DNA of 64,000 nucleotides from Sphingomonas aliaeris (GTDB lineage: Bacteria > Pseudomonadota > Alphaproteobacteria > Sphingomonadales > Sphingomonadaceae). The translations under genes and the position numbers were made by a program. Below are positions 1 to 64,000 of the stretch, in pieces. Numbering within the stretch: the stretch's first letter is position 1; every line of letters begins with the position of its first letter. The notes under the pieces are model-generated. The model was not told where the DNA came from. It did not search any database and worked only from the letters and a program-made list of their open reading frames with translations. Location of the stretch: the NCBI RefSeq assembly GCF_016743815.1, contig NZ_CP061035.1:994501-1058500 (forward strand), written 5' to 3'.

Positions 1-2639
1 CCCTCGACCTTGGCGGACGCGTGACACGGTGGAACGCCGGGGCGGTGCGGACTTTGGGCTGGACCGAGGCCGAGATGCTTGGTCAATCGGCATCGGTTAT
101 ATTCACCGCAGACGAGCAGGCCGCAGGCACGCTTGCCGCGGAGATGAAGGCAGCACTCGACCACGGCAGGGGCGGTGGCGAGGGATGGCGTGTCCGCAAG
201 TCGGGCGAACGCTTCTGGGCGAGCGGCGAGATGACGCCGATCCGCGACGAGGCCGGGCAGCCGCTCGGCTTCGTGAAGGTTCTTCGCGACAGAACGCAGG
301 AGCACGTCGCCGAAGAAGCGCTAAGGCGTTCCGACGAGATGCTTCAGCGCGCTCAGGAAGCAGGTGGCGTTGGCGTGTTCTCAGTTGAACTCGAAGGGTC
401 CCTGCTCACCGTCACGCCCGAGTTCTGCCGTATCTTCGGGGTGCCCATCCAGAATACGATGCCCGCACGGCTCATCGAGCAACTTATCTTTCCTGGAGAC
501 GAGCGGAACATCTCCGACGAAGGCTCGCGCTCCAGCGGTGATACTCCACTCATCACGGAGTACCGGATCGTTCGCCCCGACGACGGTCAGACGAGGTGGG
601 TCTCGCGCCGCGCCGAGTACGAATACGATGCCGAGGGTCGTCGCGTCCGCATGGTCGGTGTCGTTCAAGACATAACGGCACAGCGCGAGGCGAGTGAAGC
701 TCTTGCAGCCAGCGAGGCCAGGTTCCGCGCCTTCACCGAAGCCGTACCGAACCAGGTCTGGTCGGCCCTACCGGACGGAAGCCTCGACTGGGCGAACCGG
801 CGGACAAGCGACTTCGTCGGTGTCGACGAGGTCCGGATGATGTCCAGTGGATGGGACGCGCTGTTGCATCCGGAAGATGTCGAGGACGCGACGTCGAAGT
901 GGCGTTCCGCTCTCCAGACTGGGGACACCTACGAGGCCGAGTTCAGACTACGCGATGCTGGGGGCCACTACCGTTGGCACCTCGCCCGCGCCGTGCCGCT
1001 TCGCGATGAAGGTGGCTCGACCACTCGTTGGATCGGGACCAACACCGACATTGAGGACCGGCGCAGAGCAAGCGATGCGCTTTCGGAGCTCAACGTTACG
1101 CTCGAGGAGCGGGTTGACCGCGCCGTGCGCGAGCGGGACCGCGCGTGGAAAAACTCGCGCGACCTTCAGGCGGTCATCAGTCCTGACGGCCGGTTTCAGG
1201 CAGTGAACGACGCATGGCAGGCGATCCTGGGTTATTCGGCGAGCGATGTCGTGGGTCGGAGCTATCTCGACTTCATCCATCCGGAAGATGAGCGATCGAG
1301 CCAGCAGGCGCTCGGTATCGCCACGGCCGACGAGCTCGCGCCGTATGAAAACAGGTACCGGCACGCGGACGGTGGATATCGCTGGATATCTTGGGTCGCG
1401 GCACCCGAAGGCGAGATGATCTATGCTAGCGGGCGGCACGTGACTGCCGACAAGGAGGCTGCCGCGGCCCTCGAAACTGCCCAAGACCAGTTGCGCCAGG
1501 CCCAGAAGATGGAGGCAGTCGGCCAGTTGACGGGCGGCGTCGCCCACGACTTCAACAATTTGCTCACGGTGATCCGCGGGTCGGTCGAACTGCTTGAGCG
1601 CGATGACCTCTCGGACGCGCGTCGTCGTCGCTATATCCAGGCGATCGGCGAGACCGCCGAGCGCGCCTCCAAACTGACGGGGCAGCTGCTTGCATTCGCT
1701 CGCCGTCAGTCGCTCACCCCTGAGGTGTTCGACGTCGGAGAGAGCCTAAGGAAGGTCCTTGACATGGTGCAGTCGCTGACCGGCTCCAGGATCGTGCTCA
1801 AGCTGAACCTTCCGCCCGATCCGTGCAGCGTGCTCGCCGACAGGGGGCAGTTTGATACCGCGATCGTCAACATGGCGATCAATGCGCGCGACGCCATGGC
1901 TGGAGAAGGAACCCTCTCCATCGGTGTCGGGTCGGTATCCGGCATACCATCCATCCGTGCCCACGAGCCTGTCGTCGGCAGTTTCGTGGCCGTGACCCTG
2001 GCCGACACGGGCTCGGGCATCCAGGCTGACGATCTCCAGCGCGTGTTCGAGCCGTTCTTCACGACCAAGGCCGTAGGCTCCGGGACGGGCCTTGGCCTGT
2101 CACAGGTCATTGGCTTCGCCAAGCAGTCCGGAGGTGACATCCGTGTCGAAAGCACGGTCGGTGCAGGTACGACCTTCACGCTCTATCTGCCACGGGCATC
2201 GCAGATGTCGGACAGCGCTGAGCACGAGGAGTACGAGGCGGGCGTAGGCGGGGACGGCGTCTGCGTACTCGTTGTCGAGGACAACGAAGCCGTTGGGCGT
2301 TTCGCAACCGATGCCCTCCGCGAACTTGGCTATGACAGCATCCTCGCGGTCAACGGCGCTGAGGCGCTCGAGATGCTCGAGCAGTCCCCGACACGGTTCC
2401 ATGTCGTCTTCTCGGACGTCGTGATGCCGGGGATCGACGGGGTGGAACTCGCCTCGCGGGTTCGCAGCGCCTATCCAGGCGTCCCTGTCATACTCACCAG
2501 CGGCTACAGCCATGTGCTGGCACAGAACGGCACACACGGCTTCGAGCTCCTGCACAAACCATATTCGATCGAGCAGCTTTCACGCGTGCTTCGGAAAGCT
2601 GTCCGCTGGGGAGTGCGCGCCCGTTTCAACTCAAACTGA
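1..2639 (+). CDS. Multi-PAS hybrid histidine kinase/response regulator (5' partial)
   Basis: A sensory hybrid kinase that would autophosphorylate on histidine and pass phosphate to its own receiver domain. The frame is open to the window edge and the first visible residues are already inside a PAS domain, so the true start lies upstream. The GTG at 21 is probably internal. Counting from it, PAS/PAC units lie near residues 1-100, 104-220, 232-345 and 380-485, followed by a HisKA domain with motif [11 protein letters not shown] (phospho-acceptor H509). A HATPase domain follows (N-box [11 protein letters not shown]-boxes DTGSG and GTGLGL). The C-terminal receiver has acidic residues in VVEDNE, acceptor D799 in FSDVVMPG and a KPY lysine. 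No transmembrane segment is visible, so the part seen is cytoplasmic. No partner regulator lies nearby; the receiver may act through phosphotransfer proteins. Confidence 0.93.
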
Positions 2640-2795
2640 TACTTCGGGCGTCGAAAGCGGCTGCCTTCGCAGGACTTCTTTTCACCGGACAACGCACGTG
2701 TCGAAGAGGCTTAGTGATCGGAACTCGGGAAGCTCGGTGTAGGACTTTCGGTGCACTTTTGCCTCCCAGCAGATCCTACATGCTCGCGATCGTGA

Positions 2796-3692
2796 TCACG
2801 TCGTGGCCAACCAACCGGATACGACTGATGCTACGCGCTCGGGCTGTTCGAGGTGGAGCCAATGGCTCGCACCTTCGAGGACTTGCAGCCGACCCGTGTC
2901 ACACAAGTCAAGGGACGCCTCCGCGACGTGAAGCTCGAGAAAGCGGTCATCGCTTCCCCAGAGGATGAGTGTGGCCGGTGATATCCTGGCGGGCGTTCCC
3001 CCCGCGAAGCGCAGTGGTAGCGCGCGGTAGTAGTTGAGCATCCCGGTCAGCGACCCGGAATGTCGCCATGCCTCGACATAGTGGTCGAGTGCGCCCGGCT
3101 CGAACGTGTCTGACCTGCCGCTGGCCTGCATCATCGTTCGGAGGCTTAGGAAATCGAAGCTGCCTAATGCCGTTTCCGGAAGCAACGGCAGCTGGAAAAA
3201 CGCGACATAGGCGCTGCGCAGGGCCTGTGTCGGATGCGTCAACGCCTGCTTCGCCAACACATCCGGGTGTGGACCGGCCATCAACACCACGCGGCGCAGG
3301 CGATCGGGATGGCGAGCGGCAAGCCACCAACCGATGACAGCGCCCCAGTCATGACCGACGAGATGAATCCGCTCGGCCCCGTACGCATCGGCAAGCGCCA
3401 CTACGTCGGCCACAAGCGTATCCAGCGTGTAGGACGCAACGTCCTGCGGCGGATCGCTCTCGCCATAGCCGCGCATGTCCGGGACGATGACACGGTAGCC
3501 GGCCTCGGCTAAAGGATCGATCTGGTACCGCCAGGCCCACCAGAACTCCGGAAAGCCGTGAAGCAGGATAACGACCGGTCCGTCCACCGGTCCGGCATCC
3601 ACGACGTGGAGCGTCACGCCGTCGATCGCGCGATGGGACTCGCGCCATCCGGGCTGGAGAAGACCGGTCGTGAACCTCCGCGTGCTGCTCAC
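2796..3692 (-). CDS. Alpha/beta hydrolase, epoxide hydrolase-like
   Basis: A cytosolic alpha/beta hydrolase of 298 residues, the usual length for the epoxide hydrolase/haloalkane dehalogenase branch. Visible signatures are the oxyanion motif HGFPEFWWAW (45-54), DMRGYGESD (72-80) and the nucleophile elbow GHDWGA, with aspartate D115 instead of serine. A late histidine sits in ASHWLHLEQP. The Asp nucleophile with HGFPEFWW favours hydrolysis of an epoxide; the substrate cannot be read from sequence. The start is a GTG with only a weak GGA just upstream, so it may be off by some codons. The gene stands alone, transcribed towards the kinase. Confidence 0.85.
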   Translation of the reverse strand: MSSTRRFTTGLLQPGWRESHRAIDGVTLHVVDAGPVDGPVVILLHGFPEFWWAWRYQIDPLAEAGYRVIVPDMRGYGESDPPQDVASYTLDTLVADVVALADAYGAERIHLVGHDWGAVIGWWLAARHPDRLRRVVLMAGPHPDVLAKQALTHPTQALRSAYVAFFQLPLLPETALGSFDFLSLRTMMQASGRSDTFEPGALDHYVEAWRHSGSLTGMLNYYRALPLRFAGGTPARISPATLILWGSDDRFLELHVAEASLDLCDTGRLQVLEGASHWLHLEQPERVASVVSGWLATT

Positions 3693-3752
3693 TCCGTTAT
3701 CCCGGTGCCATGGTCTGCATCTTGCCCGCTCCCCTCCAGCGCAATGACGTAT

Positions 3753-4361
3753 TCAGGGTTGTGTACCGGACATGCGACGCGCCTCCTCGAGGTGGCGGGT
3801 GACGATCGGAATCGCGCCCTGCGCCACCGTCACGAGTTGCGCGGTGTCGCCGCCCGCAGCGTATGATTGATGAAGGCTGAGCGCGGCCTCGTGCGCTGAG
3901 ACCTGCTGGGTCAGGAACTCGCGATCGAAACCGGGAGCGTCGATAGCGAGGAGGCGGGTGATCATATCGCGCTTGTCCGGCTGCAGAACGGGAGGTGGGG
4001 GAACGATCCCTGCTGCCTTCGCAGCGGCAAGAGCCTGGTTCGTCGTCAACGTATGATGCGCCACCATCATTGCGGCGTAACGGCGCACGTCCGGGTTCTG
4101 CGATCGCTGTAGCGCGACCTGGCTGGCGCTGATCTCGAACACGTCGCTCTCTCCCGCGAGGAACAGGTACGGCTTGGCGACGATCGAAGTCGGCGGGGCA
4201 GCGGGCGGCGGCGGCGTTAGCGCTTGGGTGAACTCCCGTGGTGAGGTTGCACGATCGTTGTCAGGAGCGGCTGGTGTCGCGACGTCGGCGGACGTCGTCG
4301 TCTGAGCGTAAAGTGGCACTGGGGCGAGTGCAAGTGCGGCAAGGCAGAGACGCGCGATCAT
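3753..4361 (-). CDS. DUF4142 family exported protein
   Basis: An exported protein of about 202 residues whose family is named from DUF4142 (predicted ferritin-like four-helix fold, function unknown, common in alphaproteobacteria). The signal peptide MIARLCLAALALAPVPLYAQ is followed by a Pro/Ala-rich linker. The helical domain contains SASQVALQRSQNPDVRRYA and AMMVAHHTLTTNQAL, typical of the family. I chose the ATG at 4361 because it overlaps the stop of the upstream gene as ATGA and begins exactly at the signal peptide. A start 15 bases further upstream would put MAGAP in front. The two genes are therefore translationally coupled. Confidence 0.82.
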   Translation of the reverse strand: MIARLCLAALALAPVPLYAQTTTSADVATPAAPDNDRATSPREFTQALTPPPPAAPPTSIVAKPYLFLAGESDVFEISASQVALQRSQNPDVRRYAAMMVAHHTLTTNQALAAAKAAGIVPPPPVLQPDKRDMITRLLAIDAPGFDREFLTQQVSAHEAALSLHQSYAAGGDTAQLVTVAQGAIPIVTRHLEEARRMSGTQP

Positions 4362-5443
4362 GGGCGCACCCGCCATAGCTGGGTCGCGACACCCGGACGA
4401 TTATCCGGCTTGAACCAGTCGTTGTCCTGAATTCGCGACGTCGTCAGCAACACCTGGCCATCCGGCAGCTCCGCCATGCTGTCGGGCCAGCGTAGGCGAC
4501 GGTCCTGCACCAGCGTAGTGACGGTCCCGTCAGGGCCCATCACCCGCACCGCATTCTCCTCTGGCGCAGTTATCAGCAGTCTTCCATCACGTAGACGCAG
4601 GTACCCGTCGGCAACGCGGTTCTCGGCGACCTTCTCGACTGATCGCGCGATGGAATCCGAGGTGGCGTCCGGTCGGGTAAGCTGTGCCACCGGCACGCGG
4701 TAGATCGTCTTGCCGGTAAGCGCCTGCCATAGAAGATACTGGCCGTCGGCAGACAGCTCGATACTGTCGGCATGGAACATCGGCTGACGACCGTCGGGCC
4801 GACGAAGCGGCCGGCCGTCAGTGGCGACCAGTACGGTCGGATCCATCATCGTACTCGGATGCCTGTCGAGCACGCGTGTCGCGACACCGCTCTCGATATC
4901 TAGCATCACCAGTGCCCCCCGCCCGGAGTCGGTCATGAAGGCATATCGTCCATCGGCTGTGAACCGGATGTCGTTGAGGTAGCTGTCGGCTGGCGCGACC
5001 GTCTCGTCGAAAGCATAGGTTCGGGCTACTTGATTGGTCGCAAGATCGATCCGCACGAGCTTCGCGGCACCGGGCAGGACCTTCTCCGCGTTAGGCGCCC
5101 CAGGGTCGAGGACCCACAGATTTCCCTTCTTGTCAGCGACCACGCTCTGAACGTTCACGAAGTGAGTGCGCGGATCGATCTGCGAGCTGCTGGAGTTGCG
5201 CCAGCTGTTCCACTCAACATTCGGGTAGGCTGCGATTGAGCCGTCGCGGCGAACCTCGGCGACGGAGATGGGCACGTCGGCGTTCCAGCGCGGAAAGTTG
5301 ACGAACATTCGCCCATCCTGCGCCGCGGCAACGCCCGTCACTTCCTGGTCGAACGCCGCCACTTGCGTAATACGCTGCCCATGCGCGGGTGATGCTACCG
5401 CCAAGGGCAACGCTGCGGCTGCCAACAATAGTCTCAACTTCAT
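4358..5443 (-). CDS. Major royal jelly protein/yellow family exported protein
   Basis: A periplasmic or secreted six-bladed beta-propeller of the royal jelly/yellow family, 361 residues. Bacterial members are of unknown or lactonase-like function. Features seen are a signal peptide ending near SPAHGQ and family motifs NVQSVVADKKGNLWVLDPG, LNDIRFTADGRYAFMTDSG, MMDPTVL and HADSIELSADGQYL. The ATG at 5443 has a GAGG ribosome site at proper spacing and begins the signal peptide directly. The open frame extends eight codons further. It is followed, with a 4-base overlap, by the DUF4142 gene, so the two form an operon of exported proteins. Confidence 0.82.
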   Translation of the reverse strand: MKLRLLLAAAALPLAVASPAHGQRITQVAAFDQEVTGVAAAQDGRMFVNFPRWNADVPISVAEVRRDGSIAAYPNVEWNSWRNSSSSQIDPRTHFVNVQSVVADKKGNLWVLDPGAPNAEKVLPGAAKLVRIDLATNQVARTYAFDETVAPADSYLNDIRFTADGRYAFMTDSGRGALVMLDIESGVATRVLDRHPSTMMDPTVLVATDGRPLRRPDGRQPMFHADSIELSADGQYLLWQALTGKTIYRVPVAQLTRPDATSDSIARSVEKVAENRVADGYLRLRDGRLLITAPEENAVRVMGPDGTVTTLVQDRRLRWPDSMAELPDGQVLLTTSRIQDNDWFKPDNRPGVATQLWRVRP

Positions 5444-5538
5444 CGGGCTACCTCGTGTGGATTTCATTTCACCCCGGAACCAATCGCCGCAGACTTTGGT
5501 TCCGGAGTGAAAATCGAGACGAATCAGGAGCTTGACGC

Positions 5539-6675
5539 ATGTTAATCAACCCGAAGCGAGTTGCTTTGATCGTGTCCGCTCTCGGGTTGGCTGCAGGCGG
5601 ATGCACTCAACCAGACGGACGCGCGGTAACGCCGGGCGCGGTTGCCGCGCTGCCGAACGGCTAGCCGGGACAAGAGGCATCAGGTGTCCGGCCAACTGCG
5701 GAGAACCAGGCCGTACTGGATGCGCTGACCGGGCCGCTGCGCCTGCGCCCGTATTATACGCTTGCCCCTTCCGAAGCGCGATTGCAGCCGAGCTTCGCCG
5801 ACGGGGTGGTTGCCGCGACGCAGATCGCCGGACGTTCCCCGCCAATCTTGTCTGGCATTGCCACACGCGAGATCCAGGTCGCAGGAGCCGCCGGTCCCAT
5901 TCCGGCGCGCGTCTACCGGCCCACTGATGCTCCAGTTGGCGTACCACTACCCGTCATCGTCTATTTCCACGGCGGCGGCTGGGTCATCGCCGATCGCAAC
6001 GTGTACGATGCGTCGGCCCGTGCGCTTGCTCGTGAATCTAGTGCGGTGGTGCTGTCCGTGGACTATCGCCGCGCACCCGAGTTCAGGTTCCCCGCTCAGC
6101 ATGACGACGCGCTGGCAAGCTATCGTTGGACAGTCGCGAACGCCCCGTCGATCGGTGGTGACCCGGCACGCATCGCGGTCGCTGGCGAGAGTGCCGGTGG
6201 GAACCTGGCGATTGCGACCGCCATTGCCGCGCGCGACGCAGGGTTGCCTGCCCCGATCCACATCCTCTCGATCTATCCGATTGCAGGCAGCGATCTCAAC
6301 ACGCCGTCCTATCAGGAGAACGCGAACGCGATGCCGCTCAACCGCGCGGCCATGGCCTGGTTCCTGCACCATACGCTGCGCACCGATGCGGATGCCAGCG
6401 ATCCGCGCATCAACCTGGTCGCTGCAAACCTCTCCGGGCTGCCACCGGTGACGATCATCGCCGCGCAGATCGATCCGTTGCGCAGCGAGGGCGAGATGCT
6501 CACCGAACGACTTAGGGCTGCAGGTGTGACCGTCGAGCGACGCGAATATCCGCGAGTCACGCACGAGTTCTTCGGAAGCGACATGCTTTTGCCCGAAGCG
6601 AAGACCGCACAGGTCTATGCAGGCGCACGGCTTCGCGCAGCCTTCGTGAGAAATATCGCAGACCCGACCAAGTAG
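5539..6675 (+). pseudogene. HSL-family lipoprotein esterase interrupted by an in-frame TAG
   Basis: A hormone-sensitive-lipase type carboxylesterase. The reading frame opens at an ATG (5539) with an AGGAG site. It encodes a lipoprotein signal (ALGLAAGGC, cysteine 22), then stops at TAG (5662-5664, codon 42). The same frame continues without another stop to 6675 and carries the whole enzyme: HGGGW oxyanion motif, DYRRAPE, GESAGGN nucleophile elbow, and a late Asp and His (AQIDPL, RVTHEFF). The codon context NG-stop-PGQ suggests a CAG-to-TAG change. An internal ATG-less restart would give an unlipidated cytosolic enzyme of about 297 residues. I cannot tell a real mutation from a sequencing error. 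Confidence 0.8.
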
Positions 6676-6876
6676 CTGGTTGAGCCTATGAGCAACCGCT
6701 GAGCCAGGACGAACAGATCATATCGCGCGCCACGTATATGAGCGGGCGGGGTCGATTCTCATAGTTGCACTGCAGCAACAGTTCGTAACAATAGCGTAAC
6801 GCTTAGGTCGGTCGGCGATTGTCACCACGATCAACTCGGGTCACCCTCCCTTCGTAATCATCACAGGGGGAAGACA

Positions 6877-9731
6877 ATGACGCTCAAGACGATGCTTCGC
6901 TGCAGCGCGGTCCTGCCGGCCATGTTCCTGCTCGATACGGGGGGGCGCTTGCCCAATCGGTCACTACGCCAGCGACCTCGGACCTTGCACCCTCTGACGA
7001 GATCGTCGTCACCGGTTCGCGCATCCGCCGTGATCCACTGAACGAGGCAAGTCCGGTCGTCGTCGTCGATCAGGCATCCCTCGCCCGCACCGGCCTGTCG
7101 TCGGTCGCCGATGTACTGCAGCGCCTGCCCAGTGCCAGTGGCGGCCTGAACAGCAAGGTCAACAACTCTGGTAACCTCGGCAATCCGCCAGACGGTGGCG
7201 GCGTTGGTGCGGGTTCGGCAGAAATCGATCTGCGCTATCTCAGCTCCAAGCGTACACTCGTGCTGGTCGATGGTTTGCGCTTCGTGCCCGGCACGAGCGG
7301 AAGCGGGATTCCCGCCACCGTCGATCTCAACACGATCCCGACCAACATGGTCGAGCGCGTCGAGGTGCTGCAATCCGGTGCCTCGCCGCTCTATGGGTCG
7401 GATGCGATCGCCGGCGTGGTCAACATCATCACCGTTTCTCAGCAGGTCGGCCTGCGCGCCTCCGCACAGTTCGGCACGTTCCGCCAGGGCGACGGCCATA
7501 CTCAGGACTACAACGTCAGCTACGGCATCAAGGGGCCGACGACCAATTTCGTATTCGGCGCCAGCTACGTGAAGCAGGAAGCGGTGCGGTCTTCAAACCG
7601 CGCCATCTCGCAATTCCCAAATCCCGGCCAGGGATCATGCACTGATCCGATCGGTGGCTGTTCCAGCGCGGCGGTGAACGGGCGCTTCCTCGGCTTCTTC
7701 GGCAATTTGACGATCCGCAACGCGCCGGATGCGACGCCGACGCTCGGCGAACTGCGCCCCTTCACAGCTGCCGACCGCTTCAACTTCGCGCCGTTCAACT
7801 ACATCCTGACGCCGTCCGAGCGCTATGGCGCATGGTTCAGCTACAAGCAGGAAGTCACCTCCGACATCAACCTGCGCGTCAAGGCATCGTACAACCGCCG
7901 CAAGTCACAGAACCAGGCCGCGTTTGAACCGCTGTTCATCGGGCCGGATGCCGGCAACGGGGCAGGCAGCCTGTTCGACACCCTGTCGATCGATGCGACC
8001 AACCCGTTCAATCCGTTCGGCGTGACGCTTTCGGCCGGCAAGCCGGGCGAGGCGCCAGCGAACTATTCGTTCATCGCGCGCCGTCTTGTCGAGGCCGGAC
8101 AGCGGACGTTCAACCAGCGGGTTGATACGATGTCCGCGACCGCGACATTGGACGGTTCCTTCCTCGTCGGCAGCCATAAATGGTATTGGGATGCCAATGC
8201 CACGTTCGGTCTGAACGATGCGCATCAGAGCTTCACTGGAAACGTCAATGCGGCGCGCGTCGCGCAGGCGGTCGGGCCGCTCGCTTTGTGCACGGGTGCA
8301 TGCGTTCCGCTCAACCTGTTCGGCGGTGCTGGATCGATCACGCCCGCTCAGCTTGCCTTCATCGCGTTTACCGAACGCGACAAGAGCAGCCAGCAGCTCT
8401 ACGACTATACCGCGAACCTGAGCGGCGATCTGTTCGACCTTCCGGCTGGCCCGCTGGCCTTCGCGATCGGCTACGAACACCGCGCGCAGCGTGCCAGCTT
8501 CGATCCCGATCCGATCGTCGCCGCAGGCCTTGGTGCCGACATCCCCGCGCAACCCGCCAGCGGCGGGTTCAATTCCGACGAATTCTTCGGCGAGGTGCGC
8601 GTGCCCTTGCTGAAGGACCAGCCCTTCTTCAACTCGCTCGAGGTTAACGGAGCGGTCCGCCACGCCGAATATTCGATTAGCGGCGGCAGCACGACCTACA
8701 CGGGTCAGGCGCTGTGGAAGCCGGTCGCCGACGTGCTTCTGCGCGCGTCGTACGCCACGGGCTTCCGTGCACCCAGCATCGGTGAGTTGTTCGGTGGGCG
8801 CTCGCGCTTCGATAACCCGATCAATGATCCCTGCTCGAACATCGCAGGCTCGCCGTATCAGAGCAGCGCGGTCGTCCGGGCGAACTGCACCGCGGACGGC
8901 GTTCCTGCGAGTGGCAGCTATGCCGAGGATCCGGGCCAGTTGCCGGTCATCACGCAGGGCAATTCGAAGCTGCGCCCGGAAAAGTCGCGCAGTATGCTGT
9001 TTGGTGCTGTCTATTCGCCGGCCTGGGCGCGCAGGAGCGGCTTCGCGAGCAACTTCAGCTTCGAGGCGAACTACTATGACATCCGCGTCGACAACGCGAT
9101 TGCCGCAGTCGATGCTAATCTGACGCTTAACAATTGCGCGTTGCGGGCGGATGCCGCCAGTTGCGCGCTGACGGTGCGTACCAGCAACGGCTTCATCAAC
9201 GAAATCGATGGCACGCTGCAAAATCTGGACAGCATCCGCACCCGCGGGATCGACGCCGTGCTGAACTATCGCACCCCCGTCACTTCGGTCGGTACGTTCG
9301 GCCTGTCGATCAACGCCACGCGCCTGCTGAAGTACCGCCTGTCCGCCTCGAACGGCTTCGTTATGATCAACCGCGAAGGAACCGAACGCGGCAGCCCGGA
9401 TCAGGCCTTCCCGAAGCTCAAGGGAAATGCCACGATCGACTGGTCGCTGGGCGGTGTGGCCGCATCGTTCACCGGCCGCTACATTTCGGGCGTGACGGAA
9501 ATCAAAGCGGACGGCACGCCGAACCGTCTCGACAAGCGCTTCTACGGCGACGCCCAGATCATCCTGTCGCCGTCCTTCCTTCAGAACCGCGCGTCGTTCA
9601 CGATCGGCGTGAACAACGTCTTCAACACCGATCCGCCGGCCTGCTTCAGCTGCAGCCTGAACAATTTCGACCCGACGACCTACGACGTCCCGGGGCAATT
9701 CGGTTACCTGCGGCTGTCGTACAAGATGTAG
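6877..9731 (+). CDS. TonB-dependent receptor, signal peptide out of frame at a 7-G run
   Basis: An outer-membrane TonB-dependent receptor of about 950 residues, probably for a siderophore or carbohydrate (substrate not readable). The ATG at 6877 follows a GGGGG ribosome site and starts a signal peptide. At a run of seven G (6939-6945) the frame is lost. One more G would join it to GALAQS and to the plug domain (DEIVVTGSRIRRDP; VLVDGLRFVPG; SPLYGSDAIAGVVNII). The barrel follows in frame, with RASYATGFRAPSIGELF near 8742-8790 and the C-terminal strand FGYLRLSYKM. Either one base was lost, in life or in assembly, or the tract slips. As read, translation could begin only inside the plug (for example GTG 7260), without export. 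Confidence 0.85.
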
Positions 9732-10123
9732 TCGGACTGGATTTGAGGGCGTACAGCGCGGCGACGAGGCCCGCCGCGTTGTTCGCAGTATAGACGCGGT
9801 GGAACCGGTGGATTCCATCATACCGTCATCGCCATGCTCCACCTATCTACGCCGACCCGACAGTATCAATCGAACTGCCGGACGTCGTTCGCTCCGCGGT
9901 TTCGGCCGAGCATCTCATCATCTTCAGGCCGAGGACGGTGCGCAGCTATCGACGGACAACACGACCTTGGCGTCTTTCAGGAACTGGTATAATTTCTTCC
10001 CAACTATTGGTTCGGTCTCGCAATCGATGTCGAGCCATGTACGCGAACGGTGATGGTGAACTCGGGTAGTTCGGGGGCCGGGCCGCCCGGCGCCGCAATG
10101 GTTGACGAGCCGGAGGAGTTACG
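9732..10123. other. Intergenic stretch without recognisable gene
   Basis: Between the TonB receptor and the GST gene. Several short frames are open, but none has a recognisable motif or a ribosome site. The last 20 bases hold the GGAG ribosome site of the GST gene. I see no strong hairpin. Confidence 0.5.
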
Positions 10124-10777
10124 ATGTCGCTGACACTCTACGCCCATCCTTTTTCCTCCTACAGCCAGAAGGTTCTCATCGCGCTCTGGGAAAACGGGAC
10201 GCCCTTCGCTTACCGCCACATGGAGGAACCCGGGGCTGGAGAGGAATTGGTCCAGCTATGGCCGATCGGAAAGTTCCCGGTGCTACTCGACGGTTCCTCG
10301 ACCATCGTTGAAACCAGCATCATCATCGAGCATCTGGACCACTATCATCCCGGGAGTGTCCGCTTCCTCCCGGAAGATCCAATTGATGCGCTGGAGGTAA
10401 GACTACTCGACCGGTTCTTCGATCAGCATGTGATGAACGCGGCGCAAGTCGCGGTGAACGAGTCGTTGCGCCAAACGGCAGACCGGCTCGACGAAGCGAA
10501 ACAGACATCCGCAGCGGCGCTGGAGCGAGCCTACTCTTGGTTGGAGCGTCGACTTGCCGACCGCGAATGGGCCGCAGGTAATTTCTTCTCGCTCGCCGAC
10601 TGTGCCGCGGCACCTTCGCTTTTCTATGCCGACTGGGTGCATCCGATCGACAGCATTTTCCCGAAGGTGCGAGCCTATCGCGCAAGGCTTCTGGCGCGTC
10701 CCTCCTTTTGCCGGGCCGTAGAGGAAGGTCGCAGATACCGCTCGTACTTTCCACTCGGTGCGCCTGATCGGGACTAA
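10124..10777 (+). CDS. Glutathione S-transferase family protein
   Basis: A cytosolic glutathione transferase, 217 residues. The N-terminal thioredoxin-like domain is visible: LYAHPFSSYSQKVLIALWE with candidate catalytic Ser/Tyr near 11-14, the cis-proline motif GKFPVLLD, and the glutathione gamma-Glu site VETSIIIEHL. The C-terminal helical domain carries the family N-capping box (FSLADCAAAP). The start ATG has a GGAGG site seven bases upstream. The gene stands alone between the TonB receptor and the convergent SRAP gene. Substrate is unknown. Confidence 0.9.
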   Translation: MSLTLYAHPFSSYSQKVLIALWENGTPFAYRHMEEPGAGEELVQLWPIGKFPVLLDGSSTIVETSIIIEHLDHYHPGSVRFLPEDPIDALEVRLLDRFFDQHVMNAAQVAVNESLRQTADRLDEAKQTSAAALERAYSWLERRLADREWAAGNFFSLADCAAAPSLFYADWVHPIDSIFPKVRAYRARLLARPSFCRAVEEGRRYRSYFPLGAPDRD

Positions 10778-10816
10778 ACAGAGGGAACCGGGTCGGTGCA
10801 TCCTATTGGGTTAGCT

Positions 10817-11443
10817 TCATGCCGACACCTGCATGAGCTGTGACGGATAGGGTGCGACTAGTTTCTGCGTCACTTCCCACGGCGCTGTCAGCCAGTCCTC
10901 GTAGTCGGCGTCGTCCAGCATCACGGGCATGGCCTTTGGATGAATTGGCGCAACGATGCCATTCGGCTCGGTTGTAAGGAACCCGTAGGCGTTTCCCCGT
11001 TCGGTTGGTCGCCAGATTCCGGCCAGCGCGAAGATCGGACGGCTTGGAACTTCAAACCAGTGCAGTGGCTTCTTGCCATCCCCTCCCGGCGCGATGCCGA
11101 ACTCGGAGAAGGACGTGACCGGCACGAGGCAGCGTCTTGCCGGGTTCGTCAGCATCGATCGCCAGAAGCCGGAGCTGAGGTTGCGCACGTTCGTTACGTA
11201 CTTGGTCAGCTTGATCGCTGGGTCGCGCTTGCTTGGAACCTGCGTCGGCACGCCCCATTCCATTCGCTCGATGGTGCGCGCCCTCCCGTTCTGCACGATG
11301 ACGGTTCCGTAGAACTGGGTCTTGTTCCCCGTTGGGAAGATGTCGGGAACGGGAAACGTGACATCGGGCTCGTAGGGGGAATGTACCCCGAACGTAGCTG
11401 CTATCTCGGCCTGCTTGGCGGTGAGCCTGTACCGGTTGCACAT
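10817..11443 (-). CDS. SOS response-associated peptidase (SRAP, YedK/HMCES family)
   Basis: A member of the SRAP family that forms a DNA-protein crosslink with abasic sites in single-stranded DNA and so protects them. The protein begins MCNRY, so Cys2 becomes the N-terminal catalytic residue after methionine removal. Other family elements are MEWGVPT, NVRNLSSG, the glutamate in VTSFSEF (the usual motif is GFYEW), and the histidine in IHPKAMPVML. Length (208) fits the family. A GGAGGATAAG ribosome site precedes the ATG. The gene is about 50 bases downstream of the HU gene on the same strand and may be cotranscribed. The SFSEF variant is atypical but keeps the key Glu. Confidence 0.92.
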   Translation of the reverse strand: MCNRYRLTAKQAEIAATFGVHSPYEPDVTFPVPDIFPTGNKTQFYGTVIVQNGRARTIERMEWGVPTQVPSKRDPAIKLTKYVTNVRNLSSGFWRSMLTNPARRCLVPVTSFSEFGIAPGGDGKKPLHWFEVPSRPIFALAGIWRPTERGNAYGFLTTEPNGIVAPIHPKAMPVMLDDADYEDWLTAPWEVTQKLVAPYPSQLMQVSA

Positions 11444-11496
11444 CGGCTTATCCTCCGGGAGGACGCCGGCAAGCCAGGCCCGCCGGCGTCCATCTG

Positions 11497-11766
11497 TCAG
11501 AGCTTGTCCTTCAGGCCTTTGGCGGCGGTGAAGGTGACCTTCTTGGAGGCAGCGATCGTGATCGCTGCGCCGCTAGCAGGATTACGACCCTGTCGTTCAG
11601 GCCGATCCTTGACCGCGAACTTGCCAAACCCCGGGATAGAAACATCGTCGCCCTTGGCCGCCGCGACGGCGATCTGATCGAAGACCGCCGTGATGGCAGC
11701 CTTCGCCTCCGCCTCGTTCGACCCGGTTGCTCCCGCCACACCCTTGACCAGTTCGCCGATATTCAT
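11497..11766 (-). CDS. HU family DNA-binding protein
   Basis: A nucleoid-associated HU-type protein of 89 residues that would dimerise and bend DNA. Seen are the helical dimerisation half, VSIPGFGKFAVKDRPERQGRNP (the beta-arm start, with the conserved GRNP turn and Pro at the arm tip) and the C-terminal helix VTFTAAKGLKDKL. It lies upstream of, and in line with, the SRAP gene. It is probably an accessory copy, since housekeeping HU genes usually sit elsewhere; I cannot verify that here. Confidence 0.95.
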   Translation of the reverse strand: MNIGELVKGVAGATGSNEAEAKAAITAVFDQIAVAAAKGDDVSIPGFGKFAVKDRPERQGRNPASGAAITIAASKKVTFTAAKGLKDKL

Positions 11767-12068
11767 GGAATCTCTCTTTCGTGTTGTTTCGGCAGCGACA
11801 TTACCCTGCGGTGCTGCGGATACAACGCCCGTGATTATCTTGGATGGTGTTCCAGCCGAATGGCCATGACCGTGCCTTGATACGGCTGTGTTTCATGGAA
11901 GAATGAGGCCGATGCGTCAGGTCGATCATTCGACGAAGGTTTCGCTCAAGCGCTCGGAGGGCGGTAAAACCAGGACAATGTACCGATCAATTGGTGAACG
12001 AAAAAAATCACTGTCCTACATATAACCAAATAGGTGATTACGCTTTCCACGATTTGAGGAGTGTGGTC

Positions 12069-12164
12069 ATGATATATATCGATTCGCAGATGGTAATGGC
12101 CGTTGCCGCCGTCGTATCGAGCTTGGCGGCGTTGATATGGTCTGTGCGTCGAAAGGCAGACTGA
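12069..12164 (+). CDS. Small single-span membrane protein (31 aa)
   Basis: A 31-codon frame starting at ATG 12069, preceded by GAGGAG eleven bases upstream. The product begins MIYIDSQMVMAV, continues as a hydrophobic helix of about 17 residues and ends WSVRRKAD. That gives one membrane span with a positive cytoplasmic tail, which is a plausible topology. Nothing else in this stretch is coding. No homology claim is made; support is the ribosome site plus the membrane-helix pattern. Confidence 0.4.
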   Translation: MIYIDSQMVMAVAAVVSSLAALIWSVRRKAD

Positions 12165-12498
12165 CTGGCACATCGAAGTCGTGCTGCGACTGGTCTTGCG
12201 TTAGTTGCGATCGCCATGCTGATTGACGGTGTGGCAGCCATTGCCGCACCTGATCTTAGGCGATCCATTCAGCCCTGCCGCGACACTTGCCGGATTTGGG
12301 TGAAGCCGCTCCGTCGGATGAGAACGCCGATAGAGCCGCGCCGCGTTAGTATATCCTGCCGATTGGGATCCCGGAGGGTCGCCAGAAGCTGCCGATGTGG
12401 GGCGTCTTTCGGAGATCGCCGTTGAAAGGGTTGAATGGGAAATATCGCTCTTTTGTCGCTTTCAGTACCGACACGCTTTCGCAGTGAGGGGGAACCCG
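12165..12498. other. Intergenic stretch, leader of the WHCTRL-motif gene
   Basis: No convincing coding region. An open frame in phase with the following gene begins at 12397, but it has no ribosome site until the GAGGGGG just before GTG 12499. I therefore treat 12397-12498 as leader. Confidence 0.4.
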
Positions 12499-13236
12499 GT
12501 GCTGATCGACTTTGATAGGCCTGAGACATGGCCGGCGGACGTCGTCGACTTCCTGAGCGGACATCTGGAGGTTCTGTGCGACTGGCTTGGTGACCAGCAG
12601 TTCGCTTCACCAGATCAGTTCGATCAGATCATCGGCGAACTGGCGGAAGTTATCCGCCCCCACGACATCCTCGCTTGGCATTGCACGCGCCTGACAGCGA
12701 GAGAGGCCGGTGTGATCCGGGCAGAAGGGATGTTCCTGCCGACGGTCGAGACCTTGATGATGCGGATTGACGCAGCACAGGCCGAAGGCGCGTTTCCGCC
12801 TGCGGTGGCGGAGGGCTTCCGACGACGACACCAAGGCGGTTCGCCAACCCGGACCGGACGCATCTGGTTCCTGTTCACGCGCCCCTGCAACGACGAAGGC
12901 GTAGCCGACTTCTTCCGGTTCTGGGGCGGGGAAGCGATCTACGCTGCCATCGATCGGGACCCGAAGCTGGGACCAGCGCTTCGTTCGACGGGCATTCCTT
13001 CCGTCGTCGAGGCGGCACTGCCAGTCAGCTACTTCGTGGACGGCCTTGGCCTCGAGATCGACATGGCGGAGAAGTTCTGTGCCTGGCGCGCTGGCCGCAG
13101 AGGTTCCGGCATACCTCACGATCGTACGCGCGTTCCGATCCCGGCCGAAATCATCCGCAGGATCATCACCTTCGACGATCTGGAATTCGCGGTCCTGACC
13201 GGCTGCGCCAGCTACCACGATCCGCTGAAGAACTAG
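12499..13236 (+). CDS. Unknown protein with an ART-like WHCTRL motif
   Basis: I do not recognise a named family. The protein (245 residues from the GTG at 12499, chosen for its GAGGGGG ribosome site) has an early motif ILAWHCTRLT (58-67) followed by a helix and EGMFLP. This resembles the first strand and loop (His-x-Thr) of ADP-ribosyltransferase-fold proteins such as DarT and Tpt1. Further conserved-looking segments are GRIWFLFTRP and, near the end, ITFDDLEFAVLTG. No signal peptide or membrane span is seen. It converges with the HEPN-like gene (28-base gap) and may belong to a defence or toxin neighbourhood. The ART suggestion is inference only. Confidence 0.7.
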   Translation: MLIDFDRPETWPADVVDFLSGHLEVLCDWLGDQQFASPDQFDQIIGELAEVIRPHDILAWHCTRLTAREAGVIRAEGMFLPTVETLMMRIDAAQAEGAFPPAVAEGFRRRHQGGSPTRTGRIWFLFTRPCNDEGVADFFRFWGGEAIYAAIDRDPKLGPALRSTGIPSVVEAALPVSYFVDGLGLEIDMAEKFCAWRAGRRGSGIPHDRTRVPIPAEIIRRIITFDDLEFAVLTGCASYHDPLKN

Positions 13237-13263
13237 CCGACGTGACGAGGTCTGGCTCCTGAG

Positions 13264-14076
13264 CTACTCGGATAGTCGCCCTGCCAAATGCCGCATCAGT
13301 CCGCGCACAGCGTCGAAGATTTCCTTCGAACGTTCCTCATCGTAGAAGCTTCGGCCGTGCATCGCGTGATTTCGCCACGCGTTCTTGATCGCTCGGAAGT
13401 ACGATGCCGCCTCTGCTGCCCATTGCTCCTCGTCGGCTCCGTCTGAAGCCTTCGAGGTCGCGCGGAGGCTACTCTCGATCTGATTCAGCTGCTTGTTCCA
13501 GTTCGCGCCGTCCGCAATGCCGACGTGGACCGAAAGCGCAGCGAGCGGCGCTTCAAGCGCGCGCATCAGGTGCATCACCGCACCGGTCCAGCGGCCGACA
13601 GCCAGGCTCTTGCCGGCTTCGACGATGTCCTCGGCGCTGCTCGGGAACGCATCGTCGACTGCGCTGCCGAACAGGGGGTCGACCTGATCGTAAAGACCCG
13701 CGTTGCCGGGGCTCAGTGCAAACAGTGGCCGCGCGTCGAGCTCGTCCCGGAAAGTCCTGAGGAGATAGTCGAGACCGCCGATCAGTTCGTCCAACTCCCG
13801 CTCGCCGAATGAGAGGTGACCCTTCTCTGGATGCGGAAATTTCTGGAAAAGGTGGCTGAGATCAGTCGCTGCGGCGGCGCACGCCACCATGCCGAGACTT
13901 TCCGCGGCGTCCCGCATCGCCGTGGCGCCCTGAATGATCGCAGCCATCTGGTCCAGGCTCACTTCAAGCTCTGCCCCATGGTCGCGGACCTGTCGCCGCC
14001 CGACCTGGAGATACTTGCAGCTGCCCCCGATCAACGACGCGCTTGCGACGAGGTTGCCGGCGGGAAGACGGATCAT
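13264..14076 (-). CDS. HEPN-like protein with RNxxxH motif
   Basis: A 270-residue, largely helical protein not assigned to a named family. Two features point to the HEPN superfamily. One is a helix GRWTGAVMHLMRALEAPLAAL (about 161-181), a pattern common in HEPN-like proteins. The other is the C-terminal AWRNHAMHGRSF (234-244), whose R235-N-x3-H240 matches the HEPN RNase consensus. HEPN proteins act as RNA-cutting toxins or in phage defence. The ATG at 14076 follows AAGGA; the frame is open 16 codons further up. It converges with the WHCTRL gene and is divergent from the GIY-YIG-like gene. No antitoxin of known type is evident. Confidence 0.75.
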   Translation of the reverse strand: MIRLPAGNLVASASLIGGSCKYLQVGRRQVRDHGAELEVSLDQMAAIIQGATAMRDAAESLGMVACAAAATDLSHLFQKFPHPEKGHLSFGERELDELIGGLDYLLRTFRDELDARPLFALSPGNAGLYDQVDPLFGSAVDDAFPSSAEDIVEAGKSLAVGRWTGAVMHLMRALEAPLAALSVHVGIADGANWNKQLNQIESSLRATSKASDGADEEQWAAEAASYFRAIKNAWRNHAMHGRSFYDEERSKEIFDAVRGLMRHLAGRLSE

Positions 14077-14330
14077 GGGCGTATCCTTGGTTGTCGATAA
14101 ACCATAGCAGACACGTGTCGGCATTATTCGATGAGATCGAGCCGGAATGACGGCATCTGGTTCAGGGAACGCAGACCTAGGGGTCGTCGGGTGCCTCGCT
14201 CATGCGACCGCTCGCGCTCGGCGGGCGGCCGACACGATGCTATGGCCGCTTTGCCGGGGCGGGGCCGACGGTGGCAACGCATCGGATCTACGTCACTCCG
14301 ATTGGTCTTTCGCGATGAGGCAATAGATTA

Positions 14331-14927
14331 GTGCAGGATTTTCAACGACCGGACGATCAGACGGTGGCGGAACCGTTCGAAGGCCTCGCTGCGGATGCTT
14401 CTGCAAGGCTGAACCGCCTTGCGGAAACCGTACGTGCTCGTCGCCCAAAGAGCGTGGGGAGCCTCGACTTCGAACTCGGGTGGCTTGCTGAACCAGCGAA
14501 GCTATCAGAGATTGACCGTGAACTGAAGGCGTGGGTGAAAGGCAAAAGTCGGTTTGTCTACCGTTTCAAAGCGCTGGAACCGGACTCCTACGTCAAATTG
14601 ACTGAGGCGTTCGATGGAAAGCCGCTGAAGACCGGAGACAAGGATCTAAGATACAGCCGCATGAATGCGCCAGCTTCGCCACGTGCGCTCTACGTCGGAT
14701 CGAGCAACGGCAGGTTCGCCGATCGAATTAGTTGTCATCTCGGGCGCTTGGCTGCCGCTGGAACCTACGCCATGAAACTGGCTCAGTGGGCGACTGCAGT
14801 GCCGGCGACCATGAGATTCGACTACTGGTCGTACGCCAAGGACATCGATCAAATCGAACTCGAAGCACTCGAGCAGGAACTGTGGGACGCCTGCACTCCG
14901 CTTCTGGGCAAGCGGAGCGGCAAGTAG
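14331..14927 (+). CDS. GIY-YIG-like domain protein
   Basis: A 198-residue protein starting at GTG. The C-terminal half reads like a diverged GIY-YIG fold: a strand SRFVYRF (73-79), then ALYVGSSNGRFADRISCHLG (119-138) with YVG for YIG, a following Arg and His, and a late glutamate in a helix (ELEALEQELW). The tail LLGKRSGK is basic. The N-terminal 70 residues are helical and without recognised motif. GIY-YIG domains cut DNA or appear in repair and defence proteins. Whether this one is active is unknown, because the first GIY element is not clear. It starts about 250 bases from the HEPN-like gene, divergently. Confidence 0.65.
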   Translation: MQDFQRPDDQTVAEPFEGLAADASARLNRLAETVRARRPKSVGSLDFELGWLAEPAKLSEIDRELKAWVKGKSRFVYRFKALEPDSYVKLTEAFDGKPLKTGDKDLRYSRMNAPASPRALYVGSSNGRFADRISCHLGRLAAAGTYAMKLAQWATAVPATMRFDYWSYAKDIDQIELEALEQELWDACTPLLGKRSGK

Positions 14928-15083
14928 CGACATCCATCATTCGAATTTTGTATATCAGTGCCCGCGTGTGGCTTCGGTGCTGCGCCACCGAACATCGACC
15001 GCCGGCCATCTCCGAATTTATGTTTAGGTCTTAGCTCGGCTTCGTAATCACAGATCGTACGGTGCAGACTTCGTCTCGAATAG

Positions 15084-15476
15084 ACTAAGTCGTGCTTCCA
15101 GCCGTGGTTTCGGGAACGCCTTCGACGGCGCGGCATCGCCCTCCAACTGGTGGGGCGGAACCGGGACGGTGCCCGCTTCCTGATGCTTGCGTCCACCTTG
15201 GAGCGCATGCCGCTCGGACTACGCCCGTTCGGGCCGACGCGCAGCGGGATGAAGACGTTGCTGATCGACGCCCCGCCACGACGCATCGTCTCGTCGACGC
15301 TCACTCTGCTTGCCGGCGGGGAGGGGACAGCGCTTTCTGCGCTTGGATACCACCGGGTGGACGCCACGCAAATCGACGTCGATCTGCCATTCGGCTTCGT
15401 GCTGGACGGCGAACACTTTCCTCCGGGTAGCTATCACGTCCGATCAGGAACGCCCGTTAGTTTCCTCCGGGCGTGA
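15084..15476 (+). pseudogene. C-terminal fragment of a diacylglycerol kinase-like lipid kinase
   Basis: The frame is open from just after a TAG (15081) to TGA (15474-15476) but has no good start. Its protein matches the C-terminal beta-domain of DAGK/sphingosine-kinase type enzymes: FLMLASTLERMPLGLRPF, a segment IDAPPRRIV, then VDLPFGFVLDGEHFPPGSY and SGTPVSFLRA. The catalytic N-terminal domain (GGDGT loop) is absent upstream, where the sequence is non-coding. I read it as a truncated remnant. A short protein from the GTG at 15150 is possible but would lack the active site. Confidence 0.5.
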
Positions 15477-15615
15477 GAAGAAGCGTTTCGGGGGGCGTCC
15501 GCTTATGCGGCGAAGCATAAGCTCTCAGGAGGCGGCTCCGATGTTCAGGACGCTGCGCCCGACGGAGGCGGGTAAAATCCGTATCAGGTTGATAGAGGCT
15601 GACAATTGGTTGTGA

Positions 15616-16014
15616 TCAGAGCGGGCTGGTCGAATGTGATCTGTTCGATTGGCTGACGACAGCCTTGATGTGGTCGACGACCTGATATGCCGCAAAGGGT
15701 GCCTGCAAGGTGTCTGACGTAGCGAAGACCGGTGTGTAACCGCCTCTCGTAACCAGCAATAACGGTATGCCAGCAGCGGATATCGCATCCCGCCCGGTGA
15801 AATCTTTCGACTCATAAATCTGCGCATCGAACACAATCGCATCAGGCATGGCCGTGAAAGTGCCGAGCATGCTGTTCGCCTGTTCGACAGATCGGGCAGG
15901 ACCAGCAATGCTAGCGCCCGCTTCGATCAGGCTCGACGTGAGATAGTCCGACAGGAAGCCGTCCTGCTCAACCAATAGGATACGAGATCCAGAAAGGGGA
16001 AGGTCAGAGGGCAT
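15616..16014 (-). CDS. Degenerate single-domain response regulator
   Basis: A stand-alone receiver-like domain, 132 residues. It begins SRILLVEQDGFLSDYL and has the candidate phospho-acceptor aspartate in AIVFDAQIYE. IPLLLVTRGG corresponds to the strand bearing the conserved Thr/Ser. The final motif is LQAPFAAYQVV, where the conserved lysine of KPF is missing. The first acidic pair is reduced to E-Q-D. These changes suggest impaired or phosphorylation-independent signalling. No histidine kinase is adjacent; the hybrid kinase at the left end is 13 kb away. Confidence 0.75.
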   Translation of the reverse strand: MPSDLPLSGSRILLVEQDGFLSDYLTSSLIEAGASIAGPARSVEQANSMLGTFTAMPDAIVFDAQIYESKDFTGRDAISAAGIPLLLVTRGGYTPVFATSDTLQAPFAAYQVVDHIKAVVSQSNRSHSTSPL

Positions 16015-16133
16015 CTAACCGGTTATCTGGGGGTCGGCTGAGTTCGCCAATAACCTGGAGCAATAGTCGAGTTCAGCGGAATGCTGCTCATTCCGAACGT
16101 CGCAATTCAGGCTTATAGTGGTATCGGCGCCGC

Positions 16134-16352
16134 ATGGCGTGGATCTGTAAGATACGGGGGCATTCTCCGGCTGGCGGCATCCGCAACGAGGAGCTCGAGT
16201 TCGCAAGATGCTCACGCTGTCGCGCGGAAATGATCCTTCAGCCAGGATGTGAGTGGACGCCCTTGCCGGCCGGGCTACGTGTCGTCTGGCATCCGCCCGG
16301 ACATCAGGGACTTCACTGGAGCAAGGCGATAAGCCGGCGATCGAAATCGTGA
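16134..16352 (+). CDS. Small Cys-containing orphan protein
   Basis: A 72-residue protein of unknown function. It begins MAWICKIRGHSPAGG and contains FARCSRCRAEM, so a Cys-x4-His and a Cys-x2-Cys pair could form a zinc site. LRVVWHPPG lies in the C-terminal part. Short proteins of this layout recur in sphingomonads to my knowledge, but I know of no assigned role. The ribosome site is weak. The neighbour downstream (16422) is also a Cys-rich orphan, same strand. Confidence 0.55.
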   Translation: MAWICKIRGHSPAGGIRNEELEFARCSRCRAEMILQPGCEWTPLPAGLRVVWHPPGHQGLHWSKAISRRSKS

Positions 16353-16421
16353 CCAGTCGATGTTTCAGCGCCGGCGCTCGTCCCCTCTATCCGAATCGTT
16401 CCCGGTTCGTTCACATGCGCC

Positions 16422-16940
16422 ATGGTTGGCGCACCCAAGTCCTTATCGGATCTGCACCGCGTGGAAGCGCAGGTTCGCGTAACGTGCCGCGGCTGTAAGG
16501 CCACCGAAATTTGGGATCTCGATAGGCTGATCGCCCACGTTCGCGAAAATGGTGGCAATACGGCGTGGCGAGCAGCGCACCTAACGATCAAGTGCCCGCA
16601 CCGATGCTCGTCGCCGCTGATAGTTCTGGCACCAATACCTTTCGGCAGGAAGCGCGCCCGCCGAACTGCTCACCGCACTGCCTTGATCAATCTGGCGCTT
16701 CAGATCCTCCAAGACGCCGCGCATCGATCATCCTCCGAAGGCGTAGGAACCGTCGAGGTCCGACTCGCCCTGCACGTTCTACGGCCCTTCACGAAGGATA
16801 GCGCGTCCCTGATCGAGTTCTGGACGGCCGCAACTGCGCAGCCCCGGCATCCGTGGACCGGTTGCCACCTGCCCTATCGCCTGATCGTGCAGCAGCTGAT
16901 CGATCGCGGGGAGGCGGTCGACAAGGCGCGCCAGCCTTAG
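16422..16940 (+). CDS. Conserved protein of unknown function with Cys motifs
   Basis: A 172-residue protein. The N-terminal part has VTCRGCKATEIWDLDRLIAH and LTIKCPHRCSSP, giving Cys-x2-Cys and Cys-x3-Cys that could bind zinc. The second half (residues about 80-170) is helical: RTALINLALQIL, VEVRLALHVL, and TGCHLPYRLIVQQLIDRG. The layout resembles orphan proteins of sphingomonads, but no function is known to me. It lies in a same-strand run with genes at 16134, 16988 and 17322. Confidence 0.6.
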   Translation: MVGAPKSLSDLHRVEAQVRVTCRGCKATEIWDLDRLIAHVRENGGNTAWRAAHLTIKCPHRCSSPLIVLAPIPFGRKRARRTAHRTALINLALQILQDAAHRSSSEGVGTVEVRLALHVLRPFTKDSASLIEFWTAATAQPRHPWTGCHLPYRLIVQQLIDRGEAVDKARQP

Positions 16941-16987
16941 CCTATACAAGGATTGCGGATCTCCCGGCTGGCGCGCACCGTACGCTG

Positions 16988-17269
16988 ATGCGCGGAAAAC
17001 TCAGCGAACAGCATGAATACGAACTCGACCGGGCTTTGCTCGACGAACACGGGCCCTCTTATATCGACACGATCTGTTCGTTCGTGGAGGGCATGCGAGC
17101 CGAGGGTCGCGATGCCGACGCCGACGATGCGATGAGGCAGTGCGCGCGCATGTGGGTAATCTTGCAGTCGGATCAGGAATTGCTCGCCGACTGGCACGCA
17201 ATCGACGGCGAAGCCGAGGAAGCGGATCTGCTAGCTGCCGAGATCAATCGACGCGGCCTGGATCTTTGA
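16988..17269 (+). CDS. Small acidic orphan protein (93 aa)
   Basis: No recognised family. The product starts MRGKLSEQHEYELDRALLDE and is strongly acidic and helical (EGMRAEGRDADADDAMRQC, then EEADLLAAEINRRGLDL), with no signal peptide. I chose the ATG at 16988; the frame is open further upstream into the previous gene. It sits 48 bases after the Cys-motif gene and 52 bases before the iron-permease-like gene, so these may be one transcript. Confidence 0.5.
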   Translation: MRGKLSEQHEYELDRALLDEHGPSYIDTICSFVEGMRAEGRDADADDAMRQCARMWVILQSDQELLADWHAIDGEAEEADLLAAEINRRGLDL

Positions 17270-17321
17270 GCACGAAGAACGCGCGGCGAGCGATCCTCGC
17301 GGTGCCTGAGAGGTAGCAATC

Positions 17322-17693
17322 ATGTGGAAGCGACTGAACGAGGTTGGTGGACGCGTCGCGGGACGGACCGCCGACATGGCGGGAGCGCCGCTCGCCATCA
17401 TCCTCACCGCGGTGTTCTGCGCCGGTTGGTATCTGCGCGCCGGCGCTGCCGGGGAGAACACTCTAAGCCTCATCCTCTCGGTTTGCTCGATCACCTTGAC
17501 GCAGATGGTCCTGAATGGACAGCGACGGAGCGAGCAGGCGCTTCACCTGAAGATGGACGAGTTGGTATATTCGATGGAGGGCGCCCGTAACGAGGTTGCC
17601 GGCATCGAGGCGAAGTCCACGGACGATCTGGAAGCGCTGCGACGATCGGGCGACGCTGCCGGCAAAGAGCTACGTGGTCGCGGGGTCGACTGA
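17322..17693 (+). CDS. Low-affinity iron permease family protein
   Basis: A 123-residue inner-membrane protein of the iron_permease (PF04120-type) family. Two hydrophobic segments are visible, APLAIILTAVFCAGWYL (about 22-38) and TLSLILSVCSITLTQMVL (about 47-64). They are followed by the family motif NGQRRSEQALHLKMDELV and a charged cytoplasmic tail that ends KELRGRGVD. The bacterial members are annotated from a fungal low-affinity iron transporter; direct transport evidence is scarce. The start ATG has a GAGAGG site. Confidence 0.85.
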   Translation: MWKRLNEVGGRVAGRTADMAGAPLAIILTAVFCAGWYLRAGAAGENTLSLILSVCSITLTQMVLNGQRRSEQALHLKMDELVYSMEGARNEVAGIEAKSTDDLEALRRSGDAAGKELRGRGVD

Positions 17694-17809
17694 TATGGCA
17701 AACGGTATGAGCGGAAGCGTCAAGGCCACCGGCTTTCCGGTGATGCTATCAATCGGAGCCTTTGAGAGGCCGCCATCGGTTTGCTAATAAGAACTAGGTA
17801 TCCCTACTA

Positions 17810-18547
17810 TCAGGACGAGAACGCGGGCCGTATGTTCTCAAGGGGAAGATGAAGATACGCTCGGCTGAAGCTGCCGATGGCTGCCAAGCCTGTCACGTCG
17901 AATATCCTTAGCTGTCGCTTGCGATAGATGATCAGCCCCTCAGCGGCGAATGTCCTCAACGTACGGCATACATGGACACTGGCAAGCCCGGTCGCGTCCC
18001 CTAATTGGGCTTGGGTCATAGGAACTCATGATAAGCCCCTACACTTATTCCCCGAGCGCTCGCTCGTCAGACAAACTCACAGAGTAGGCGTGCAAAACGA
18101 TGTCGGGCGTGCCGACAGGCTACGTTGACCAGCCATTCCTGCATGACCGCCGCCTTCTTCGAAGCGTCCATCCATAGCGCACGGCCGATCGCGGGGGCGC
18201 TCGAACGCCACCCGTTGAACGTCCGCGCGACTGATCTCAACGGTTTGCAATCGTGTAAGAGCCTGGACGTTGTGGTCAGTCAATCGCAGGAAAAGCTTAT
18301 GTCCGTCGCTCGTGTCTCCGGGCATCAAAAGGGAGACAATCTGACGCTTGCCGTCCTCGGCGATCTTCTGCCCGAATGCGTGCCTCTCCGCGATGACAAA
18401 GAACATCTCGGAATTGAGGTCGCCCTCTCGCTGCAAGTACTTCGCAGGCTCATGGTAGCGGCTGAGTGCGCGAAGCCCCATAAAGGCAGCCCGGTCATCG
18501 TTCGCCACAAAGTTATGCGAGCTCAGCCGGTCGAGGAAGAGACCCAC
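17810..18547 (-). pseudogene. Crp/Fnr-type regulator broken by frameshifts and a stop
   Basis: The remains of a cyclic-nucleotide-binding-domain regulator. The N-terminal part reads FLDRLSSHNF, then GDLNSEMFFVIAERHAF and GKRQIVSLLMPGDTSDGH. Near 18190 (a C-run in the gene's sense) the frame shifts; the next frame gives the linker helix ALWMDASKKAAVMQEWL and ARHRFARLLCEFV. It then stops at TGA (18067-18069). After GAYHEF a second one-base loss near 18023 precedes the helix-turn-helix MTQAQLGDATGLASVHVCR. With three lesions it cannot make the full protein. An intact relative lies at 38644-39378. The exact start is uncertain. Confidence 0.75.
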
Positions 18548-18766
18548 CGCATCGAGTCTCGGCCACTGAACCCTCCCCAAGCATGCAAAATCCAAGACCA
18601 GCTTCAGATCCCTGGCCCTCCAAGGGGGACCCAGATCTCTGGGCTTTGCCATAGATCTATAAGGCGGTTCGCTGTGGGTAGCCTTTAGGCTGCCCGCTTC
18701 GTTTGCTGATCTGGATCATTGCCCGGTCAGGCAATTATGCTGATTTCGTAGCCTAGGGGACCGGTC

Positions 18767-18955
18767 ATGGCGAGAACGAAGAGCAGGGCAACGGCGGCCT
18801 GGGACGAAGAGCGGGTGGAGCTCCGCGTTGCGCTTCACTTGCTGGAGGCGAGCGGCGTGCGTGCCAGCGCCGAACATCTCGCGATAAGCACGCGCATCAA
18901 GGAACTAGACAGGCTAATCCGCGAGGAGCTCGGCTATCGGGTGGCTCGCGGCTGA
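18767..18955 (+). CDS. Small charged orphan protein (62 aa)
   Basis: Begins MARTKSRATAAWDEERVELR, followed by a predicted helix pair rich in Glu/Arg, with no membrane span. An AGGGGA site lies eight bases before the ATG. No family is recognised. Start, ribosome site and base usage fit a real gene, but length gives little statistical support. Confidence 0.45.
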   Translation: MARTKSRATAAWDEERVELRVALHLLEASGVRASAEHLAISTRIKELDRLIREELGYRVARG

Positions 18956-19119
18956 ACCGCGGACCCGCGGCCCGCTTGCGGATGTCGTAGCGGTGTGATG
19001 AGCTGAGTACATCTCGGCTACCGCCGGCTCAGAATTTTCGCTGGGACGCGAAGCTCTGATAACGGATAAGAGGCGCTTCAGGGGTCATTCTGTAGACCCA
19101 GGCTTCCGAGCTAGCCTCG

Positions 19120-19155
19120 CCCGGTGGCATTCCCCCTCAACGCAGTGCCACCGGG
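19120..19155. repeat. Perfect 10-bp inverted repeat, terminator-like
   Basis: CCCGGTGGCA at 19120-19129 is exactly repeated in inverse at 19146-19155, with a 16-base loop and a T-rich stretch (tgtttgtttc) after it. It could be a terminator or a protein-binding palindrome ahead of the cupin-like gene. The long loop makes a classical terminator less certain. Confidence 0.4.
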
Positions 19156-19209
19156 TGTTTGTTTCAACGGCCGCAATGGATTACTATCCGCAAAGGCTCA
19201 TACCACGCG

Positions 19210-19665
19210 ATGTCGAAAACGATCCCACGGATCCCGCGGATTGCAGCGGGATACGCCCCGCCATGCACGACGATCGTGCGCGTTGAGCGGATGTCCCGCG
19301 CGTTTACTAAATACCACCTCGACGACGGTCGGGCGCTCCACCGGTTCCGGAGGGGAGAGCCGCATGCAGATCCGCACGACCATCCGTGGAGCTTTGAAAC
19401 GGAGATCCTTGCCGGGGGCTATGTCGAAGAGGTGTTCCATATAGTGCCCGGCGGCGGCTGGCGCAGCGAGTTGGTTCACCGCAGTCCCGGAACTGTGCAC
19501 AAGGTGCCGGCCGAGCACATCCACCGCATCGTCGAGCTGCCGCAACGCGAATGCTGGACGGTGGTGCGAGCCGGTCCAAATGTGCGGGGGACGCGGTTCT
19601 GGCGTTTCGGGGACGATGTGAGGTCGCGCGCTTGGAACAAACGAAGGTGGCAGCACCACGGCTGA
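19210..19665 (+). CDS. Cupin-like protein of unknown function
   Basis: A protein of 151 residues from the ATG at 19210 (a TTG at 19159 is possible). The motif HADPHDHPWSFETEILAGGY followed by EEVF looks like the first cupin metal motif (His, His, Glu). SPGTVHKVPAEHIHRIVEL supplies the second histidine motif. This suggests a small beta-barrel metal-binding protein, possibly binding a sugar or acting as a sensor. Substrate is not predictable. The conserved end FWRFGDD follows. No ribosome site is strong. It lies upstream of, and in line with, the NTF2-like gene. Confidence 0.6.
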   Translation: MSKTIPRIPRIAAGYAPPCTTIVRVERMSRAFTKYHLDDGRALHRFRRGEPHADPHDHPWSFETEILAGGYVEEVFHIVPGGGWRSELVHRSPGTVHKVPAEHIHRIVELPQRECWTVVRAGPNVRGTRFWRFGDDVRSRAWNKRRWQHHG

Positions 19666-19789
19666 TAGCGAAAAGCGTCCTCGGTTCGGTGGTCGATCTT
19701 CGCGGGCAGATCTTAGCCCGGCGATCGGTATCAACGACCCTAGCCGGTACGAGGCAATAGCCGTCAACTGCCTAGCGGAGGTGCGTCCT

Positions 19790-20239
19790 ATGCGCGTTCT
19801 ATCAATGCTCTGTTCGATCGTCGCAGCCCTGACGATGACCATGTCGGCCGCTGCTCAAACTACGGATGCAGCCAGGCAGGAGATCACAACGGCCGAGGAT
19901 GCCTGGCGACAAGCGCGGATCGATGGCGATGTAGGCTTTCTCGAGCGCCTCTATGCGGAGGAGAGCCGGATGCAGGGAATCGACGGGAAGCTGCAGTCGC
20001 GTGAGGCAGACATCGACATCTTCCGGACTGGCAAGATCAAGCCAAAGTTCATCAATCACGGCCCATTGGACATCACCGTTTATGGGAACACCGCCGTCGT
20101 GACGGGAGTGGACCACCTCGGTGGAACTGCGTTTGGGCGCTATGGTGAAATGTATATTCGCTTCACCGACGTGCTCGTTTATCGCCGCGGACGCTGGCAA
20201 CTAATCATCCAGCAAGGCACCTTGACGGCAGGCCCATAG
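19790..20239 (+). CDS. Exported NTF2-like (SnoaL/DUF4440) protein
   Basis: A periplasmic protein of 149 residues with a signal peptide (MRVLSMLCSIVAALTMTMSAAAQ) and an NTF2-like cone fold. Visible motifs are the first helix AEDAWRQARIDGDVGFLERLYAE, DGKLQSREADI, and the strands VYGNTAVVTGVDHL, YIRFTDVLVYRRGRWQLIIQQG. Such proteins bind small ligands or are scaffolds; no catalytic residue can be named. The ATG at 19790 is chosen for its GGAGG site and because the signal peptide begins there. Confidence 0.82.
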   Translation: MRVLSMLCSIVAALTMTMSAAAQTTDAARQEITTAEDAWRQARIDGDVGFLERLYAEESRMQGIDGKLQSREADIDIFRTGKIKPKFINHGPLDITVYGNTAVVTGVDHLGGTAFGRYGEMYIRFTDVLVYRRGRWQLIIQQGTLTAGP

Positions 20240-20344
20240 CCTCACAGGTGTGCCGCGTTGACGGTTCTTGGCCGCAGCGTGAGCACATGCCGATTGGCAG
20301 GCAAGCCAGGTTGCAAACGCTTCCCCCGGTGACTACATGTCGAT

Positions 20345-20677
20345 ATGCCCGTCCAAGGAAGCTGCCACTGCGGCAATGTCCGCATCGAACTGCCGGCGCC
20401 GCCGACGTGGGTAGCAGACTGTAATTGCTCTCTTTGTCGGCGGACGGCTTGGCGCACCGCTTACTATCCGCCCAGCGACGTTGGCATCACAGGCGAGACG
20501 GTCGCCTATGTATGGGGCGATCAAATGATCGGCATTCACCGTTGTCCGGTGTGCGGCTGCGGCACGCATTGGCAGACGCTCGGAACGGATTTTGGCAAGA
20601 TGGGCATCAATGCGCGATTGCTTGACGATTTCGAGGAAAGCCTCGTCGAGGTCCGGAAGTTCGACAACTTGGCGTAA
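20345..20677 (+). CDS. GFA/CENP-V family zinc protein
   Basis: A small cytosolic zinc protein (110 residues) of the glutathione-dependent formaldehyde-activating enzyme-like family. Metal motifs are GSCHCGNVRIE (6-16), DCNCSLCRR (about 25-33) and HRCPVCGCGTHW (about 65-76). The fold is clear, but activity on S-hydroxymethylglutathione is not established for most members. It starts at ATG 20345 without a strong ribosome site. Confidence 0.88.
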   Translation: MPVQGSCHCGNVRIELPAPPTWVADCNCSLCRRTAWRTAYYPPSDVGITGETVAYVWGDQMIGIHRCPVCGCGTHWQTLGTDFGKMGINARLLDDFEESLVEVRKFDNLA

Positions 20678-20695
20678 TCAGGCTCCGACGCTGAC

Positions 20696-20720
20696 GAGCC
20701 TCTTCACTCACAAGAGGCTC
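20696..20720. terminator. Hairpin between convergent genes
   Basis: GAGCCTCTT (20696-20704) pairs with AAGAGGCTC (20712-20720) over a 7-base loop. It lies between the GFA gene (+) and a small gene (-), where a two-way terminator is expected. There is no T-run, so this is a weak call. Confidence 0.35.
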
Positions 20721-20755
20721 GGGCTCTCGTCCTGTCCATTTTCTGGCGCGCTGGT

Positions 20756-20926
20756 TCAGGGCCGAACGTTCGCACGCAGGCGCGGTCGGGCGGGATGTTC
20801 AGAGAGCTGACGCTCAAGCTCGCTCGCGAAGGTGCGAACTATCTCAGCGTCCGCCCGACTGCTCATGGTTTCCGCGATCATGTAAAACGCGCGGACCAGA
20901 TCACGCTTCTCATCAAGACTAGGCAT
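20756..20926 (-). CDS. Small charged orphan protein (56 aa)
   Basis: A 56-codon frame with an excellent ribosome site (GGGAGGACC directly before ATG at 20926). The product begins MPSLDEKRDLVRAFYMIAET and continues as amphipathic helix (AEIVRTFASELERQLSE), ending in a basic tail RPRLRANVRP. No signal peptide, no span. It is probably a small regulatory or structural protein; no family is recognised. It converges with the GFA gene. Confidence 0.55.
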   Translation of the reverse strand: MPSLDEKRDLVRAFYMIAETMSSRADAEIVRTFASELERQLSEHPARPRLRANVRP

Positions 20927-21088
20927 GGTCCTCCCGGAGATCCAATCCGCAATCTAATGTCTTACGACACCGCCCAAAGTTGAGCGCTACTTCTCGCAGT
21001 ACTTGAATGCTTTGCTCAATCTTTGTGATGACTTGGCACGCCTCAAAGATGGCGCACAACCCCTGCATGGGGGTAATCGGGCGGACAG

Positions 21089-21121
21089 CAAAAAGCCGCC
21101 ACCCGTCAGGGCAGCGGCTTT
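21089..21121 (-). terminator. Rho-independent terminator of the PEP-CTERM remnant
   Basis: On the minus strand AAAGCCGCTGCCC (21121-21109) pairs with GGGTGGCGGCTTT (21104-21092), with two G-T wobbles and a TGAC loop, followed by TTGCT. It lies just past the stop of the PEP-CTERM fragment and still looks functional. Confidence 0.7.
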
Positions 21122-21144
21122 CCGTTCGCCGAAGAGCGATCTGT

Positions 21145-21405
21145 TTAGGCGAAGGCGACCTTCGTGCTGCGACGGCGCGTGCGCATCGCTGCACCCGTCA
21201 TGCCAAAGCCCGCGATCATCATGCCCCAAGTTGCGGTTTCAGGGACTGCAGTGATCGGCTGGAAGGTCATCCCCTGAAGCGTCGAGCCATCGATCACACC
21301 GAAGGTGCCCATGTTATTGAAGGCCGTCGCGTTGGTGCGGAAGATATACGTCGCGCTGTTTTCCGTGCCTGTAAGCCCGTTCGTCGCCACGGACTCCTGG
21401 TCCGA
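21145..21405 (-). pseudogene. C-terminal remnant of a PEPxxWA-CTERM surface protein
   Basis: The last 85 or so residues of an exosortase-sorted secreted protein. Seen are a beta-rich end (GTENSATYIFRTNATAFNN, GTFGVIDGSTLQGMTFQP), then the sorting signal AVPETATWGMMIAGFGM and the basic end MRTRRRSTKVAFA. The motif is PET, not PEP. No signal peptide or N-terminal body is found in any frame upstream, where the similarity ends near 21405. The gene is truncated and probably dead, though the terminator survives. The sortase it would have used may be the exosortase at 55.1 kb. Confidence 0.65.
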
Positions 21406-21799
21406 CGTGCTCGGCTTCCCTCTGCTGCGCGAACCAAAGGCCATGGCCAACATACCCTCCCGCCGACTGCCGGAACGGGAAGGCATGCGCTTGATAGAAG
21501 TGGGTCATCGCGAATTCGTGGGAGGACGCATGCCATTCGGCAACTGGGAAACGACCGCTGCCGAATGGCGATCAAGGGGTGCCCGTTCCGTCTTGGGGCC
21601 AGAGGTCCGTTCAGGATCACCGACAGAGCATTCCGATTTACCGATCGGCCAATTCCAAAGCCGGTAGAACGAGCGGTGTGCCCGCTACCGTTTCTTCACG
21701 AATATGAACGGATGCCCGACAATCAGATGCCCAACCGGCCTCGGGAAGCCCGAACGGTCCTCCCTCTCGAAGATAACCTCACTACTGCAGACATTGAGC
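21406..21799. other. Non-coding stretch upstream of the PEP-CTERM remnant
   Basis: No frame carries a recognisable protein. This is where the missing N-terminal half of the PEP-CTERM gene should be, so it probably marks a deletion or insertion junction. I see no transposase, inverted repeat or target duplication. Confidence 0.45.
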
Positions 21800-22570
21800 T
21801 CATCGCCGCGGAATGTGCGAGCGGGCAACCAGGTAGTGGTGTATCTCGTCGATCTCCACGTCGGTAAGGCCGACGAACCTCTCGGGGCCGTACTGCGTCA
21901 TTTCGCCGAGATCGCGGCCGCCTAATCCGCGACCAGTGCGAAGCAACGTGCGGAACGCCTCCGGGTCGTAGGCCGCGGCGGCGGCGAGGTCCGGCGGCTG
22001 GCCGGGTTCCGGGTCGCGCGCGCCGTGGAGGTCCGGGCCGTGACATTCGCTGCAGGCTATCTGTGCCAGGTAGCGGCCGCGCGCATGATCGGCACCGGCG
22101 GCGGCTGGCGCACGTGGGGCAAGACGGGCCGCCTGCGTCGCCGAGTCCTGCATTTCGTGCTCGAGCGCGACTGCGAACTGCGGGCCGCGCTTCAGCGGCG
22201 GGTGGTCCACGCCCGTCGCGGGGACTGTCCGCATCCAGGCGATCAGATCGCGCATATCGGTCTGCGACAGGCGCGCGTGGACATAGGTCGGCATGAACCA
22301 CAGCGCTGATCCATCCGGCCGTCGGCCGCTGCGCAGCGTCCGCTCGACCGCCGCGTCGTCCCACCGTGGAATCAGACGCGACAGATTGCTGCTCCAGGCG
22401 ATCGCGAACTGAGCGTCCTCCTCCACCAGATGGCCGTCAAGCCTGTCGCCATGGCAGCTAATGCAACCTTCGATCTGCGCGATTTGGCGCCCGTGAACAG
22501 GATCCGGTACCGGTGAGCTGACGGTACAGGATGCGAGGGACAACGCCGCTGCTCCGATCAATGTCCTCAT
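21800..22570 (-). CDS. Diheme cytochrome c lipoprotein
   Basis: A periplasmic membrane-anchored cytochrome with two c-type haem sites, CISCH and CSECH. The N-terminus MRTLIGAAALSLASC is a lipoprotein signal with the lipobox cysteine. Each domain is of class I type: after the first haem site comes IAWSSNLSRLIPRWDD, and methionine ligand candidates lie in LWFMPTYVHARLS and GEMTQYGPERFVGLTD. It resembles the alcohol- or gluconate-dehydrogenase cytochrome domains, but no dehydrogenase is adjacent. The ATG at 22570 begins the signal; the frame is open 30 codons further. Confidence 0.85.
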   Translation of the reverse strand: MRTLIGAAALSLASCTVSSPVPDPVHGRQIAQIEGCISCHGDRLDGHLVEEDAQFAIAWSSNLSRLIPRWDDAAVERTLRSGRRPDGSALWFMPTYVHARLSQTDMRDLIAWMRTVPATGVDHPPLKRGPQFAVALEHEMQDSATQAARLAPRAPAAAGADHARGRYLAQIACSECHGPDLHGARDPEPGQPPDLAAAAAYDPEAFRTLLRTGRGLGGRDLGEMTQYGPERFVGLTDVEIDEIHHYLVARSHIPRR

Positions 22571-22973
22571 TGCCCGCTTCACCTTGCCCCGTCCATGCAT
22601 CAAAGCCACGCGATGATCCCCAGTCGAGATGGCATTCGACGAATGCTCAAGGACAAACACAGAATCTCCGCCGCCACAACTGCGATCAGCCGTTGGCGAA
22701 TGGATTTGGAAGATGGGATATCCCTAAAGCGTCGAGGCTCCGGTTTGCGTATCGGCCGTTCGCCTGACGAACCGGTGCCTAGCCGAAGATCGTCTTGAAC
22801 TAACAAGTAAGCCGCGCTTTACCTCACGTCGATTTCCCACCGTTCCATTAAAGTTTCAAGTACTCGCGTGCGTGATCCGTGAAACGGCTGGTTGCGCTGT
22901 CGCCTATCTAAGAGTATTTTCGTCAGCGGGTCGCCCAAGAATCGAGTCTTTGATTTATTTAGGGGGATTTATA
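22571..22973. other. Intergenic stretch between divergent genes
   Basis: Holds the promoters of the cytochrome (-) and of the exported protein at 22974 (+), whose AGGGGGA ribosome site is at the right end. A 61-codon basic frame (22613-22798) lacks a ribosome site and is not called. Confidence 0.4.
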
Positions 22974-23762
22974 ATGAAACGCATCAACGCCGTTTTGAGC
23001 TCCCTGATACTCGCTGCGTCCGTGCCGGCCCATGCCGCCGGCCAGATCGATGGAACGTGGAAGGCCGACACCGCGACCGCTAAACTATCGACGAAGCCTG
23101 ACGTTTTCGTCGTCAAGGACGGCGTATACGACTGCACCTCGTGCACGCCTCCGTATAAGATCGCTGCTGATGGAAAGCCTCATTCCGTAGCTGGTCGAGA
23201 CTATTGGGACGCCGCCTCGGTCGCCGTCCTGGATGCCAACACGCTGGAGTGGAAGCGCTATCGTAAGGGCACGCCGGTCAGCACTACGAAAGTCGCGGCG
23301 TCGAGCGACGGCAGCATGTTGAATCTCACGTCTGTCTCCGCGGACAACGCGTCTGGTAAAACAACGACCAGCAGCAGCATGTCGAAGCGGGTTGGGGCGG
23401 CGCCAGCTGGCGGGCACGCTGCCAGCGGCTCCTGGCTAGCCATCAATGACGGCGCTCAGATCGCAGAAGAAAACCTCACTGCGGCAATTTCCACGTCGGG
23501 CAACATGGTCACCCTGAAGCTAGGCACCGGTGAGCATTACACCGCTACACTAGACGGACCCAAGGTCGCTTTCATAGGGGACAAGGCAAACGCGATGGTC
23601 GCCCTGACCAAGGCTGGCGGGGGCTTTGTCGAGACCGACTATATCGGCGGCAAAGCCGTTGGCACATATACCTATATGCCGGTCGATGCGACGACGATGA
23701 CTTTGAAAGCGGTCAACCTGAAAGCCGGGACAACCGACGAGTTTACGCTCAGGAAGCAATAA
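22974..23762 (+). CDS. Exported protein of unknown function
   Basis: A 262-residue periplasmic or surface protein: signal peptide MKRINAVLSSLILAASVPAHA, then IDGTWKADTATAKLS and YDCTSCTPPYKIAADGKPH (a Cys-x2-Cys). Two similar beta-rich parts follow (GSMLNLTSVSADNASGKT; NMVTLKLGTGEHYTATLDGP). The GTW start and the repeated strands suggest a lipocalin-like or beta-sandwich fold, but this is inference. ATG 22974 has an AGGGGGA site. It stands alone. Confidence 0.7.
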   Translation: MKRINAVLSSLILAASVPAHAAGQIDGTWKADTATAKLSTKPDVFVVKDGVYDCTSCTPPYKIAADGKPHSVAGRDYWDAASVAVLDANTLEWKRYRKGTPVSTTKVAASSDGSMLNLTSVSADNASGKTTTSSSMSKRVGAAPAGGHAASGSWLAINDGAQIAEENLTAAISTSGNMVTLKLGTGEHYTATLDGPKVAFIGDKANAMVALTKAGGGFVETDYIGGKAVGTYTYMPVDATTMTLKAVNLKAGTTDEFTLRKQ

Positions 23763-23976
23763 GGGACTCGCGGAAAGGCGCATCGAACAGCGTGCCGCTC
23801 TGCAGTTTCAGCGGTTGCGGCGGCACCGGCGGGTCAGCAACCCAACGCATCTCGAGGGCCGGCGTCCAAGCGTCGGCCCGATGCTCCCATGGGGTTGCCG
23901 CAGCATCGAGAGCGACGGTCGGCACAAGCACCAGCGTGGCCGCCATTGCCAGCTTCCCGTTTCGCCTCACCACCAT
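23749..23976 (-). CDS. Putative small exported protein
   Basis: A 75-codon frame whose N-terminus (MVVRRNGKLAMAATLVLVPT) looks like a signal peptide with a basic start and hydrophobic core. A Pro-rich mature part follows (WVADPPVPPQPLKLQ). It overlaps the end of the preceding plus-strand gene by 14 bases, tail to tail. No ribosome site is clear; low confidence. Confidence 0.35.
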   Translation of the reverse strand: MVVRRNGKLAMAATLVLVPTVALDAAATPWEHRADAWTPALEMRWVADPPVPPQPLKLQSGTLFDAPFRESLIAS

Positions 23977-24208
23977 ATAGGTGCGCTGACATGGGTGTGT
24001 GGTTCAGGGAAAAAGCTGGATGGCGGGACGATTGGCCGGAGGCGCGCGTTTGGCAGGTGAAATTGGGTTTTTGCTGCTTACGGCGACCTTTCACGGCACC
24101 TCTGAAGGGGGCATCAGGACAACAATGTATTCTGTGGCGGGATCAACTCCCGTTTGGATTACATCCACAACTGCTGTTCGCTAAAATTCACGCTATTGCT
24201 GCTCCAAG

Positions 24209-26152
24209 TCACGTGGCTCGCAGGCTTCGGCAGGGTACGAACGCGGCCGGGTCTTGAAGTAATTCGCGAAGCTTTGCACGATCGACTGGCTTCATATCCG
24301 CAGGGAAGCCTAGCTGAGCTACCGTGGCGCGGACCCGCTCGACAGCGCGACTCTGCTGCTGGTCGTCAAGAGCCGCGCGTAGCGCATCCAGCCCGGGCTG
24401 CCGGTAGAGGGCCCAAGCGCGGTCTATTAAGGTTTCTCGGCGATCGAGATAATAGGAGATCGACGCAAAATCCGGTGTGCCGGAGGCCGTCTCGGATGCG
24501 GCACGGTTTAGGTCGGATGCGATACTTGCAATGTCGTTCCGGTTGGGCGGTTTAGCTGGACCACGTTCGATCGGCCTCGGGTCGCGTACAAAGCAGCCTA
24601 GCTTCGTCGTTTCGGCGATTATCAGGTCGACGGGCGGGGCAAAGGTTTCATGACCGTCTGCGTCGATGTACATGCCGTCGCCGGTTCTGAACACCGTGGC
24701 CTGATCCATTCGCCCACTTTGCCCCCGATAGGATTCCTGCACGTGATCATGTCCGAAACTTGCCACCGAAAGATCGGCATTAATCAGGCCGCGATTGCGC
24801 CTCGCCTTGCTCCAGTCCGCGATGTACCCGGCCAAAGTTCCTTGCTGCCCTTCGTATTCCCGATACGCGCCCGCAGTCATTCCAGCGTTACACCGCCGTT
24901 TAAAGGTGGAGGAAAATGGACTGAGTTCGCACGACATCGGCGCGCCGATCATCGTGCCAATCGGCCGCGGGTCAAACTTCGCCGCCATGGCGCGCGCGTC
25001 GCCGATTTGAGGCCAATGTATCCCGATCAGTGCTCCTACGGTCAGCACCAGGGCAAAGGTATTCCAGGAGGTCAGGCCCAGAAAGTTCTCGCGGTCGCCC
25101 TGCCGTACCCGCCCGATAGCCTGTATCGCACGTCCCCGCCGACCAAACCGTGCTCGTGCAACCGTGGCGGGCGTCGTGTTGGCGGTCCAGTCTCTGTCGG
25201 TCGGGCTCGCAGGGGCGTTCCAGACCATCGAGCCGGTGACACGTGCCAAGGCCGCCACACGCTGAGAGACCGTAGGGTGGGTTGCGCCGGTTCCACTGCT
25301 TTCCCCCGCGATCATCATCGCATCGTCCTCGGCCCGTGAGCTGTCGATCCGGTAACGCTCATCAACCTTGAGCAGCGCCGAGGCGAGAGCGGCTGGATCC
25401 TTTGTCCACCCCGCGGCCTGTGCATCGGCAACGAACTCACGCGACGATGCGATCAAGAGGCGCGAGACCTGGCCAGCGCGCAGCGCGATGCGCCCGATCA
25501 GGGTTGCTGCCAGCGACAGCGGTAGGACCGCTGGTATCGCCAAGGCGACCAGTCCGTGTACCGGAGAGAAGCGCAGGGCATTGCGAGCGTGCAACCGGGT
25601 AAGCGCCGACATGAAGATGTTGGCGGCCGCCATCAATCTGATGTCGCCGTTTTTCACATGGCTGAGCTCGTGCGCCAGGACGCCGGCAAGTTCCGCGTCG
25701 GAAAGCGCATCGATCAGGCCGCGCGTTACCACGACGACGGCCTTTTTGTGCCCGACGCCACAGGCAAAGGCATTACGCGCGTCACTTTCGATCACGCCCA
25801 CAAATGGCGTTGGCAAACCGGCTAGAATGATGAGGGGTTCGATTGTGCGACACAGTCGCGGTTCATCGGCGTCATCGACGAACTGAAACCCCACCGCACG
25901 TTTGACGGTCTCCACGTGCCACCACAATTGCGCTGCGAACCACACGATGGAGGCTGCAAGCACCAAGGGTGCATACCGCAAAGCGTATCCGGACCAGCTG
26001 AAGAGCGGTGCATGATCGATGTCGAGCATGACGAGGGGCAGGATAAGCGCGAATGGCGCAATGACCTGTATCGCCAGTAGAAAAAGGAGGAAGAGCCCGG
26101 TGGATCTTCCATCATTGCTTTGGATCCAGCCATACAGGCCTGTCGCTCCCAT
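24209..26152 (-). CDS. M48 family membrane metalloprotease (HtpX-like)
   Basis: A 647-residue inner-membrane zinc protease. Two hydrophobic segments at the start (about 20-43 and 60-78) anchor it. The zinc motif HELSH is at 161-165 (AGVLAHELSHVKNGDI), with the third ligand expected in REFVADAQAAG, typical of M48 enzymes. Two further hydrophobic segments lie near 190-225. After residue 340 there is another span (FALVLTVGALIGIHW) and a long periplasmic-looking domain of unknown type, so it is much longer than HtpX (about 290). It starts five bases after the LemA gene; M48 with LemA is a known pairing, probably in membrane protein quality control. Confidence 0.9.
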   Translation of the reverse strand: MGATGLYGWIQSNDGRSTGLFLLFLLAIQVIAPFALILPLVMLDIDHAPLFSWSGYALRYAPLVLAASIVWFAAQLWWHVETVKRAVGFQFVDDADEPRLCRTIEPLIILAGLPTPFVGVIESDARNAFACGVGHKKAVVVVTRGLIDALSDAELAGVLAHELSHVKNGDIRLMAAANIFMSALTRLHARNALRFSPVHGLVALAIPAVLPLSLAATLIGRIALRAGQVSRLLIASSREFVADAQAAGWTKDPAALASALLKVDERYRIDSSRAEDDAMMIAGESSGTGATHPTVSQRVAALARVTGSMVWNAPASPTDRDWTANTTPATVARARFGRRGRAIQAIGRVRQGDRENFLGLTSWNTFALVLTVGALIGIHWPQIGDARAMAAKFDPRPIGTMIGAPMSCELSPFSSTFKRRCNAGMTAGAYREYEGQQGTLAGYIADWSKARRNRGLINADLSVASFGHDHVQESYRGQSGRMDQATVFRTGDGMYIDADGHETFAPPVDLIIAETTKLGCFVRDPRPIERGPAKPPNRNDIASIASDLNRAASETASGTPDFASISYYLDRRETLIDRAWALYRQPGLDALRAALDDQQQSRAVERVRATVAQLGFPADMKPVDRAKLRELLQDPAAFVPCRSLRAT

Positions 26153-26157
26153 CGCCG

Positions 26158-26739
26158 TTAGAACGCGAAGGAGACTGGCTCGTCCACCAGCACACGCTCG
26201 ATGCCCAGATCGTAGGGCTGGCGGCTGTTCATGCGACGCTTGGAAGCGATGTAGCTACCCGGGAACTGCCGCATCATGACGTTATATTCCTCGACTGCCA
26301 GGTTGAAGAACCGGCGCGATGCAGTGATCCGGTTTTCACAGTCGACGAGTTGCTGCCGCAGCTGTCCAAATTCGGGTACGGCACGCAGCTCGGGATAGCC
26401 CTCCGCGCCGGCCAATAGCGTGCTGACTTTCAAGCTGAGGTCGCGTTCGGCCTTCAGTCTTGCCCCAGGCGCCACAGCGGCGAGAGCAGTGGCTCGCGCC
26501 TCGGCTACGCCGAGGATCAAGGTGCGCTCGTGCTCGGCGACGCCGCGGACGACCTCTACCAAACCAGGTATGATGTTGTGGCGGTGCTTCAGATGAACGT
26601 CGATATCGGCAAATGCCGTATCGCACCTCTGGTCGAGGGCGATCAGGGTATTGTTCGTCCGTGCGTAGGTCAGCACGATCCACCAGAGCGCGACGGCGAT
26701 CGATCCAAGAAGACCCAGCACGATCCATATGAGTATCAT
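26158..26739 (-). CDS. LemA family protein
   Basis: A 193-residue membrane-anchored coiled-coil protein. The N-terminal span is ILIWIVLGLLGSIAVALWWIV. The LemA core follows: NNTLIALDQRCDTAFADIDVHLKHRHNIIP split over helix 1, then VVRGVAEHERTLILGVAEARA. The near-C-terminal motif is EYNVMMRQFPGSYIA. The role of LemA is not settled; it often sits with M48 proteases, as here, five bases upstream of one. ATG 26739 (one codon after a GTG) has a GGGAG site. It is divergent from the PspA gene across about 130 bases, suggesting shared control. Confidence 0.9.
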   Translation of the reverse strand: MILIWIVLGLLGSIAVALWWIVLTYARTNNTLIALDQRCDTAFADIDVHLKHRHNIIPGLVEVVRGVAEHERTLILGVAEARATALAAVAPGARLKAERDLSLKVSTLLAGAEGYPELRAVPEFGQLRQQLVDCENRITASRRFFNLAVEEYNVMMRQFPGSYIASKRRMNSRQPYDLGIERVLVDEPVSFAF

Positions 26740-26869
26740 CACGTACGCTCCCGCTTGGTATCGCCGCCAAGGGTAAGGGCCGTTGGTTCACAAGCCGTTA
26801 TCGCGGCCAGGCTTCACGTCTTTTTAACGGGCGGGGCGGATGCTGATCGCAATAGTGATGGAGGTACGT

Positions 26870-27544
26870 GTGGCGGAATCAATATTGGTTCGAGTGCGGC
26901 GACTGTTGTCTGCGCGTATCGAGGATAGCGTTGATGCAATGGAGCGGGCGAACAACGACGGCGTGATGCGCGAAGCGATCCGCGAGGTAGATCGCACGAT
27001 CGATGCCGTTCGCGGTGATCAGGAACGCGCAATGACACGCCGGCTTCAGGCCGCCCGCCAGACCGAGATGATCGCCCGCAAGGTAGAGGAGCTGACCGCG
27101 AAGGCGCGCTTTGCTGTAGATGGCGGACGCGACGATCTTGCCGAGGGCGCGCTGAAGCGTCAGATCGACCTGGAACAGCAAACAAGCAATCTCGCCGACG
27201 TTCAGGATCTGGCACGCGAGGAGGAAGCGAAGCTCGACGAGAGTCTCGCGGCTTTGCGCGGACGCAAGGCGCAGATGCAGGAGGCACTCGCCGCCTTCGA
27301 GATCGCCAGGGCTGACGCATCGATGGGGGGCGACGGTGGTTTCAGCCAGGCCCGGCATGTCGAGCATAAGGTCGAACAGGCCGAAGCAGCGTTCGATCGG
27401 GCGATGAGCGGTGCAGGTGGGGTCGGATTTGCGCGTGGCGACGTTGGGGCACTGAACAGCGTTGCGGAGATCGACGCGATGCAGAAGAATGCAAGTGTCG
27501 CGCAGCGGCTCGCTGCTCTGAAGCAGGCGTCAAAGGCCGCCTAG
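26870..27544 (+). CDS. PspA/IM30 (phage shock protein A) family protein
   Basis: A 224-residue coiled-coil membrane-remodelling protein. The start SILVRVRRLLSARIEDSVDA is the PspA amphipathic helix. Long heptad helices follow (MREAIREVDRTIDAVRGDQE; LKRQIDLEQQTSNLADVQDL) and then a flexible end. PspA forms rods on the inner membrane and preserves it under stress. The GTG at 26870 is chosen because GGAGG lies six bases before it and the family helix starts there. It is followed one base after its stop by a membrane protein gene and is divergent from LemA-M48. Confidence 0.9.
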   Translation: MAESILVRVRRLLSARIEDSVDAMERANNDGVMREAIREVDRTIDAVRGDQERAMTRRLQAARQTEMIARKVEELTAKARFAVDGGRDDLAEGALKRQIDLEQQTSNLADVQDLAREEEAKLDESLAALRGRKAQMQEALAAFEIARADASMGGDGGFSQARHVEHKVEQAEAAFDRAMSGAGGVGFARGDVGALNSVAEIDAMQKNASVAQRLAALKQASKAA

Positions 27545-27545
27545 G

Positions 27546-28508
27546 ATGATCCGGAAGCCCGACGCCCGCGATTTTCGCGAGAGCGGCACCGTTACGACCA
27601 TTCGTGACGTTCATGCTGTTGCGATAGAGGGTGCTCGCGGCGTGGGGCGTGGCACGGCGCAGTTCTTCGGACGTGCCGTCATGGTGATGTTCGGGTTTGG
27701 CTTTGTCATGTCCGTGATCGGCCACGCTGGACCGGCGGGCCTTTTGTTCGCCTTTGCCGGGATCTTCGCCTTCTTCGTCTGGCGGCGTAGCAGGCGGGAC
27801 AAGCGTGATCGCGCCTGGCGGGATGTCGTGGCCACGCCTTCTCGTATCGACATCACCAGCATTTCGCCGGAAAGCTACGACCTGGCGCCGGGGGCGGCAG
27901 GGCGAGCGGCCGCGAAGGCGGCGGTGCCCGCCATCCTGTTGTTTCCGACCAGTGCAATCGGATACATGCTTCCGTTCGCGATCGGCGGCATCCTGTACCT
28001 CTCGCTTGCAATGCTCATAGTTGCCCGGCTTGTAGGCGACCGCACAATCTTGAAGTACGATCGGGAAAGCATCACGGTCAGCGGGCTGCTTCGGCAGAAC
28101 ACCATCCTGTGGGACGATGTCGCGGACATCGAGGTTCGCAAATCCTCGGCCTTCAACTTCAAGGTGTTGTTTAGCAGCGGGGCCACCCGAAACCTCGTCG
28201 TCGAGGGATATCGCAACCGGCTCGGCGGCTCTCGTAAGATGTATATCCCCGTCGACTTGCTCGGACTCGGCGAGCGTGAGCTCGCCGGCCTGATGTCGCG
28301 CTTTCTGCATCTCCAGGGTCAAGGGCATTCGACCGCGTCAGTCGCCGCCTTTGATGCCGTATCGCCGCCGGATATTACCGCAACGTCTTCGGTCTTCGAT
28401 GCTGACGAAATAATGGGCAGGTACCTGACAGAACGTGCTGTGCTGACAGCGGCGCATCGATCAGAACAGATGGCCACACGGCCCGTGTTCGGACGTAAGC
28501 GAGCGTAA
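27546..28508 (+). CDS. Membrane protein with PH-like domain, partner of PspA
   Basis: A 320-residue inner-membrane protein of unknown function. A first pair of hydrophobic segments lies at about 42-80 (VMVMFGFGFVMSVIGHAG and LLFAFAGIFAFFVW), a second at about 125-165 (AILLFPTSAIGYMLPFAIGG, ILYLSLAMLIVARL). The soluble part after it, DRTILKYDRESITVSGLL then TILWDDVADIEVRKSS, reads like a bacterial PH domain of the YdbS/YokE kind. It starts one base after the PspA stop, so it is very likely translated with it. It may sense or localise to the stressed membrane. Confidence 0.75.
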   Translation: MIRKPDARDFRESGTVTTIRDVHAVAIEGARGVGRGTAQFFGRAVMVMFGFGFVMSVIGHAGPAGLLFAFAGIFAFFVWRRSRRDKRDRAWRDVVATPSRIDITSISPESYDLAPGAAGRAAAKAAVPAILLFPTSAIGYMLPFAIGGILYLSLAMLIVARLVGDRTILKYDRESITVSGLLRQNTILWDDVADIEVRKSSAFNFKVLFSSGATRNLVVEGYRNRLGGSRKMYIPVDLLGLGERELAGLMSRFLHLQGQGHSTASVAAFDAVSPPDITATSSVFDADEIMGRYLTERAVLTAAHRSEQMATRPVFGRKRA

Positions 28509-28711
28509 GAAGTGCCGTTCGAATGGAACTTATTCCCGTCATCAATCGCGAGTCAACGACCCCAAGGACGTGGCGTCGCTTCCATGAACGTCGGTAAGCC
28601 AAGCGTGCCTGGAACCATGAATGGATGTCCGCTTTTAGGGGTGTCGAGATTAGCTCAGAGTGATCGCAAGTGGATCTTGCCCGCCTATGCATGGCGGCAA
28701 GACCCATCTTA

Positions 28712-29575
28712 CTATCCAATCGAGTTCAGTTCAGCGATCGCATCTTCGGGCAAGGTCAGCGATGCCACGGCGAGGTTCTCGTGCAGATGCGCCACGGACG
28801 ACGTGCCGGGAATGAGCAGGATGTTAGGGGCGTGCTGCAACAGCCAGGCAAGAGCTACCTGCATCGGCGTTGCATGAAGTCTCGCCGCGACTTTCGACAG
28901 CGCGGCCGATTGAAGCGGATTGAAACCGCCAAGCGGGAAGAACGGGACATAGGCGACGCCCTCGCCAGCCAGTCTCTCGATAAACGCATCGTCAGTGCGG
29001 TGCGCGATGTTGTACTGGTTCTGGACGCAGACGATATCGGCAATGCCGCGGGCTTCCTCGAACTGGCTAGGGGTGATGTTGCTCAGGCCGATATGGCGGA
29101 CCAGTCCTTGGCGTTGAAGATCGGCAACAGCCCTCAGCGGAGCCGCGAGCGAACCCTCTGCTGGGCCATGCACGTCGAACATCAGCCGCAGGTTGACGAC
29201 ATCGAGCGTTTCGAGGCCAAGGTTGGTCAAATTGTCCTCCACCGCGCGCTTTAGCTCGTCCGGCCCGAACGCCGGCAGCCACGAAGCGTCGTGCCCACGG
29301 CGTGCACCGATCTTGGTCACGATCAGCAGGTCGTCGGGATAAGGCGACAGCGCCTCCCGGATCAATTGATTGGTGACGTGGGGACCGTAGAAATCGCTCG
29401 TATCGACATGGTTGACGCCGGCCGCAATTGCCGCCCGCAGAACGTCCAGCGCCTGTTGGTGGTCGCGCGGCGGGCCAAACACGCCCGGTCCAGCGAGTTG
29501 CATCGCGCCATACCCGATCCGCTTCACGCTGCGCCCGGCCAGTGAGTAAGTACCGGCGGTTTCAATCGTCATCAT
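28712..29575 (-). CDS. Aldo-keto reductase
   Basis: A 287-residue NADPH-dependent aldo-keto reductase, TIM barrel. Catalytic residues seen are D and Y in DTSDFYG, and K in LLIVTKIG. The usual histidine position shows Arg (VVNLRLM). This variant also occurs in PdxI/YdbC-like oxidoreductases. The cofactor end is LLIPGTSSVAHLHENLA. Two adjacent ATG codons at 29575 and 29572 follow AGGAG. The gene is divergent from the LysR gene 90 bases away, which probably regulates it. The substrate may be an aldehyde such as pyridoxal, but this is inference. Confidence 0.88.
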   Translation of the reverse strand: MMTIETAGTYSLAGRSVKRIGYGAMQLAGPGVFGPPRDHQQALDVLRAAIAAGVNHVDTSDFYGPHVTNQLIREALSPYPDDLLIVTKIGARRGHDASWLPAFGPDELKRAVEDNLTNLGLETLDVVNLRLMFDVHGPAEGSLAAPLRAVADLQRQGLVRHIGLSNITPSQFEEARGIADIVCVQNQYNIAHRTDDAFIERLAGEGVAYVPFFPLGGFNPLQSAALSKVAARLHATPMQVALAWLLQHAPNILLIPGTSSVAHLHENLAVASLTLPEDAIAELNSIG

Positions 29576-29663
29576 CAGTCTCCTGTTATGACGCGTAGAT
29601 ACGAGTTGCGGATTACTCAGATAAGTCGGAGTGATCCGTACGGGCTGTACGGAAAACCGAACG

Positions 29664-30581
29664 ATGAAGGCTGACCTTGGCGACCTCAATGCCTTTCTTG
29701 CCGTTGCGCAGGCTCGGGGGTTCCGAGATGCGGCCCGCAACGTAGGATCAAGTGCATCGACCCTAAGCGAAGCCGTGAGGCGGTTGGAAACCAGGTTGGG
29801 GGTCCGCCTGCTCCACCGTACGACGCGAAGCGTCAAGCTGACCGAAGCAGGCATGCGGCTGGTAGAGCGTTTGAGGCCGGCGCTGGACGAAGTCGAGGCG
29901 GCACTCGATGTGATCAACCTGTTCCGCGACCGTCCCGCGGGAACGCTGCGACTCAATGTGCCAGTCAGCGCGGCACGACTGGTGTTGCCAGCAATCCTGC
30001 CCGGCTTCCTTGCAGACTATCCCGACATTCAGATTGAAGTCGTTGCCGACGACGGCTTTGTGGACATGGTAGCGTCAGGATGCGACGCTGGCATTCGCTA
30101 CGACGAGCGGCTCGAACAGGACATGATCGCCATGCCGATCGGGCCGCGCGTGCAGCGCTTCGCCACGGCCGCTTCGCCCGCCTATCTGGACGCGCGGGGA
30201 CGTCCCGGTCATCCCCGCGACCTGCTCGCACATGCCTGTCTTCGAGGCCGATTCACCAGTGGCGCGCTGACCAGCCCATGGGAGTTCGAGCGCGATGGTG
30301 AAATCGTAAGGGTGGAGCCGCAGGGTCCCCTGATCGCGAGCGTTGCCGGCGCGGCAGATCTGTTGGTCGACATGGCGATCGGAGGTAGCGGCATCGTGTC
30401 CCTGTTCGAGGACTGGCTTCGACCGGCGATCGATCGCGGTGTGCTGGAACCGGTGCTGCCGGAGTGGTGGCAGGCGTTCTCGGGCCCATACCTCTATTAT
30501 TCAGGTCGCCGCTTGCTGCCGCCGCCCCTCCGAGCCTTCATCGAGCATATCCGCGCGAATGCCCCAGCAGTCTCGAATTGA
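29664..30581 (+). CDS. LysR family transcriptional regulator
   Basis: A 305-residue LysR-type regulator. The winged HTH at 1-65 reads DLNAFLAVAQARGFRDAARN, with LSEAVRRLETRLGVRLLHRT as recognition helix and wing. A periplasmic-binding-like effector domain follows (GTLRLNVPVSAARLVLP, DIQIEVVADDGFVDMV). ATG 29664 aligns with the family N-terminus; the frame is open 11 codons further. Being divergent from the aldo-keto reductase, it likely controls it and itself. Confidence 0.92.
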   Translation: MKADLGDLNAFLAVAQARGFRDAARNVGSSASTLSEAVRRLETRLGVRLLHRTTRSVKLTEAGMRLVERLRPALDEVEAALDVINLFRDRPAGTLRLNVPVSAARLVLPAILPGFLADYPDIQIEVVADDGFVDMVASGCDAGIRYDERLEQDMIAMPIGPRVQRFATAASPAYLDARGRPGHPRDLLAHACLRGRFTSGALTSPWEFERDGEIVRVEPQGPLIASVAGAADLLVDMAIGGSGIVSLFEDWLRPAIDRGVLEPVLPEWWQAFSGPYLYYSGRRLLPPPLRAFIEHIRANAPAVSN

Positions 30582-30771
30582 GAGCGCTTATTCTGAATGT
30601 TGTACACGCATGAGAATGGGGGAAAGATGCCGATGACGGTTGTGGTTGGTTCATCAGTTTACAAACGCAAAGTTTGCGCGCGCCCGACCGCCACTTCGCC
30701 CTAAGGAACTACCCCGAGGCGGATGAAGGCAGCCGCCTGATTATTCTTAGAAGAATTAGAGTAGCCATAGA

Positions 30772-30948
30772 TTACGTATAAATGACCATAGCAACACCCG
30801 ACACAGACAAGACCACGCTCAGAACCATGAGGCACCTTACTGCGCGGGCATGACTCGAGCCGCTTGCGAGGTGTACCGCCCACAGCAGGAGACCCGTGCT
30901 GACGAGTACACAGATGCTGCCAAAGGTATCGCCCTGTGCCTCGGTCAT
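30772..30948 (-). CDS. Small two-span membrane protein (58 aa)
   Basis: From ATG 30948, preceded by GGAGAG, the product is MTEAQGDTFGS followed by two hydrophobic helices (ICVLVSTGLLLWAVHLA; CLMVLSVVLSVSGVAMVIY) with a positive loop SHARAVR between them. This gives an N-out/C-out or hairpin topology. Function unknown. The frame continues upstream for 37 codons without a better start. Confidence 0.45.
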   Translation of the reverse strand: MTEAQGDTFGSICVLVSTGLLLWAVHLASGSSHARAVRCLMVLSVVLSVSGVAMVIYT

Positions 30949-31141
30949 TGTCTCTCCAGCCAATTCTGGCTTCCAAGCTACGGCCCAGAACGCACTCTTT
31001 TGATGACGCCTGCATGAAATGACCCAGTCCGATTCCAGGAGCCCGCCAGTCTCCGCCACCCCAAGACGTGCGACCGCTTCAACCGCATCGAAATGCCCGG
31101 ACGAGGCGAATACGCCGTGGGCGGCGAGGTGACGATCGCAT

Positions 31142-31167
31142 CGGCCCCTCCATTCCCGGAGGGGCCG
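31142..31167 (-). terminator. Stem-loop after the SDR gene
   Basis: A perfect 10-bp stem (CGGCCCCTCC with GGAGGGGCCG, 6-base loop) twelve bases past the stop of the SDR gene. There is no T-run; probable transcript-end or stability hairpin. Confidence 0.45.
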
Positions 31168-31178
31168 CCCGCTGTCGC

Positions 31179-31913
31179 TCAGGCCGCAGCACCTCCATCG
31201 ATGTTGAGCGTGGCGCCGGTGATGTAGCTGGCATCCGGCCCGGCAAGGAAGGAGACGGCACCAGCAATCTCTTCTACATTCCCGTAGCGGCCGAGCGGGA
31301 TGGCGCCGAGCATCTGCTGCGCGAACTCGCCGTCGGCCGGATTCAGGTCGGTATCGATTGGGCCCGGCTGTACCGTGTTGACGAGGATATTGCGCGGAGC
31401 GAGGTCCTTTGCCCAGCCGCGTGCCAGCGCCGCGACCGCCGCCTTCGTCGCGCTGTAGACCGAGGTCGCCGGGAAGGCGAGTTCGCCTGAGATACTGCCT
31501 ATCAGGATGATCCGCCCACCATCGCTGAGGTGTGGAAGCGCCGCACGTGTGCCAACATGCAACCCTTTCACGTTGACCGCGAACTGGCGGTCGAAGGTCT
31601 CGTCGGTGTCCTCGGCAACGACGGAGAACTCGGCCACTCCGGCATTGTGAACCAGGATGTCGATCGTGCCGAGCGCTGCCGCCGCCTGCTCGACTCCTGC
31701 GCGCTGGGAAGCTGGGTCAGAAGCATCGGCTTGGAATGCAAAGGCAGTGCCGCCCGCGCTTTCGATCGCCGCTACGGTAGCGTCCGCGGCGGCCTTGTTT
31801 CCGGCGTAGGTGATCGCAACGGATGCTCCATCAGCGGCCAGTCTTTTGGCGATCGCTGCGCCAATACCACGCGACCCGCCAGTGACGAGCGCCTTCTTGC
31901 CCTGAAGTGACAT
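31179..31913 (-). CDS. SDR family oxidoreductase (FabG-like)
   Basis: A 244-residue classical short-chain dehydrogenase. The NAD(P) motif TGGSRGIGAAIAKRL is at 11-25, NAG is in VHNAGVAEF, catalytic Ser is in IGSISGEL, and YSATKAA supplies Tyr and Lys. The C-terminus GATLNIDGGAAA is typical of 3-oxoacyl-ACP reductase relatives. The exact substrate is unknown. The start has a GGAG site. It faces the ArsR-type gene at 32045 across a 131-base promoter region; such regulator-SDR pairs are common and suggest control by that repressor. Confidence 0.9.
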   Translation of the reverse strand: MSLQGKKALVTGGSRGIGAAIAKRLAADGASVAITYAGNKAAADATVAAIESAGGTAFAFQADASDPASQRAGVEQAAAALGTIDILVHNAGVAEFSVVAEDTDETFDRQFAVNVKGLHVGTRAALPHLSDGGRIILIGSISGELAFPATSVYSATKAAVAALARGWAKDLAPRNILVNTVQPGPIDTDLNPADGEFAQQMLGAIPLGRYGNVEEIAGAVSFLAGPDASYITGATLNIDGGAAA

Positions 31914-32044
31914 ATCGTATCTCCAAAATGTGCCCTGCGGTCACGCCTTCATGCGCTGTTGGCAGACAGGAAGATGGGGCGCCTCGGCAATGGTTCAACA
32001 ATCCCGAACTATTAAAATGATGCTCGTCTCCCTATATCTTGGTT

Positions 32045-32356
32045 ATGCCACGTTTCACCCATCCCAGGCTCGAGGATGTGCCGCTCGATCTAGCGTTGCA
32101 CGCCTTGGCCGATCCGAACCGCCTCGGCATGGTCGCGCGACTGGCCGCGACCGAGCGGCTAAGCTGCACGGACGCGGCTCCTTGCGAGACGATCCCTAAG
32201 AGTACGCTGTCGAACCATCTCAAGCTCTTGCGATCAGCGGGGCTGATAGAGACCACACAGGCGGGGCGTGAGATGATAAACACGCTGCGACGCTCCGATT
32301 TCGATCAGCGGTTCCCCGGTCTGCTCGAGGCGGTTCTCGCGAATCGGCCTGACTGA
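32045..32356 (+). CDS. ArsR-type winged-helix transcriptional regulator
   Basis: A 103-residue helix-turn-helix protein. ALHALADPNRLGMVARL is the first ArsR helix, PKSTLSNHLKLLRSAGLIE is the recognition helix, and the wing is TTQAGREMINTLRR. No metal-binding cysteine pair at the DNA helix (ELCVCDL type) is present; two Cys (SCTDAAPC) lie before it and could be redox-active. It is divergent from the SDR gene, the likely target. It ends about 280 bases before the tRNA fragment. Confidence 0.88.
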   Translation: MPRFTHPRLEDVPLDLALHALADPNRLGMVARLAATERLSCTDAAPCETIPKSTLSNHLKLLRSAGLIETTQAGREMINTLRRSDFDQRFPGLLEAVLANRPD

Positions 32357-32636
32357 CAGAGTGCACAGCGGTTAGTCGGCGACGAGCGTACAGCCGGCAT
32401 TACGGTGGATATAGGGCAGCCGCCCCAACAGCATGGTCAACCGCTCGGCGTCGCCTGCCATCGGAATCATGCCGTATCTGACGGGTCTTCCACGCGGACC
32501 TTCTCAGGAAAGCGCAGCCGCTCCAGCTCCGGTGTAGCTCCGGTGTAAACGGCTGATATTCTGGTTTTATTCCCGGTTCGTTCGAGTGGCGAGTTGGCGG
32601 AAAATGCCATTATTCTCAACGCTTAGCGAATAGGCT

Positions 32637-32686
32637 CTGTGTTGACATCGCAGGGGTCGCAAGTTCAATCCTTGCCACGCCCACCA
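32637..32686 (+). other. 3' half of tRNA-Val(GAC): candidate attachment site
   Basis: The sequence folds as the 3' half of a tRNA. The anticodon stem CTGTG/CGCAG (32637-32641, 32649-32653) encloses the loop TTGACAT with anticodon GAC (32644-32646). It continues with variable loop GGGTC, T-stem GCAAG/CTTGC with loop TTCAATC, acceptor strand CACGCCC, discriminator A and encoded CCA (32684-32686). The partner GGGCGTG is absent and the bases before 32637 do not make a D-arm, so this is not a functional tRNA gene. Integrating elements that use tRNA 3' ends leave such a displaced half at one border. It is followed six bases later by a perfect terminator. Confidence 0.75.
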
Positions 32687-32691
32687 TGGAA

Positions 32692-32727
32692 AGCCCTGGT
32701 AGCCGACCGGCTACCAGGGCTTTTTTG
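32692..32727 (+). terminator. Strong rho-independent terminator after the tRNA half
   Basis: AGCCCTGGTAGCC (32692-32704) pairs perfectly with GGCTACCAGGGCT (32709-32721) over a GACC loop, followed by TTTTT. It is probably the native terminator of the tRNA-Val gene that was split. Confidence 0.9.
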
Positions 32728-32788
32728 TTTCCTACGCCTGTAGAACGCCGGCAATTCCGAAACGCGTGCCGATGTCGTGGCGAAACTC

Positions 32789-33703
32789 CTACTGCCCCCG
32801 ATCGACCGACACCGCCGGCCTTGTTCGTTCCGCGACCGCGGACCACAACGTCTCCGATACCTTCGACAAGGCACCGGCCGGCCGCACGAGCGTGATCGAG
32901 ACAGATGTGCAATAGGCTTGCGGAGCGGCGTAGACGATCCGGCCGGCCGCCAACGCGGATGCCGCGAGCGATTGCGGCACCCATGCGACGCCCCGCCCGT
33001 CGATCGCCATCGACAGCAAAGCCGCCGCGAGCCGCGATTGCAACACGACCGTCAGTCGCGGTTCCAACTCGCGCGATGCCCAGTCCGCCGCCAGGATCCG
33101 GCCCAGCCCCGATTCGAGGCTATAGGCGAGATACGGCACATCGTCCTGCTCCAGCGTCCATCGCGGCTCCCCGGCGTCGTTTGGCCGACAGATGGGCACG
33201 AGCAGGTCCTGTCCGACCTCCACGCGGATGAAATCCTTCGTGTCCAGCGTCGTCGTCATAAGCGGATGATGATGCGACAGCAGGAACGATGCCTCGCCGT
33301 GCCGCATCATCTGTTCGCACGCCGTCAAGCTGTCCGATTTGAGGTTAATCGCCTCATGCGGCGCATGATCGACGATCCATTGCGGAAAGAAGCTGAAGGA
33401 CAACGCATGCGTCGCGGCGATGGCAAGGACCGCGTCGCCTTGCGATGCCACCTCCAGTGCCACGCTTCGGGCGCGATACAGGTCGCGAACTGAACCTTGA
33501 ACTTATCCACGGAAGTGCTGGCGGGCGGCACTCAGGTCGGTGCCGGATTTCGTCCGGATGAACAGGGGCGTGCCCACCCACTGTTCTAGCGATCGAATGC
33601 GGCGGCCGAATGCCGGCTGCGTGACGTTGCGCTGTTCGGCTGCGCGCGAGAAGTTGCGCTCGTCCGCAAGCATCAGGAAGTCTTCGAGCCACTCCAGTTG
33701 CAT
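32789..33703 (-). pseudogene. LysR family regulator interrupted by TAA
   Basis: A LysR-type regulator next to and divergent from the tartrate dehydratase gene. From ATG 33703 it reads MQLEWLEDFLMLADERNFSR, then VTQPAFGRRIRSLEQWVGT and FIRTKSGTDLSAARQHFRG. It then meets TAA (33503-33505, codon 67). The same frame runs on through RDLYRARSVALEV, the whole effector domain and MAIDGRGVAWVPQSL to 32789, giving the normal 304 codons if read through. A single change (for example TAC or TAT to TAA) explains it. If real, the neighbouring genes have lost their regulator; a sequencing error is possible. Confidence 0.8.
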
Positions 33704-33877
33704 CGCCTTGGAACCCCGCTCGTTGTGCGACCGACCCCGATAGTCGCCTACATCTTTATGCCGATCCGGCACCGATGGACTCGTTATCGGCATTTGATGG
33801 CGCGCGGCAAGCACCCCTATCGAGGACCGATCACGGATCGGAAAAGCACGCATTACCGCGATCCAGAAGGAGCCATC

Positions 33878-35041
33878 ATGCGCATCATCGACGTCTGCGA
33901 GATCACGCAGCCCATCTCGTCCCCCATCCGCAATGCCTATATCGACTTCAGCAAGATGACCGCCAGCCTCGTCGCGGTCGTCACCGACGTGGTGCGCGAC
34001 GGACGGCGCGTCGTCGGCTACGGCTTCAACTCGAACGGCCGCTACGGCCAGGGCGGCCTGATCCGGGAGAGGTTCCGCGACAGGATCCTCGAAGCGGCGT
34101 CGGAAAGCCTGCTGGACGACGAACGCGAAAATTTGGATCCGCACAAGATCTGGGTGGCGATGATGACCAATGAGAAGCCGGGCGGGCACGGAGAACGCTC
34201 GGTCGCGGTCGGCACGCTAGACATGGCGATCTGGGACGCCGTTGCGAAGATCGAGGGCAAGCCGCTGTTCCGCTTGCTCGCCGAGCGGCACGACCGCATC
34301 GCGAACCCGCGCGTGTTCGTCTATGCCGCCGGCGGCTATTACTATCCCGGCAAGGACAACAGCGCGCTGTGTGCGGAAATGCGCGGCTACTTGGATCGCG
34401 GCTACAACGTCGTGAAGATGAAGATCGGCGGCGCGTCGATCAAGGAGGATCGCGGCCGGATCGAGGCGGTGCTGAACGAGATCGGGTCGCAGGCGCAACT
34501 GGCGGTCGATGCAAACGGCCGCTTCGACCTCGAAACCGGCATCGCCTACGCCAAGATGCTCCGCGAATATCCCTTGTTCTGGTACGAGGAGATCGGCGAT
34601 CCACTCGACTATTCGTTGCAGGCGGCGATTTCCGAATATTATCCGGGTCCGATGGCGACCGGCGAAAACCTGTTCTCGCATCAGGACGCGCGCAACCTCT
34701 TGCGCCATGGAGGCATGCGGCCCGATCGCGACTGGCTGCAATTCGACTGTGCCCTGTCCTACGGGCTGGTCGAATATCTTCGCACGCTGGAGGTGCTCAA
34801 GCAGTTCGGCTGGTCGCCGTCGCGCTGCATTCCGCATGGCGGGCACCAGATGTCGCTCAACATCGCCGCCGGTCTGGGGCTGGGCGGCAATGAGAGCTAT
34901 CCCGACCTGTTCCAGCCCTATGGCGGGTTCTCGGACGGGGTGAAGGTGATCGACGGCCACATCACCATGCTCGAACTTCCCGGCATCGGTTTCGAGGGCA
35001 AGTCCGATCTTATCAAGGTGATGCGGGAACTCGCGGAGTGA
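33878..35041 (+). CDS. tarD: D(-)-tartrate dehydratase (enolase superfamily)
   Basis: A Mg-dependent dehydratase that turns D-tartrate into oxaloacetate. The 387 residues match, as I recall it, the characterised Bradyrhizobium enzyme along the whole length. The catalytic set is all present with a constant shift of two: K180-x-K182 (VVKMKIGG), D211 (VDANGRF), E237 (WYEEIG), E263 (ATGENLF) and H320 (CIPHGGHQMS). Both acid/base residues (K182, H320) and the three metal ligands are therefore intact. AAGGAG lies six bases before ATG 33878. The gene is divergent from a broken LysR gene and 140 bases upstream of an exported esterase. Confidence 0.9.
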   Translation: MRIIDVCEITQPISSPIRNAYIDFSKMTASLVAVVTDVVRDGRRVVGYGFNSNGRYGQGGLIRERFRDRILEAASESLLDDERENLDPHKIWVAMMTNEKPGGHGERSVAVGTLDMAIWDAVAKIEGKPLFRLLAERHDRIANPRVFVYAAGGYYYPGKDNSALCAEMRGYLDRGYNVVKMKIGGASIKEDRGRIEAVLNEIGSQAQLAVDANGRFDLETGIAYAKMLREYPLFWYEEIGDPLDYSLQAAISEYYPGPMATGENLFSHQDARNLLRHGGMRPDRDWLQFDCALSYGLVEYLRTLEVLKQFGWSPSRCIPHGGHQMSLNIAAGLGLGGNESYPDLFQPYGGFSDGVKVIDGHITMLELPGIGFEGKSDLIKVMRELAE

Positions 35042-35180
35042 GAATCCGAAGGCCAAAAAAGCGCGCTTTTCCGTCGCATCTGCTAAAGACTGGCATGTAT
35101 CGCCGGCCGAAAACAACGTCGCCGGGCAGGATAACTTCTCAAGATAAGGGCTTATCCGGGTGATTTTGAAGGGAATGAAG

Positions 35181-36209
35181 ATGAAAGCGACTCGGTTGCT
35201 GACGGCTGGAGTTCTACTGATGAGTGTGTCGACCACCGGCGTCGCATCGGCGCAATCCACCGTGCCCGGCTATACCGAGGGCGCGCAGATTATGCGCGTC
35301 GAGGTCACGGGTGGGCAAATCGACACGATCGGCGGCGTGATCTATTCACAGATCAAGTCCCAGCGCGCCATTCGACAGCTTCGGATGACGCTGCTCGTGC
35401 CCCGAAACGACGACCTGAAGCCCGCCATCGTCTATTTCCCCGGCGGCGGCTTCACCTCGGCGGATTACGAGAAATACTCCGAAATGCGCACGGCGCTGGC
35501 CAAGGCCGGTTACATCGTCGCCGCGGCGGAATATCGCGTCGTACCGGACAAGTTTCCTGCGCTGGTTCAGGATGGGAAAGCTGCCGTCCGCTATCTCCGC
35601 GAACATGCCGAGGAATATGGCATCGACCCCGCGCGGATCGGGGTGATCGGGGATTCCGCCGGCGGATACGTCGCGCAGATGGTCGGTACGACCAATGGCG
35701 AGCGGGAATTCGACCAGGGTGTGTTCCTCGACAAATCGTCGGATGTGCAGGCCGCGGTTTCGCTATACGGCATCTCCGACCTCCGCAGCATCGGCGAAGG
35801 TTTCCCGGAGGACGTACAAAAGGTCCACCAGTCGCTCGCCGTAACCGAAGCCCTGCTCCTGAATGGCCCGGCGTTCGGCCGCTTCGTCGGTGCATCGGTG
35901 ACCAGCACGCCCGAAAAGGCGCTCGCCGCGAGTTCGATCGGGCACGTGAAGGGAAAAAAGCCACCCTTCCTCATCATGCACGGCACCGCGGACACTTTGG
36001 TGTCGCCTATGCAAAGCGCGCATCTCTACGAGGCGCTGAAAGCGGGCAACAATTTCGTCGAATACGTGCTGGTCGAAGGCGCCGGGCATGGCGACCTCCC
36101 CTGGTATCAGGCGCCGGTCATCGATCGCGTGGTCGGCTGGTTCAGGCAGCATCTGGGCGCGCCGATCAAGGGCAAGGCAAAGCCCGCCCGAACAAACGCA
36201 AATTTGTAG
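35181..36209 (+). CDS. Exported alpha/beta hydrolase (carboxylesterase-like)
   Basis: A periplasmic esterase of 342 residues. A signal peptide starts MKATRLLTAGVLLMSV and ends near GVASAQ. The enzyme core has VYFPGGGFTSADYEKY (oxyanion glycines), AAAEYRVVPDKFPA, the nucleophile elbow GDSAGGY, and HGTADTLVSP (acid). The histidine is in VEGAGHGDLPW. It belongs to the BD-FAE/esterase_phb group, with activity on feruloyl or acetyl esters possible. ATG 35181 is eight bases from GAAGGG. It lies downstream of tarD in the same direction but with a 140-base gap, so cotranscription is uncertain. Confidence 0.85.
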   Translation: MKATRLLTAGVLLMSVSTTGVASAQSTVPGYTEGAQIMRVEVTGGQIDTIGGVIYSQIKSQRAIRQLRMTLLVPRNDDLKPAIVYFPGGGFTSADYEKYSEMRTALAKAGYIVAAAEYRVVPDKFPALVQDGKAAVRYLREHAEEYGIDPARIGVIGDSAGGYVAQMVGTTNGEREFDQGVFLDKSSDVQAAVSLYGISDLRSIGEGFPEDVQKVHQSLAVTEALLLNGPAFGRFVGASVTSTPEKALAASSIGHVKGKKPPFLIMHGTADTLVSPMQSAHLYEALKAGNNFVEYVLVEGAGHGDLPWYQAPVIDRVVGWFRQHLGAPIKGKAKPARTNANL

Positions 36210-36604
36210 GTGCTTACGACCTGGTGATCGCGAAACAATATCGGCTACATCCGCATCCCGCGGACTTACCTCTTCCATCGATCTTGTTCTATCGATGCGC
36301 GAACGATGTGGGTCGGGATCAAAGCGCGGAATATCGACGCCTGGCCAAGTTCGTAAGACGCAGACGGTCAGCCGACGTATCCGCGACCGCGATATCATCC
36401 ATCACCGGATTGTGTTTCGATCGGTTCGTCCTTATCGCCAAGCTTGGGGGCGATGATTCGACGCGGAAACGAACTGGTTCTGCGATCAACCCGTTGCCGG
36501 GCCAGCGGGACGATTTTCGGTCAAGTTTGATTTAGGCGAGATTAACTTCCCGGTCGGTATTGGTTCTTGGTCCTTTTATAGTTGGGCGGGGTGCATAAGC
36601 GATC
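36210..36604. other. Intergenic stretch before the acyltransferase
   Basis: No coding signal or family motif is found in this region. The base composition becomes more AT-rich towards 36540-36600 (ttaacttccc, ccttttatag), consistent with a promoter for the acyltransferase. Confidence 0.45.
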
Positions 36605-37888
36605 ATGAGCGAAGTCTTGAAGCCGATGAGCTTATCCAATTTTCGCGGTAAATCGTTCAAGGACATTTTGGACCTGAACCGTGGCATGGGCCTTGGATTC
36701 GACGTCATTCGTCTGGGCCTCGCAGTTCTTATTCTGCTGAGTCATACCTCCGGCATCATCGGAACGAACGGTACGATCACCGCGATTATGAACTGGATAT
36801 TCCAGATCGATGGCGACAGTGCCGCCAAGATCGCTTCTGCTGCCACAATCAATGCGACCGCTGTCGCTACGCCAGGACATGAACCTTATGGATTGACCGG
36901 ACTGGGGCGTCCAATCACGCTATCCTACTTGCCGATGTTTTTCGCCCTGAGCGGATTTCTTGTGACTGGGAGTGCCCTCCGCACGCGCAAGTTGCTGCCT
37001 TTTTTAGGACTGCGTGTTCTTCGCCTGCTGCCAGCCCTTTTCGTAGAGGTTGCGCTTTCCGCTGTAATTCTCGGGGCGGTATTTACGACATTGGATCTTT
37101 CGGCTTACTATTCGTCGGCAGGTTTCTGGAATTATTTCTGGAACATCGTAGGGCATGTCCAGTTTCATTTGCCCGGCGTTTTCGAGCAGAATAGATCGAC
37201 GATAGTAAACGCAAACTTGTGGACACTGCCATGGGAATTTTATTGCTATCTGGCTATGTCGCTCGTTATCGTGGCCGGGCTACTTGGAAATAGAATAATA
37301 TTAACAGTGATGTTTCTTTGCGTCACCGTGGTGTCTCTTGTCCTCAGCTTTTCAATTGAATTCCAGGTTGTTCCTGCGCATTTAAGCGGGTTCATGCTTA
37401 TATATTACTTTTTGGCCGGCATGATGTTTTTCCTGTGGCGAGAAAAGATTATTTTCCACGAGGCGATATTCGTTGCGTGCGCCATAGTCTGCTACATCCT
37501 GATGATGTCGCCAAGAACCGTTTTCATCTATCCTTTGCTTCTAACATATATGACGGTTTTTATCGGCCTTTTCCCGATGAGGCAGTTCAAGCTCTTAAAA
37601 ACCGGGGATTATTCGTATGGCATATATCTGTACGGATATCCGGTCACCCAAGCACTCGTGACAGCGATACCCGCGCTCAAAACGAGCCTGGTCTTTGCCG
37701 CCCCTGCGGCCCTGGCTGCGACTGCGCTCTTTGCGGCACTCTCTTGGCACGGCGTCGAAAAGCACTGCTTGAAACTGAAGCGCTACCTTTCTCCAAAATC
37801 GGCCAAGATAAACGAAACGCTCCATCCGGATGCCGGGTTGGGCAATGAGGGTTCGAAGCCCGATGCTCGACCGGAAGGCTCGGCTTAG
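36605..37888 (+). CDS. Acyltransferase 3 family membrane protein (OafA-like)
   Basis: A 427-residue inner-membrane protein that would O-acetylate a surface polysaccharide. The start FDVIRLGLAVLILLSHTSG carries the conserved His of helix 1. About nine further spans include LPMFFALSGFLVTGSALRTR, the Arg-containing loop LRVLRLLPALFVEVALS and LWTLPWEFYCYLAMSLVIVA. The SGNH domain of long members is absent. Codon use (ATA, TTA, AAT) is more AT-rich around 37200-37560 than in its neighbours, suggesting later acquisition. ATG 36605 has no strong ribosome site. It is not linked to a glycan cluster locally; the EPS locus is 12 kb away. Confidence 0.88.
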   Translation: MSEVLKPMSLSNFRGKSFKDILDLNRGMGLGFDVIRLGLAVLILLSHTSGIIGTNGTITAIMNWIFQIDGDSAAKIASAATINATAVATPGHEPYGLTGLGRPITLSYLPMFFALSGFLVTGSALRTRKLLPFLGLRVLRLLPALFVEVALSAVILGAVFTTLDLSAYYSSAGFWNYFWNIVGHVQFHLPGVFEQNRSTIVNANLWTLPWEFYCYLAMSLVIVAGLLGNRIILTVMFLCVTVVSLVLSFSIEFQVVPAHLSGFMLIYYFLAGMMFFLWREKIIFHEAIFVACAIVCYILMMSPRTVFIYPLLLTYMTVFIGLFPMRQFKLLKTGDYSYGIYLYGYPVTQALVTAIPALKTSLVFAAPAALAATALFAALSWHGVEKHCLKLKRYLSPKSAKINETLHPDAGLGNEGSKPDARPEGSA

Positions 37889-37954
37889 CGCTTAGGGTCG
37901 ATCGCAAACGCTTTGACCGTGCGCTAAACCTGATCGAAGTTACGACGATATTCG

Positions 37955-37975
37955 CCGGCGGTACGCAACCGCCGG
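37955..37975. repeat. 8-bp inverted repeat before the yciE gene
   Basis: CCGGCGGT and ACCGCCGG flank a 5-base loop. It lies 67 bases after the acyltransferase and 80 before the YciE-like gene; it may be a terminator (no T-run) or an operator. Confidence 0.3.
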
Positions 37976-38056
37976 GGTTGCAGTCCGTTGGTGAGACACG
38001 CCGGGCGCGAATCCATGCGTTCGGCGACCATTTCACATGACATAACGGAGGCAGCT

Positions 38057-38578
38057 ATGGGCTTGTTCACGAAGGATATCGCGACATTCGACGACCTGTT
38101 CCTGCATCAACTGCAGGATGTCTATTACGCCGAGAATCAGATCACCAAGGCGCTGCCCAAGATGATCGAAAAGGCGACGGACGGCGGGCTGAAGGCCGGC
38201 TTCCAGACGCATCTCAGCGAGACCGAGGGACAGATCAAGCGGCTGGAACAGGTGTTCGACCTGCTCGGGGAAAAGGCGAAGGCCGTTACCTGCCCGGCGA
38301 TCGACGGCATTATCAAGGAAGCGAATGAGGTTGCCGGCGAGATTTCGGACAAGGCCGTGCTCGACGCCGCGCTGATCGCGGCCGCGCAGGCGGTCGAGCA
38401 TTACGAGATCACGCGCTACGGCACGTTGGTCACCTGGGCCGAACAGCTCGGGCGTAGCGACATTGCGGGCATCCTCCAGCAGACGCTGGACGAGGAATAT
38501 GCCACCGACGACAAGCTGACCGCGATGGCGAAGTCGAAGCTGAACGCAAAGGCCGAAGCGGTTACCGAACCGGCCTGA
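38057..38578 (+). CDS. yciE: YciE/DUF892 ferritin-like protein
   Basis: A 173-residue four-helix ferritin-like protein of the YciE family, stress-induced in relatives. Helices contain the diiron-type Glu/His pattern: FLHQLQDVYYAENQITKALP (E at the metal position), FQTHLSETEGQIKRLEQVF, ALIAAAQAVEHYEITRYGTL and GILQQTLDEEYATDDKL. It starts at ATG 38057 with GGAGG seven bases upstream and ends at a strong hairpin. It stands alone. Its biochemical role is unknown; it may store or detoxify metal or peroxide. Confidence 0.92.
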   Translation: MGLFTKDIATFDDLFLHQLQDVYYAENQITKALPKMIEKATDGGLKAGFQTHLSETEGQIKRLEQVFDLLGEKAKAVTCPAIDGIIKEANEVAGEISDKAVLDAALIAAAQAVEHYEITRYGTLVTWAEQLGRSDIAGILQQTLDEEYATDDKLTAMAKSKLNAKAEAVTEPA

Positions 38579-38584
38579 TCGAAA

Positions 38585-38611
38585 GGCGCGGGCTTCACAA
38601 AAGCCCGCGCC
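38585..38611. terminator. Hairpin between yciE and the Crp regulator
   Basis: GGCGCGGGCTT and AAGCCCGCGCC pair over a 5-base loop between convergent genes. No T-run; a two-way terminator is likely. Confidence 0.55.
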
Positions 38612-38643
38612 CTACGATATTCGAATGAGTCGCCGTGCAGTCG

Positions 38644-39378
38644 TCATCCGCCTTTGCGCAGGTGCAGGTATGTGGGGTCGAAATCCGCGACCGAACACAA
38701 TTTCTTCCAATCCAGTACCCGAACCCGTTTGTTTCGGACGTCGACCACGCCGGTCTCGCGCAGCGCACGCAGCATGCGGTTGACATGGACTGCGGTCAGA
38801 TTGGTCGCGTCGCCGAGTTGAACCTGCGTTAGCGGGAATTCGAAATCGGTCCCTTCGCGCGTCTCGCCAATGTCGAACCGGATGCTCAATTCGGCGAACA
38901 GATGCGCGATACGTTCCATCGCGGGTTGTCGCGCATTCGTCAGTGACCATTGCGACAGGATTGCCGCATCGACCGTGCAATCACGCCAGAACGCCTGAGC
39001 CAATGCCGGATAGCGTTCGGATGCCTCCATCAGGGCGTCGTGCGGGACGCGATAAATGACGGTCTCGCCAAGGCTTTGGAGCGCCGACGCCGCTTTCGGA
39101 AGCACGGCGGAGTGAAGATCGGCCATGTCGCCGGCGATGTGGATCGCAGTCGTCAATCGTTCTCCGCTCCGCGCCTGGCCGAAACGCCCGGCCATGCCGG
39201 ACAGGATGAGGCAGGACCGGGTCACCTCCTCGCCCAAGCGAACGAAGTCGCGGTTCGCGCGGATGGTCTCGATCTCGCCGGGTAGGCCCAGCACCGCTTC
39301 GCGTTCTTCCGAACCCAGCGCCGATCGCAACGTGAGACGATCGAGCCAAAGGGATAAGCCGGTACGTGCTTCGTTCAT
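38644..39378 (-). CDS. Crp/Fnr family transcriptional regulator
   Basis: A 244-residue regulator with an N-terminal cyclic-nucleotide-binding-like barrel (RDFVRLGEEVTRSCLILSGM; GDMADLHSAVLPKA), a dimer helix, and a C-terminal winged HTH (FEFPLTQVQLGDATNLTAVH, VNRMLRALRETGVVDVRNKR). No cysteine cluster of the Fnr type is seen and the cAMP phosphate motif is weak, so the signal is unknown. It is convergent with yciE. It is of the same type as the broken regulator at 17810-18547. Confidence 0.92.
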   Translation of the reverse strand: MNEARTGLSLWLDRLTLRSALGSEEREAVLGLPGEIETIRANRDFVRLGEEVTRSCLILSGMAGRFGQARSGERLTTAIHIAGDMADLHSAVLPKAASALQSLGETVIYRVPHDALMEASERYPALAQAFWRDCTVDAAILSQWSLTNARQPAMERIAHLFAELSIRFDIGETREGTDFEFPLTQVQLGDATNLTAVHVNRMLRALRETGVVDVRNKRVRVLDWKKLCSVADFDPTYLHLRKGG

Positions 39379-39457
39379 GATATCCGTCTGATAGTGTCGA
39401 TCTGACGTTCAGCGTTTCGACATGCCCGATGTTCCGTGATGCGCTATCCTTCCCGCA

Positions 39458-39700
39458 TCAATCCTCCGAAACGCGCACCGCTTCCCGAAATGGCACGACG
39501 AAGGACGGACCGCCCCGGGCGTCCTGGACTTCTATATGACAGCCAAGGCAAAGGGTACCGTCATGCATCGTTCCGCACATGATATCGCGGGCGGATCGGA
39601 TCGCTTCCTGGCGGGCGTCGTCCACGCTGGCAAATTCAAACCCTTCTTCGTCTCGCGTGACTCGGCCACATTCGTGGAGGTGAAGGAAGAATTGCGGCAC
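39458..39700 (-). CDS. DUF6894 family protein
   Basis: An 80-residue protein of the DUF6894 family, common in Sphingomonas and Methylobacterium and of unknown function. Typical elements are PQFFLHLHECGRVTRDEEG and FASVDDARQEAIRSARDIM, ending in a short strand set (GCHIEVQDARG). The GTG at 39700 is chosen because the family begins there and a GGGA stretch precedes it; the frame is open 31 codons more. The gene is divergent from YjbQ. Confidence 0.75.
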   Translation of the reverse strand: MPQFFLHLHECGRVTRDEEGFEFASVDDARQEAIRSARDIMCGTMHDGTLCLGCHIEVQDARGGPSFVVPFREAVRVSED

Positions 39701-39896
39701 GATTGCTATCCCACAGACGTCGATATCGGATCGGAAACTGATTAGAAGGCCAATGAATTCATAATGTTCGGTGCCAGCTTTCGTTGCCGACAAGGGTGCT
39801 GATCGACATCAGCAGCCCTGCCTGGACCTCGCACCGATGCGGGATCGCGCGACCGACGCGTGCGTTGGCGTGGAAGGTGAATGCAGGGAGCGACCG

Positions 39897-40316
39897 ATGA
39901 GGCAGGCCAGCGGCTCGATCACGATAGAGACAAGCGGCAAGGGGCTGGTGGAGTGGACCGACCGCGCCGCATCGTGGGTCGCCGAACAGGGCATGGCCGA
40001 GGGGCTGCTGACGATCTTTTGCCGGCACACCTCCGCCTCCTTGCTGATCCAGGAAAATGCCGCACCCGAGGTGCGTGACGATCTGGCGGCTTATTTCGAG
40101 CGGATCGCACCCGAAGACCGCAATGCGTACGACCATGACGACGAAGGACCGGACGATATGCCGGCGCATATCCGCACGGCGCTGACCGACACGCACCTGT
40201 CGATCCCCTTGTTCGGCGGCCAGTTGATGCTGGGAACGTGGCAGGGGATCTACCTGTTCGAACACCGCCGTCGTCCCCATCGGCGAACTGTGGCGTTGCA
40301 CCTGATCGGCGAGTGA
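39897..40316 (+). CDS. YjbQ/UPF0047 family protein
   Basis: A 139-residue cytosolic protein of the YjbQ family. Seen are VEWTDRAASWVAEQGM, the motif LLTIFCRHTSASLLIQENA with conserved His and Glu, DDMPAHIRTAL, and the end LGTWQGIYLFEHRRRPHRR. Some members have thiamine phosphate synthase activity at a low level, but the physiological role is unclear. ATG 39897 follows AGGGAG. Its stop overlaps the start of the next gene by one base. Confidence 0.9.
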   Translation: MRQASGSITIETSGKGLVEWTDRAASWVAEQGMAEGLLTIFCRHTSASLLIQENAAPEVRDDLAAYFERIAPEDRNAYDHDDEGPDDMPAHIRTALTDTHLSIPLFGGQLMLGTWQGIYLFEHRRRPHRRTVALHLIGE

Positions 40317-40633
40317 TGTCGGTCGACCATCCTGTCACGCCGGACGGGCGCTATTTCGTGGTGCGGGGGCGGCTCTGGCGCCTGTCCGACCCGTCGCTTT
40401 CGGAGACGCAGCGGGATGCGCTCGTCAAACGCCTGATGACCGCGCGGCGATCAGTGAAGCAGGCGAAACACGCCGACGATCCATCGGCCGAAGCAGCGGC
40501 GCACGCCGAGGTGGATGTCGTAAAGCGCCTGCTGGGCGAACGCGGGCCGGTCTGGTGGGACGACGGCGCGCCGGACCTTAATCGGCACATGGCGCGCAAT
40601 ACGCCATATGCCGATTGGTTCGCCGCTCTTTGA
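40316..40633 (+). CDS. Conserved protein of unknown function, coupled to yjbQ
   Basis: A 105-residue protein starting at ATG 40316 in the TGATG overlap with the YjbQ stop. Features are DGRYFVVRGRLWRLSDPSLS (a beta start), a helix RDALVKRLMTARRSVKQAK, and the end RGPVWWDDGAPDLNRHMARN with PYADWFAAL. I recall similar proteins in Alphaproteobacteria but no function. Coupling to YjbQ suggests a shared process. Confidence 0.7.
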   Translation: MSVDHPVTPDGRYFVVRGRLWRLSDPSLSETQRDALVKRLMTARRSVKQAKHADDPSAEAAAHAEVDVVKRLLGERGPVWWDDGAPDLNRHMARNTPYADWFAAL

Positions 40634-40640
40634 GGGCCGC

Positions 40641-41423
40641 TTAGCTCTCCGCCGTGCCCGGTTCCGCCATCTTGCGATGCTGCTCCGCCAGGACGGCATC
40701 GGGCGTGACATTGGTCATGACGCCCTGCAGCTTCGTCTTCCAACCGGAGAAGATCGACGCCTTACCGGCCATCACGGCATCCCAGCCATCCTTCGCGACA
40801 TCGACGGGATCGCTCTTGTTCGGATCGGTGCCGACGGACGTGTCCATCATGTCCCCGCGTTCGAAGAATTCGGTATCGACCGGACCCGGCATCAACGTCG
40901 TCAGCGTGACGCCCTTCGAGTCCTTGATTTCGTTGCGCAGCGCCGCGGTGAAGCTGTCCACGAACGCCTTGGTTCCGTTATAGACCGCTTGGAACGCACC
41001 GGGGATGTATCCCGCGATCGAACCCGTCACCAGCACCTTGCCGGCATCACGCGCCACCATCTGCGGCAGGACCTTCTGCAGCAGATAGATCGTTCCGGTG
41101 ATGTTGGTATCCACGACATGCTTCCAGTCGGCGGGATCCTGATCGAGGAACGCGCGGCCCAGACCATGTCCGGCATTGGCGCAGAGCAGATCGACCTGCC
41201 GCCCGCCGGCGGTGGCGATCAGGCGATCGACGCCGTCCAACGTGGAAAGATCGACCTCCAGCGTCTGAACGGCGATACCGTCGCCCTGCAGATCGGCGGC
41301 ACCGTCGGCGAACGGCGTGTCCGCGACCAGCAACAGGTCGTAATTGTCCTTTGCCGCAAGCTTGGCCAGTTCGGCGCCGATACCGCTCGAAGCGCCCGTG
41401 ATGATCGCGAATTGGTCAGCCAT
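40641..41423 (-). CDS. SDR family oxidoreductase
   Basis: A 260-residue short-chain dehydrogenase. The nucleotide site is ITGASSGIGAELAKLA (8-23), NAG is in CANAGHG, Ser is in VTGSIAGYIPG, and YNGTKAF gives Tyr and Lys. The tail MTNVTPDAVLAEQHRKMAEPG is typical of the bacterial DltE-like/YqjQ SDR group. It is 14 bases downstream of the zinc-dependent dehydrogenase, forming the last gene of an SRPBCC-ADH-SDR operon. The substrate is unknown; a role in handling an aldehyde or ketone is likely. Confidence 0.9.
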   Translation of the reverse strand: MADQFAIITGASSGIGAELAKLAAKDNYDLLLVADTPFADGAADLQGDGIAVQTLEVDLSTLDGVDRLIATAGGRQVDLLCANAGHGLGRAFLDQDPADWKHVVDTNITGTIYLLQKVLPQMVARDAGKVLVTGSIAGYIPGAFQAVYNGTKAFVDSFTAALRNEIKDSKGVTLTTLMPGPVDTEFFERGDMMDTSVGTDPNKSDPVDVAKDGWDAVMAGKASIFSGWKTKLQGVMTNVTPDAVLAEQHRKMAEPGTAES

Positions 41424-41437
41424 GTCCGGTCTTCTCC

Positions 41438-42622
41438 TCAGGCGCGTTCGAAGTCGGTCTTCAAAACGACCTTCGTCACCTCGTTCTGATCGTCGTGGAA
41501 CATCTTGTACCCCTTCGGGGCATCCTCCAGTGCCATGCGGTGCGAGATCAGGAACTCGGTATCGATCTCGTCTTCCATGATCGCGTTGAGCAGCGCAGGC
41601 ATATAATGCTGCACGTGCGTCTGCCCGGTCTTCAGCGTCAGACCCTTCTGCATGAAGGCGCCGAGCGGGAATTTGTCGACGAAGCCGCCATATACCGCCG
41701 GCATCGACACACGCCCGCCCTTGCGGCAGGCGATGATCGCCTGCCGTATCGAATGCGGACGATCCGTCCCGAGGAACGTCGATGCCTTGATCTGGTCGAC
41801 CACGTTGTCGACGAACAGGCCATGTGCCTCCAGTCCGACCGCATCGATGACCGCATCCGGCCCGATCCCGCCGGTCATTTCCATCAGCGCCTCATAGGTC
41901 GCCGTTTCCTCGAAGTTTATCGTCTCGGCCCCGAACTTCTTCGCCAGTTCCAGACGGCGCGGGAAATGGTCGATCGCGATGACGCGTTCGGCACCCATCA
42001 GGAACGCCGATTGCACCGCGAACAGGCCGACCGGGCCACAACCCCACACCGCCACCGTGTCGCCCGGTTCGATGTCGGCATTCTCCGCCGCCATCCACCC
42101 CGTCGGCAGGATGTCCGAAAGGAACAGGACCTTGTCGTCGGACACGCCCTCCGGAATGACGATCGGGCCGATATCGCTGAACGGCACGCGGACATATTCC
42201 GCCTGGCCCCCGGCATAGCCGCCGGTCATGTGGCTGTAGCCGAACAGGCCGGCCATCGGATGGCCGTACAATTCCTGCGCGATATCCTGGTTGTCCGCAG
42301 GCAGGCCGTTCTCGCACGCCGAATATTGGTGCTTGCCGCAATGGTAGCAGCTGCCGCACGAAATCGTGAACGGCACGACGACGCGCTGGCCCTTCTTCAG
42401 CGTGGATTTGGGGCCGGTCTCGACCACTTCGCCCATGAATTCGTGGCCCAATATGTCGCCCGCCTGCATCGTCGGGATATAGCCGTCGTACAGATGGAGA
42501 TCGGACCCGCAGATCGCGGTGGACGTCACCTTGATGATGCAGTCGCGCGGGTTCAGGATTTCGGGATCGTCGACCGTATCGACGCGGACGTCGTGTTTAC
42601 CGTGCCATGTGAGCGCGCGCAT
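41438..42622 (-). CDS. Zinc-dependent alcohol dehydrogenase (formaldehyde dehydrogenase-like)
   Basis: A 394-residue medium-chain zinc dehydrogenase. Catalytic zinc ligands lie in [12 protein letters not shown] and GHEFMGEVV (Cys, His, Glu). The structural zinc motif is near [15 protein letters not shown] (four Cys). The NAD fold has [12 protein letters not shown] and [14 protein letters not shown]. The sequence resembles the glutathione-independent formaldehyde dehydrogenase-like group that often has long C-termini ([18 protein letters not shown]). Its ATG overlaps the stop of the SRPBCC gene as TGATG, so the two are translationally coupled. It lies divergent from FdhD, which activates formate dehydrogenase; a link to C1 oxidation is conceivable. 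Confidence 0.9.
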
Positions 42623-43203
42623 CAGGCCTGCTCCTCTTCCAGTTGTTTGCGGGTGAAGGACGACGTGGCGATCTCGCCTGTTTCCATCAGTTGCTTGAAC
42701 CGGCGCAGGTCGCGACGCGCCTGGATCGCCGGTTCGCGCTGGAACAGCTTGGCGATGACCTTCCCGACCACGCCCGCGGGCGGATCGTACAGGATCGTCG
42801 CGGTCACGACGGTCCCGCGCGTTCCGGCATCGCGGAAGTCGATCCGGCCGCTGTTTGGGACGTCGGCGCCCTCTTCCGAAGCCCAGGCGATATATTCGTT
42901 CTCGCGCTCTTCGGTGACGACCGCGTCCCACTCTACCACGCGCCCGCCCGGCGCCTTCACCACCCAGTGCGAACGCTTGTCGTCGATCGCCGATATCTCG
43001 ACGATATTGTCCATGAATGTCGCGAGGTTTCCGAAGTCGCGCCAATACGCATAAAGCTCGGCCACCGGGCGATTGATCGTCACCGATCGGCCGAACAGCT
43101 GGTCCCCTTTCGGTTCGATCAGCGATCCCGTCGCTTCATCCACTGCATCCGCGCGTTTCGATGCCGAAAGCGGTGCATCGTCGGTCTGTTCCTGGTGAGA
43201 CAC
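42622..43203 (-). CDS. SRPBCC family (cyclase/dehydrase) protein
   Basis: A 193-residue protein with a START/Bet v1-like fold. [19 protein letters not shown], the family opening, is at about 40-60, followed by [20 protein letters not shown] and [21 protein letters not shown]. It ends with a helix [20 protein letters not shown]. Such proteins bind hydrophobic ligands and are often near stress or envelope genes. It is the first gene of the SRPBCC-ADH-SDR operon. The 180-base gap to FdhD is a divergent promoter region. Confidence 0.85.
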
Positions 43204-43383
43204 GTCCTTCCTCCGATTGCGAAGTCGGAGGCCAATCGCTTGATCGTCGTGGATGTTCCGGTCGTTTCCGAAGCGATTACAGATACTTCACTGATCCAGA
43301 TCAGCAGGTCGACCGGTAATCGGAGCGTCAGGATATCCGGACCGGCGATTGCCGGGCGGGGGGCGTTGGTGCAGGGAGGGGGC

Positions 43384-44193
43384 ATGCCCGATGCCAGTCC
43401 AGACGATGCCACGCGGACCTTTTCATTCGACAGCATCCTGCCCGATAGCACCCGATCCGCGCGCAATCGACCTGTGGCAATAGAGCGTCCGATCGCGATC
43501 GAATTCAACGGCATCGGCTATGCCGTGATGATGGCGACGCCCACCGATCTGGATGATTTCGCGGTCGGCTTCGCATTGAGCGAACGGCTGATCACGGATG
43601 CGGACTCGGTGATCGATATCGACCGGCATGCGACCGACCGCGGCGACGTCCTTCGCGTGACCCTGTCCCCGGATTGTGCGGAGCGTGTGTTCGACCGCGC
43701 CCGCCACCGCGTGTCGGGATCGTCGTGCGGGCTGTGCGGGATAGAAAATCTGGATCAGGCCCTGCGCGCCCTGCCGATGGTGGAGGCGGGGCCGGCACCG
43801 CAAACGGCTTCGCTGTTCCGAGCGCTCGCCGACCTGCGCGATCATCAGCCGCTCAATCGGCTGACGGGTGCGGTCCATGCCGCGGCCCGTTGCCGGGCGG
43901 ATGGCAGCATCGCCCAGGTGCGGGAGGATGTCGGGCGGCATAATGCGTTCGACAAGCTGATCGGGGCCATGCGTCGCGAGCGTGCGAACTGGGACGGGGG
44001 CTTCGCGCTCCTGTCGTCGCGCTGCTCCTACGAACTCGTGGAAAAGGCGTCGCTGGCCGGGTGCCCGACGCTGGTGACCGTATCCGCGCCGACGGACCTC
44101 GCGATCGACCGGGCACAAGCCTGCGGTCTGCGATTGATCGTGCTCGCCCGGTCCGATGCGATGCTCGACGCCGGAACGGCGGCAGGGGCGTGA
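43384..44193 (+). CDS. fdhD: Formate dehydrogenase accessory sulfurtransferase FdhD
   Basis: FdhD carries sulfur from a desulfurase to the molybdenum cofactor of formate dehydrogenase. The 269-residue protein has DDFAVGFALSERLI, the key motif SSCGLCG with C115 and C118, and LTGAVHAAA. Further on are VGRHNAFDKLIG and SSRCSYELVEKASLAGCP. ATG 43384 follows GGGAGGGGG. It overlaps mobA (GTGA), which overlaps moeA, so the three are one molybdenum cofactor operon. No formate dehydrogenase subunit lies in the window. Confidence 0.93.
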   Translation: MPDASPDDATRTFSFDSILPDSTRSARNRPVAIERPIAIEFNGIGYAVMMATPTDLDDFAVGFALSERLITDADSVIDIDRHATDRGDVLRVTLSPDCAERVFDRARHRVSGSSCGLCGIENLDQALRALPMVEAGPAPQTASLFRALADLRDHQPLNRLTGAVHAAARCRADGSIAQVREDVGRHNAFDKLIGAMRRERANWDGGFALLSSRCSYELVEKASLAGCPTLVTVSAPTDLAIDRAQACGLRLIVLARSDAMLDAGTAAGA

Positions 44194-44735
44194 CTTTGCT
44201 TGGCGTCGTTCTGGCCGGCGGGCGGTCCGTCCGGTTCGGCAGCGACAAGGCGATGGCGGAGCTGCACGGTCGAAGCCTGTTGTCGCATGCGATCGATATC
44301 CTCGGCGCGGTCTGCGACGACGTCGTCATCGCCGGGCATGATCGCGGTATTCCGGGGCGGACGACAGTGCCCGACGTGCCGCGACGTGACCTGGGACCGT
44401 TGGGCGGGCTCTGCGGTGCATTGCTCCATGCCGAGCGGCTCGGATACGATGCCCTATTGTCGATCGGGTGCGATACGCCGCGGCTTGATCGCGCTGTGAT
44501 CGAACGCCTGCTTGGCGAGGCCGGGCCGGCATATCTCGTCGAAGCGCCGATCATCGGGCATTGGCCGATCGCTCTGGCACGCCCGTTGCTGGCGCATCTC
44601 GAGACGAGTGAGGACCGATCGATCCGGCGCTGGGCGGACACGATGGGGGCGCGTGTCATTCATGCGGGTGTGTCGATCCCGAACCTCAACCGACCCGAGG
44701 ATCTGGATGCGCTGCGGATCCGCGAGCGTGACTGA
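44190..44735 (+). CDS. mobA: Molybdenum cofactor guanylyltransferase MobA
   Basis: MobA links GMP to molybdopterin, forming the bis-MGD cofactor used by formate dehydrogenase-type enzymes. The 181-residue protein has the nucleotide motif LAGGRSVRFGSDKAMAEL (8-25), PDVPRRDLGPLGGLCGAL and the metal-binding aspartate in GCDTPRLD. The C-terminal NLNRPEDL motif is intact. It starts at GTG 44190, sharing the GTGA with fdhD, and overlaps moeA by 8 bases. Confidence 0.92.
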   Translation: MTLLGVVLAGGRSVRFGSDKAMAELHGRSLLSHAIDILGAVCDDVVIAGHDRGIPGRTTVPDVPRRDLGPLGGLCGALLHAERLGYDALLSIGCDTPRLDRAVIERLLGEAGPAYLVEAPIIGHWPIALARPLLAHLETSEDRSIRRWADTMGARVIHAGVSIPNLNRPEDLDALRIRERD

Positions 44736-45912
44736 CGATACGCGACGGAAACGCCCGGCTTTCGACGAGGCGTTGCGGATCGTGGCCGCGGTGACGCCCC
44801 GCGCGCCGTCCGAACGGATCGACCTCGACCAGGCGCTGGGCAGGGTAGCTGGCGCGGACGTAGTGGCGGTGGCCGACTATCCGCTGGCCGATATGGCAGC
44901 GATGGACGGGGTGGCCTTGGCGGCGGCCGACAGTCTCATGGCGTCGCCGGAAACCCCCGTCGATCTGCCGTTGCGGGGGGAGGCGCGGGCGGGGGCGGCC
45001 GTTCCGATCGTATCCACCGGTGCGGCGTGTCGCATCAGCACCGGCGCCGTGATCCCGACCGGCTACGACGCGGTGATCGCCCGCGAATATCTGACGATCG
45101 AAGGCGATACTTTGCTCCTGACCCAGACGGTCGCTGCCGGACGAAACATCCGGAAACGCGGCGAAGATGCGCAGCGCGGCGATATCGTGTTGCCCGCGGG
45201 GCGCGTCATCACGCCCATGATCGTCGGGGCGCTTGCCTGTTACGGCGTGACCATAATCGATGCGGCACGATTGCCGGCCATCCGCATCATCTCCACAGGC
45301 GACGAACTGTCCGGGCCGAATGCGATCCACGATGCGAACGGCGTGATGATCGCTGCGATGGTCCGGGCGCTGGGGATGAACGCGCCCGACCGGTTCAGCG
45401 TAGGTGACGATCCCGCCTCGATCCGCACTATCCTGTCGCATGCTGCCGCCACACCGGCTGCGATCCTGATCTCGACCGGTGGCGTATCGGTGGGCGATCA
45501 CGATCATATCCCACGCATCGTCGCGGAACTCGGCGGCAAGGTCCATTTCCACGGCGTCACGATGCGCCCCGGCAAGCCGGTGATGTTCGCGACCTTGCCG
45601 AATGGCGCGCTGTATTTTGGCTTGCCGGGCAACCCGGTGGCGGCGGCGCTGGGATTCCGCTTCCTCGTGATGGCAGCGATCCGCGCCATGTTCGGCTTGC
45701 CGCCGGAAATGGGCATTCCGGTTGCGATCGATCTGCCGCCACGGCCGGATACGACCGTCGTCCTGAAGGCCCGGCATACGGCCGCGGGCGAAATCGAGAT
45801 TCTCGCCGACCAGCGATCGCACACGATGCGCGCCCTTCTGACTGCCGACCGGTGGATCACGGTCGATGGCGAAGGATGCCGATCCTACCCGTTGTTGCCC
45901 GTCCTCGGTTGA
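44728..45912 (+). CDS. moeA: Molybdopterin molybdenumtransferase MoeA
   Basis: MoeA inserts molybdate into adenylated molybdopterin. The 394-residue protein has PLADMAAMDGVAL (active-site Asp), STGAVIPTGYDAVI, GEDAQRGD, STGDEL, the MoCF-like loop STGGVSVGDHDHI and LPGNPVAAALGF. The start is GTG 44728 inside the end of mobA. The run fdhD-mobA-moeA by overlaps indicates a single transcript. It lacks moaA-E, which must be elsewhere. Confidence 0.93.
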   Translation: MTDDTRRKRPAFDEALRIVAAVTPRAPSERIDLDQALGRVAGADVVAVADYPLADMAAMDGVALAAADSLMASPETPVDLPLRGEARAGAAVPIVSTGAACRISTGAVIPTGYDAVIAREYLTIEGDTLLLTQTVAAGRNIRKRGEDAQRGDIVLPAGRVITPMIVGALACYGVTIIDAARLPAIRIISTGDELSGPNAIHDANGVMIAAMVRALGMNAPDRFSVGDDPASIRTILSHAAATPAAILISTGGVSVGDHDHIPRIVAELGGKVHFHGVTMRPGKPVMFATLPNGALYFGLPGNPVAAALGFRFLVMAAIRAMFGLPPEMGIPVAIDLPPRPDTTVVLKARHTAAGEIEILADQRSHTMRALLTADRWITVDGEGCRSYPLLPVLG

Positions 45913-45964
45913 ACCCGAACGCGGGCAGGGCGTTGCAGCCGAGAGTAACAAAGGATGCGACGCC

Positions 45965-46288
45965 GTGGCTGAACAGGTCTTCAAACCGACGCTGAAAATG
46001 GCAGCGAATGCAAAGCGCGGGCTGAAACTGCGCGAGAAGTTCAATCGCGGCGGCACCGATGTCGGCGTGAAGCGCGCGCATCAGCTCGCCGATCGCGGCG
46101 ATGTGACGGTCGAGGATCTGAAGGCGATGCACAGTTATTTCGCGCGTCATGCGGTCGACAAGGACGGGAAGGCGCACCGGTGGGATTCCGATGACGATCC
46201 CTCCGCCGGTTTCATTGCATGGCTGTTATGGGGTGGTGACGAGGGGAAGGCCTGGGCCGACCGCAATGCGAAGAAGCTCGGTGACTGA
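45965..46288 (+). CDS. Small conserved protein of unknown function
   Basis: A 107-residue protein starting at GTG 45965 (AAAGGA upstream). It reads TLKMAANAKRGLKLREKFNR, GVKRAHQLADRGDVTVEDLK, MHSYFARHAVDKDGKAHRW and SAGFIAWLLWGGDEGKAWAD. This architecture is found in uncharacterised proteins of many bacteria and phages; I cannot name a function. It follows moeA by 52 bases and may be read from the same promoter. Confidence 0.7.
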   Translation: MAEQVFKPTLKMAANAKRGLKLREKFNRGGTDVGVKRAHQLADRGDVTVEDLKAMHSYFARHAVDKDGKAHRWDSDDDPSAGFIAWLLWGGDEGKAWADRNAKKLGD

Positions 46289-46381
46289 CGTGAGACGGGC
46301 AACTTCACGGCTGCCTGTAATTTACTGAAACCGTTGCGAGTTCAATGAGTTGTCCATCCGACACTGATTGGAGAATTCGCA

Positions 46382-47353
46382 ATGGCCGATGCAAATCGTC
46401 GTGACGTCCTGAAAGCAACCGCCGTCGCCGGAACGATCGCCGCGGCCCCGGCCATGGCGCAGACGGCCACGCCCGTACTGGACGATCCGCAAAACAAGTT
46501 CACCACCGCGCCCTTCCCCGAGCAGCGGCAGAAATGGCCTGCGCTTCAGCGCGATATGAAGCCGGTCCCGGATTCCGGCGAACGCAGCTATCGTGGATCG
46601 GGCCGGCTGCGCGGTCGTAAGGCGCTCGTCACCGGCGGCGATTCCGGGATCGGTCGCGCCGCCGTCATCGCGTTCGCGCGCGAGGGCGCGGACGTCGCGA
46701 TCAACTATTACCCCACCGAGGAGCCTGACGCGCAGGACGTCGCGAAGCTGCTGCGCGCCGAAGGGCATAAGATCGTGCTGCTGCCGGGCGATCTGACCGA
46801 CGAGAAGTTCTGCACGAAGCTGATCGCGGATGCCAACCGCCAGCTGGGCGGTCTCGATATCCTGGTCAACAATGCCGCCTATCAGCAATCCAAGGCATCG
46901 ATCGCGGATATCACGCACGAGCAGTTCGACCGTACGATGAAGACCAATGTCTATGCGATGTTCTGGCTGACCAAGGCGGCAGTGCCGCTGATGAAGCCCG
47001 GCTCCAGCATCATCAACACGGCAAGCGTGAACTCGGTCAATCCCGGCGAGGAATTGCTCGATTATGCCACGACGAAGGGTGCTATCGCGATCTTCACCAA
47101 GGGCCTGGCAAAGCAGCTGGGAAAGAAGGGCATACGGGTCAACGGCGTCGCTCCGGGTCCGGTCTGGACGCCGTTGCAGGTGGCTGGCGGGCAATTGCCC
47201 GGCAAGATGGGCGAATTCGGACAGGACACGCCCCTGGGTCGTGCTGGTCAGCCGGGCGAACTCGCATCCTTGTACGTCACGCTCGCGGATCCGGGCAGCA
47301 GCTTCACCAGCGGAAGCATCTTCGGCGCGAACGGCGGCACGGGGGCTATCTGA
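46382..47353 (+). CDS. Tat-exported SDR family oxidoreductase
   Basis: A 323-residue short-chain dehydrogenase with a twin-arginine signal: NRRDVLKATAVAGTIAAAPA, cleavage near AMAQ. The SDR domain has TGGDSGIGRAAVIAFAREGA, NNAAYQQ, ASVNSVNPG and YATTKGA (Tyr, Lys), and ends GANGGTGAI. The extra N-terminal part DPQNKFTTAPFPEQRQKWPA marks the YhxC/YdaD subgroup seen in general-stress proteins. Export of a folded NAD(P)-bound enzyme by Tat is unusual for SDRs. A hairpin pair follows the stop. Confidence 0.88.
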   Translation: MADANRRDVLKATAVAGTIAAAPAMAQTATPVLDDPQNKFTTAPFPEQRQKWPALQRDMKPVPDSGERSYRGSGRLRGRKALVTGGDSGIGRAAVIAFAREGADVAINYYPTEEPDAQDVAKLLRAEGHKIVLLPGDLTDEKFCTKLIADANRQLGGLDILVNNAAYQQSKASIADITHEQFDRTMKTNVYAMFWLTKAAVPLMKPGSSIINTASVNSVNPGEELLDYATTKGAIAIFTKGLAKQLGKKGIRVNGVAPGPVWTPLQVAGGQLPGKMGEFGQDTPLGRAGQPGELASLYVTLADPGSSFTSGSIFGANGGTGAI

Positions 47354-47356
47354 CGA

Positions 47357-47445
47357 CCGGCCCATGCTGGCCGGGCATTTTATCGGTCGACGCGGATAGC
47401 GTCGGTTTTACGGCACGGCACGTCGGACGCCACGGGCGTCCGACG
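47357..47445 (+). terminator. Two hairpins after the SDR gene
   Basis: CCGGCC-N6-GGCCGG (47357-47374) is followed by GCATTTTA. CGTCGGACGCC-ACG-GGCGTCCGACG (47421-47445) is a perfect 11-bp stem. The first is the likelier terminator. Confidence 0.5.
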
Positions 47446-47521
47446 CCCTGCACCTGTCGGATAGGATTACACTCTTGTGACGCTAAAAAATAATATGACT
47501 ACATTTCAATATGATAGGCAA

Positions 47522-47537
47522 TTGGCACGCAACATGC
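47522..47537 (+). promoter_or_regulatory. Sigma-54 (RpoN) promoter, near consensus
   Basis: TTGGCACGCAACATGC matches the sigma-54 consensus (YTGGCACG-N4-TTGC). GG is at 47524-47525 and GC at 47536-47537, exactly ten bases apart, and only the -12 TTGC is ATGC. It is preceded by an AT-rich stretch (47480-47515), as for an activator-bending region. The window encodes one sigma-54 activator, PrsR, 3.8 kb downstream. I found no other intergenic match of this quality. Transcription would start near 47549. Confidence 0.7.
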
Positions 47538-48258
47538 GTTAAGCATGTGCAACATGATTGATCGATAACGATCGAGGTGAGGATGCTGGCAAGAGAAACG
47601 CGACCCCCGGGCCGCGAAGTATCCCGGCATATCCTTTTTTCGATACCGGTCAGTGCGTTGCACGGTCTCTTTCAGGGGCCCGTCGGTCGTATGTCCTTGC
47701 CGCATCCGTTCGGTCGGCCTTATAGGAACGAGGGCCCTTTCAGCCCCCTACGCCTATACTTGACGGTGGGATGACCGTATTCGGTGCGGACGACGGCTAA
47801 ACTCGCGAGCGTTACGGCAATACTCTACGACCCTCGACGATACTTATTTTGAAACCGCTCCCGTTTCAATTGCAGAAATCGATAGTCTTGCGGAGATCGC
47901 ATCGGCACGCCGGCCAGATGTGGATGCAGCGGCTTTTGAATGCGAAATTCAGCGCTCGAACGCGCCGGCTATCATCGCGAGGGCGGGGGTGTCGTCAGGA
48001 CTTGCGATCCTGCACGCAGTTCACGGTACAGCGGATCGCGTTAACTTGCGACTTAACGAGCGCGGGCCGCCAACCGAACCTGCCCAGCGGGCGTCCTTTC
48101 TGAGGCGATCTGCTGACACGAAGCGGCGTATATAAACGCGTACTGCGCAGCCTCTCGGCGCCAAGCTCGCGTCGCTACCTCGTTCGACCGCTACTCTATC
48201 CGTTCAGACGGCGGCACCACGCCAACCGGGCCCAGCCCACCTATCGGCCACCGTTGAG
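47538..48258 (+). other. Stretch downstream of the sigma-54 promoter without a clear gene
   Basis: A 64-codon frame starts at ATG 47583 behind GAGGTGAGG, but its protein has no recognisable motif. A second frame, open from about 47797 to 48135, reads plausibly in its middle (PVSIAEIDSLAEIASARRPD) but lacks a start. Neither carries a signal peptide or PEP-CTERM tail. It may be a small RNA, a decayed sorted-protein gene or a small unknown protein. Confidence 0.35.
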
Positions 48259-48750
48259 TCAGCGGAGGTGAACGACGCCGTAGATAACGATCGCCCAAAG
48301 CGTGACCAGGATGCCGACCAGAACATAGAGTTTCGCCAGATACGACAAGCGCCTGCCGCCGGGCTTCGCGACCTTTTCCATCCGTGGTTCGGTGACGAAA
48401 TTGGCCGCGACGACATCCCCGGACCGAAGCGCGGAACTCACTTCCATGTCGCTGAGCGGGGCCAGGAACTCGCAACCGTAGGCAAGACCGGCGCGCCGCA
48501 CGATCTTCACGCGGCGGCGGAGCGCACCACCGATGCTAAGGCCGACGACCGACCCCACGGGCAGGTCGGCCATCGTCGACATGCCGAAGCCGGTCAGCGA
48601 CAGATCCTCGATCAGCGCGTCGACCGGTTCCTCGCGATCGGTGCGGATCGTGACCTGGCGATCGGCCTGCAATCGCGGGGCGGCACGGCTGTCCAGATAG
48701 ACCTGCGCGGTCAGTCGCGAGCTAGAGTGTTCACGATCCAAGATCGTCAT
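48259..48750 (-). CDS. PilZ domain protein with C-terminal membrane anchor
   Basis: A 163-residue PilZ-type protein that could bind cyclic di-GMP. The first motif is in DSRAAPRLQADRQVTIRTD (R-x3-R) and the second in IEDLSLTGFGM (D-x-S-x2-G), both at expected spacing. The C-terminus LYVLVGILVTLWAIVIYGVV is a membrane span. It may gate synthesis or export of the polymer made by the following genes. It is transcribed away from prsK. Confidence 0.85.
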   Translation of the reverse strand: MTILDREHSSSRLTAQVYLDSRAAPRLQADRQVTIRTDREEPVDALIEDLSLTGFGMSTMADLPVGSVVGLSIGGALRRRVKIVRRAGLAYGCEFLAPLSDMEVSSALRSGDVVAANFVTEPRMEKVAKPGGRRLSYLAKLYVLVGILVTLWAIVIYGVVHLR

Positions 48751-49232
48751 GCTGCGTATCCATGCATGGTGCGATTGCGTTCAAAAGTGCGAAATACTTT
48801 ATCCGGAGATGCACGATGATCACTGGTTGTCTTCGCACATGCAGCAATTGCGCGACGAAAACGTCTGATGACTAAGGAGCGAACCCTTCAAAAATTCCTA
48901 TACGGAGGCGATATCAAGATTTCAAGTACCGAAAACGACGTGCTTCATCCGGCTTTCACAGTCCTGATAGAGGTTCGCAAAGTCTTGATCGAGATAGCCG
49001 TCCAGAAAAAACCGATTTGCAATGAATTGGTGGTTCTGCCCGCGATCACTCCGACGGATCGGACAATCTTACCCGCCACCGCGGTCATACGGGCGAAAGG
49101 ATTAAGGTTTTTACCCACCCGATTGTGATATAAAGCGGCGCGAACGGAGGGGCGGGGGATCATGAACGACGACGGGGACGGATACGGCTGCCGACCGACC
49201 GTGCGCACAGCCGCTTCCGGACGAGGCGCCGA
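48751..49232. other. Intergenic region between the PilZ gene and prsK
   Basis: Divergent promoter region. A frame at 48868-49128 has no ribosome site or motif. The composition is moderately AT-rich from 48780 to 49140. No hairpin or sigma-54 site is recognised. Confidence 0.4.
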
Positions 49233-51299
49233 ATGCCGTCGCTGAGTTTCTGGAGCGTCGTACTCTCTACGATTTTCTATGCCGGGCTCGCCATCTGGCG
49301 CCTGCTGATCACTCGGCGTCACCCGCGCGCGCTGCATCTCGGTCTGGCCTTCACTGGTATGGCCTTGTGGTCCGCATCCATGCTGTCGGGGGTGTCGGCC
49401 TGGATGGTGGTCAGCGAACCGATGCGGGATGCGGGATGGCTCGCTTACATCGTATTGACGACGCGCACGTTCGAACAGGATGACGAGGCGCGTAGGACGA
49501 TCCGTCGGTTCTGCATCAGCCTCGGCGTGCTTATCGTCGTCAGGACCGCACTGTCGCTGCTGATCGCGCAGGGCGGCCTAGCATATTTCGCGGCGGTCGA
49601 CCTGACCATCGCCATGTTTTCGGCGCATTGGGTCTTCGCGCTGGTGGGCGTGGCCTTTGCGCATTTTCTTTATCGCGCGTCCGCTTCCGCCTCGGCTTCG
49701 GGATTTCGCCTCATCGTCATCGCGCTGGGCGTGTTGTGGGCATACAACCTCAATCTCTACACGTTGATGCTGCTCGGCTATCCGCTGGCGGTCCTGCTGC
49801 TGCAGGGCATGGGCGTGCTGGCACTGGGGCTTGTGCCGGCGCTCGCTTTGGCGGCGCGGCGAAAGGAGCGGTGGAAGGTCACGCTTTCGCGTCAGGCGAC
49901 CACCCGGTCGTTGCTCTTCGTCGCCATCGGCAGCTATTTCGTGGTCATCTCCGCCGCGACGCGTGCGCTGATCTGGGCGGGGGGGCACGGCGCGGATCTT
50001 GCGCGTTTGCTCGCCGCGGTCATCCTTGCACTGACGATATTGGCGATCGGTCTGCTGCCCAAATTGCGCGCGCGGGTGAAGGCGATGTTCGTCCGCCATC
50101 TGTTCGAACATCGTTACGATTATCGCAGCGAATGGCTGAGGTTCAGCGCAACGATTGCGGACAGGACGATGCCCAACCTTTCGGCGGAGGAGCGCGCGAT
50201 CCGGTCCGTGGCGGATGTCACGGAATCGCTTGGCGGGGTGCTTCTGTTCGCGGAACGGGGGGAGCGGATGGCGCTCGCCGGGTGCTGGCAATGGTATACG
50301 TCCGATCCGTTTTCGCACGCTCTCCCGGTCGAGGCGCAATGGCTGGACGATCTTGCGCATAGCGGGCGTATTCTGAATCTCGACGAGATTCGCGAGACCG
50401 GGGGATCGACCGACGAGGATCGGATGGTGCCCGACTGGCTGTTGCGCGAGAACAAGGCCTGGGTCGTCGTTCCCCTCGCGCGGTCCGGGCGATTGGTGGG
50501 CATTATCGTGCTCGGCCGTCCGCAACTCGATCGCGATCTCGACTGGGAGGATTTCGATCTGTTGCGCGTCATCAGCCAGCAGGTCGCGGTGCATCTGACC
50601 GATGCACAGAATCAGGCCGAACTCGACGAAGCGCGCCGGTTCGAGGAGTTCAACCGGCGTTTCGGCTTCATCATCCACGACCTGAAAAACGTGGTGAGCC
50701 AATTGTCGCTCGTGTCGAGCAACGCGGCGCAACACGGCGCGAATCCCAAGTTCCAAGCCGCGATGGCCAAGACGCTTGAGAATGCGACCGGCAAGATGAC
50801 GACGATGCTGTCGCGCCTGTCGACCGAGCGATCGATTGCCGAGCCGCAAATGGTCGAGGTCGATCTTACCCGGCTACTGACCGGTGTCGCCCAGCACAGC
50901 TACGCGCCGGGGGTCGTGATATTGTCGATCGAGCAGGATTGCGTGATCCTTGCGGATGCGGAACAGTTATCGATCGCCATCGAACATCTGATCACCAATG
51001 CGATCGAGGCCAGCCCGCCGAACGCCACGGTCGCGGTATCGCTGACGATCTGGGACGGCGTGGTGGTGATCGCCGTCGAGGACAAAGGCGAGGGCATGAC
51101 GCCGGAGTTCATCCGCAAGGAACTGTTCAAGCCGTTCGCGTCGACGAAGAAGAATGGCTTCGGCATCGGCGCTGCGGAGGCACGGTCCTTGGTGATCGCG
51201 ATGGGCGGGGATATGGAAGTTATCAGCGTTAAGGGTTCGGGAAGCCGCTTCGCGCTAAGATTTCCCCTGCTTCGTTCATCGGACGATGACGGTATTTGA
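49233..51299 (+). CDS. prsK: Exosortase/PEP-CTERM system histidine kinase PrsK
   Basis: The sensor kinase of the exosortase-linked two-component system. About eight to nine membrane helices fill residues 1-285 (from WSVVLSTIFYAGLAIWRLL on). A GAF-like domain follows (LGGVLLFAERGE; KAWVVVPLARSGRLVGIIVL). The dimer helix has FGFIIHDLKNVVSQLSLVS with H482, and the ATPase shows HLITNAIEASPP, VEDKGEGM and NGFGIGAAEA. The length (688) is typical of PrsK. The signal sensed is unknown. prsR follows after 14 bases, so they form an operon. Confidence 0.93.
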   Translation: MPSLSFWSVVLSTIFYAGLAIWRLLITRRHPRALHLGLAFTGMALWSASMLSGVSAWMVVSEPMRDAGWLAYIVLTTRTFEQDDEARRTIRRFCISLGVLIVVRTALSLLIAQGGLAYFAAVDLTIAMFSAHWVFALVGVAFAHFLYRASASASASGFRLIVIALGVLWAYNLNLYTLMLLGYPLAVLLLQGMGVLALGLVPALALAARRKERWKVTLSRQATTRSLLFVAIGSYFVVISAATRALIWAGGHGADLARLLAAVILALTILAIGLLPKLRARVKAMFVRHLFEHRYDYRSEWLRFSATIADRTMPNLSAEERAIRSVADVTESLGGVLLFAERGERMALAGCWQWYTSDPFSHALPVEAQWLDDLAHSGRILNLDEIRETGGSTDEDRMVPDWLLRENKAWVVVPLARSGRLVGIIVLGRPQLDRDLDWEDFDLLRVISQQVAVHLTDAQNQAELDEARRFEEFNRRFGFIIHDLKNVVSQLSLVSSNAAQHGANPKFQAAMAKTLENATGKMTTMLSRLSTERSIAEPQMVEVDLTRLLTGVAQHSYAPGVVILSIEQDCVILADAEQLSIAIEHLITNAIEASPPNATVAVSLTIWDGVVVIAVEDKGEGMTPEFIRKELFKPFASTKKNGFGIGAAEARSLVIAMGGDMEVISVKGSGSRFALRFPLLRSSDDDGI

Positions 51300-51313
51300 T
51301 CGGGATATAACGG

Positions 51314-52660
51314 GTGGCAAAGCAGAAATTGTTGATCGTGGAGGACGATGTCGGCCTCCAGAGTCAGCTCGAATGGGCTTTCGAGGCCTATGACGTCATC
51401 GTCGCGGGGGATCGCAAGGCGGCGCTCATGGCGATACGCAACCACAAGCCGCCGGTCGTGACGCTCGACCTGGGCCTGCCGCCCGATCCCGACGGCGCGA
51501 CGGAGGGTCTGGAAACGCTGCGCGAGATCGTTGCGATCAGCCCTGAGACGAAGGTGATCGTCGCGTCCGGCCATGAAGCGCGGGAAAGTGCGCAGACCGC
51601 GATCGCTCTGGGTGCCCACGATTTCTACGCCAAACCGATCAACATCGCCGATCTGGGGCTGATCGTCGCGCGCGCATTCCACATCCATGCGCTGGAGGCG
51701 GAGAACCAGAAGGGGCCGGCGGCGGCGACATCGGCCAACGGCATCATCACCGGGTCCGCCGCGATGATGGACGTGCTGCGAACCATCGACAAGGTCGCGG
51801 ATGCCGACGCCACGGTCATGCTGCTCGGTGCATCGGGCACGGGCAAGGAATTGCTCGCCAAGGCGATCCACGCGAAAAGCTCGCGCGCAAAGGGGAATTT
51901 CGTCGCGATCAACTGTGCCGCGATCCCTGATACGCTGCTGGAGGCCGAGCTGTTCGGGCACGAACGCGGGGCCTTCACCGGCGCGGTCAAGATGACGGTC
52001 GGAAAGATCGAGATGGCGCAGGGCGGCACGCTGTTCCTGGACGAAATCGGCGATGTGCCGGCACAGACGCAGGTCAAGTTGTTGCGGTTCTTGCAGGAAC
52101 GCGTGATCGAACGGATCGGTGGTCGCAAGGCGATCCCCATCGACGCGCGCGTGGTGACCGCGACGCACCAGAATCTCGAACGGATGATGCGCGAGGGCGA
52201 GTTTCGCGAGGATCTCTACTTCCGGCTGGCCGAGCTGGTGGTAAAGGTTCCGACACTGGCCGAGCGTGACGGCGACGCCTTGCTGCTCGCGCGGCATTTC
52301 CTGCAACATTACCGCGATGCGAAGCGCACCAAGGCGAAGGGCTTCACCCCCGATGCGATCGCCGCGATCACGGCATGGCCGTGGACTGGCAACGTCCGCG
52401 AACTGGAGAACCGCGTGAAGCGGGCGACGATCATGGCCGACGGCCCGATGATCACCGCGCGCGATCTCGATCTCGGCGATCCGGAATTGCCCGCCAAGCG
52501 CGCCGAGTTGCGCATCGCCCGAGAGCGCGCCGACCGGCTCGCCATTGCGGAAGCGATTGCGGCGAACGACGGCAACCTGTCCGCCGTGGCGCGCGACCTC
52601 GATATCTCGCGGCCGATGCTCTACGATCTGATGAACAGTTACGGCATACCCAAGGGCTGA
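51314..52660 (+). CDS. prsR: Sigma-54-dependent response regulator PrsR
   Basis: The activator partner of PrsK. Receiver: LLIVEDDVG, phospho-acceptor D52 (VTLDLGLPP) and KPIN. AAA+ domain: Walker A GASGTGKE (172-179), the sigma-54-contacting loop GAFTGA (219-224), TLFLDEIGD, RLAELVVKVPTLAERDGD, WPWTGNVRELENRVKRA. The Fis-type HTH end is AIAANDGNLSAVARDLDISR. It starts at GTG 51314. With PrsK it probably activates sigma-54 promoters such as the one at 47522. Mutants in relatives show altered expression of PEP-CTERM or EPS genes. Confidence 0.95.
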   Translation: MAKQKLLIVEDDVGLQSQLEWAFEAYDVIVAGDRKAALMAIRNHKPPVVTLDLGLPPDPDGATEGLETLREIVAISPETKVIVASGHEARESAQTAIALGAHDFYAKPINIADLGLIVARAFHIHALEAENQKGPAAATSANGIITGSAAMMDVLRTIDKVADADATVMLLGASGTGKELLAKAIHAKSSRAKGNFVAINCAAIPDTLLEAELFGHERGAFTGAVKMTVGKIEMAQGGTLFLDEIGDVPAQTQVKLLRFLQERVIERIGGRKAIPIDARVVTATHQNLERMMREGEFREDLYFRLAELVVKVPTLAERDGDALLLARHFLQHYRDAKRTKAKGFTPDAIAAITAWPWTGNVRELENRVKRATIMADGPMITARDLDLGDPELPAKRAELRIARERADRLAIAEAIAANDGNLSAVARDLDISRPMLYDLMNSYGIPKG

Positions 52661-52769
52661 TCCGCGCGGGCTAAAGCGCATACCGGCCTTTTCGACAACG
52701 ACGCGGCTTGTTGACGATTAATAAACCAATGCCGCCCTAATCCCTGACTCGAAATCAGAGGATGTCGGC

Positions 52770-53021
52770 ATGGTTGGCGGGTCTGCAGCAGCGAAAAAGC
52801 CCCTTGCGAACGGCGCAGCGCCAATTGCGTTCGAAGCTAAGGTATTGAGTTACAGCGGTCTGGTCGGGCCTACGGACTCTCGTCTCGCCGCGCCATCCGT
52901 GTCGGTGCAGTTGCCCGAAGCGCCGACCGACGTTTTCCACACTATTTCGGTCGCTTGCGGCTATATCGGTCTGCTGGCCGGTTTTGCTGCGGCAGGCGGC
53001 GGTTTATTCCTCTTTTTGTAA
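52770..53021 (+). CDS. Small protein with C-terminal membrane helix
   Basis: An 83-residue frame from ATG 52770 behind AGAGGA. It has a hydrophilic start, then LAAPSVSVQLPEAPTDVFHT and a glycine-rich hydrophobic end GYIGLLAGFAAAGGGLFLFL. It lacks the basic tail of exosortase substrates. Its position between prsR and the priming transferase suggests a role in the same locus. Function unknown. Confidence 0.5.
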   Translation: MVGGSAAAKKPLANGAAPIAFEAKVLSYSGLVGPTDSRLAAPSVSVQLPEAPTDVFHTISVACGYIGLLAGFAAAGGGLFLFL

Positions 53022-53214
53022 GAAATAGCGGCTCCAAAATCGGCAATCCGTGATAGGTGCACGTCGTCGAATTGAAAGATGGCGAACGAGCCATTAATCC
53101 TTCCGACATGTTGCCGAACGCAGGTTGATTCGTCTCTGGTTTCGCCGCGTCGGCGCCATCGGTATTCCGGCAATCCGGAATTAGACACCTGTTTTGTCCA
53201 TCGAGGATGGTAGT

Positions 53215-54611
53215 ATGGACTTAGTGGATGGTGATGGCGAGGGGGATGCCTATCAGCGTTTTTCCGCCCTCGGCTATGCGATGTCCAAGCAAGCTCACCG
53301 GTTCAAGCTCTATGCACTTCTGGCGGTCGTCGATACGGTTTGCATCGTCTTCGCCTATCTTCTGGCCGGGCTGCTGCGCAATGGCGCGGTCTTCGGCGCT
53401 AATGGCGTTTATCTTGCCGCGCTGATCACCCCGATCTTCCTGTTGTTCGCATTCAATAGCCAAGCGTACGGTTATCAGGTGCTGATCGACTGGAAGCAGG
53501 GGTTGAGCAAGGCCATGATGGCTTTTGTGCTTGCCGTCGTCGCGGTATTGTTCGTCGCATTCTATGCACGGTCTTCGCTGGACTTCTCGCGCGTCGTCTA
53601 CGGCGTCGGCTCGATCAGCGGGGCGATCTTCCTGGTCGCCGGGCGCTATGCCTTCAAGAAAGTCGTCAACAAGACCAGCGACCAGCACCTGCGCGCCGAA
53701 CTGGTCATCGTCGACAATTGCGAACCGTTCGATTTCGGCGATGCCCGCGTGATCGACGCTGCGGCATATGGCCTGCGTCCCAATCTGCGCGATCCCAAGA
53801 TGCTCGATCGGTTGGGCAACGCGGTGCTCGGCGCGGATTACGTGCTCGTCTGCTGCCCGGTGGAAGATCGTGCGGCCTGGTCGCTGCTGCTGAAGGGCAC
53901 CGACGTGCAGGGGCATTTGCTTGCGCCCGAATTCGACGAGGTCGGCGCGAACAGCCTGAGCCGGTATCATGGGCAGTGCGTGATGCAGGTCGCATCCGGT
54001 CCGCTCGACCTGCGCAGTCGCATGCTGAAGCGCGGCATGGACCTGTCGATGACGATCCCCGCGATCGTCTTCCTGTCCCCACTGCTGCTGCTGGTCGCGA
54101 TCGCTATCAAGTTGGAAACGCGCGGGCCGGTCTTCTTCCGTCAGCAGCGCATGGGTCGCGGCAACCGGCTGTTTTCCGTCTACAAGTTCCGCTCGATGCG
54201 GGTCGAGGATTCGGACGCCGACGGCAAGCAATCGGCGACCCGCGACGATCGCCGGATCACGCGCGTGGGGCGGCTGATCCGCGCGACGAGCATCGACGAA
54301 CTGCCGCAATTGCTGAACGTCCTGCACGGGGACATGAGCCTGGTCGGGCCACGTCCGCACGCTTTGGGCTCGCTTGCGGGCTACGAACATTTCTGGGAAG
54401 TCGATCAGCGCTACTGGCACCGGCATTCGTTGAAGCCCGGCATCACCGGGCTGGCGCAGGTCCGGGGCTTCGCGGCGCGACCCATGAGCGCGAAGATCTC
54501 GTCCGGCGTTTGCAGGCCGATTTGGAATATCTGAACCAATGGACGCTATGGCGCGACTTCGCGATCCTTGCGGCCACGATTCGGGTACTTGTGCATCCCA
54601 ACGCGTTTTGA
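53215..54611 (+). CDS. Priming undecaprenyl-phosphate sugar phosphotransferase (frameshifted)
   Basis: The enzyme that puts the first sugar phosphate on undecaprenyl phosphate to start EPS assembly. ATG 53215 (GAGG upstream) opens a protein with five N-terminal membrane helices, a CoA-binding-like region and the catalytic domain: [20 protein letters not shown] (membrane-embedded helix), [43 protein letters not shown] and [18 protein letters not shown]. After base 54471 one C seems missing. The original frame soon runs into a stop at 54534, while the next frame gives [23 protein letters not shown] and the normal end VLVHPNAF at 54611. The last 46 residues, including the GFRG motif end, would be lost. 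Confidence 0.85.
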
Positions 54612-54741
54612 TTAGTGGCTGCAAGTATATCGTTTGGGGCTTTTTTTAGGATATCGAGTGTCTGGCGATACCGGTATTTAACAAAAGCCCGTTACGCCGT
54701 CGGAACAGTCGACGTTTAGTTTAGGTTCGGGGGACGGGGTT

Positions 54742-54987
54742 TTGGAAACTGTATACGACTGGTTGACCGTCGCCATCTTCGGCGGGTTGATCACCTTGTT
54801 CCTGCAACGGTCGAGCGCGGACGAACCGAAAGACAAGATGTGGCAGTATTTTCCTGCCGCGATCGGCTGCGCGGTCGCCAACTATCTGGGCAATCACGAG
54901 CAGCACGTGCTCGCCTGGCTGGCGATCGCCGGGATCGGTATCTATGTATGGTACGTGCTCAAGCCGCTGGAGCACTGGAAGAAATAA
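54742..54987 (+). CDS. XrtV sorting system accessory protein
   Basis: An 81-residue membrane protein. Two or three hydrophobic segments are seen (DWLTVAIFGGLITLFLQRSS; MWQYFPAAIGCAVANYLGN; VLAWLAIAGIGIYVWYVL) with acid-rich loops. Small proteins like this sit beside exosortases of the XrtV type in sphingomonads and carry the above name in annotation. The role is unknown. It starts at TTG 54742, after a G-rich site, and precedes the exosortase by 140 bases. Confidence 0.7.
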   Translation: METVYDWLTVAIFGGLITLFLQRSSADEPKDKMWQYFPAAIGCAVANYLGNHEQHVLAWLAIAGIGIYVWYVLKPLEHWKK

Positions 54988-55125
54988 CAAGCGTCAAGCG
55001 GGGGCCCGCGATAATCGCCGCCGCGCGCCCGCTATTCGAAGGCATAGTAATACGCTATTAGCGTGCGCCACGTATAAAGATGGCGGCAGGTCTATCGGCG
55101 TATGCGAGAGTGATGATGATCCGGC

Positions 55126-56037
55126 GTGATCAGGAGACGTACGATTAACGTTCAAAGTCCACTGGTCATGGATCGACGTATCGATTCGCCAGCCATGCCC
55201 AGACCGGGCCTGTTGATTGCGCTGGCGGCAGTCTGCTTCGCCGGTCCGACGATGTTCGACGTCGCGCGGATCAGTTGGTCGACGGAACAGGGCGCGCATG
55301 GTCCGATCGTTCTGCTGACCGGTATCTGGTTGCTGGTGCGCGAACTTCGCGCGTCGCGGCCCCGTATGCGTCGTGGCAACGGGCTGCTGACGTTCGCGCT
55401 GCTGGTCCCCTGCCTGATCGTGTACACGCTCGCCCGCATTTCCGGCATCATCGAAATCGAGGGATTCACGATGTATGCCGGGCTGATCATCGCCGCATAC
55501 GGCATCTGGGGCGGCGCGGTGTTGCGCGCGGTGTGGTTCCCGCTCGTCTACATGCTGTTCGTGTTCCCGCCGCCGGACACCCTGTTCGCGATGATGACGC
55601 AGCCGCTCAAGATCTTCATCTCGCAGACCGCGGTGTCGTTGCTCCACACGCTGGGCTATCCGATCGCCGGATCGGGCGTGATGATCCAGATCGGGCAGTA
55701 TCAGATGCTGGTCGCCGCCGCGTGTGCGGGTCTCAATTCGCTGCTCAGCCTGACGGCGCTGGGCATGTTCTACAGCTATATCCGGCACAGCTCGAACTTC
55801 CCGTACATGCTGGCGCTGATCTGTTTCATCCTGCCGATCGCGGTCGTCGCGAACCTGGTGCGCGTGCTGTTGCTGCTACTCATAACCTATCATTTCGGCG
55901 AAGCGGCGGGGCAGGGCTTCTTCCATGAATTGGCCGGTCTCAGCATGTTCGCCTCCGCGCTCATCGCTATCTTCTTCATCGACTGGCTCGGTACCCCACT
56001 GCGCCACAGGCTGGCCGCGAAGGGGCGTGCGAAATGA
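55126..56037 (+). CDS. xrtV: Exosortase, probably XrtV type
   Basis: A transpeptidase-like membrane protease that cleaves PEP-CTERM proteins at the sorting signal and attaches them to the envelope or polymer. It has eight or so membrane helices. Catalytic residues, counted from GTG 55126, are C200 (VAAACAGLNSLLSL), R246 (VVANLVRVLLLL) and H267 (GQGFFHELAGLSMF), all intact. The start is uncertain: GTG 55126, or ATG 55168 without a ribosome site, or an ATT at 55144 that follows AGGAGA. The gene overlaps epsI by four bases. I call XrtV from the neighbour and the sphingomonad context; XrtA is the alternative. Confidence 0.85.
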   Translation: MIRRRTINVQSPLVMDRRIDSPAMPRPGLLIALAAVCFAGPTMFDVARISWSTEQGAHGPIVLLTGIWLLVRELRASRPRMRRGNGLLTFALLVPCLIVYTLARISGIIEIEGFTMYAGLIIAAYGIWGGAVLRAVWFPLVYMLFVFPPPDTLFAMMTQPLKIFISQTAVSLLHTLGYPIAGSGVMIQIGQYQMLVAAACAGLNSLLSLTALGMFYSYIRHSSNFPYMLALICFILPIAVVANLVRVLLLLLITYHFGEAAGQGFFHELAGLSMFASALIAIFFIDWLGTPLRHRLAAKGRAK

Positions 56038-56762
56038 GCGATACGGTGGTGAAGACCGGCGTCGGCGGCACGCGCCGGACCGCCTCGCGGCCCGGGTTCG
56101 TCGGATCGCGACGCGAGCTGCTGATCGGCGGCGGCTTCCTGGTCGCTGCGGCGACCGCACTTGCCATGAAGCCGCGCAACCAGTTGAACATGCTGGGCAA
56201 AGGCAATATCGAGACCTTGGTGCCCAACACGATCGGCGACTGGAGCTTCGTCGCGGCCAGCGGTCTGGTCCTGCCGCCCGAAGATCAGCTGGAAAAACAG
56301 CTGTACAGCCAGCTGCTGACCCGCACCTACACCAACCCGCGCGGCGTGCAGATGATGTTGCTGATCGCGTATAACGGATCGCAGGACGGCGTCGTCCAGG
56401 TGCATCGCCCGGAGGTCTGCTACCCCGCCGGCGGGTTCAAGCTGACCCAGATCGACGAGCATGCGATCCCGATCGCGAAAGATATCACGCTGCCGTCGCG
56501 CTTCATCGTCGCCGAAACCGGCATGCGCCGGGAACAGATCATCTATTGGACGCGATTGGGCACGGCGTTCCCGCGGCAATGGTCGGAACAGCGTCTGGCC
56601 GTGTTTGAGCAGAATCTGGAGGGGAATATCCCCGATGGATTGCTTGTGCGCATCTCCAGCGTCTCGCCCGATGTCGGTGCGGCCGATCTGGATGCCTTCG
56701 CACGCGATCTTTACGCATCGGTTGGAACTACCATGCGAAGCGTGCTCGTCGGGCCGCGCTAA
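56034..56762 (+). CDS. epsI: Exosortase-associated protein EpsI
   Basis: A 242-residue EpsI-family protein. The N-terminal SRRELLIGGGFLVAAATALA is a membrane anchor or Tat-like helix. The periplasmic domain has ETLVPNTIGDW (the family start), YTNPRGVQMMLLIAYNGSQD, and the conserved motif HRPEVCYPAGGF. It ends with YASVGTTMRSVLVGPR. EpsI domains accompany exosortases or are fused to them; the role in sorting or polymer export is unclear. The ATGA overlap with the exosortase shows coupling. Confidence 0.93.
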   Translation: MSDTVVKTGVGGTRRTASRPGFVGSRRELLIGGGFLVAAATALAMKPRNQLNMLGKGNIETLVPNTIGDWSFVAASGLVLPPEDQLEKQLYSQLLTRTYTNPRGVQMMLLIAYNGSQDGVVQVHRPEVCYPAGGFKLTQIDEHAIPIAKDITLPSRFIVAETGMRREQIIYWTRLGTAFPRQWSEQRLAVFEQNLEGNIPDGLLVRISSVSPDVGAADLDAFARDLYASVGTTMRSVLVGPR

Positions 56763-56821
56763 ACGATTCGTCGATCGGTCTTACGTCCGCGACCGTGCGG
56801 GCGTCACAGGGAGAAACTAGG

Positions 56822-57688
56822 GTGAACAGGAAATTGAAGTTCGTGGCCGGGACCGCAGCGATGCTCGTGCTGCTGTCGGGTTGCGAAAAGAAGGTCGGCG
56901 GCCAGGTGGTCGCGGTCGTCAATGGCGAGGAAATCACCCAGCAGCAGCTCAATGCGGAGTTGAACGGCGCGCAATTGCAGCCCGGCGCGGACAAGAAGGC
57001 GATCATGGCGCAGCTTCTGCAGCGCGTCGTCGATCGCACGCTGTTGGTACAGCAGGCCAAGGCTGACGGTCTCGACCAGTCGCCGGCCTATCTGGAGCAG
57101 GCGCGTCGCCAGCAGGAATCGCTGCTCGTGAACATGCTCGCGGGCAAGATGGCGAAGAACATCTCGTTGCCGGACAATTCCGCTGTGTCGAACTTCATCG
57201 CGGGCAACCCGACGATGTTCGCCGGCCGCAAGCGCTACATGCTCGACCAGATCGTCTTCCCGCAGCCGACCGACATGACGGTGATCAAGGACCTTCAGCC
57301 GGCTCACTCGCTCGAAGCCATCGCCCAGATTTTGACCGCGAAGGGCATCCAGTTCCAGCGCGGCAACGGTCAGGTCGATTCGGGCATGCTGCCGCCGGAC
57401 GTCGCGTCGCGTATCGCCGCGCTTCCCGCCGGAGAGCCGTTCCTGATCCCGGACAATGGACGGTTGGTCGCCAGCGTGATCAAGTCTGCGGAAGCGGTCG
57501 CGACGCCCGAAGATCAGGCGAAGCCCGCCGCGCTCAACGTGCTGCGTCAGCAGGCGCTGGCCGAGGCGATGCGCAAGCAGGTCGCGAAGTCGCGCTCGAC
57601 CGCCAAGATCGAATACCAGCCCGGCTTCGCGCCGCCCGCCGGGGTCAAGCCCGGCGCCCCTGCAGCCGGGGCCGCCCCGAAGGCCTGA
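56822..57688 (+). CDS. epsD: EpsD-type peptidyl-prolyl isomerase lipoprotein
   Basis: A 288-residue periplasmic lipoprotein of the SurA/EpsD type. The signal ends LLSGC. The N-terminal chaperone part has VVNGEEITQQQLNAEL and VVDRTLLVQQAKADG, and the middle is a parvulin-like region KRYMLDQIVFPQPTDM. The rest ends in a Pro/Ala tail. It could fold the outer-membrane barrel or Wza-like protein of this locus. The start is GTG 56822 with GGGAG ahead. A perfect terminator follows, so the exosortase operon ends here. Confidence 0.88.
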   Translation: MNRKLKFVAGTAAMLVLLSGCEKKVGGQVVAVVNGEEITQQQLNAELNGAQLQPGADKKAIMAQLLQRVVDRTLLVQQAKADGLDQSPAYLEQARRQQESLLVNMLAGKMAKNISLPDNSAVSNFIAGNPTMFAGRKRYMLDQIVFPQPTDMTVIKDLQPAHSLEAIAQILTAKGIQFQRGNGQVDSGMLPPDVASRIAALPAGEPFLIPDNGRLVASVIKSAEAVATPEDQAKPAALNVLRQQALAEAMRKQVAKSRSTAKIEYQPGFAPPAGVKPGAPAAGAAPKA

Positions 57689-57694
57689 TTTAGG

Positions 57695-57724
57695 AACCCG
57701 GCGATATCAGTATCGCCGGGTTTT
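57695..57724 (+). terminator. Rho-independent terminator after epsD
   Basis: AACCCGGCGATA and TATCGCCGGGTT pair perfectly around a TCAG loop, ending TTTT. It closes the plus-strand operon before the convergent prsT gene. Confidence 0.85.
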
Positions 57725-57849
57725 CAATGGATTGGGCAAGCGAATGCGATCGTAACGATCGCATCGCGGGGATATCGCAACCCGCCCCCAAACCGTCGGT
57801 GCCAAAATCGGAATGCCGGCGCTAAGCCGTGCGAGGCGGCTTAGCGCCT

Positions 57850-59415
57850 TCAGGTCCCTGTCGTCGCCTTTGCCGCCGCCGGAGTCGTTGCCACCGGTTT
57901 GGATGGCGCAGGCATCGGTTCCGGTGTCTTCGGCTTCTCGGGTACCGCTGTGGGGTCGATCGACAGGCGCAGGCGCCGCGCGCGCAGATTGTTTGGCACC
58001 GCGCGGGTCATATCCCGTAATGCGTCGTTGGCGGCATCGCGGCGCCCGGTCCCGATCAGCGTCCGGGCAAGCCGCGCGTTCAGCCGCGTATCGCCCGGAT
58101 TCGCACGAACGCCTTCACGCAGTGCAGCAAGGGCGAGATCCAGATCGCCGCGCGCCGTCAGCACGTTTGCCAAGGTCAGGCGGGCGGTCGCGTTTTGCGG
58201 ATCGCCGGTCACCACAGTGCGTGCGTCGGTAATCGCTTCGGTCGCCTTGCCGTCCTTGGCCAGGAACCTGGCGCGTGCGATCAGCGCGCGTGGGTTGTTG
58301 GGGTCGAACGCGATGATCTCGTTCAATCGCGACATGGCATCGGCGCGTCTGCCCTGCAGTCCCACGGCGTAGGCATAGGCGGCCTTTGCATCGGCATTCT
58401 CCGACGATACCGGCCCGTCGATCGCGCCGTTCAGGATCGCGACCGCAATATCCGGGCGGCCGACTTCGCTGGCATATTGGGCATAGACCGACTTCATCTC
58501 CAGCGTGACGTTCGCCGCCTGCGACGCGATCGTGTCCAACGGGATCGCAGATCCACCCTGGGCCAGGAATAATTCGAGAATGGTCCCTGCCAGTGCGATG
58601 TCTTTCGGCCGCTCCTCCATCACCGTCCGGATGATCTGGTTCGCCGCCGCCTGTTGCCCGTCCTGAAACAACATGTCGGCATATTCCAGTTGGATGTCGA
58701 AATCGTCCGGCGTCGCCGCGGTCAGCCGCTTCAACGTCGCCATATAGTTCGGACGATCGAGCGACTGGCCGTACAGGTCCTTCAGGAAGGCCAGCCGTAG
58801 AGTCGCGTCCGCCGTCACTTTCAGCGATCCCTCGATCAGTTCCGCCGCTTCCTTGAAATGCGCCCGCGCCGCAAGCACGCGCGCCTTCAGGATCTGCGCG
58901 CCGAGATCGGTCGGCTGCTTGGCCAGGGCTTGCTCCGCAAATGCGAGCGCCTCGTCCTTCTCACCCCGCTGAAGCGCCGCTCCGCCCTTCATGACCAGCG
59001 GGAGAATATCTCCGGGGGTCAGCAGCAGCAACTGGTCGGCATATTTGTCGACCTTGTCGGGTTGCTTCGCAGACAGGCCCAATTGGCCTAGCAGGCGCAA
59101 TGCCTCGACATTGCCGCGATCGAACTGGATCACGTTTTCATAAGCGTTGAACGCGCCACCGTAATCCCCCGCAGCCAGGCTTATCCGGCCAAGCAGAAGC
59201 CAGTAGTCGCCGACGTCGTCACGCGCCGCCACCGCCTGATGGGCCAGCCGTAGCGCGTCCTGCGTCCGGCCCTGCTGGAACGCGATGTCCGCCTCGGCTG
59301 CGGCCTTGGCGGCGGTCTTGTCCGGCGACGTACAGCCGGCCATCGCGCCGGCGATGACGAGGGTGGTCAGGACTGCGGGGATCAGTCGGCGTTTATACTG
59401 CATGAAGCTCGACAT
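57850..59415 (-). CDS. prsT: TPR lipoprotein of the exosortase system (PrsT)
   Basis: A 521-residue periplasmic lipoprotein made almost only of tetratricopeptide-like repeats (for example IAFQQGRTQDALRLAHQAVA and GDYGGAFNAYENVIQFDRGN). The repeats end in a Pro/Ala/Thr-rich tail. The signal VLTTLVIAGAMAGC has a lipobox. PrsT is the TPR protein usually near prsK/prsR and wza-like genes; it may scaffold the export complex. Two starts (59415, 59403) are possible; neither has a strong ribosome site. It is convergent with epsD and divergent from the wza-like gene. Confidence 0.88.
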   Translation of the reverse strand: MSSFMQYKRRLIPAVLTTLVIAGAMAGCTSPDKTAAKAAAEADIAFQQGRTQDALRLAHQAVAARDDVGDYWLLLGRISLAAGDYGGAFNAYENVIQFDRGNVEALRLLGQLGLSAKQPDKVDKYADQLLLLTPGDILPLVMKGGAALQRGEKDEALAFAEQALAKQPTDLGAQILKARVLAARAHFKEAAELIEGSLKVTADATLRLAFLKDLYGQSLDRPNYMATLKRLTAATPDDFDIQLEYADMLFQDGQQAAANQIIRTVMEERPKDIALAGTILELFLAQGGSAIPLDTIASQAANVTLEMKSVYAQYASEVGRPDIAVAILNGAIDGPVSSENADAKAAYAYAVGLQGRRADAMSRLNEIIAFDPNNPRALIARARFLAKDGKATEAITDARTVVTGDPQNATARLTLANVLTARGDLDLALAALREGVRANPGDTRLNARLARTLIGTGRRDAANDALRDMTRAVPNNLRARRLRLSIDPTAVPEKPKTPEPMPAPSKPVATTPAAAKATTGT

Positions 59416-59603
59416 ACTCGAAATCGGTAATAATCTATAAGTTTCGCGGCACATGGCCGAACGTGCAACGCGATTTCCATCGCTGCACGACGTCACGGCC
59501 CGTCCGATAATTGCGCATCTCCGCGAGTTTACTCTCTTTTCGCCTAGCACAGCGGTCGCGTGATGGGTTAAGGCCGTGGCGATTAAACATTAGGGGGCTT
59601 AAA

Positions 59604-60221
59604 ATGCGCTTATCCGCTACTCTGGCGGCTTGTGCCATCGCGATTGGTGGCTTGACCGCAGGGGCCTCGGCCAGTGCGCAGTCGGGCGGCATTCTGGTGA
59701 ACGGCCCGACGGCCCCGCTGCGCGCATATCGCATCAATCCGGGCGACGAGATCGAGGTCTATGTCTGGGGTGAAGAACGCCTGCAGCGTACGGTCAAGAT
59801 CCTGCCGGACGGCACCTTTTCGTTCCCGCTCGTGGGGCAGATCGATGCGCTGAACAAGCTTCCGAAGGACGTCGAGGCTGAAGTCTCGAACGGCCTGAAG
59901 ACCCAGTATCGCGATACGGTGCCAAAGGTCACGATCTCGGTCCGTTCCGCGACTGGCCTGCAGTTCAGTGTCGCCGGCAAGGTGCGGAGCCCGGGCGCGT
60001 TCACGCCGGGTCGCTACATCAACGTGCTGGAAGCGCTGACGATGGCCGGTGGCCCCGCCGACTTCGCCAATCTCTCCGAAGTCACGATCCTGCGCAAGTC
60101 GGGCGGCCGGCTGTCGGCGATCAAGGTGCGGTTGACGGATGTGCTGAAGGGCAATCCGACGGATCGCGACCTGGCGGGCATCCCGCAGCTGGAAAGCGGT
60201 GATACGGTGATCGTACCATGA
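59604..60221 (+). CDS. Polysaccharide export protein (Wza-like)
   Basis: A 205-residue periplasmic/outer-membrane component of EPS export. Signal MRLSATLAACAIAIGGLTAG, cleavage near ASAQ, not a lipoprotein. Then come the PES domain (YRINPGDEIEVYVWGEERLQ, TVKILPDGTFSFPLVGQI) and the SLBB domain (FSVAGKVRSPGAFTPGRYIN, LEALTMAGGPADFANLSEVT). The ATG at 59604 follows AGGGGG. It lacks the C-terminal helix of long Wza proteins, so it resembles the short XrtA-system version. The next genes follow by ATGA overlaps. Confidence 0.93.
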   Translation: MRLSATLAACAIAIGGLTAGASASAQSGGILVNGPTAPLRAYRINPGDEIEVYVWGEERLQRTVKILPDGTFSFPLVGQIDALNKLPKDVEAEVSNGLKTQYRDTVPKVTISVRSATGLQFSVAGKVRSPGAFTPGRYINVLEALTMAGGPADFANLSEVTILRKSGGRLSAIKVRLTDVLKGNPTDRDLAGIPQLESGDTVIVP

Positions 60222-61411
60222 CGCGCGGGCAGCGTACGCGTCGGCATCTTGTCCTGGCGAGTGTCCTCTCGACGCTGCCGGGCGTCGCTTATGCTCAGAG
60301 CGATATCGAGCTTGCGGCGGACGTCGCCGGCAATATCGGCTATTCGACCAACCCGTTCACGGAGATCGGCGACGATACCGGCAGCGGTGTCGCCGATATT
60401 CAGGTGCGTCCGCGCGCGACCTTGCGAGGCGAACGCAGCGTCATCGTACTTTCCGGCTCGGCGCAATATCAGAAGTATTTCCGCCGCTACAACGATGCGC
60501 AGAATTATCTGGTGGCGCTGGATTACAGTGGCACGCCGAGCGAGCATCTCACGACGCATCTCGGCGTAACGTATGATAATTCCATCCTCGGTTCGAACCG
60601 GGGATTTGTTGGCCCGTTCGATCCGACGCAGCCGGAAATTCCCCCGGTCATCGGATCGGATCTCGCGTTGTTCGGGACGCGCGATCGACGGTCCACCATC
60701 GGCGTCAATGGCGACCTGAATTTCGTCCTGTCGCCGCGCGATACGATCACTCCCAGCGCCTATTTCGTCCGGTCCCGCTATCGCCGCTTCTCGCAGGGCA
60801 ATTATGACGGATATGGTGGCACGCTCGCATATTCACGGCAGGTGTCGGAGCGTCTCCAGCTCGGTTTGCAGGGGTCCGCGTCCAAATACGATTATCAAGG
60901 GCTGGCGGGTGACTCCACCGTCTACAGCGTGCGCGGAACCGGGTCGTATACGTTCAGCCCTCGCTGGAAGGTAAACGGCGCCATCGGCGTGTCCTTCATC
61001 GACGAGCAGACACGCGGTTCGCGCGCGACCTTGTCCGGGAACGTCAATCTTTGCCGATTGTCGGAACTGTCCAACCTTTGCTTGTCTTTTATCCGCTCTG
61101 TGGTTCCATCGGGCTTTGCCGGCACGCTGACCCAGACGTCGATCGGGCTGAATTACTCGAACCGTATTTCCGAACGCGGAACGATCTTCGCGAACGCGGC
61201 CTATTCGAAGAACGACAACAACAACCCGCTGCTGCTGTTCGGCGGCAACGAATATATTTCTGCGACAGTCGGATATGAACGTTCCATCAACGAACGGCTG
61301 CGTATGACAGCCAATACGCGGTACCGCGACGTTTTCGGCTTCGGCGGCAATCGTGGGGCGGATTATGGCGGCCAGGTTGGCGTGACGTACAAGATCGGGG
61401 ATGCTAGATGA
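60218..61411 (+). CDS. Outer-membrane beta-barrel protein of the EPS/exosortase locus
   Basis: A 397-residue exported beta-barrel. The signal ends near GVAYAQSD. Alternating strands cover the rest (ERSVIVLSGSAQYQKYFRRY; YLVALDYSGTPSEHLTTHLG; LRMTANTRYRDVFGF), and the end YGGQVGVTYKIGDAR forms the last strand, although it does not end in an aromatic residue. Such proteins, found next to Wza-like genes in PEP-CTERM loci, may form the outer-membrane route of the polymer. It overlaps both neighbours by four bases. Confidence 0.85.
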   Translation: MTRGQRTRRHLVLASVLSTLPGVAYAQSDIELAADVAGNIGYSTNPFTEIGDDTGSGVADIQVRPRATLRGERSVIVLSGSAQYQKYFRRYNDAQNYLVALDYSGTPSEHLTTHLGVTYDNSILGSNRGFVGPFDPTQPEIPPVIGSDLALFGTRDRRSTIGVNGDLNFVLSPRDTITPSAYFVRSRYRRFSQGNYDGYGGTLAYSRQVSERLQLGLQGSASKYDYQGLAGDSTVYSVRGTGSYTFSPRWKVNGAIGVSFIDEQTRGSRATLSGNVNLCRLSELSNLCLSFIRSVVPSGFAGTLTQTSIGLNYSNRISERGTIFANAAYSKNDNNNPLLLFGGNEYISATVGYERSINERLRMTANTRYRDVFGFGGNRGADYGGQVGVTYKIGDAR

Positions 61412-62889
61412 CGGACAGCGCGGGATATCCCGCCGGCCAGGAGGAACAATCTTCTGGCATTATGGGTAGTTTGCCACTGATCCTGTGGCAGCGGAAATGG
61501 TTCGTCATCATTCCGGCTGTTATCGTCGCGATCGCGGCGACGGCTGCGGCTTTCCTGTTGCCGCGCAGCTATCAGTCGAGCGCCGTTTTGCTGGTCGAGT
61601 CGCAGAACCTGCCGGGCGGCACGACCGCCGGGCCGGCCGACGACGTGATCGATCGCCGCATCGCAAAGATCCGTCAGCAGATTCTCGCGCGTCCCGATCT
61701 GGTCGAGCTGATCCAGAACAACAATCTCTACAACGCCTCCGATCGGTCCGAACCGCTGTCGGCGCTTGTCGAGAAGATGCGCGCCGCAACCAACATCAGT
61801 GCGGTGGATGCGAACATCACGCGCGGTGCGCAGGGTGGCCAGGGATCGATCGCCTTCTCGCTGACCTTCGATTATCCGCGCGCGGCCGAGGCGCAATTGG
61901 TCGCCCAGACCTTCGTCGATCGCCTCCTGAAGCTGGATGCATCCGAATCGCAGTCGCAGGCACAGACCAACGTCCGCTTCCTCGAAGATCAGCAGAGCAG
62001 CCTCCAGGCGCAGGTCGATGCGGTCGAGCAGCAGGTCAATCGCGTCACGGGCCAGAACGGCGCGGCGCTTTCGAGCGGCGCGAACATGGGCATGATCAGC
62101 ACCGGTGGTGGCGATTTCGAAGGACAGATCGCATCCCTTCGTCGTGAAAACCTGCAATTGCAGGCGCAACTTGGCAAGACAGGTGTCGGCCGCGATCCCG
62201 GCGTGGTTGCCGCCGAGGCGCAGCTCGCGGCCGTGCGGGCGCAATATTCGGACGATCATCCCGATGTGAAGCTGGCGGAGACACGCCTGGCGGCTGCCAA
62301 GACCGCCGCATCGCAGTTCCAGACCAACAATGTCGCGGGAACCATCCAGCAGCAGATCGCGGCGAACAACAAGGCGATCTCTGACCTGAACAGCGCACGT
62401 GGCCAGTCGCAGAGCCGCGCGATGCAGATGGCGGCGGCGCAGGCTCGCGGTCCGGTCGTCGCGCAGCAGGTGTCGCAATTGCAGGCGCGTGCCGACCAGA
62501 TCCGCAACGACCTCGGCAAGGTGACGTCCAACCTGCTCAACGCCCGGTCGCTCGCCAAGCTGACCGAGGAGCAGCGCGGCGAACGTCTGACGCTGATCGA
62601 TCCGCCGAACACGCCGGATCGGCCGACCAAGCCCAATCGTCCCGCATTGATCCTTGGCGGGATCGCGGCCGGACTGGGGCTGGGCTTCGTGCTCGCCTTC
62701 CTGATCGAGCTCGTCCTTCGTCCGATCCGCAGCGCTGCAACGCTGACGGCGCTCACCGGCGCACCCCCGCTCGCGGTCGTTCCCGTGCTGTCGCACAAGC
62801 GTCCGAAGACCGGGGGCCGGTGGGCCTGGTTCTCGCGCAAGAAGAAGCCGACCGAACAAAAGCTCGAAGAAGAGGGCCAATACGCGTGA
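61408..62889 (+). CDS. Chain-length determinant (Wzz/GumC-type) protein
   Basis: A 493-residue inner-membrane polysaccharide co-polymerase. The first span is WFVIIPAVIVAIAATAAAFLL (about 32-52), followed by the Wzz motif PRSYQSSAVLLVE. A long periplasmic coiled coil follows (about 160-390, with SLQAQVDAVEQQVNRVTG), then PPNTPDRPTKPNRPA and the second span ILGGIAAGLGLGFVLAFLIE. It ends in a basic cytosolic tail. It controls polymer length with the kinase encoded next (overlap of four bases). The kinase domain itself is in the next gene, so this is the split type. Confidence 0.93.
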   Translation: MTDSAGYPAGQEEQSSGIMGSLPLILWQRKWFVIIPAVIVAIAATAAAFLLPRSYQSSAVLLVESQNLPGGTTAGPADDVIDRRIAKIRQQILARPDLVELIQNNNLYNASDRSEPLSALVEKMRAATNISAVDANITRGAQGGQGSIAFSLTFDYPRAAEAQLVAQTFVDRLLKLDASESQSQAQTNVRFLEDQQSSLQAQVDAVEQQVNRVTGQNGAALSSGANMGMISTGGGDFEGQIASLRRENLQLQAQLGKTGVGRDPGVVAAEAQLAAVRAQYSDDHPDVKLAETRLAAAKTAASQFQTNNVAGTIQQQIAANNKAISDLNSARGQSQSRAMQMAAAQARGPVVAQQVSQLQARADQIRNDLGKVTSNLLNARSLAKLTEEQRGERLTLIDPPNTPDRPTKPNRPALILGGIAAGLGLGFVLAFLIELVLRPIRSAATLTALTGAPPLAVVPVLSHKRPKTGGRWAWFSRKKKPTEQKLEEEGQYA

Positions 62890-63692
62890 CCCAGGCAAGC
62901 GAATGGGACTCTGGTACCGGCGACCGGCCGGTCTCGCCCGCGTCGGTACTTCGACGCAGTGAATCGACCGAATCGCTGGAGCGGTTCGATTCGACCAAGC
63001 GCGGCGTGTTCGGATTCAACAGTCGCGACCGCCGCTCGCGGCCGTTCAACCTGCTGCGCGCGCAGGTTTCGAAGCTGATGACGGCGAACAACTACAAGAT
63101 CATCGGCATGACCTCCGCCACGCCGCGCGTCGGCAAATCGTTCATGGCGAGCAACCTGGCGGCATCCATGTCGCGCATCCCGGGCACGCGGACCTTGCTG
63201 TTCGATCTCGATCTGCGCCGCGGGTCGATTGCGAAGACGTTCGACATTCCCGAAGGTCCGGGGATCAACTCCTTCCTGTCGGGGGAGATCGATTCCCTCG
63301 ATGCGGCCGCCTATGACATTCAGGGGACCAACCTCACGATCTTTCCATCGTTCCCCACCGACGATTCCTCGGCGGAACTGCTGTCGGGCAGCCGCCTGAA
63401 GACGTTGGTTAAGGCGATGCGCGGGCTGTCTGAAAACGTGATCTGCATCTGCGATCTTCCGCCCGCTTTCGCGAATGACGATACCGCCATCGTTCTCCGC
63501 GAGATCGACGGCTATCTGTTCGTCGTGGAAGAGGGCATGACGACCGCGCATCAGGTGCGCGATGCCATCGAATTGCTGAAGCCGGCACCGTGCCTCGGGA
63601 CCGTCCTGAACCGCTATCGTGGTGGGATCGGCGGGGACGATTATGGCTTCGGCTACGGGACTCAACGCTATTACGACGCCTATTATTCCTGA
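62886..63692 (+). CDS. Tyrosine-protein kinase / CpsD-CapB-type ATPase
   Basis: A 268-residue bacterial tyrosine kinase of the split Wzc type. The deviant Walker A is MTSATPRVGKSFMASNLAAS, the second motif LLFDLDLRRG, and the third ICICDLPPAF. The C-terminus is a Tyr cluster (YGFGYGTQRYYDAYYS) as expected for autophosphorylation. The N-terminal 50 residues are Ser/Arg-rich. Start GTG 62886 overlaps the stop of the Wzz-like gene. Phosphorylation of the cluster would cycle the polymerase complex. Confidence 0.9.
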   Translation: MTQASEWDSGTGDRPVSPASVLRRSESTESLERFDSTKRGVFGFNSRDRRSRPFNLLRAQVSKLMTANNYKIIGMTSATPRVGKSFMASNLAASMSRIPGTRTLLFDLDLRRGSIAKTFDIPEGPGINSFLSGEIDSLDAAAYDIQGTNLTIFPSFPTDDSSAELLSGSRLKTLVKAMRGLSENVICICDLPPAFANDDTAIVLREIDGYLFVVEEGMTTAHQVRDAIELLKPAPCLGTVLNRYRGGIGGDDYGFGYGTQRYYDAYYS

Positions 63693-63781
63693 CGTAACAC
63701 ATCGGGCTTAAGGCGCGGGCGATCGGTCGATCCGGGTGACCCGGTCACGGTGTCGTCCCGCGCATGCATGGAATTGCGGCA

Positions 63782-64000
63782 ATGAAGATAGCGTATCTGA
63801 TCAATCGCTATCCAGCGGTTAGCCACAGCTTCATCCGCCGGGAAATCCTGGCGCTGGAGGCTGCGGGCGCGTCGGTCGAGCGCTTCTCTATCCGGCCCTT
63901 CGACCAGAACCTCCCGGATCCGGCGGACCGGGCGGAAGCGGACCGCACCCAAGTGGTGGTAAGCCAGGGTATCGCGGCGTTGTTCGCCGCGACGCTGAAG
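63782..64000 (+). CDS. Glycosyltransferase family 4 protein (3' partial)
   Basis: The first 73 codons of a glycosyltransferase that would add a sugar to the lipid-linked repeat unit. MKIAYLINRYPAVSHSFIRR is the typical opening of the colanic-acid/EPS GT4 group, followed by EILALEAAGASVERFSIRPF. The gene runs past the window end. ATG 63782 lies 89 bases after the kinase; no strong ribosome site is seen. Confidence 0.85.
   Translation, partial: MKIAYLINRYPAVSHSFIRREILALEAAGASVERFSIRPFDQNLPDPADRAEADRTQVVVSQGIAALFAATLK

Follow-up and report, generated by a model that had tools for sequence, protein, structure and literature searches.

The 64-kb window analysed here (positions 1–64000, corresponding to 994501–1058500 of the chromosome contig C1 of assembly G000) contains a single piece of a tRNA gene. 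On the plus strand at 32637..32687 lies the 3′ part of a tRNA-Val(GAC), positions 26–76, which runs from the first base of the anticodon stem to the CCA and one following T (readable as CTGTG TTGACAT CGCAG ... CCACCAT). It is followed on the same strand, at 32690..32727, by a hairpin and T run that, read directly, resemble an intrinsic terminator and are probably the original terminator of the tRNA gene. Bases 32612–32636, immediately upstream, do not match the 5′ half of tRNA-Val. Neither a complete tRNA (ARAGORN) nor an Rfam match at the gathering threshold is found in the window, as expected where only half a tRNA is present. The half stands far above chance, because the next-best matches to tRNA-Val in 324 kb of chromosome span only 12–16 bases, and the best other ungapped match to its last 38 bases reaches 25/38. 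The same 324 kb hold no third tRNA-Val fragment, and the exact 62-base pattern formed by the half and its terminator had no match in a search of a database of genome contigs.

The only intact tRNA-Val(GAC) found in the genome is located at C1:847665–847740, on the same strand as the half and 147 kb to the left of the first base of the window; ARAGORN, run on 260 kb beyond the window (834501–994500 and 1058501–1158500), gives no tRNA but this one. The two sequences are identical in 51/51 bases, with C1:847690–847740 as the exact 51-bp repeat of the half and the identity beginning at tRNA position 26. The half gene with its terminator and missing 5′ half, described from the window alone in a preliminary description of this DNA, is thereby confirmed; the intact tRNA-Val(GAC) predicted upstream of the window exists, and the direct repeat sought in the genome turns out to lie within it. 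The intact tRNA and the 3′ fragment share replicon and strand, the fragment being downstream, and the distance from repeat core to repeat core is 179,447 bp. This delimits a stretch of 179.4 kb (C1:847690–1027136), the right 32.6 kb of which fill window positions 1..32636, with the remainder left of the window. When the outer flanks are joined in silico, an intact tRNA is restored, since the 51 bases are identical at both ends. Insertion into tRNA genes is a well-known route for bacterial islands, which shows here with unusual clarity, and we are nearly certain that the half tRNA is the attR of an integrative genomic island inserted in tRNA-Val(GAC), with the 51-bp repeat as its core. The observation of the half tRNA is confirmed, and its interpretation as a genomic island is supported by the features described below.

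The island accounts for about 4% of the 4.26-Mb assembly, and a literature search at the level of titles and abstracts found no published account of it. Its GC content is uninformative as a marker (0.631, versus 0.637 to the left and 0.625 to the right). Broken and orphan genes had been described as dense to the left of the half; of this claim, coding density alone was measured, and our own gene caller puts it at 0.69 for 1–32636 versus 0.87 for 32688–64000.

About 1.5 kb past the intact tRNA, and tail to tail with it, a gene on the minus strand (C1:849254–850711) encodes a predicted tyrosine integrase, in line with the earlier expectation of an integrase gene beside the intact tRNA. The prediction is based on sequence: the protein matches phrog_1 (integrase) with an E value of 1.5e-12 and the SAM-like domain Phage_int_SAM_5 with an E value of 4.7e-4 at a score just under the family cut-off, and the R, KxxR, GH and Y residues, which we take to be catalytic, are invariant in 12/12 aligned relatives. 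PF00589 does not detect it at E 0.001, NCBIfam has no match to it, and at the sequence level its profile matched none of the solved structures. An AlphaFold model of a database copy, P0001 (pLDDT 79.8, pTM 0.52), features N-terminal strands and a helix, with a mostly helical remainder, and among solved structures it comes closest to lambda integrase (Foldseek E 4.5e-5, with TM-scores below 0.3). Scoring of the 7991 best candidates gave at least 547 database proteins that reach E 0.001 or better against the integrase; wherever an organism was named in the matches shown, it was Sphingomonas, as it was for 3/3 named loci found. The integrase belongs to a conserved family that is unnamed in NCBIfam and undetected by PF00589 at E 0.001.

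In the assembly itself, residues 1–30 of the integrase lie in a different frame from residues 31–431, which reflects either a real frameshift or an assembly error. A conserved programmed frameshift, hinted at by matches in two frames, was rejected, as relatives start in one continuous frame: the start is continuous in P0001 and in most relatives read, and in the locus L098 the frame breaks later, near residue 215. The second frame at the start belongs to an overlapping upstream small gene, and the 485-aa open reading frame first called for the integrase is a chimera of the integrase frame and the small-gene frame. A small gene of about 113–120 aa overlaps the integrase start in 4 relatives read; the single copy scanned has no Pfam match.

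Just inside both island ends lie pairs of CCGGTGT repeats, 11 bp apart. At the right end, these are two copies of CTCCGGTGTA (32527..32547, plus strand); at the left end, the matching pair is found at C1:847812–847830, with one exact and one imperfect copy, about 70–90 bp past the intact tRNA. In the 324 kb there are three exact copies of the 10-mer CTCCGGTGTA, one at the left end and two at the right, whereas a dinucleotide model of this DNA predicts 0.26. We scored such pairs over 8 bases at a period of 11 (maximum 48) in our island and five elements from relatives (G145, G161, G047, G079 and G144). The score was chosen after viewing the ends of all six elements, not blind, and was guarded by internal control segments and by other periods. 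Our island reaches 45/48, a value attained by 0/1000 control pairs; all six elements score 43–48 of 48 at period 11 and at most 28 at the other periods from 9 to 15. Random pairs of internal segments equalled or exceeded the observed score in 0/1000 cases for five elements and in 1/1000 for G145, with control maxima of 38–44. The positions are likewise consistent across the six elements, 56–73 bp past the tRNA and 109–111 bp before the core. The repeats fall into three classes, CCGGTGT (our island and G145), GCGGTAA (G144) and TCGGCGC (G161, G047 and G079), and the class is identical at both ends within each of the six elements. Left ends compared with right ends of different elements score 42–45 within a class and 31–41 between classes; because the between-class scores still reach these values the classes are related sequences, and, with control maxima of 38–44, the distinction between them is softer than the evidence from position and period. 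Lambda-type tyrosine integrases use core and arm sites, and the end repeats are putative arm-type integrase sites. They also provide a testable rule for pairing ends with integrases in this family.

How common is this arrangement in the genus? The integrase was matched at E 0.001 in 39/151 genus genomes (our own included), many of the matches being weak. Twelve relative integrase loci were read for tRNAs: seven have tRNA-Val(GAC) beside the integrase, one tRNA-Arg and one tRNA-Thr, and three have none within the sequence read, two of these probably belonging to the same contig. Besides our own, nine relative genomes with the integrase were searched for the half. It is found on the contig of the intact tRNA in five of them (G145, G161, G079, G047 and G144), 10.9 to 47.0 kb away, and on contigs other than that of the intact tRNA in G074 and G042; no tRNA-Val half was found in G050 and G071, where the integrase relative lies beside tRNA-Arg or tRNA-Thr. 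In a separate sample, 18/81 genus genomes (again including our own) carry displaced tRNA-Val halves, which makes tRNA-Val(GAC) an insertion hotspot in the genus. Half and intact tRNA share one contig in 11 of the 18, with the expected strand and side in 11/11, at distances of 2.1 to 47 kb plus the 179 kb of our own genome. One candidate (G006:C70:1-55), at a contig edge and with the intact copy at another contig edge, was left out of this count. In the displaced halves listed, the tRNA match starts at positions 18–31, most often at 30. A terminator follows the half, by eye, in 8/9 printed flanks (our own, G161, G047, G079, G144, G042, G074 and G003). In the ninth, G145, the downstream sequence looks like the left end of another element: at about 1670–1785 of this locus (L139) the sequence after the half resembles, again by eye, the left ends of the G161, G047 and G079 elements, which suggests tandem islands at one tRNA.

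Among the genomes searched, the closest integrase is that of G042 (76% identical). The 160 bp at 32527..32686 (plus strand), which include the tRNA core, are homologous to the right end of the G042 element, with 76% identity; the contig of that element did not yield its other end with the intact tRNA. This homologous right end and the repeat pairs that match between the two island ends bear out the earlier placement of the island to the left of the half. They also bear on a simpler explanation, namely that the half is a stray duplicated tRNA fragment, left by a transposon or by repair and unrelated to integration. In general, tRNA fragments can have other origins; here, however, the exact 3′ boundary with its terminator, the integrase, the matched end repeats and the same layout elsewhere render such an origin extremely improbable, and we rejected it because the end repeats and the homologous right end of G042 contradict it.

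From the integrase onward the backbones of the island and the G042 element are collinear (C1:849254–851409 and 904098–909202 in our island, 20.9–28.3 kb in G042), with our island about 53 kb longer between the collinear blocks. We infer growth by later insertion, loss in G042 being the alternative; the 179 kb were probably not one original cargo, as about 53 kb interrupt a backbone that is continuous in G042. This extra stretch contains three IS91-family copies of 2.5 kb each, 99.6–99.96% identical (C1:865430–867961, 888457–890988 and 900083–902614), as well as genes for an alpha-amylase, a GH97 enzyme, an arsenical pump, a multicopper oxidase and cation efflux. In each IS91-family copy, a tyrosine recombinase gene adjoins the transposase; a fourth recombinase, with a score equal to those associated with IS91, is encoded at C1:482526. 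Further along the island, a cluster on the minus strand (C1:910373–915505) encodes a tyrosine recombinase of 423 aa alongside two large proteins of 535 and 626 aa that have no Pfam, PHROG or NCBIfam match, and C1:983616–986318 encodes a LigD-like protein of 900 aa that combines ligase and primase-polymerase domains with a C-terminal Exo_endo_phos domain. Pfam found no phage structural genes in the 50 scanned of the 199 called island genes. A comparison of the left 25 kb of the window with plasmids gave 10 records, each with 0–1% query cover and most of the named ones sensor or regulator genes; for a 20-kb part of the island (L010) there were 50 plasmid records, the 10 listed covering about 6% each, with named genes that were mainly IS3-family transposases.

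The island is about four times as long as the second-longest tRNA-to-half distance observed (47 kb), which raises the question of whether it is one element at all. Successive elements could have inserted into this one tRNA and later lost the attachment site that separated them, so that 847.7–1027.1 kb would represent a merged array. The contrast with the 2.1–47 kb of the other tRNA-to-half distances, a second tyrosine recombinase gene at C1:914234–915505 and the sequence after the G145 half, with its suggestion of tandem insertion, all point in this direction. However, neither a further fragment of the tRNA nor an additional exact CTCCGGTGTA occurs in the 324 kb, the repeat class is the same at both island ends, and the right end is homologous to that of G042, the genome with the closest integrase. 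On balance, we consider such a merged array rather unlikely and favour one element enlarged by insertions.

The DNA to the right of the island (32688..64000) begins with LysR, MR_MLE enolase and esterase genes, followed by a cluster of GAF histidine kinase, sigma-54 regulator, TPR and Wzz genes, the first three of which we take to be PrsK, PrsR and PrsT. The sigma-54 regulator (51314–52660, in window 49233–59550) has a second genome copy at C1:2794919 with 66% identity, so that the genome may carry a second cluster of exopolysaccharide or PEP-CTERM type. Among the matches listed from 295 genus genomes, the LysR-enolase-esterase genes are found elsewhere in some. On the left side of the intact tRNA, the DNA is conserved in 16/17 genus relatives with a retrieved locus; the right flank directly follows tRNA-Val in 0/15 genus relatives whose downstream DNA was read. 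Ordered matches resume 63–100 kb beyond the half, at C1:1090302 and 1115365 (G018) and at 1127550 (G010 and G018), and G008 has no ordered match within about 117 kb. From the tRNA to the core block at C1:1127550 our genome measures 279.8 kb; subtracting the island leaves 100.4 kb, compared with about 82 kb in G010 and about 57 kb in G018. The right flank is thus largely lineage-specific. That native DNA lies to the right of the half, as the preliminary description held, agrees with the terminator, the lack of an integrase match up to C1:1090 kb and the lack of a clear repeat pair just right of the half (best scores 34 and 30 of 48); immediate synteny gives the claim no direct support, as the 15 relatives read carry other DNA downstream of the tRNA.

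Alternatively, the right flank could be what is left of an earlier island in this tRNA, with the true native flank starting near C1:1090 kb. Ordered G018 matches resume only at C1:1090302, which corresponds to +11 kb from the tRNA in G018, and the sigma-54 regulator is duplicated here, whereas 10/11 genus relatives have one copy at 65–66% identity (G009 has none that strong). Against such a remnant speak the same missing integrase and repeat pair, a terminator after the half of the kind seen behind other displaced halves, and a flank gene (38057–38578) with a 90%-identical gene in G010, 45.7 kb downstream of tRNA-Val on the other strand. An older remnant seems to us somewhat unlikely, and the right flank is more probably native.

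How could the island have arisen? In the mechanism we propose, the tyrosine integrase would have recombined the chromosomal tRNA-Val(GAC) with an attP that carried the 3′ part of the tRNA, beginning at the anticodon stem, with a crossover probably in or near the anticodon loop, as the matches of displaced halves begin at positions 18–31, mostly at 30. The element's copy would have restored the gene at the left end, where an element-borne terminator, suggested by its by-eye likeness to the terminator at L096, would now stand behind the intact tRNA. The original 3′ part and its terminator would have been displaced to the right end, which today lies at a distance of 179.4 kb. The repeat pairs near the ends, spaced by 11 bp, may be bound as arm sites by the N-terminal domain of the integrase. 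The island would accordingly have been mobile in the past.

Finally, we would like to place the island in the context of known systems. Its integrase resembles lambda integrase in its SAM-like domain, its R, KxxR, GH and Y residues and, in the model, its N-terminal strands and helix, and here too repeats lie in pairs outside the core; unlike lambda integrase, the integrase lacks an NCBIfam or PF00589 (E 0.001) match, its TM-scores stay under 0.3 and its arm binding is putative. Integrase-mediated insertion at a tRNA 3′ end is also shared with ICEs; in contrast to these, the chromosome contig C1 contains no PF02534 coupling protein, which is matched on contigs C2 and C3 alone. The closest likeness is to islands mapped in tRNA genes by Islander, for which the source (PMC4383910) describes an intact tRNA, a same-orientation 3′ fragment downstream, a tyrosine integrase gene between them and an anticodon-centred site, all of which are seen here. 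The length of 179,447 bp falls inside the Islander limits of 2–200 kb and far above the main size peaks of 13.6 and 39.9 kbp given there. The paired tRNA and fragment, the integrase gene, the length and the restored junction all agree with a tRNA-targeted island with an anticodon-centred site, and the island is a further case of this known type, notable for its size, its integrase family and its paired end repeats.

A single half gene thus fixes the borders of a 179-kb island to the base. Beyond this one genome, we tentatively propose, as a possibility that falls short of even likelihood, a genus-wide integrase family without a Pfam or NCBIfam model whose members share the same crossover region in tRNA-Val(GAC) and use at least three arm-site codes (CCGGTGT, GCGGTAA and TCGGCGC). 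If this reading is true, elements that differ in code could accumulate at a single tRNA, none of them excising another, which would account for both the variable downstream side of tRNA-Val in relatives and the build-up of the 179-kb block.
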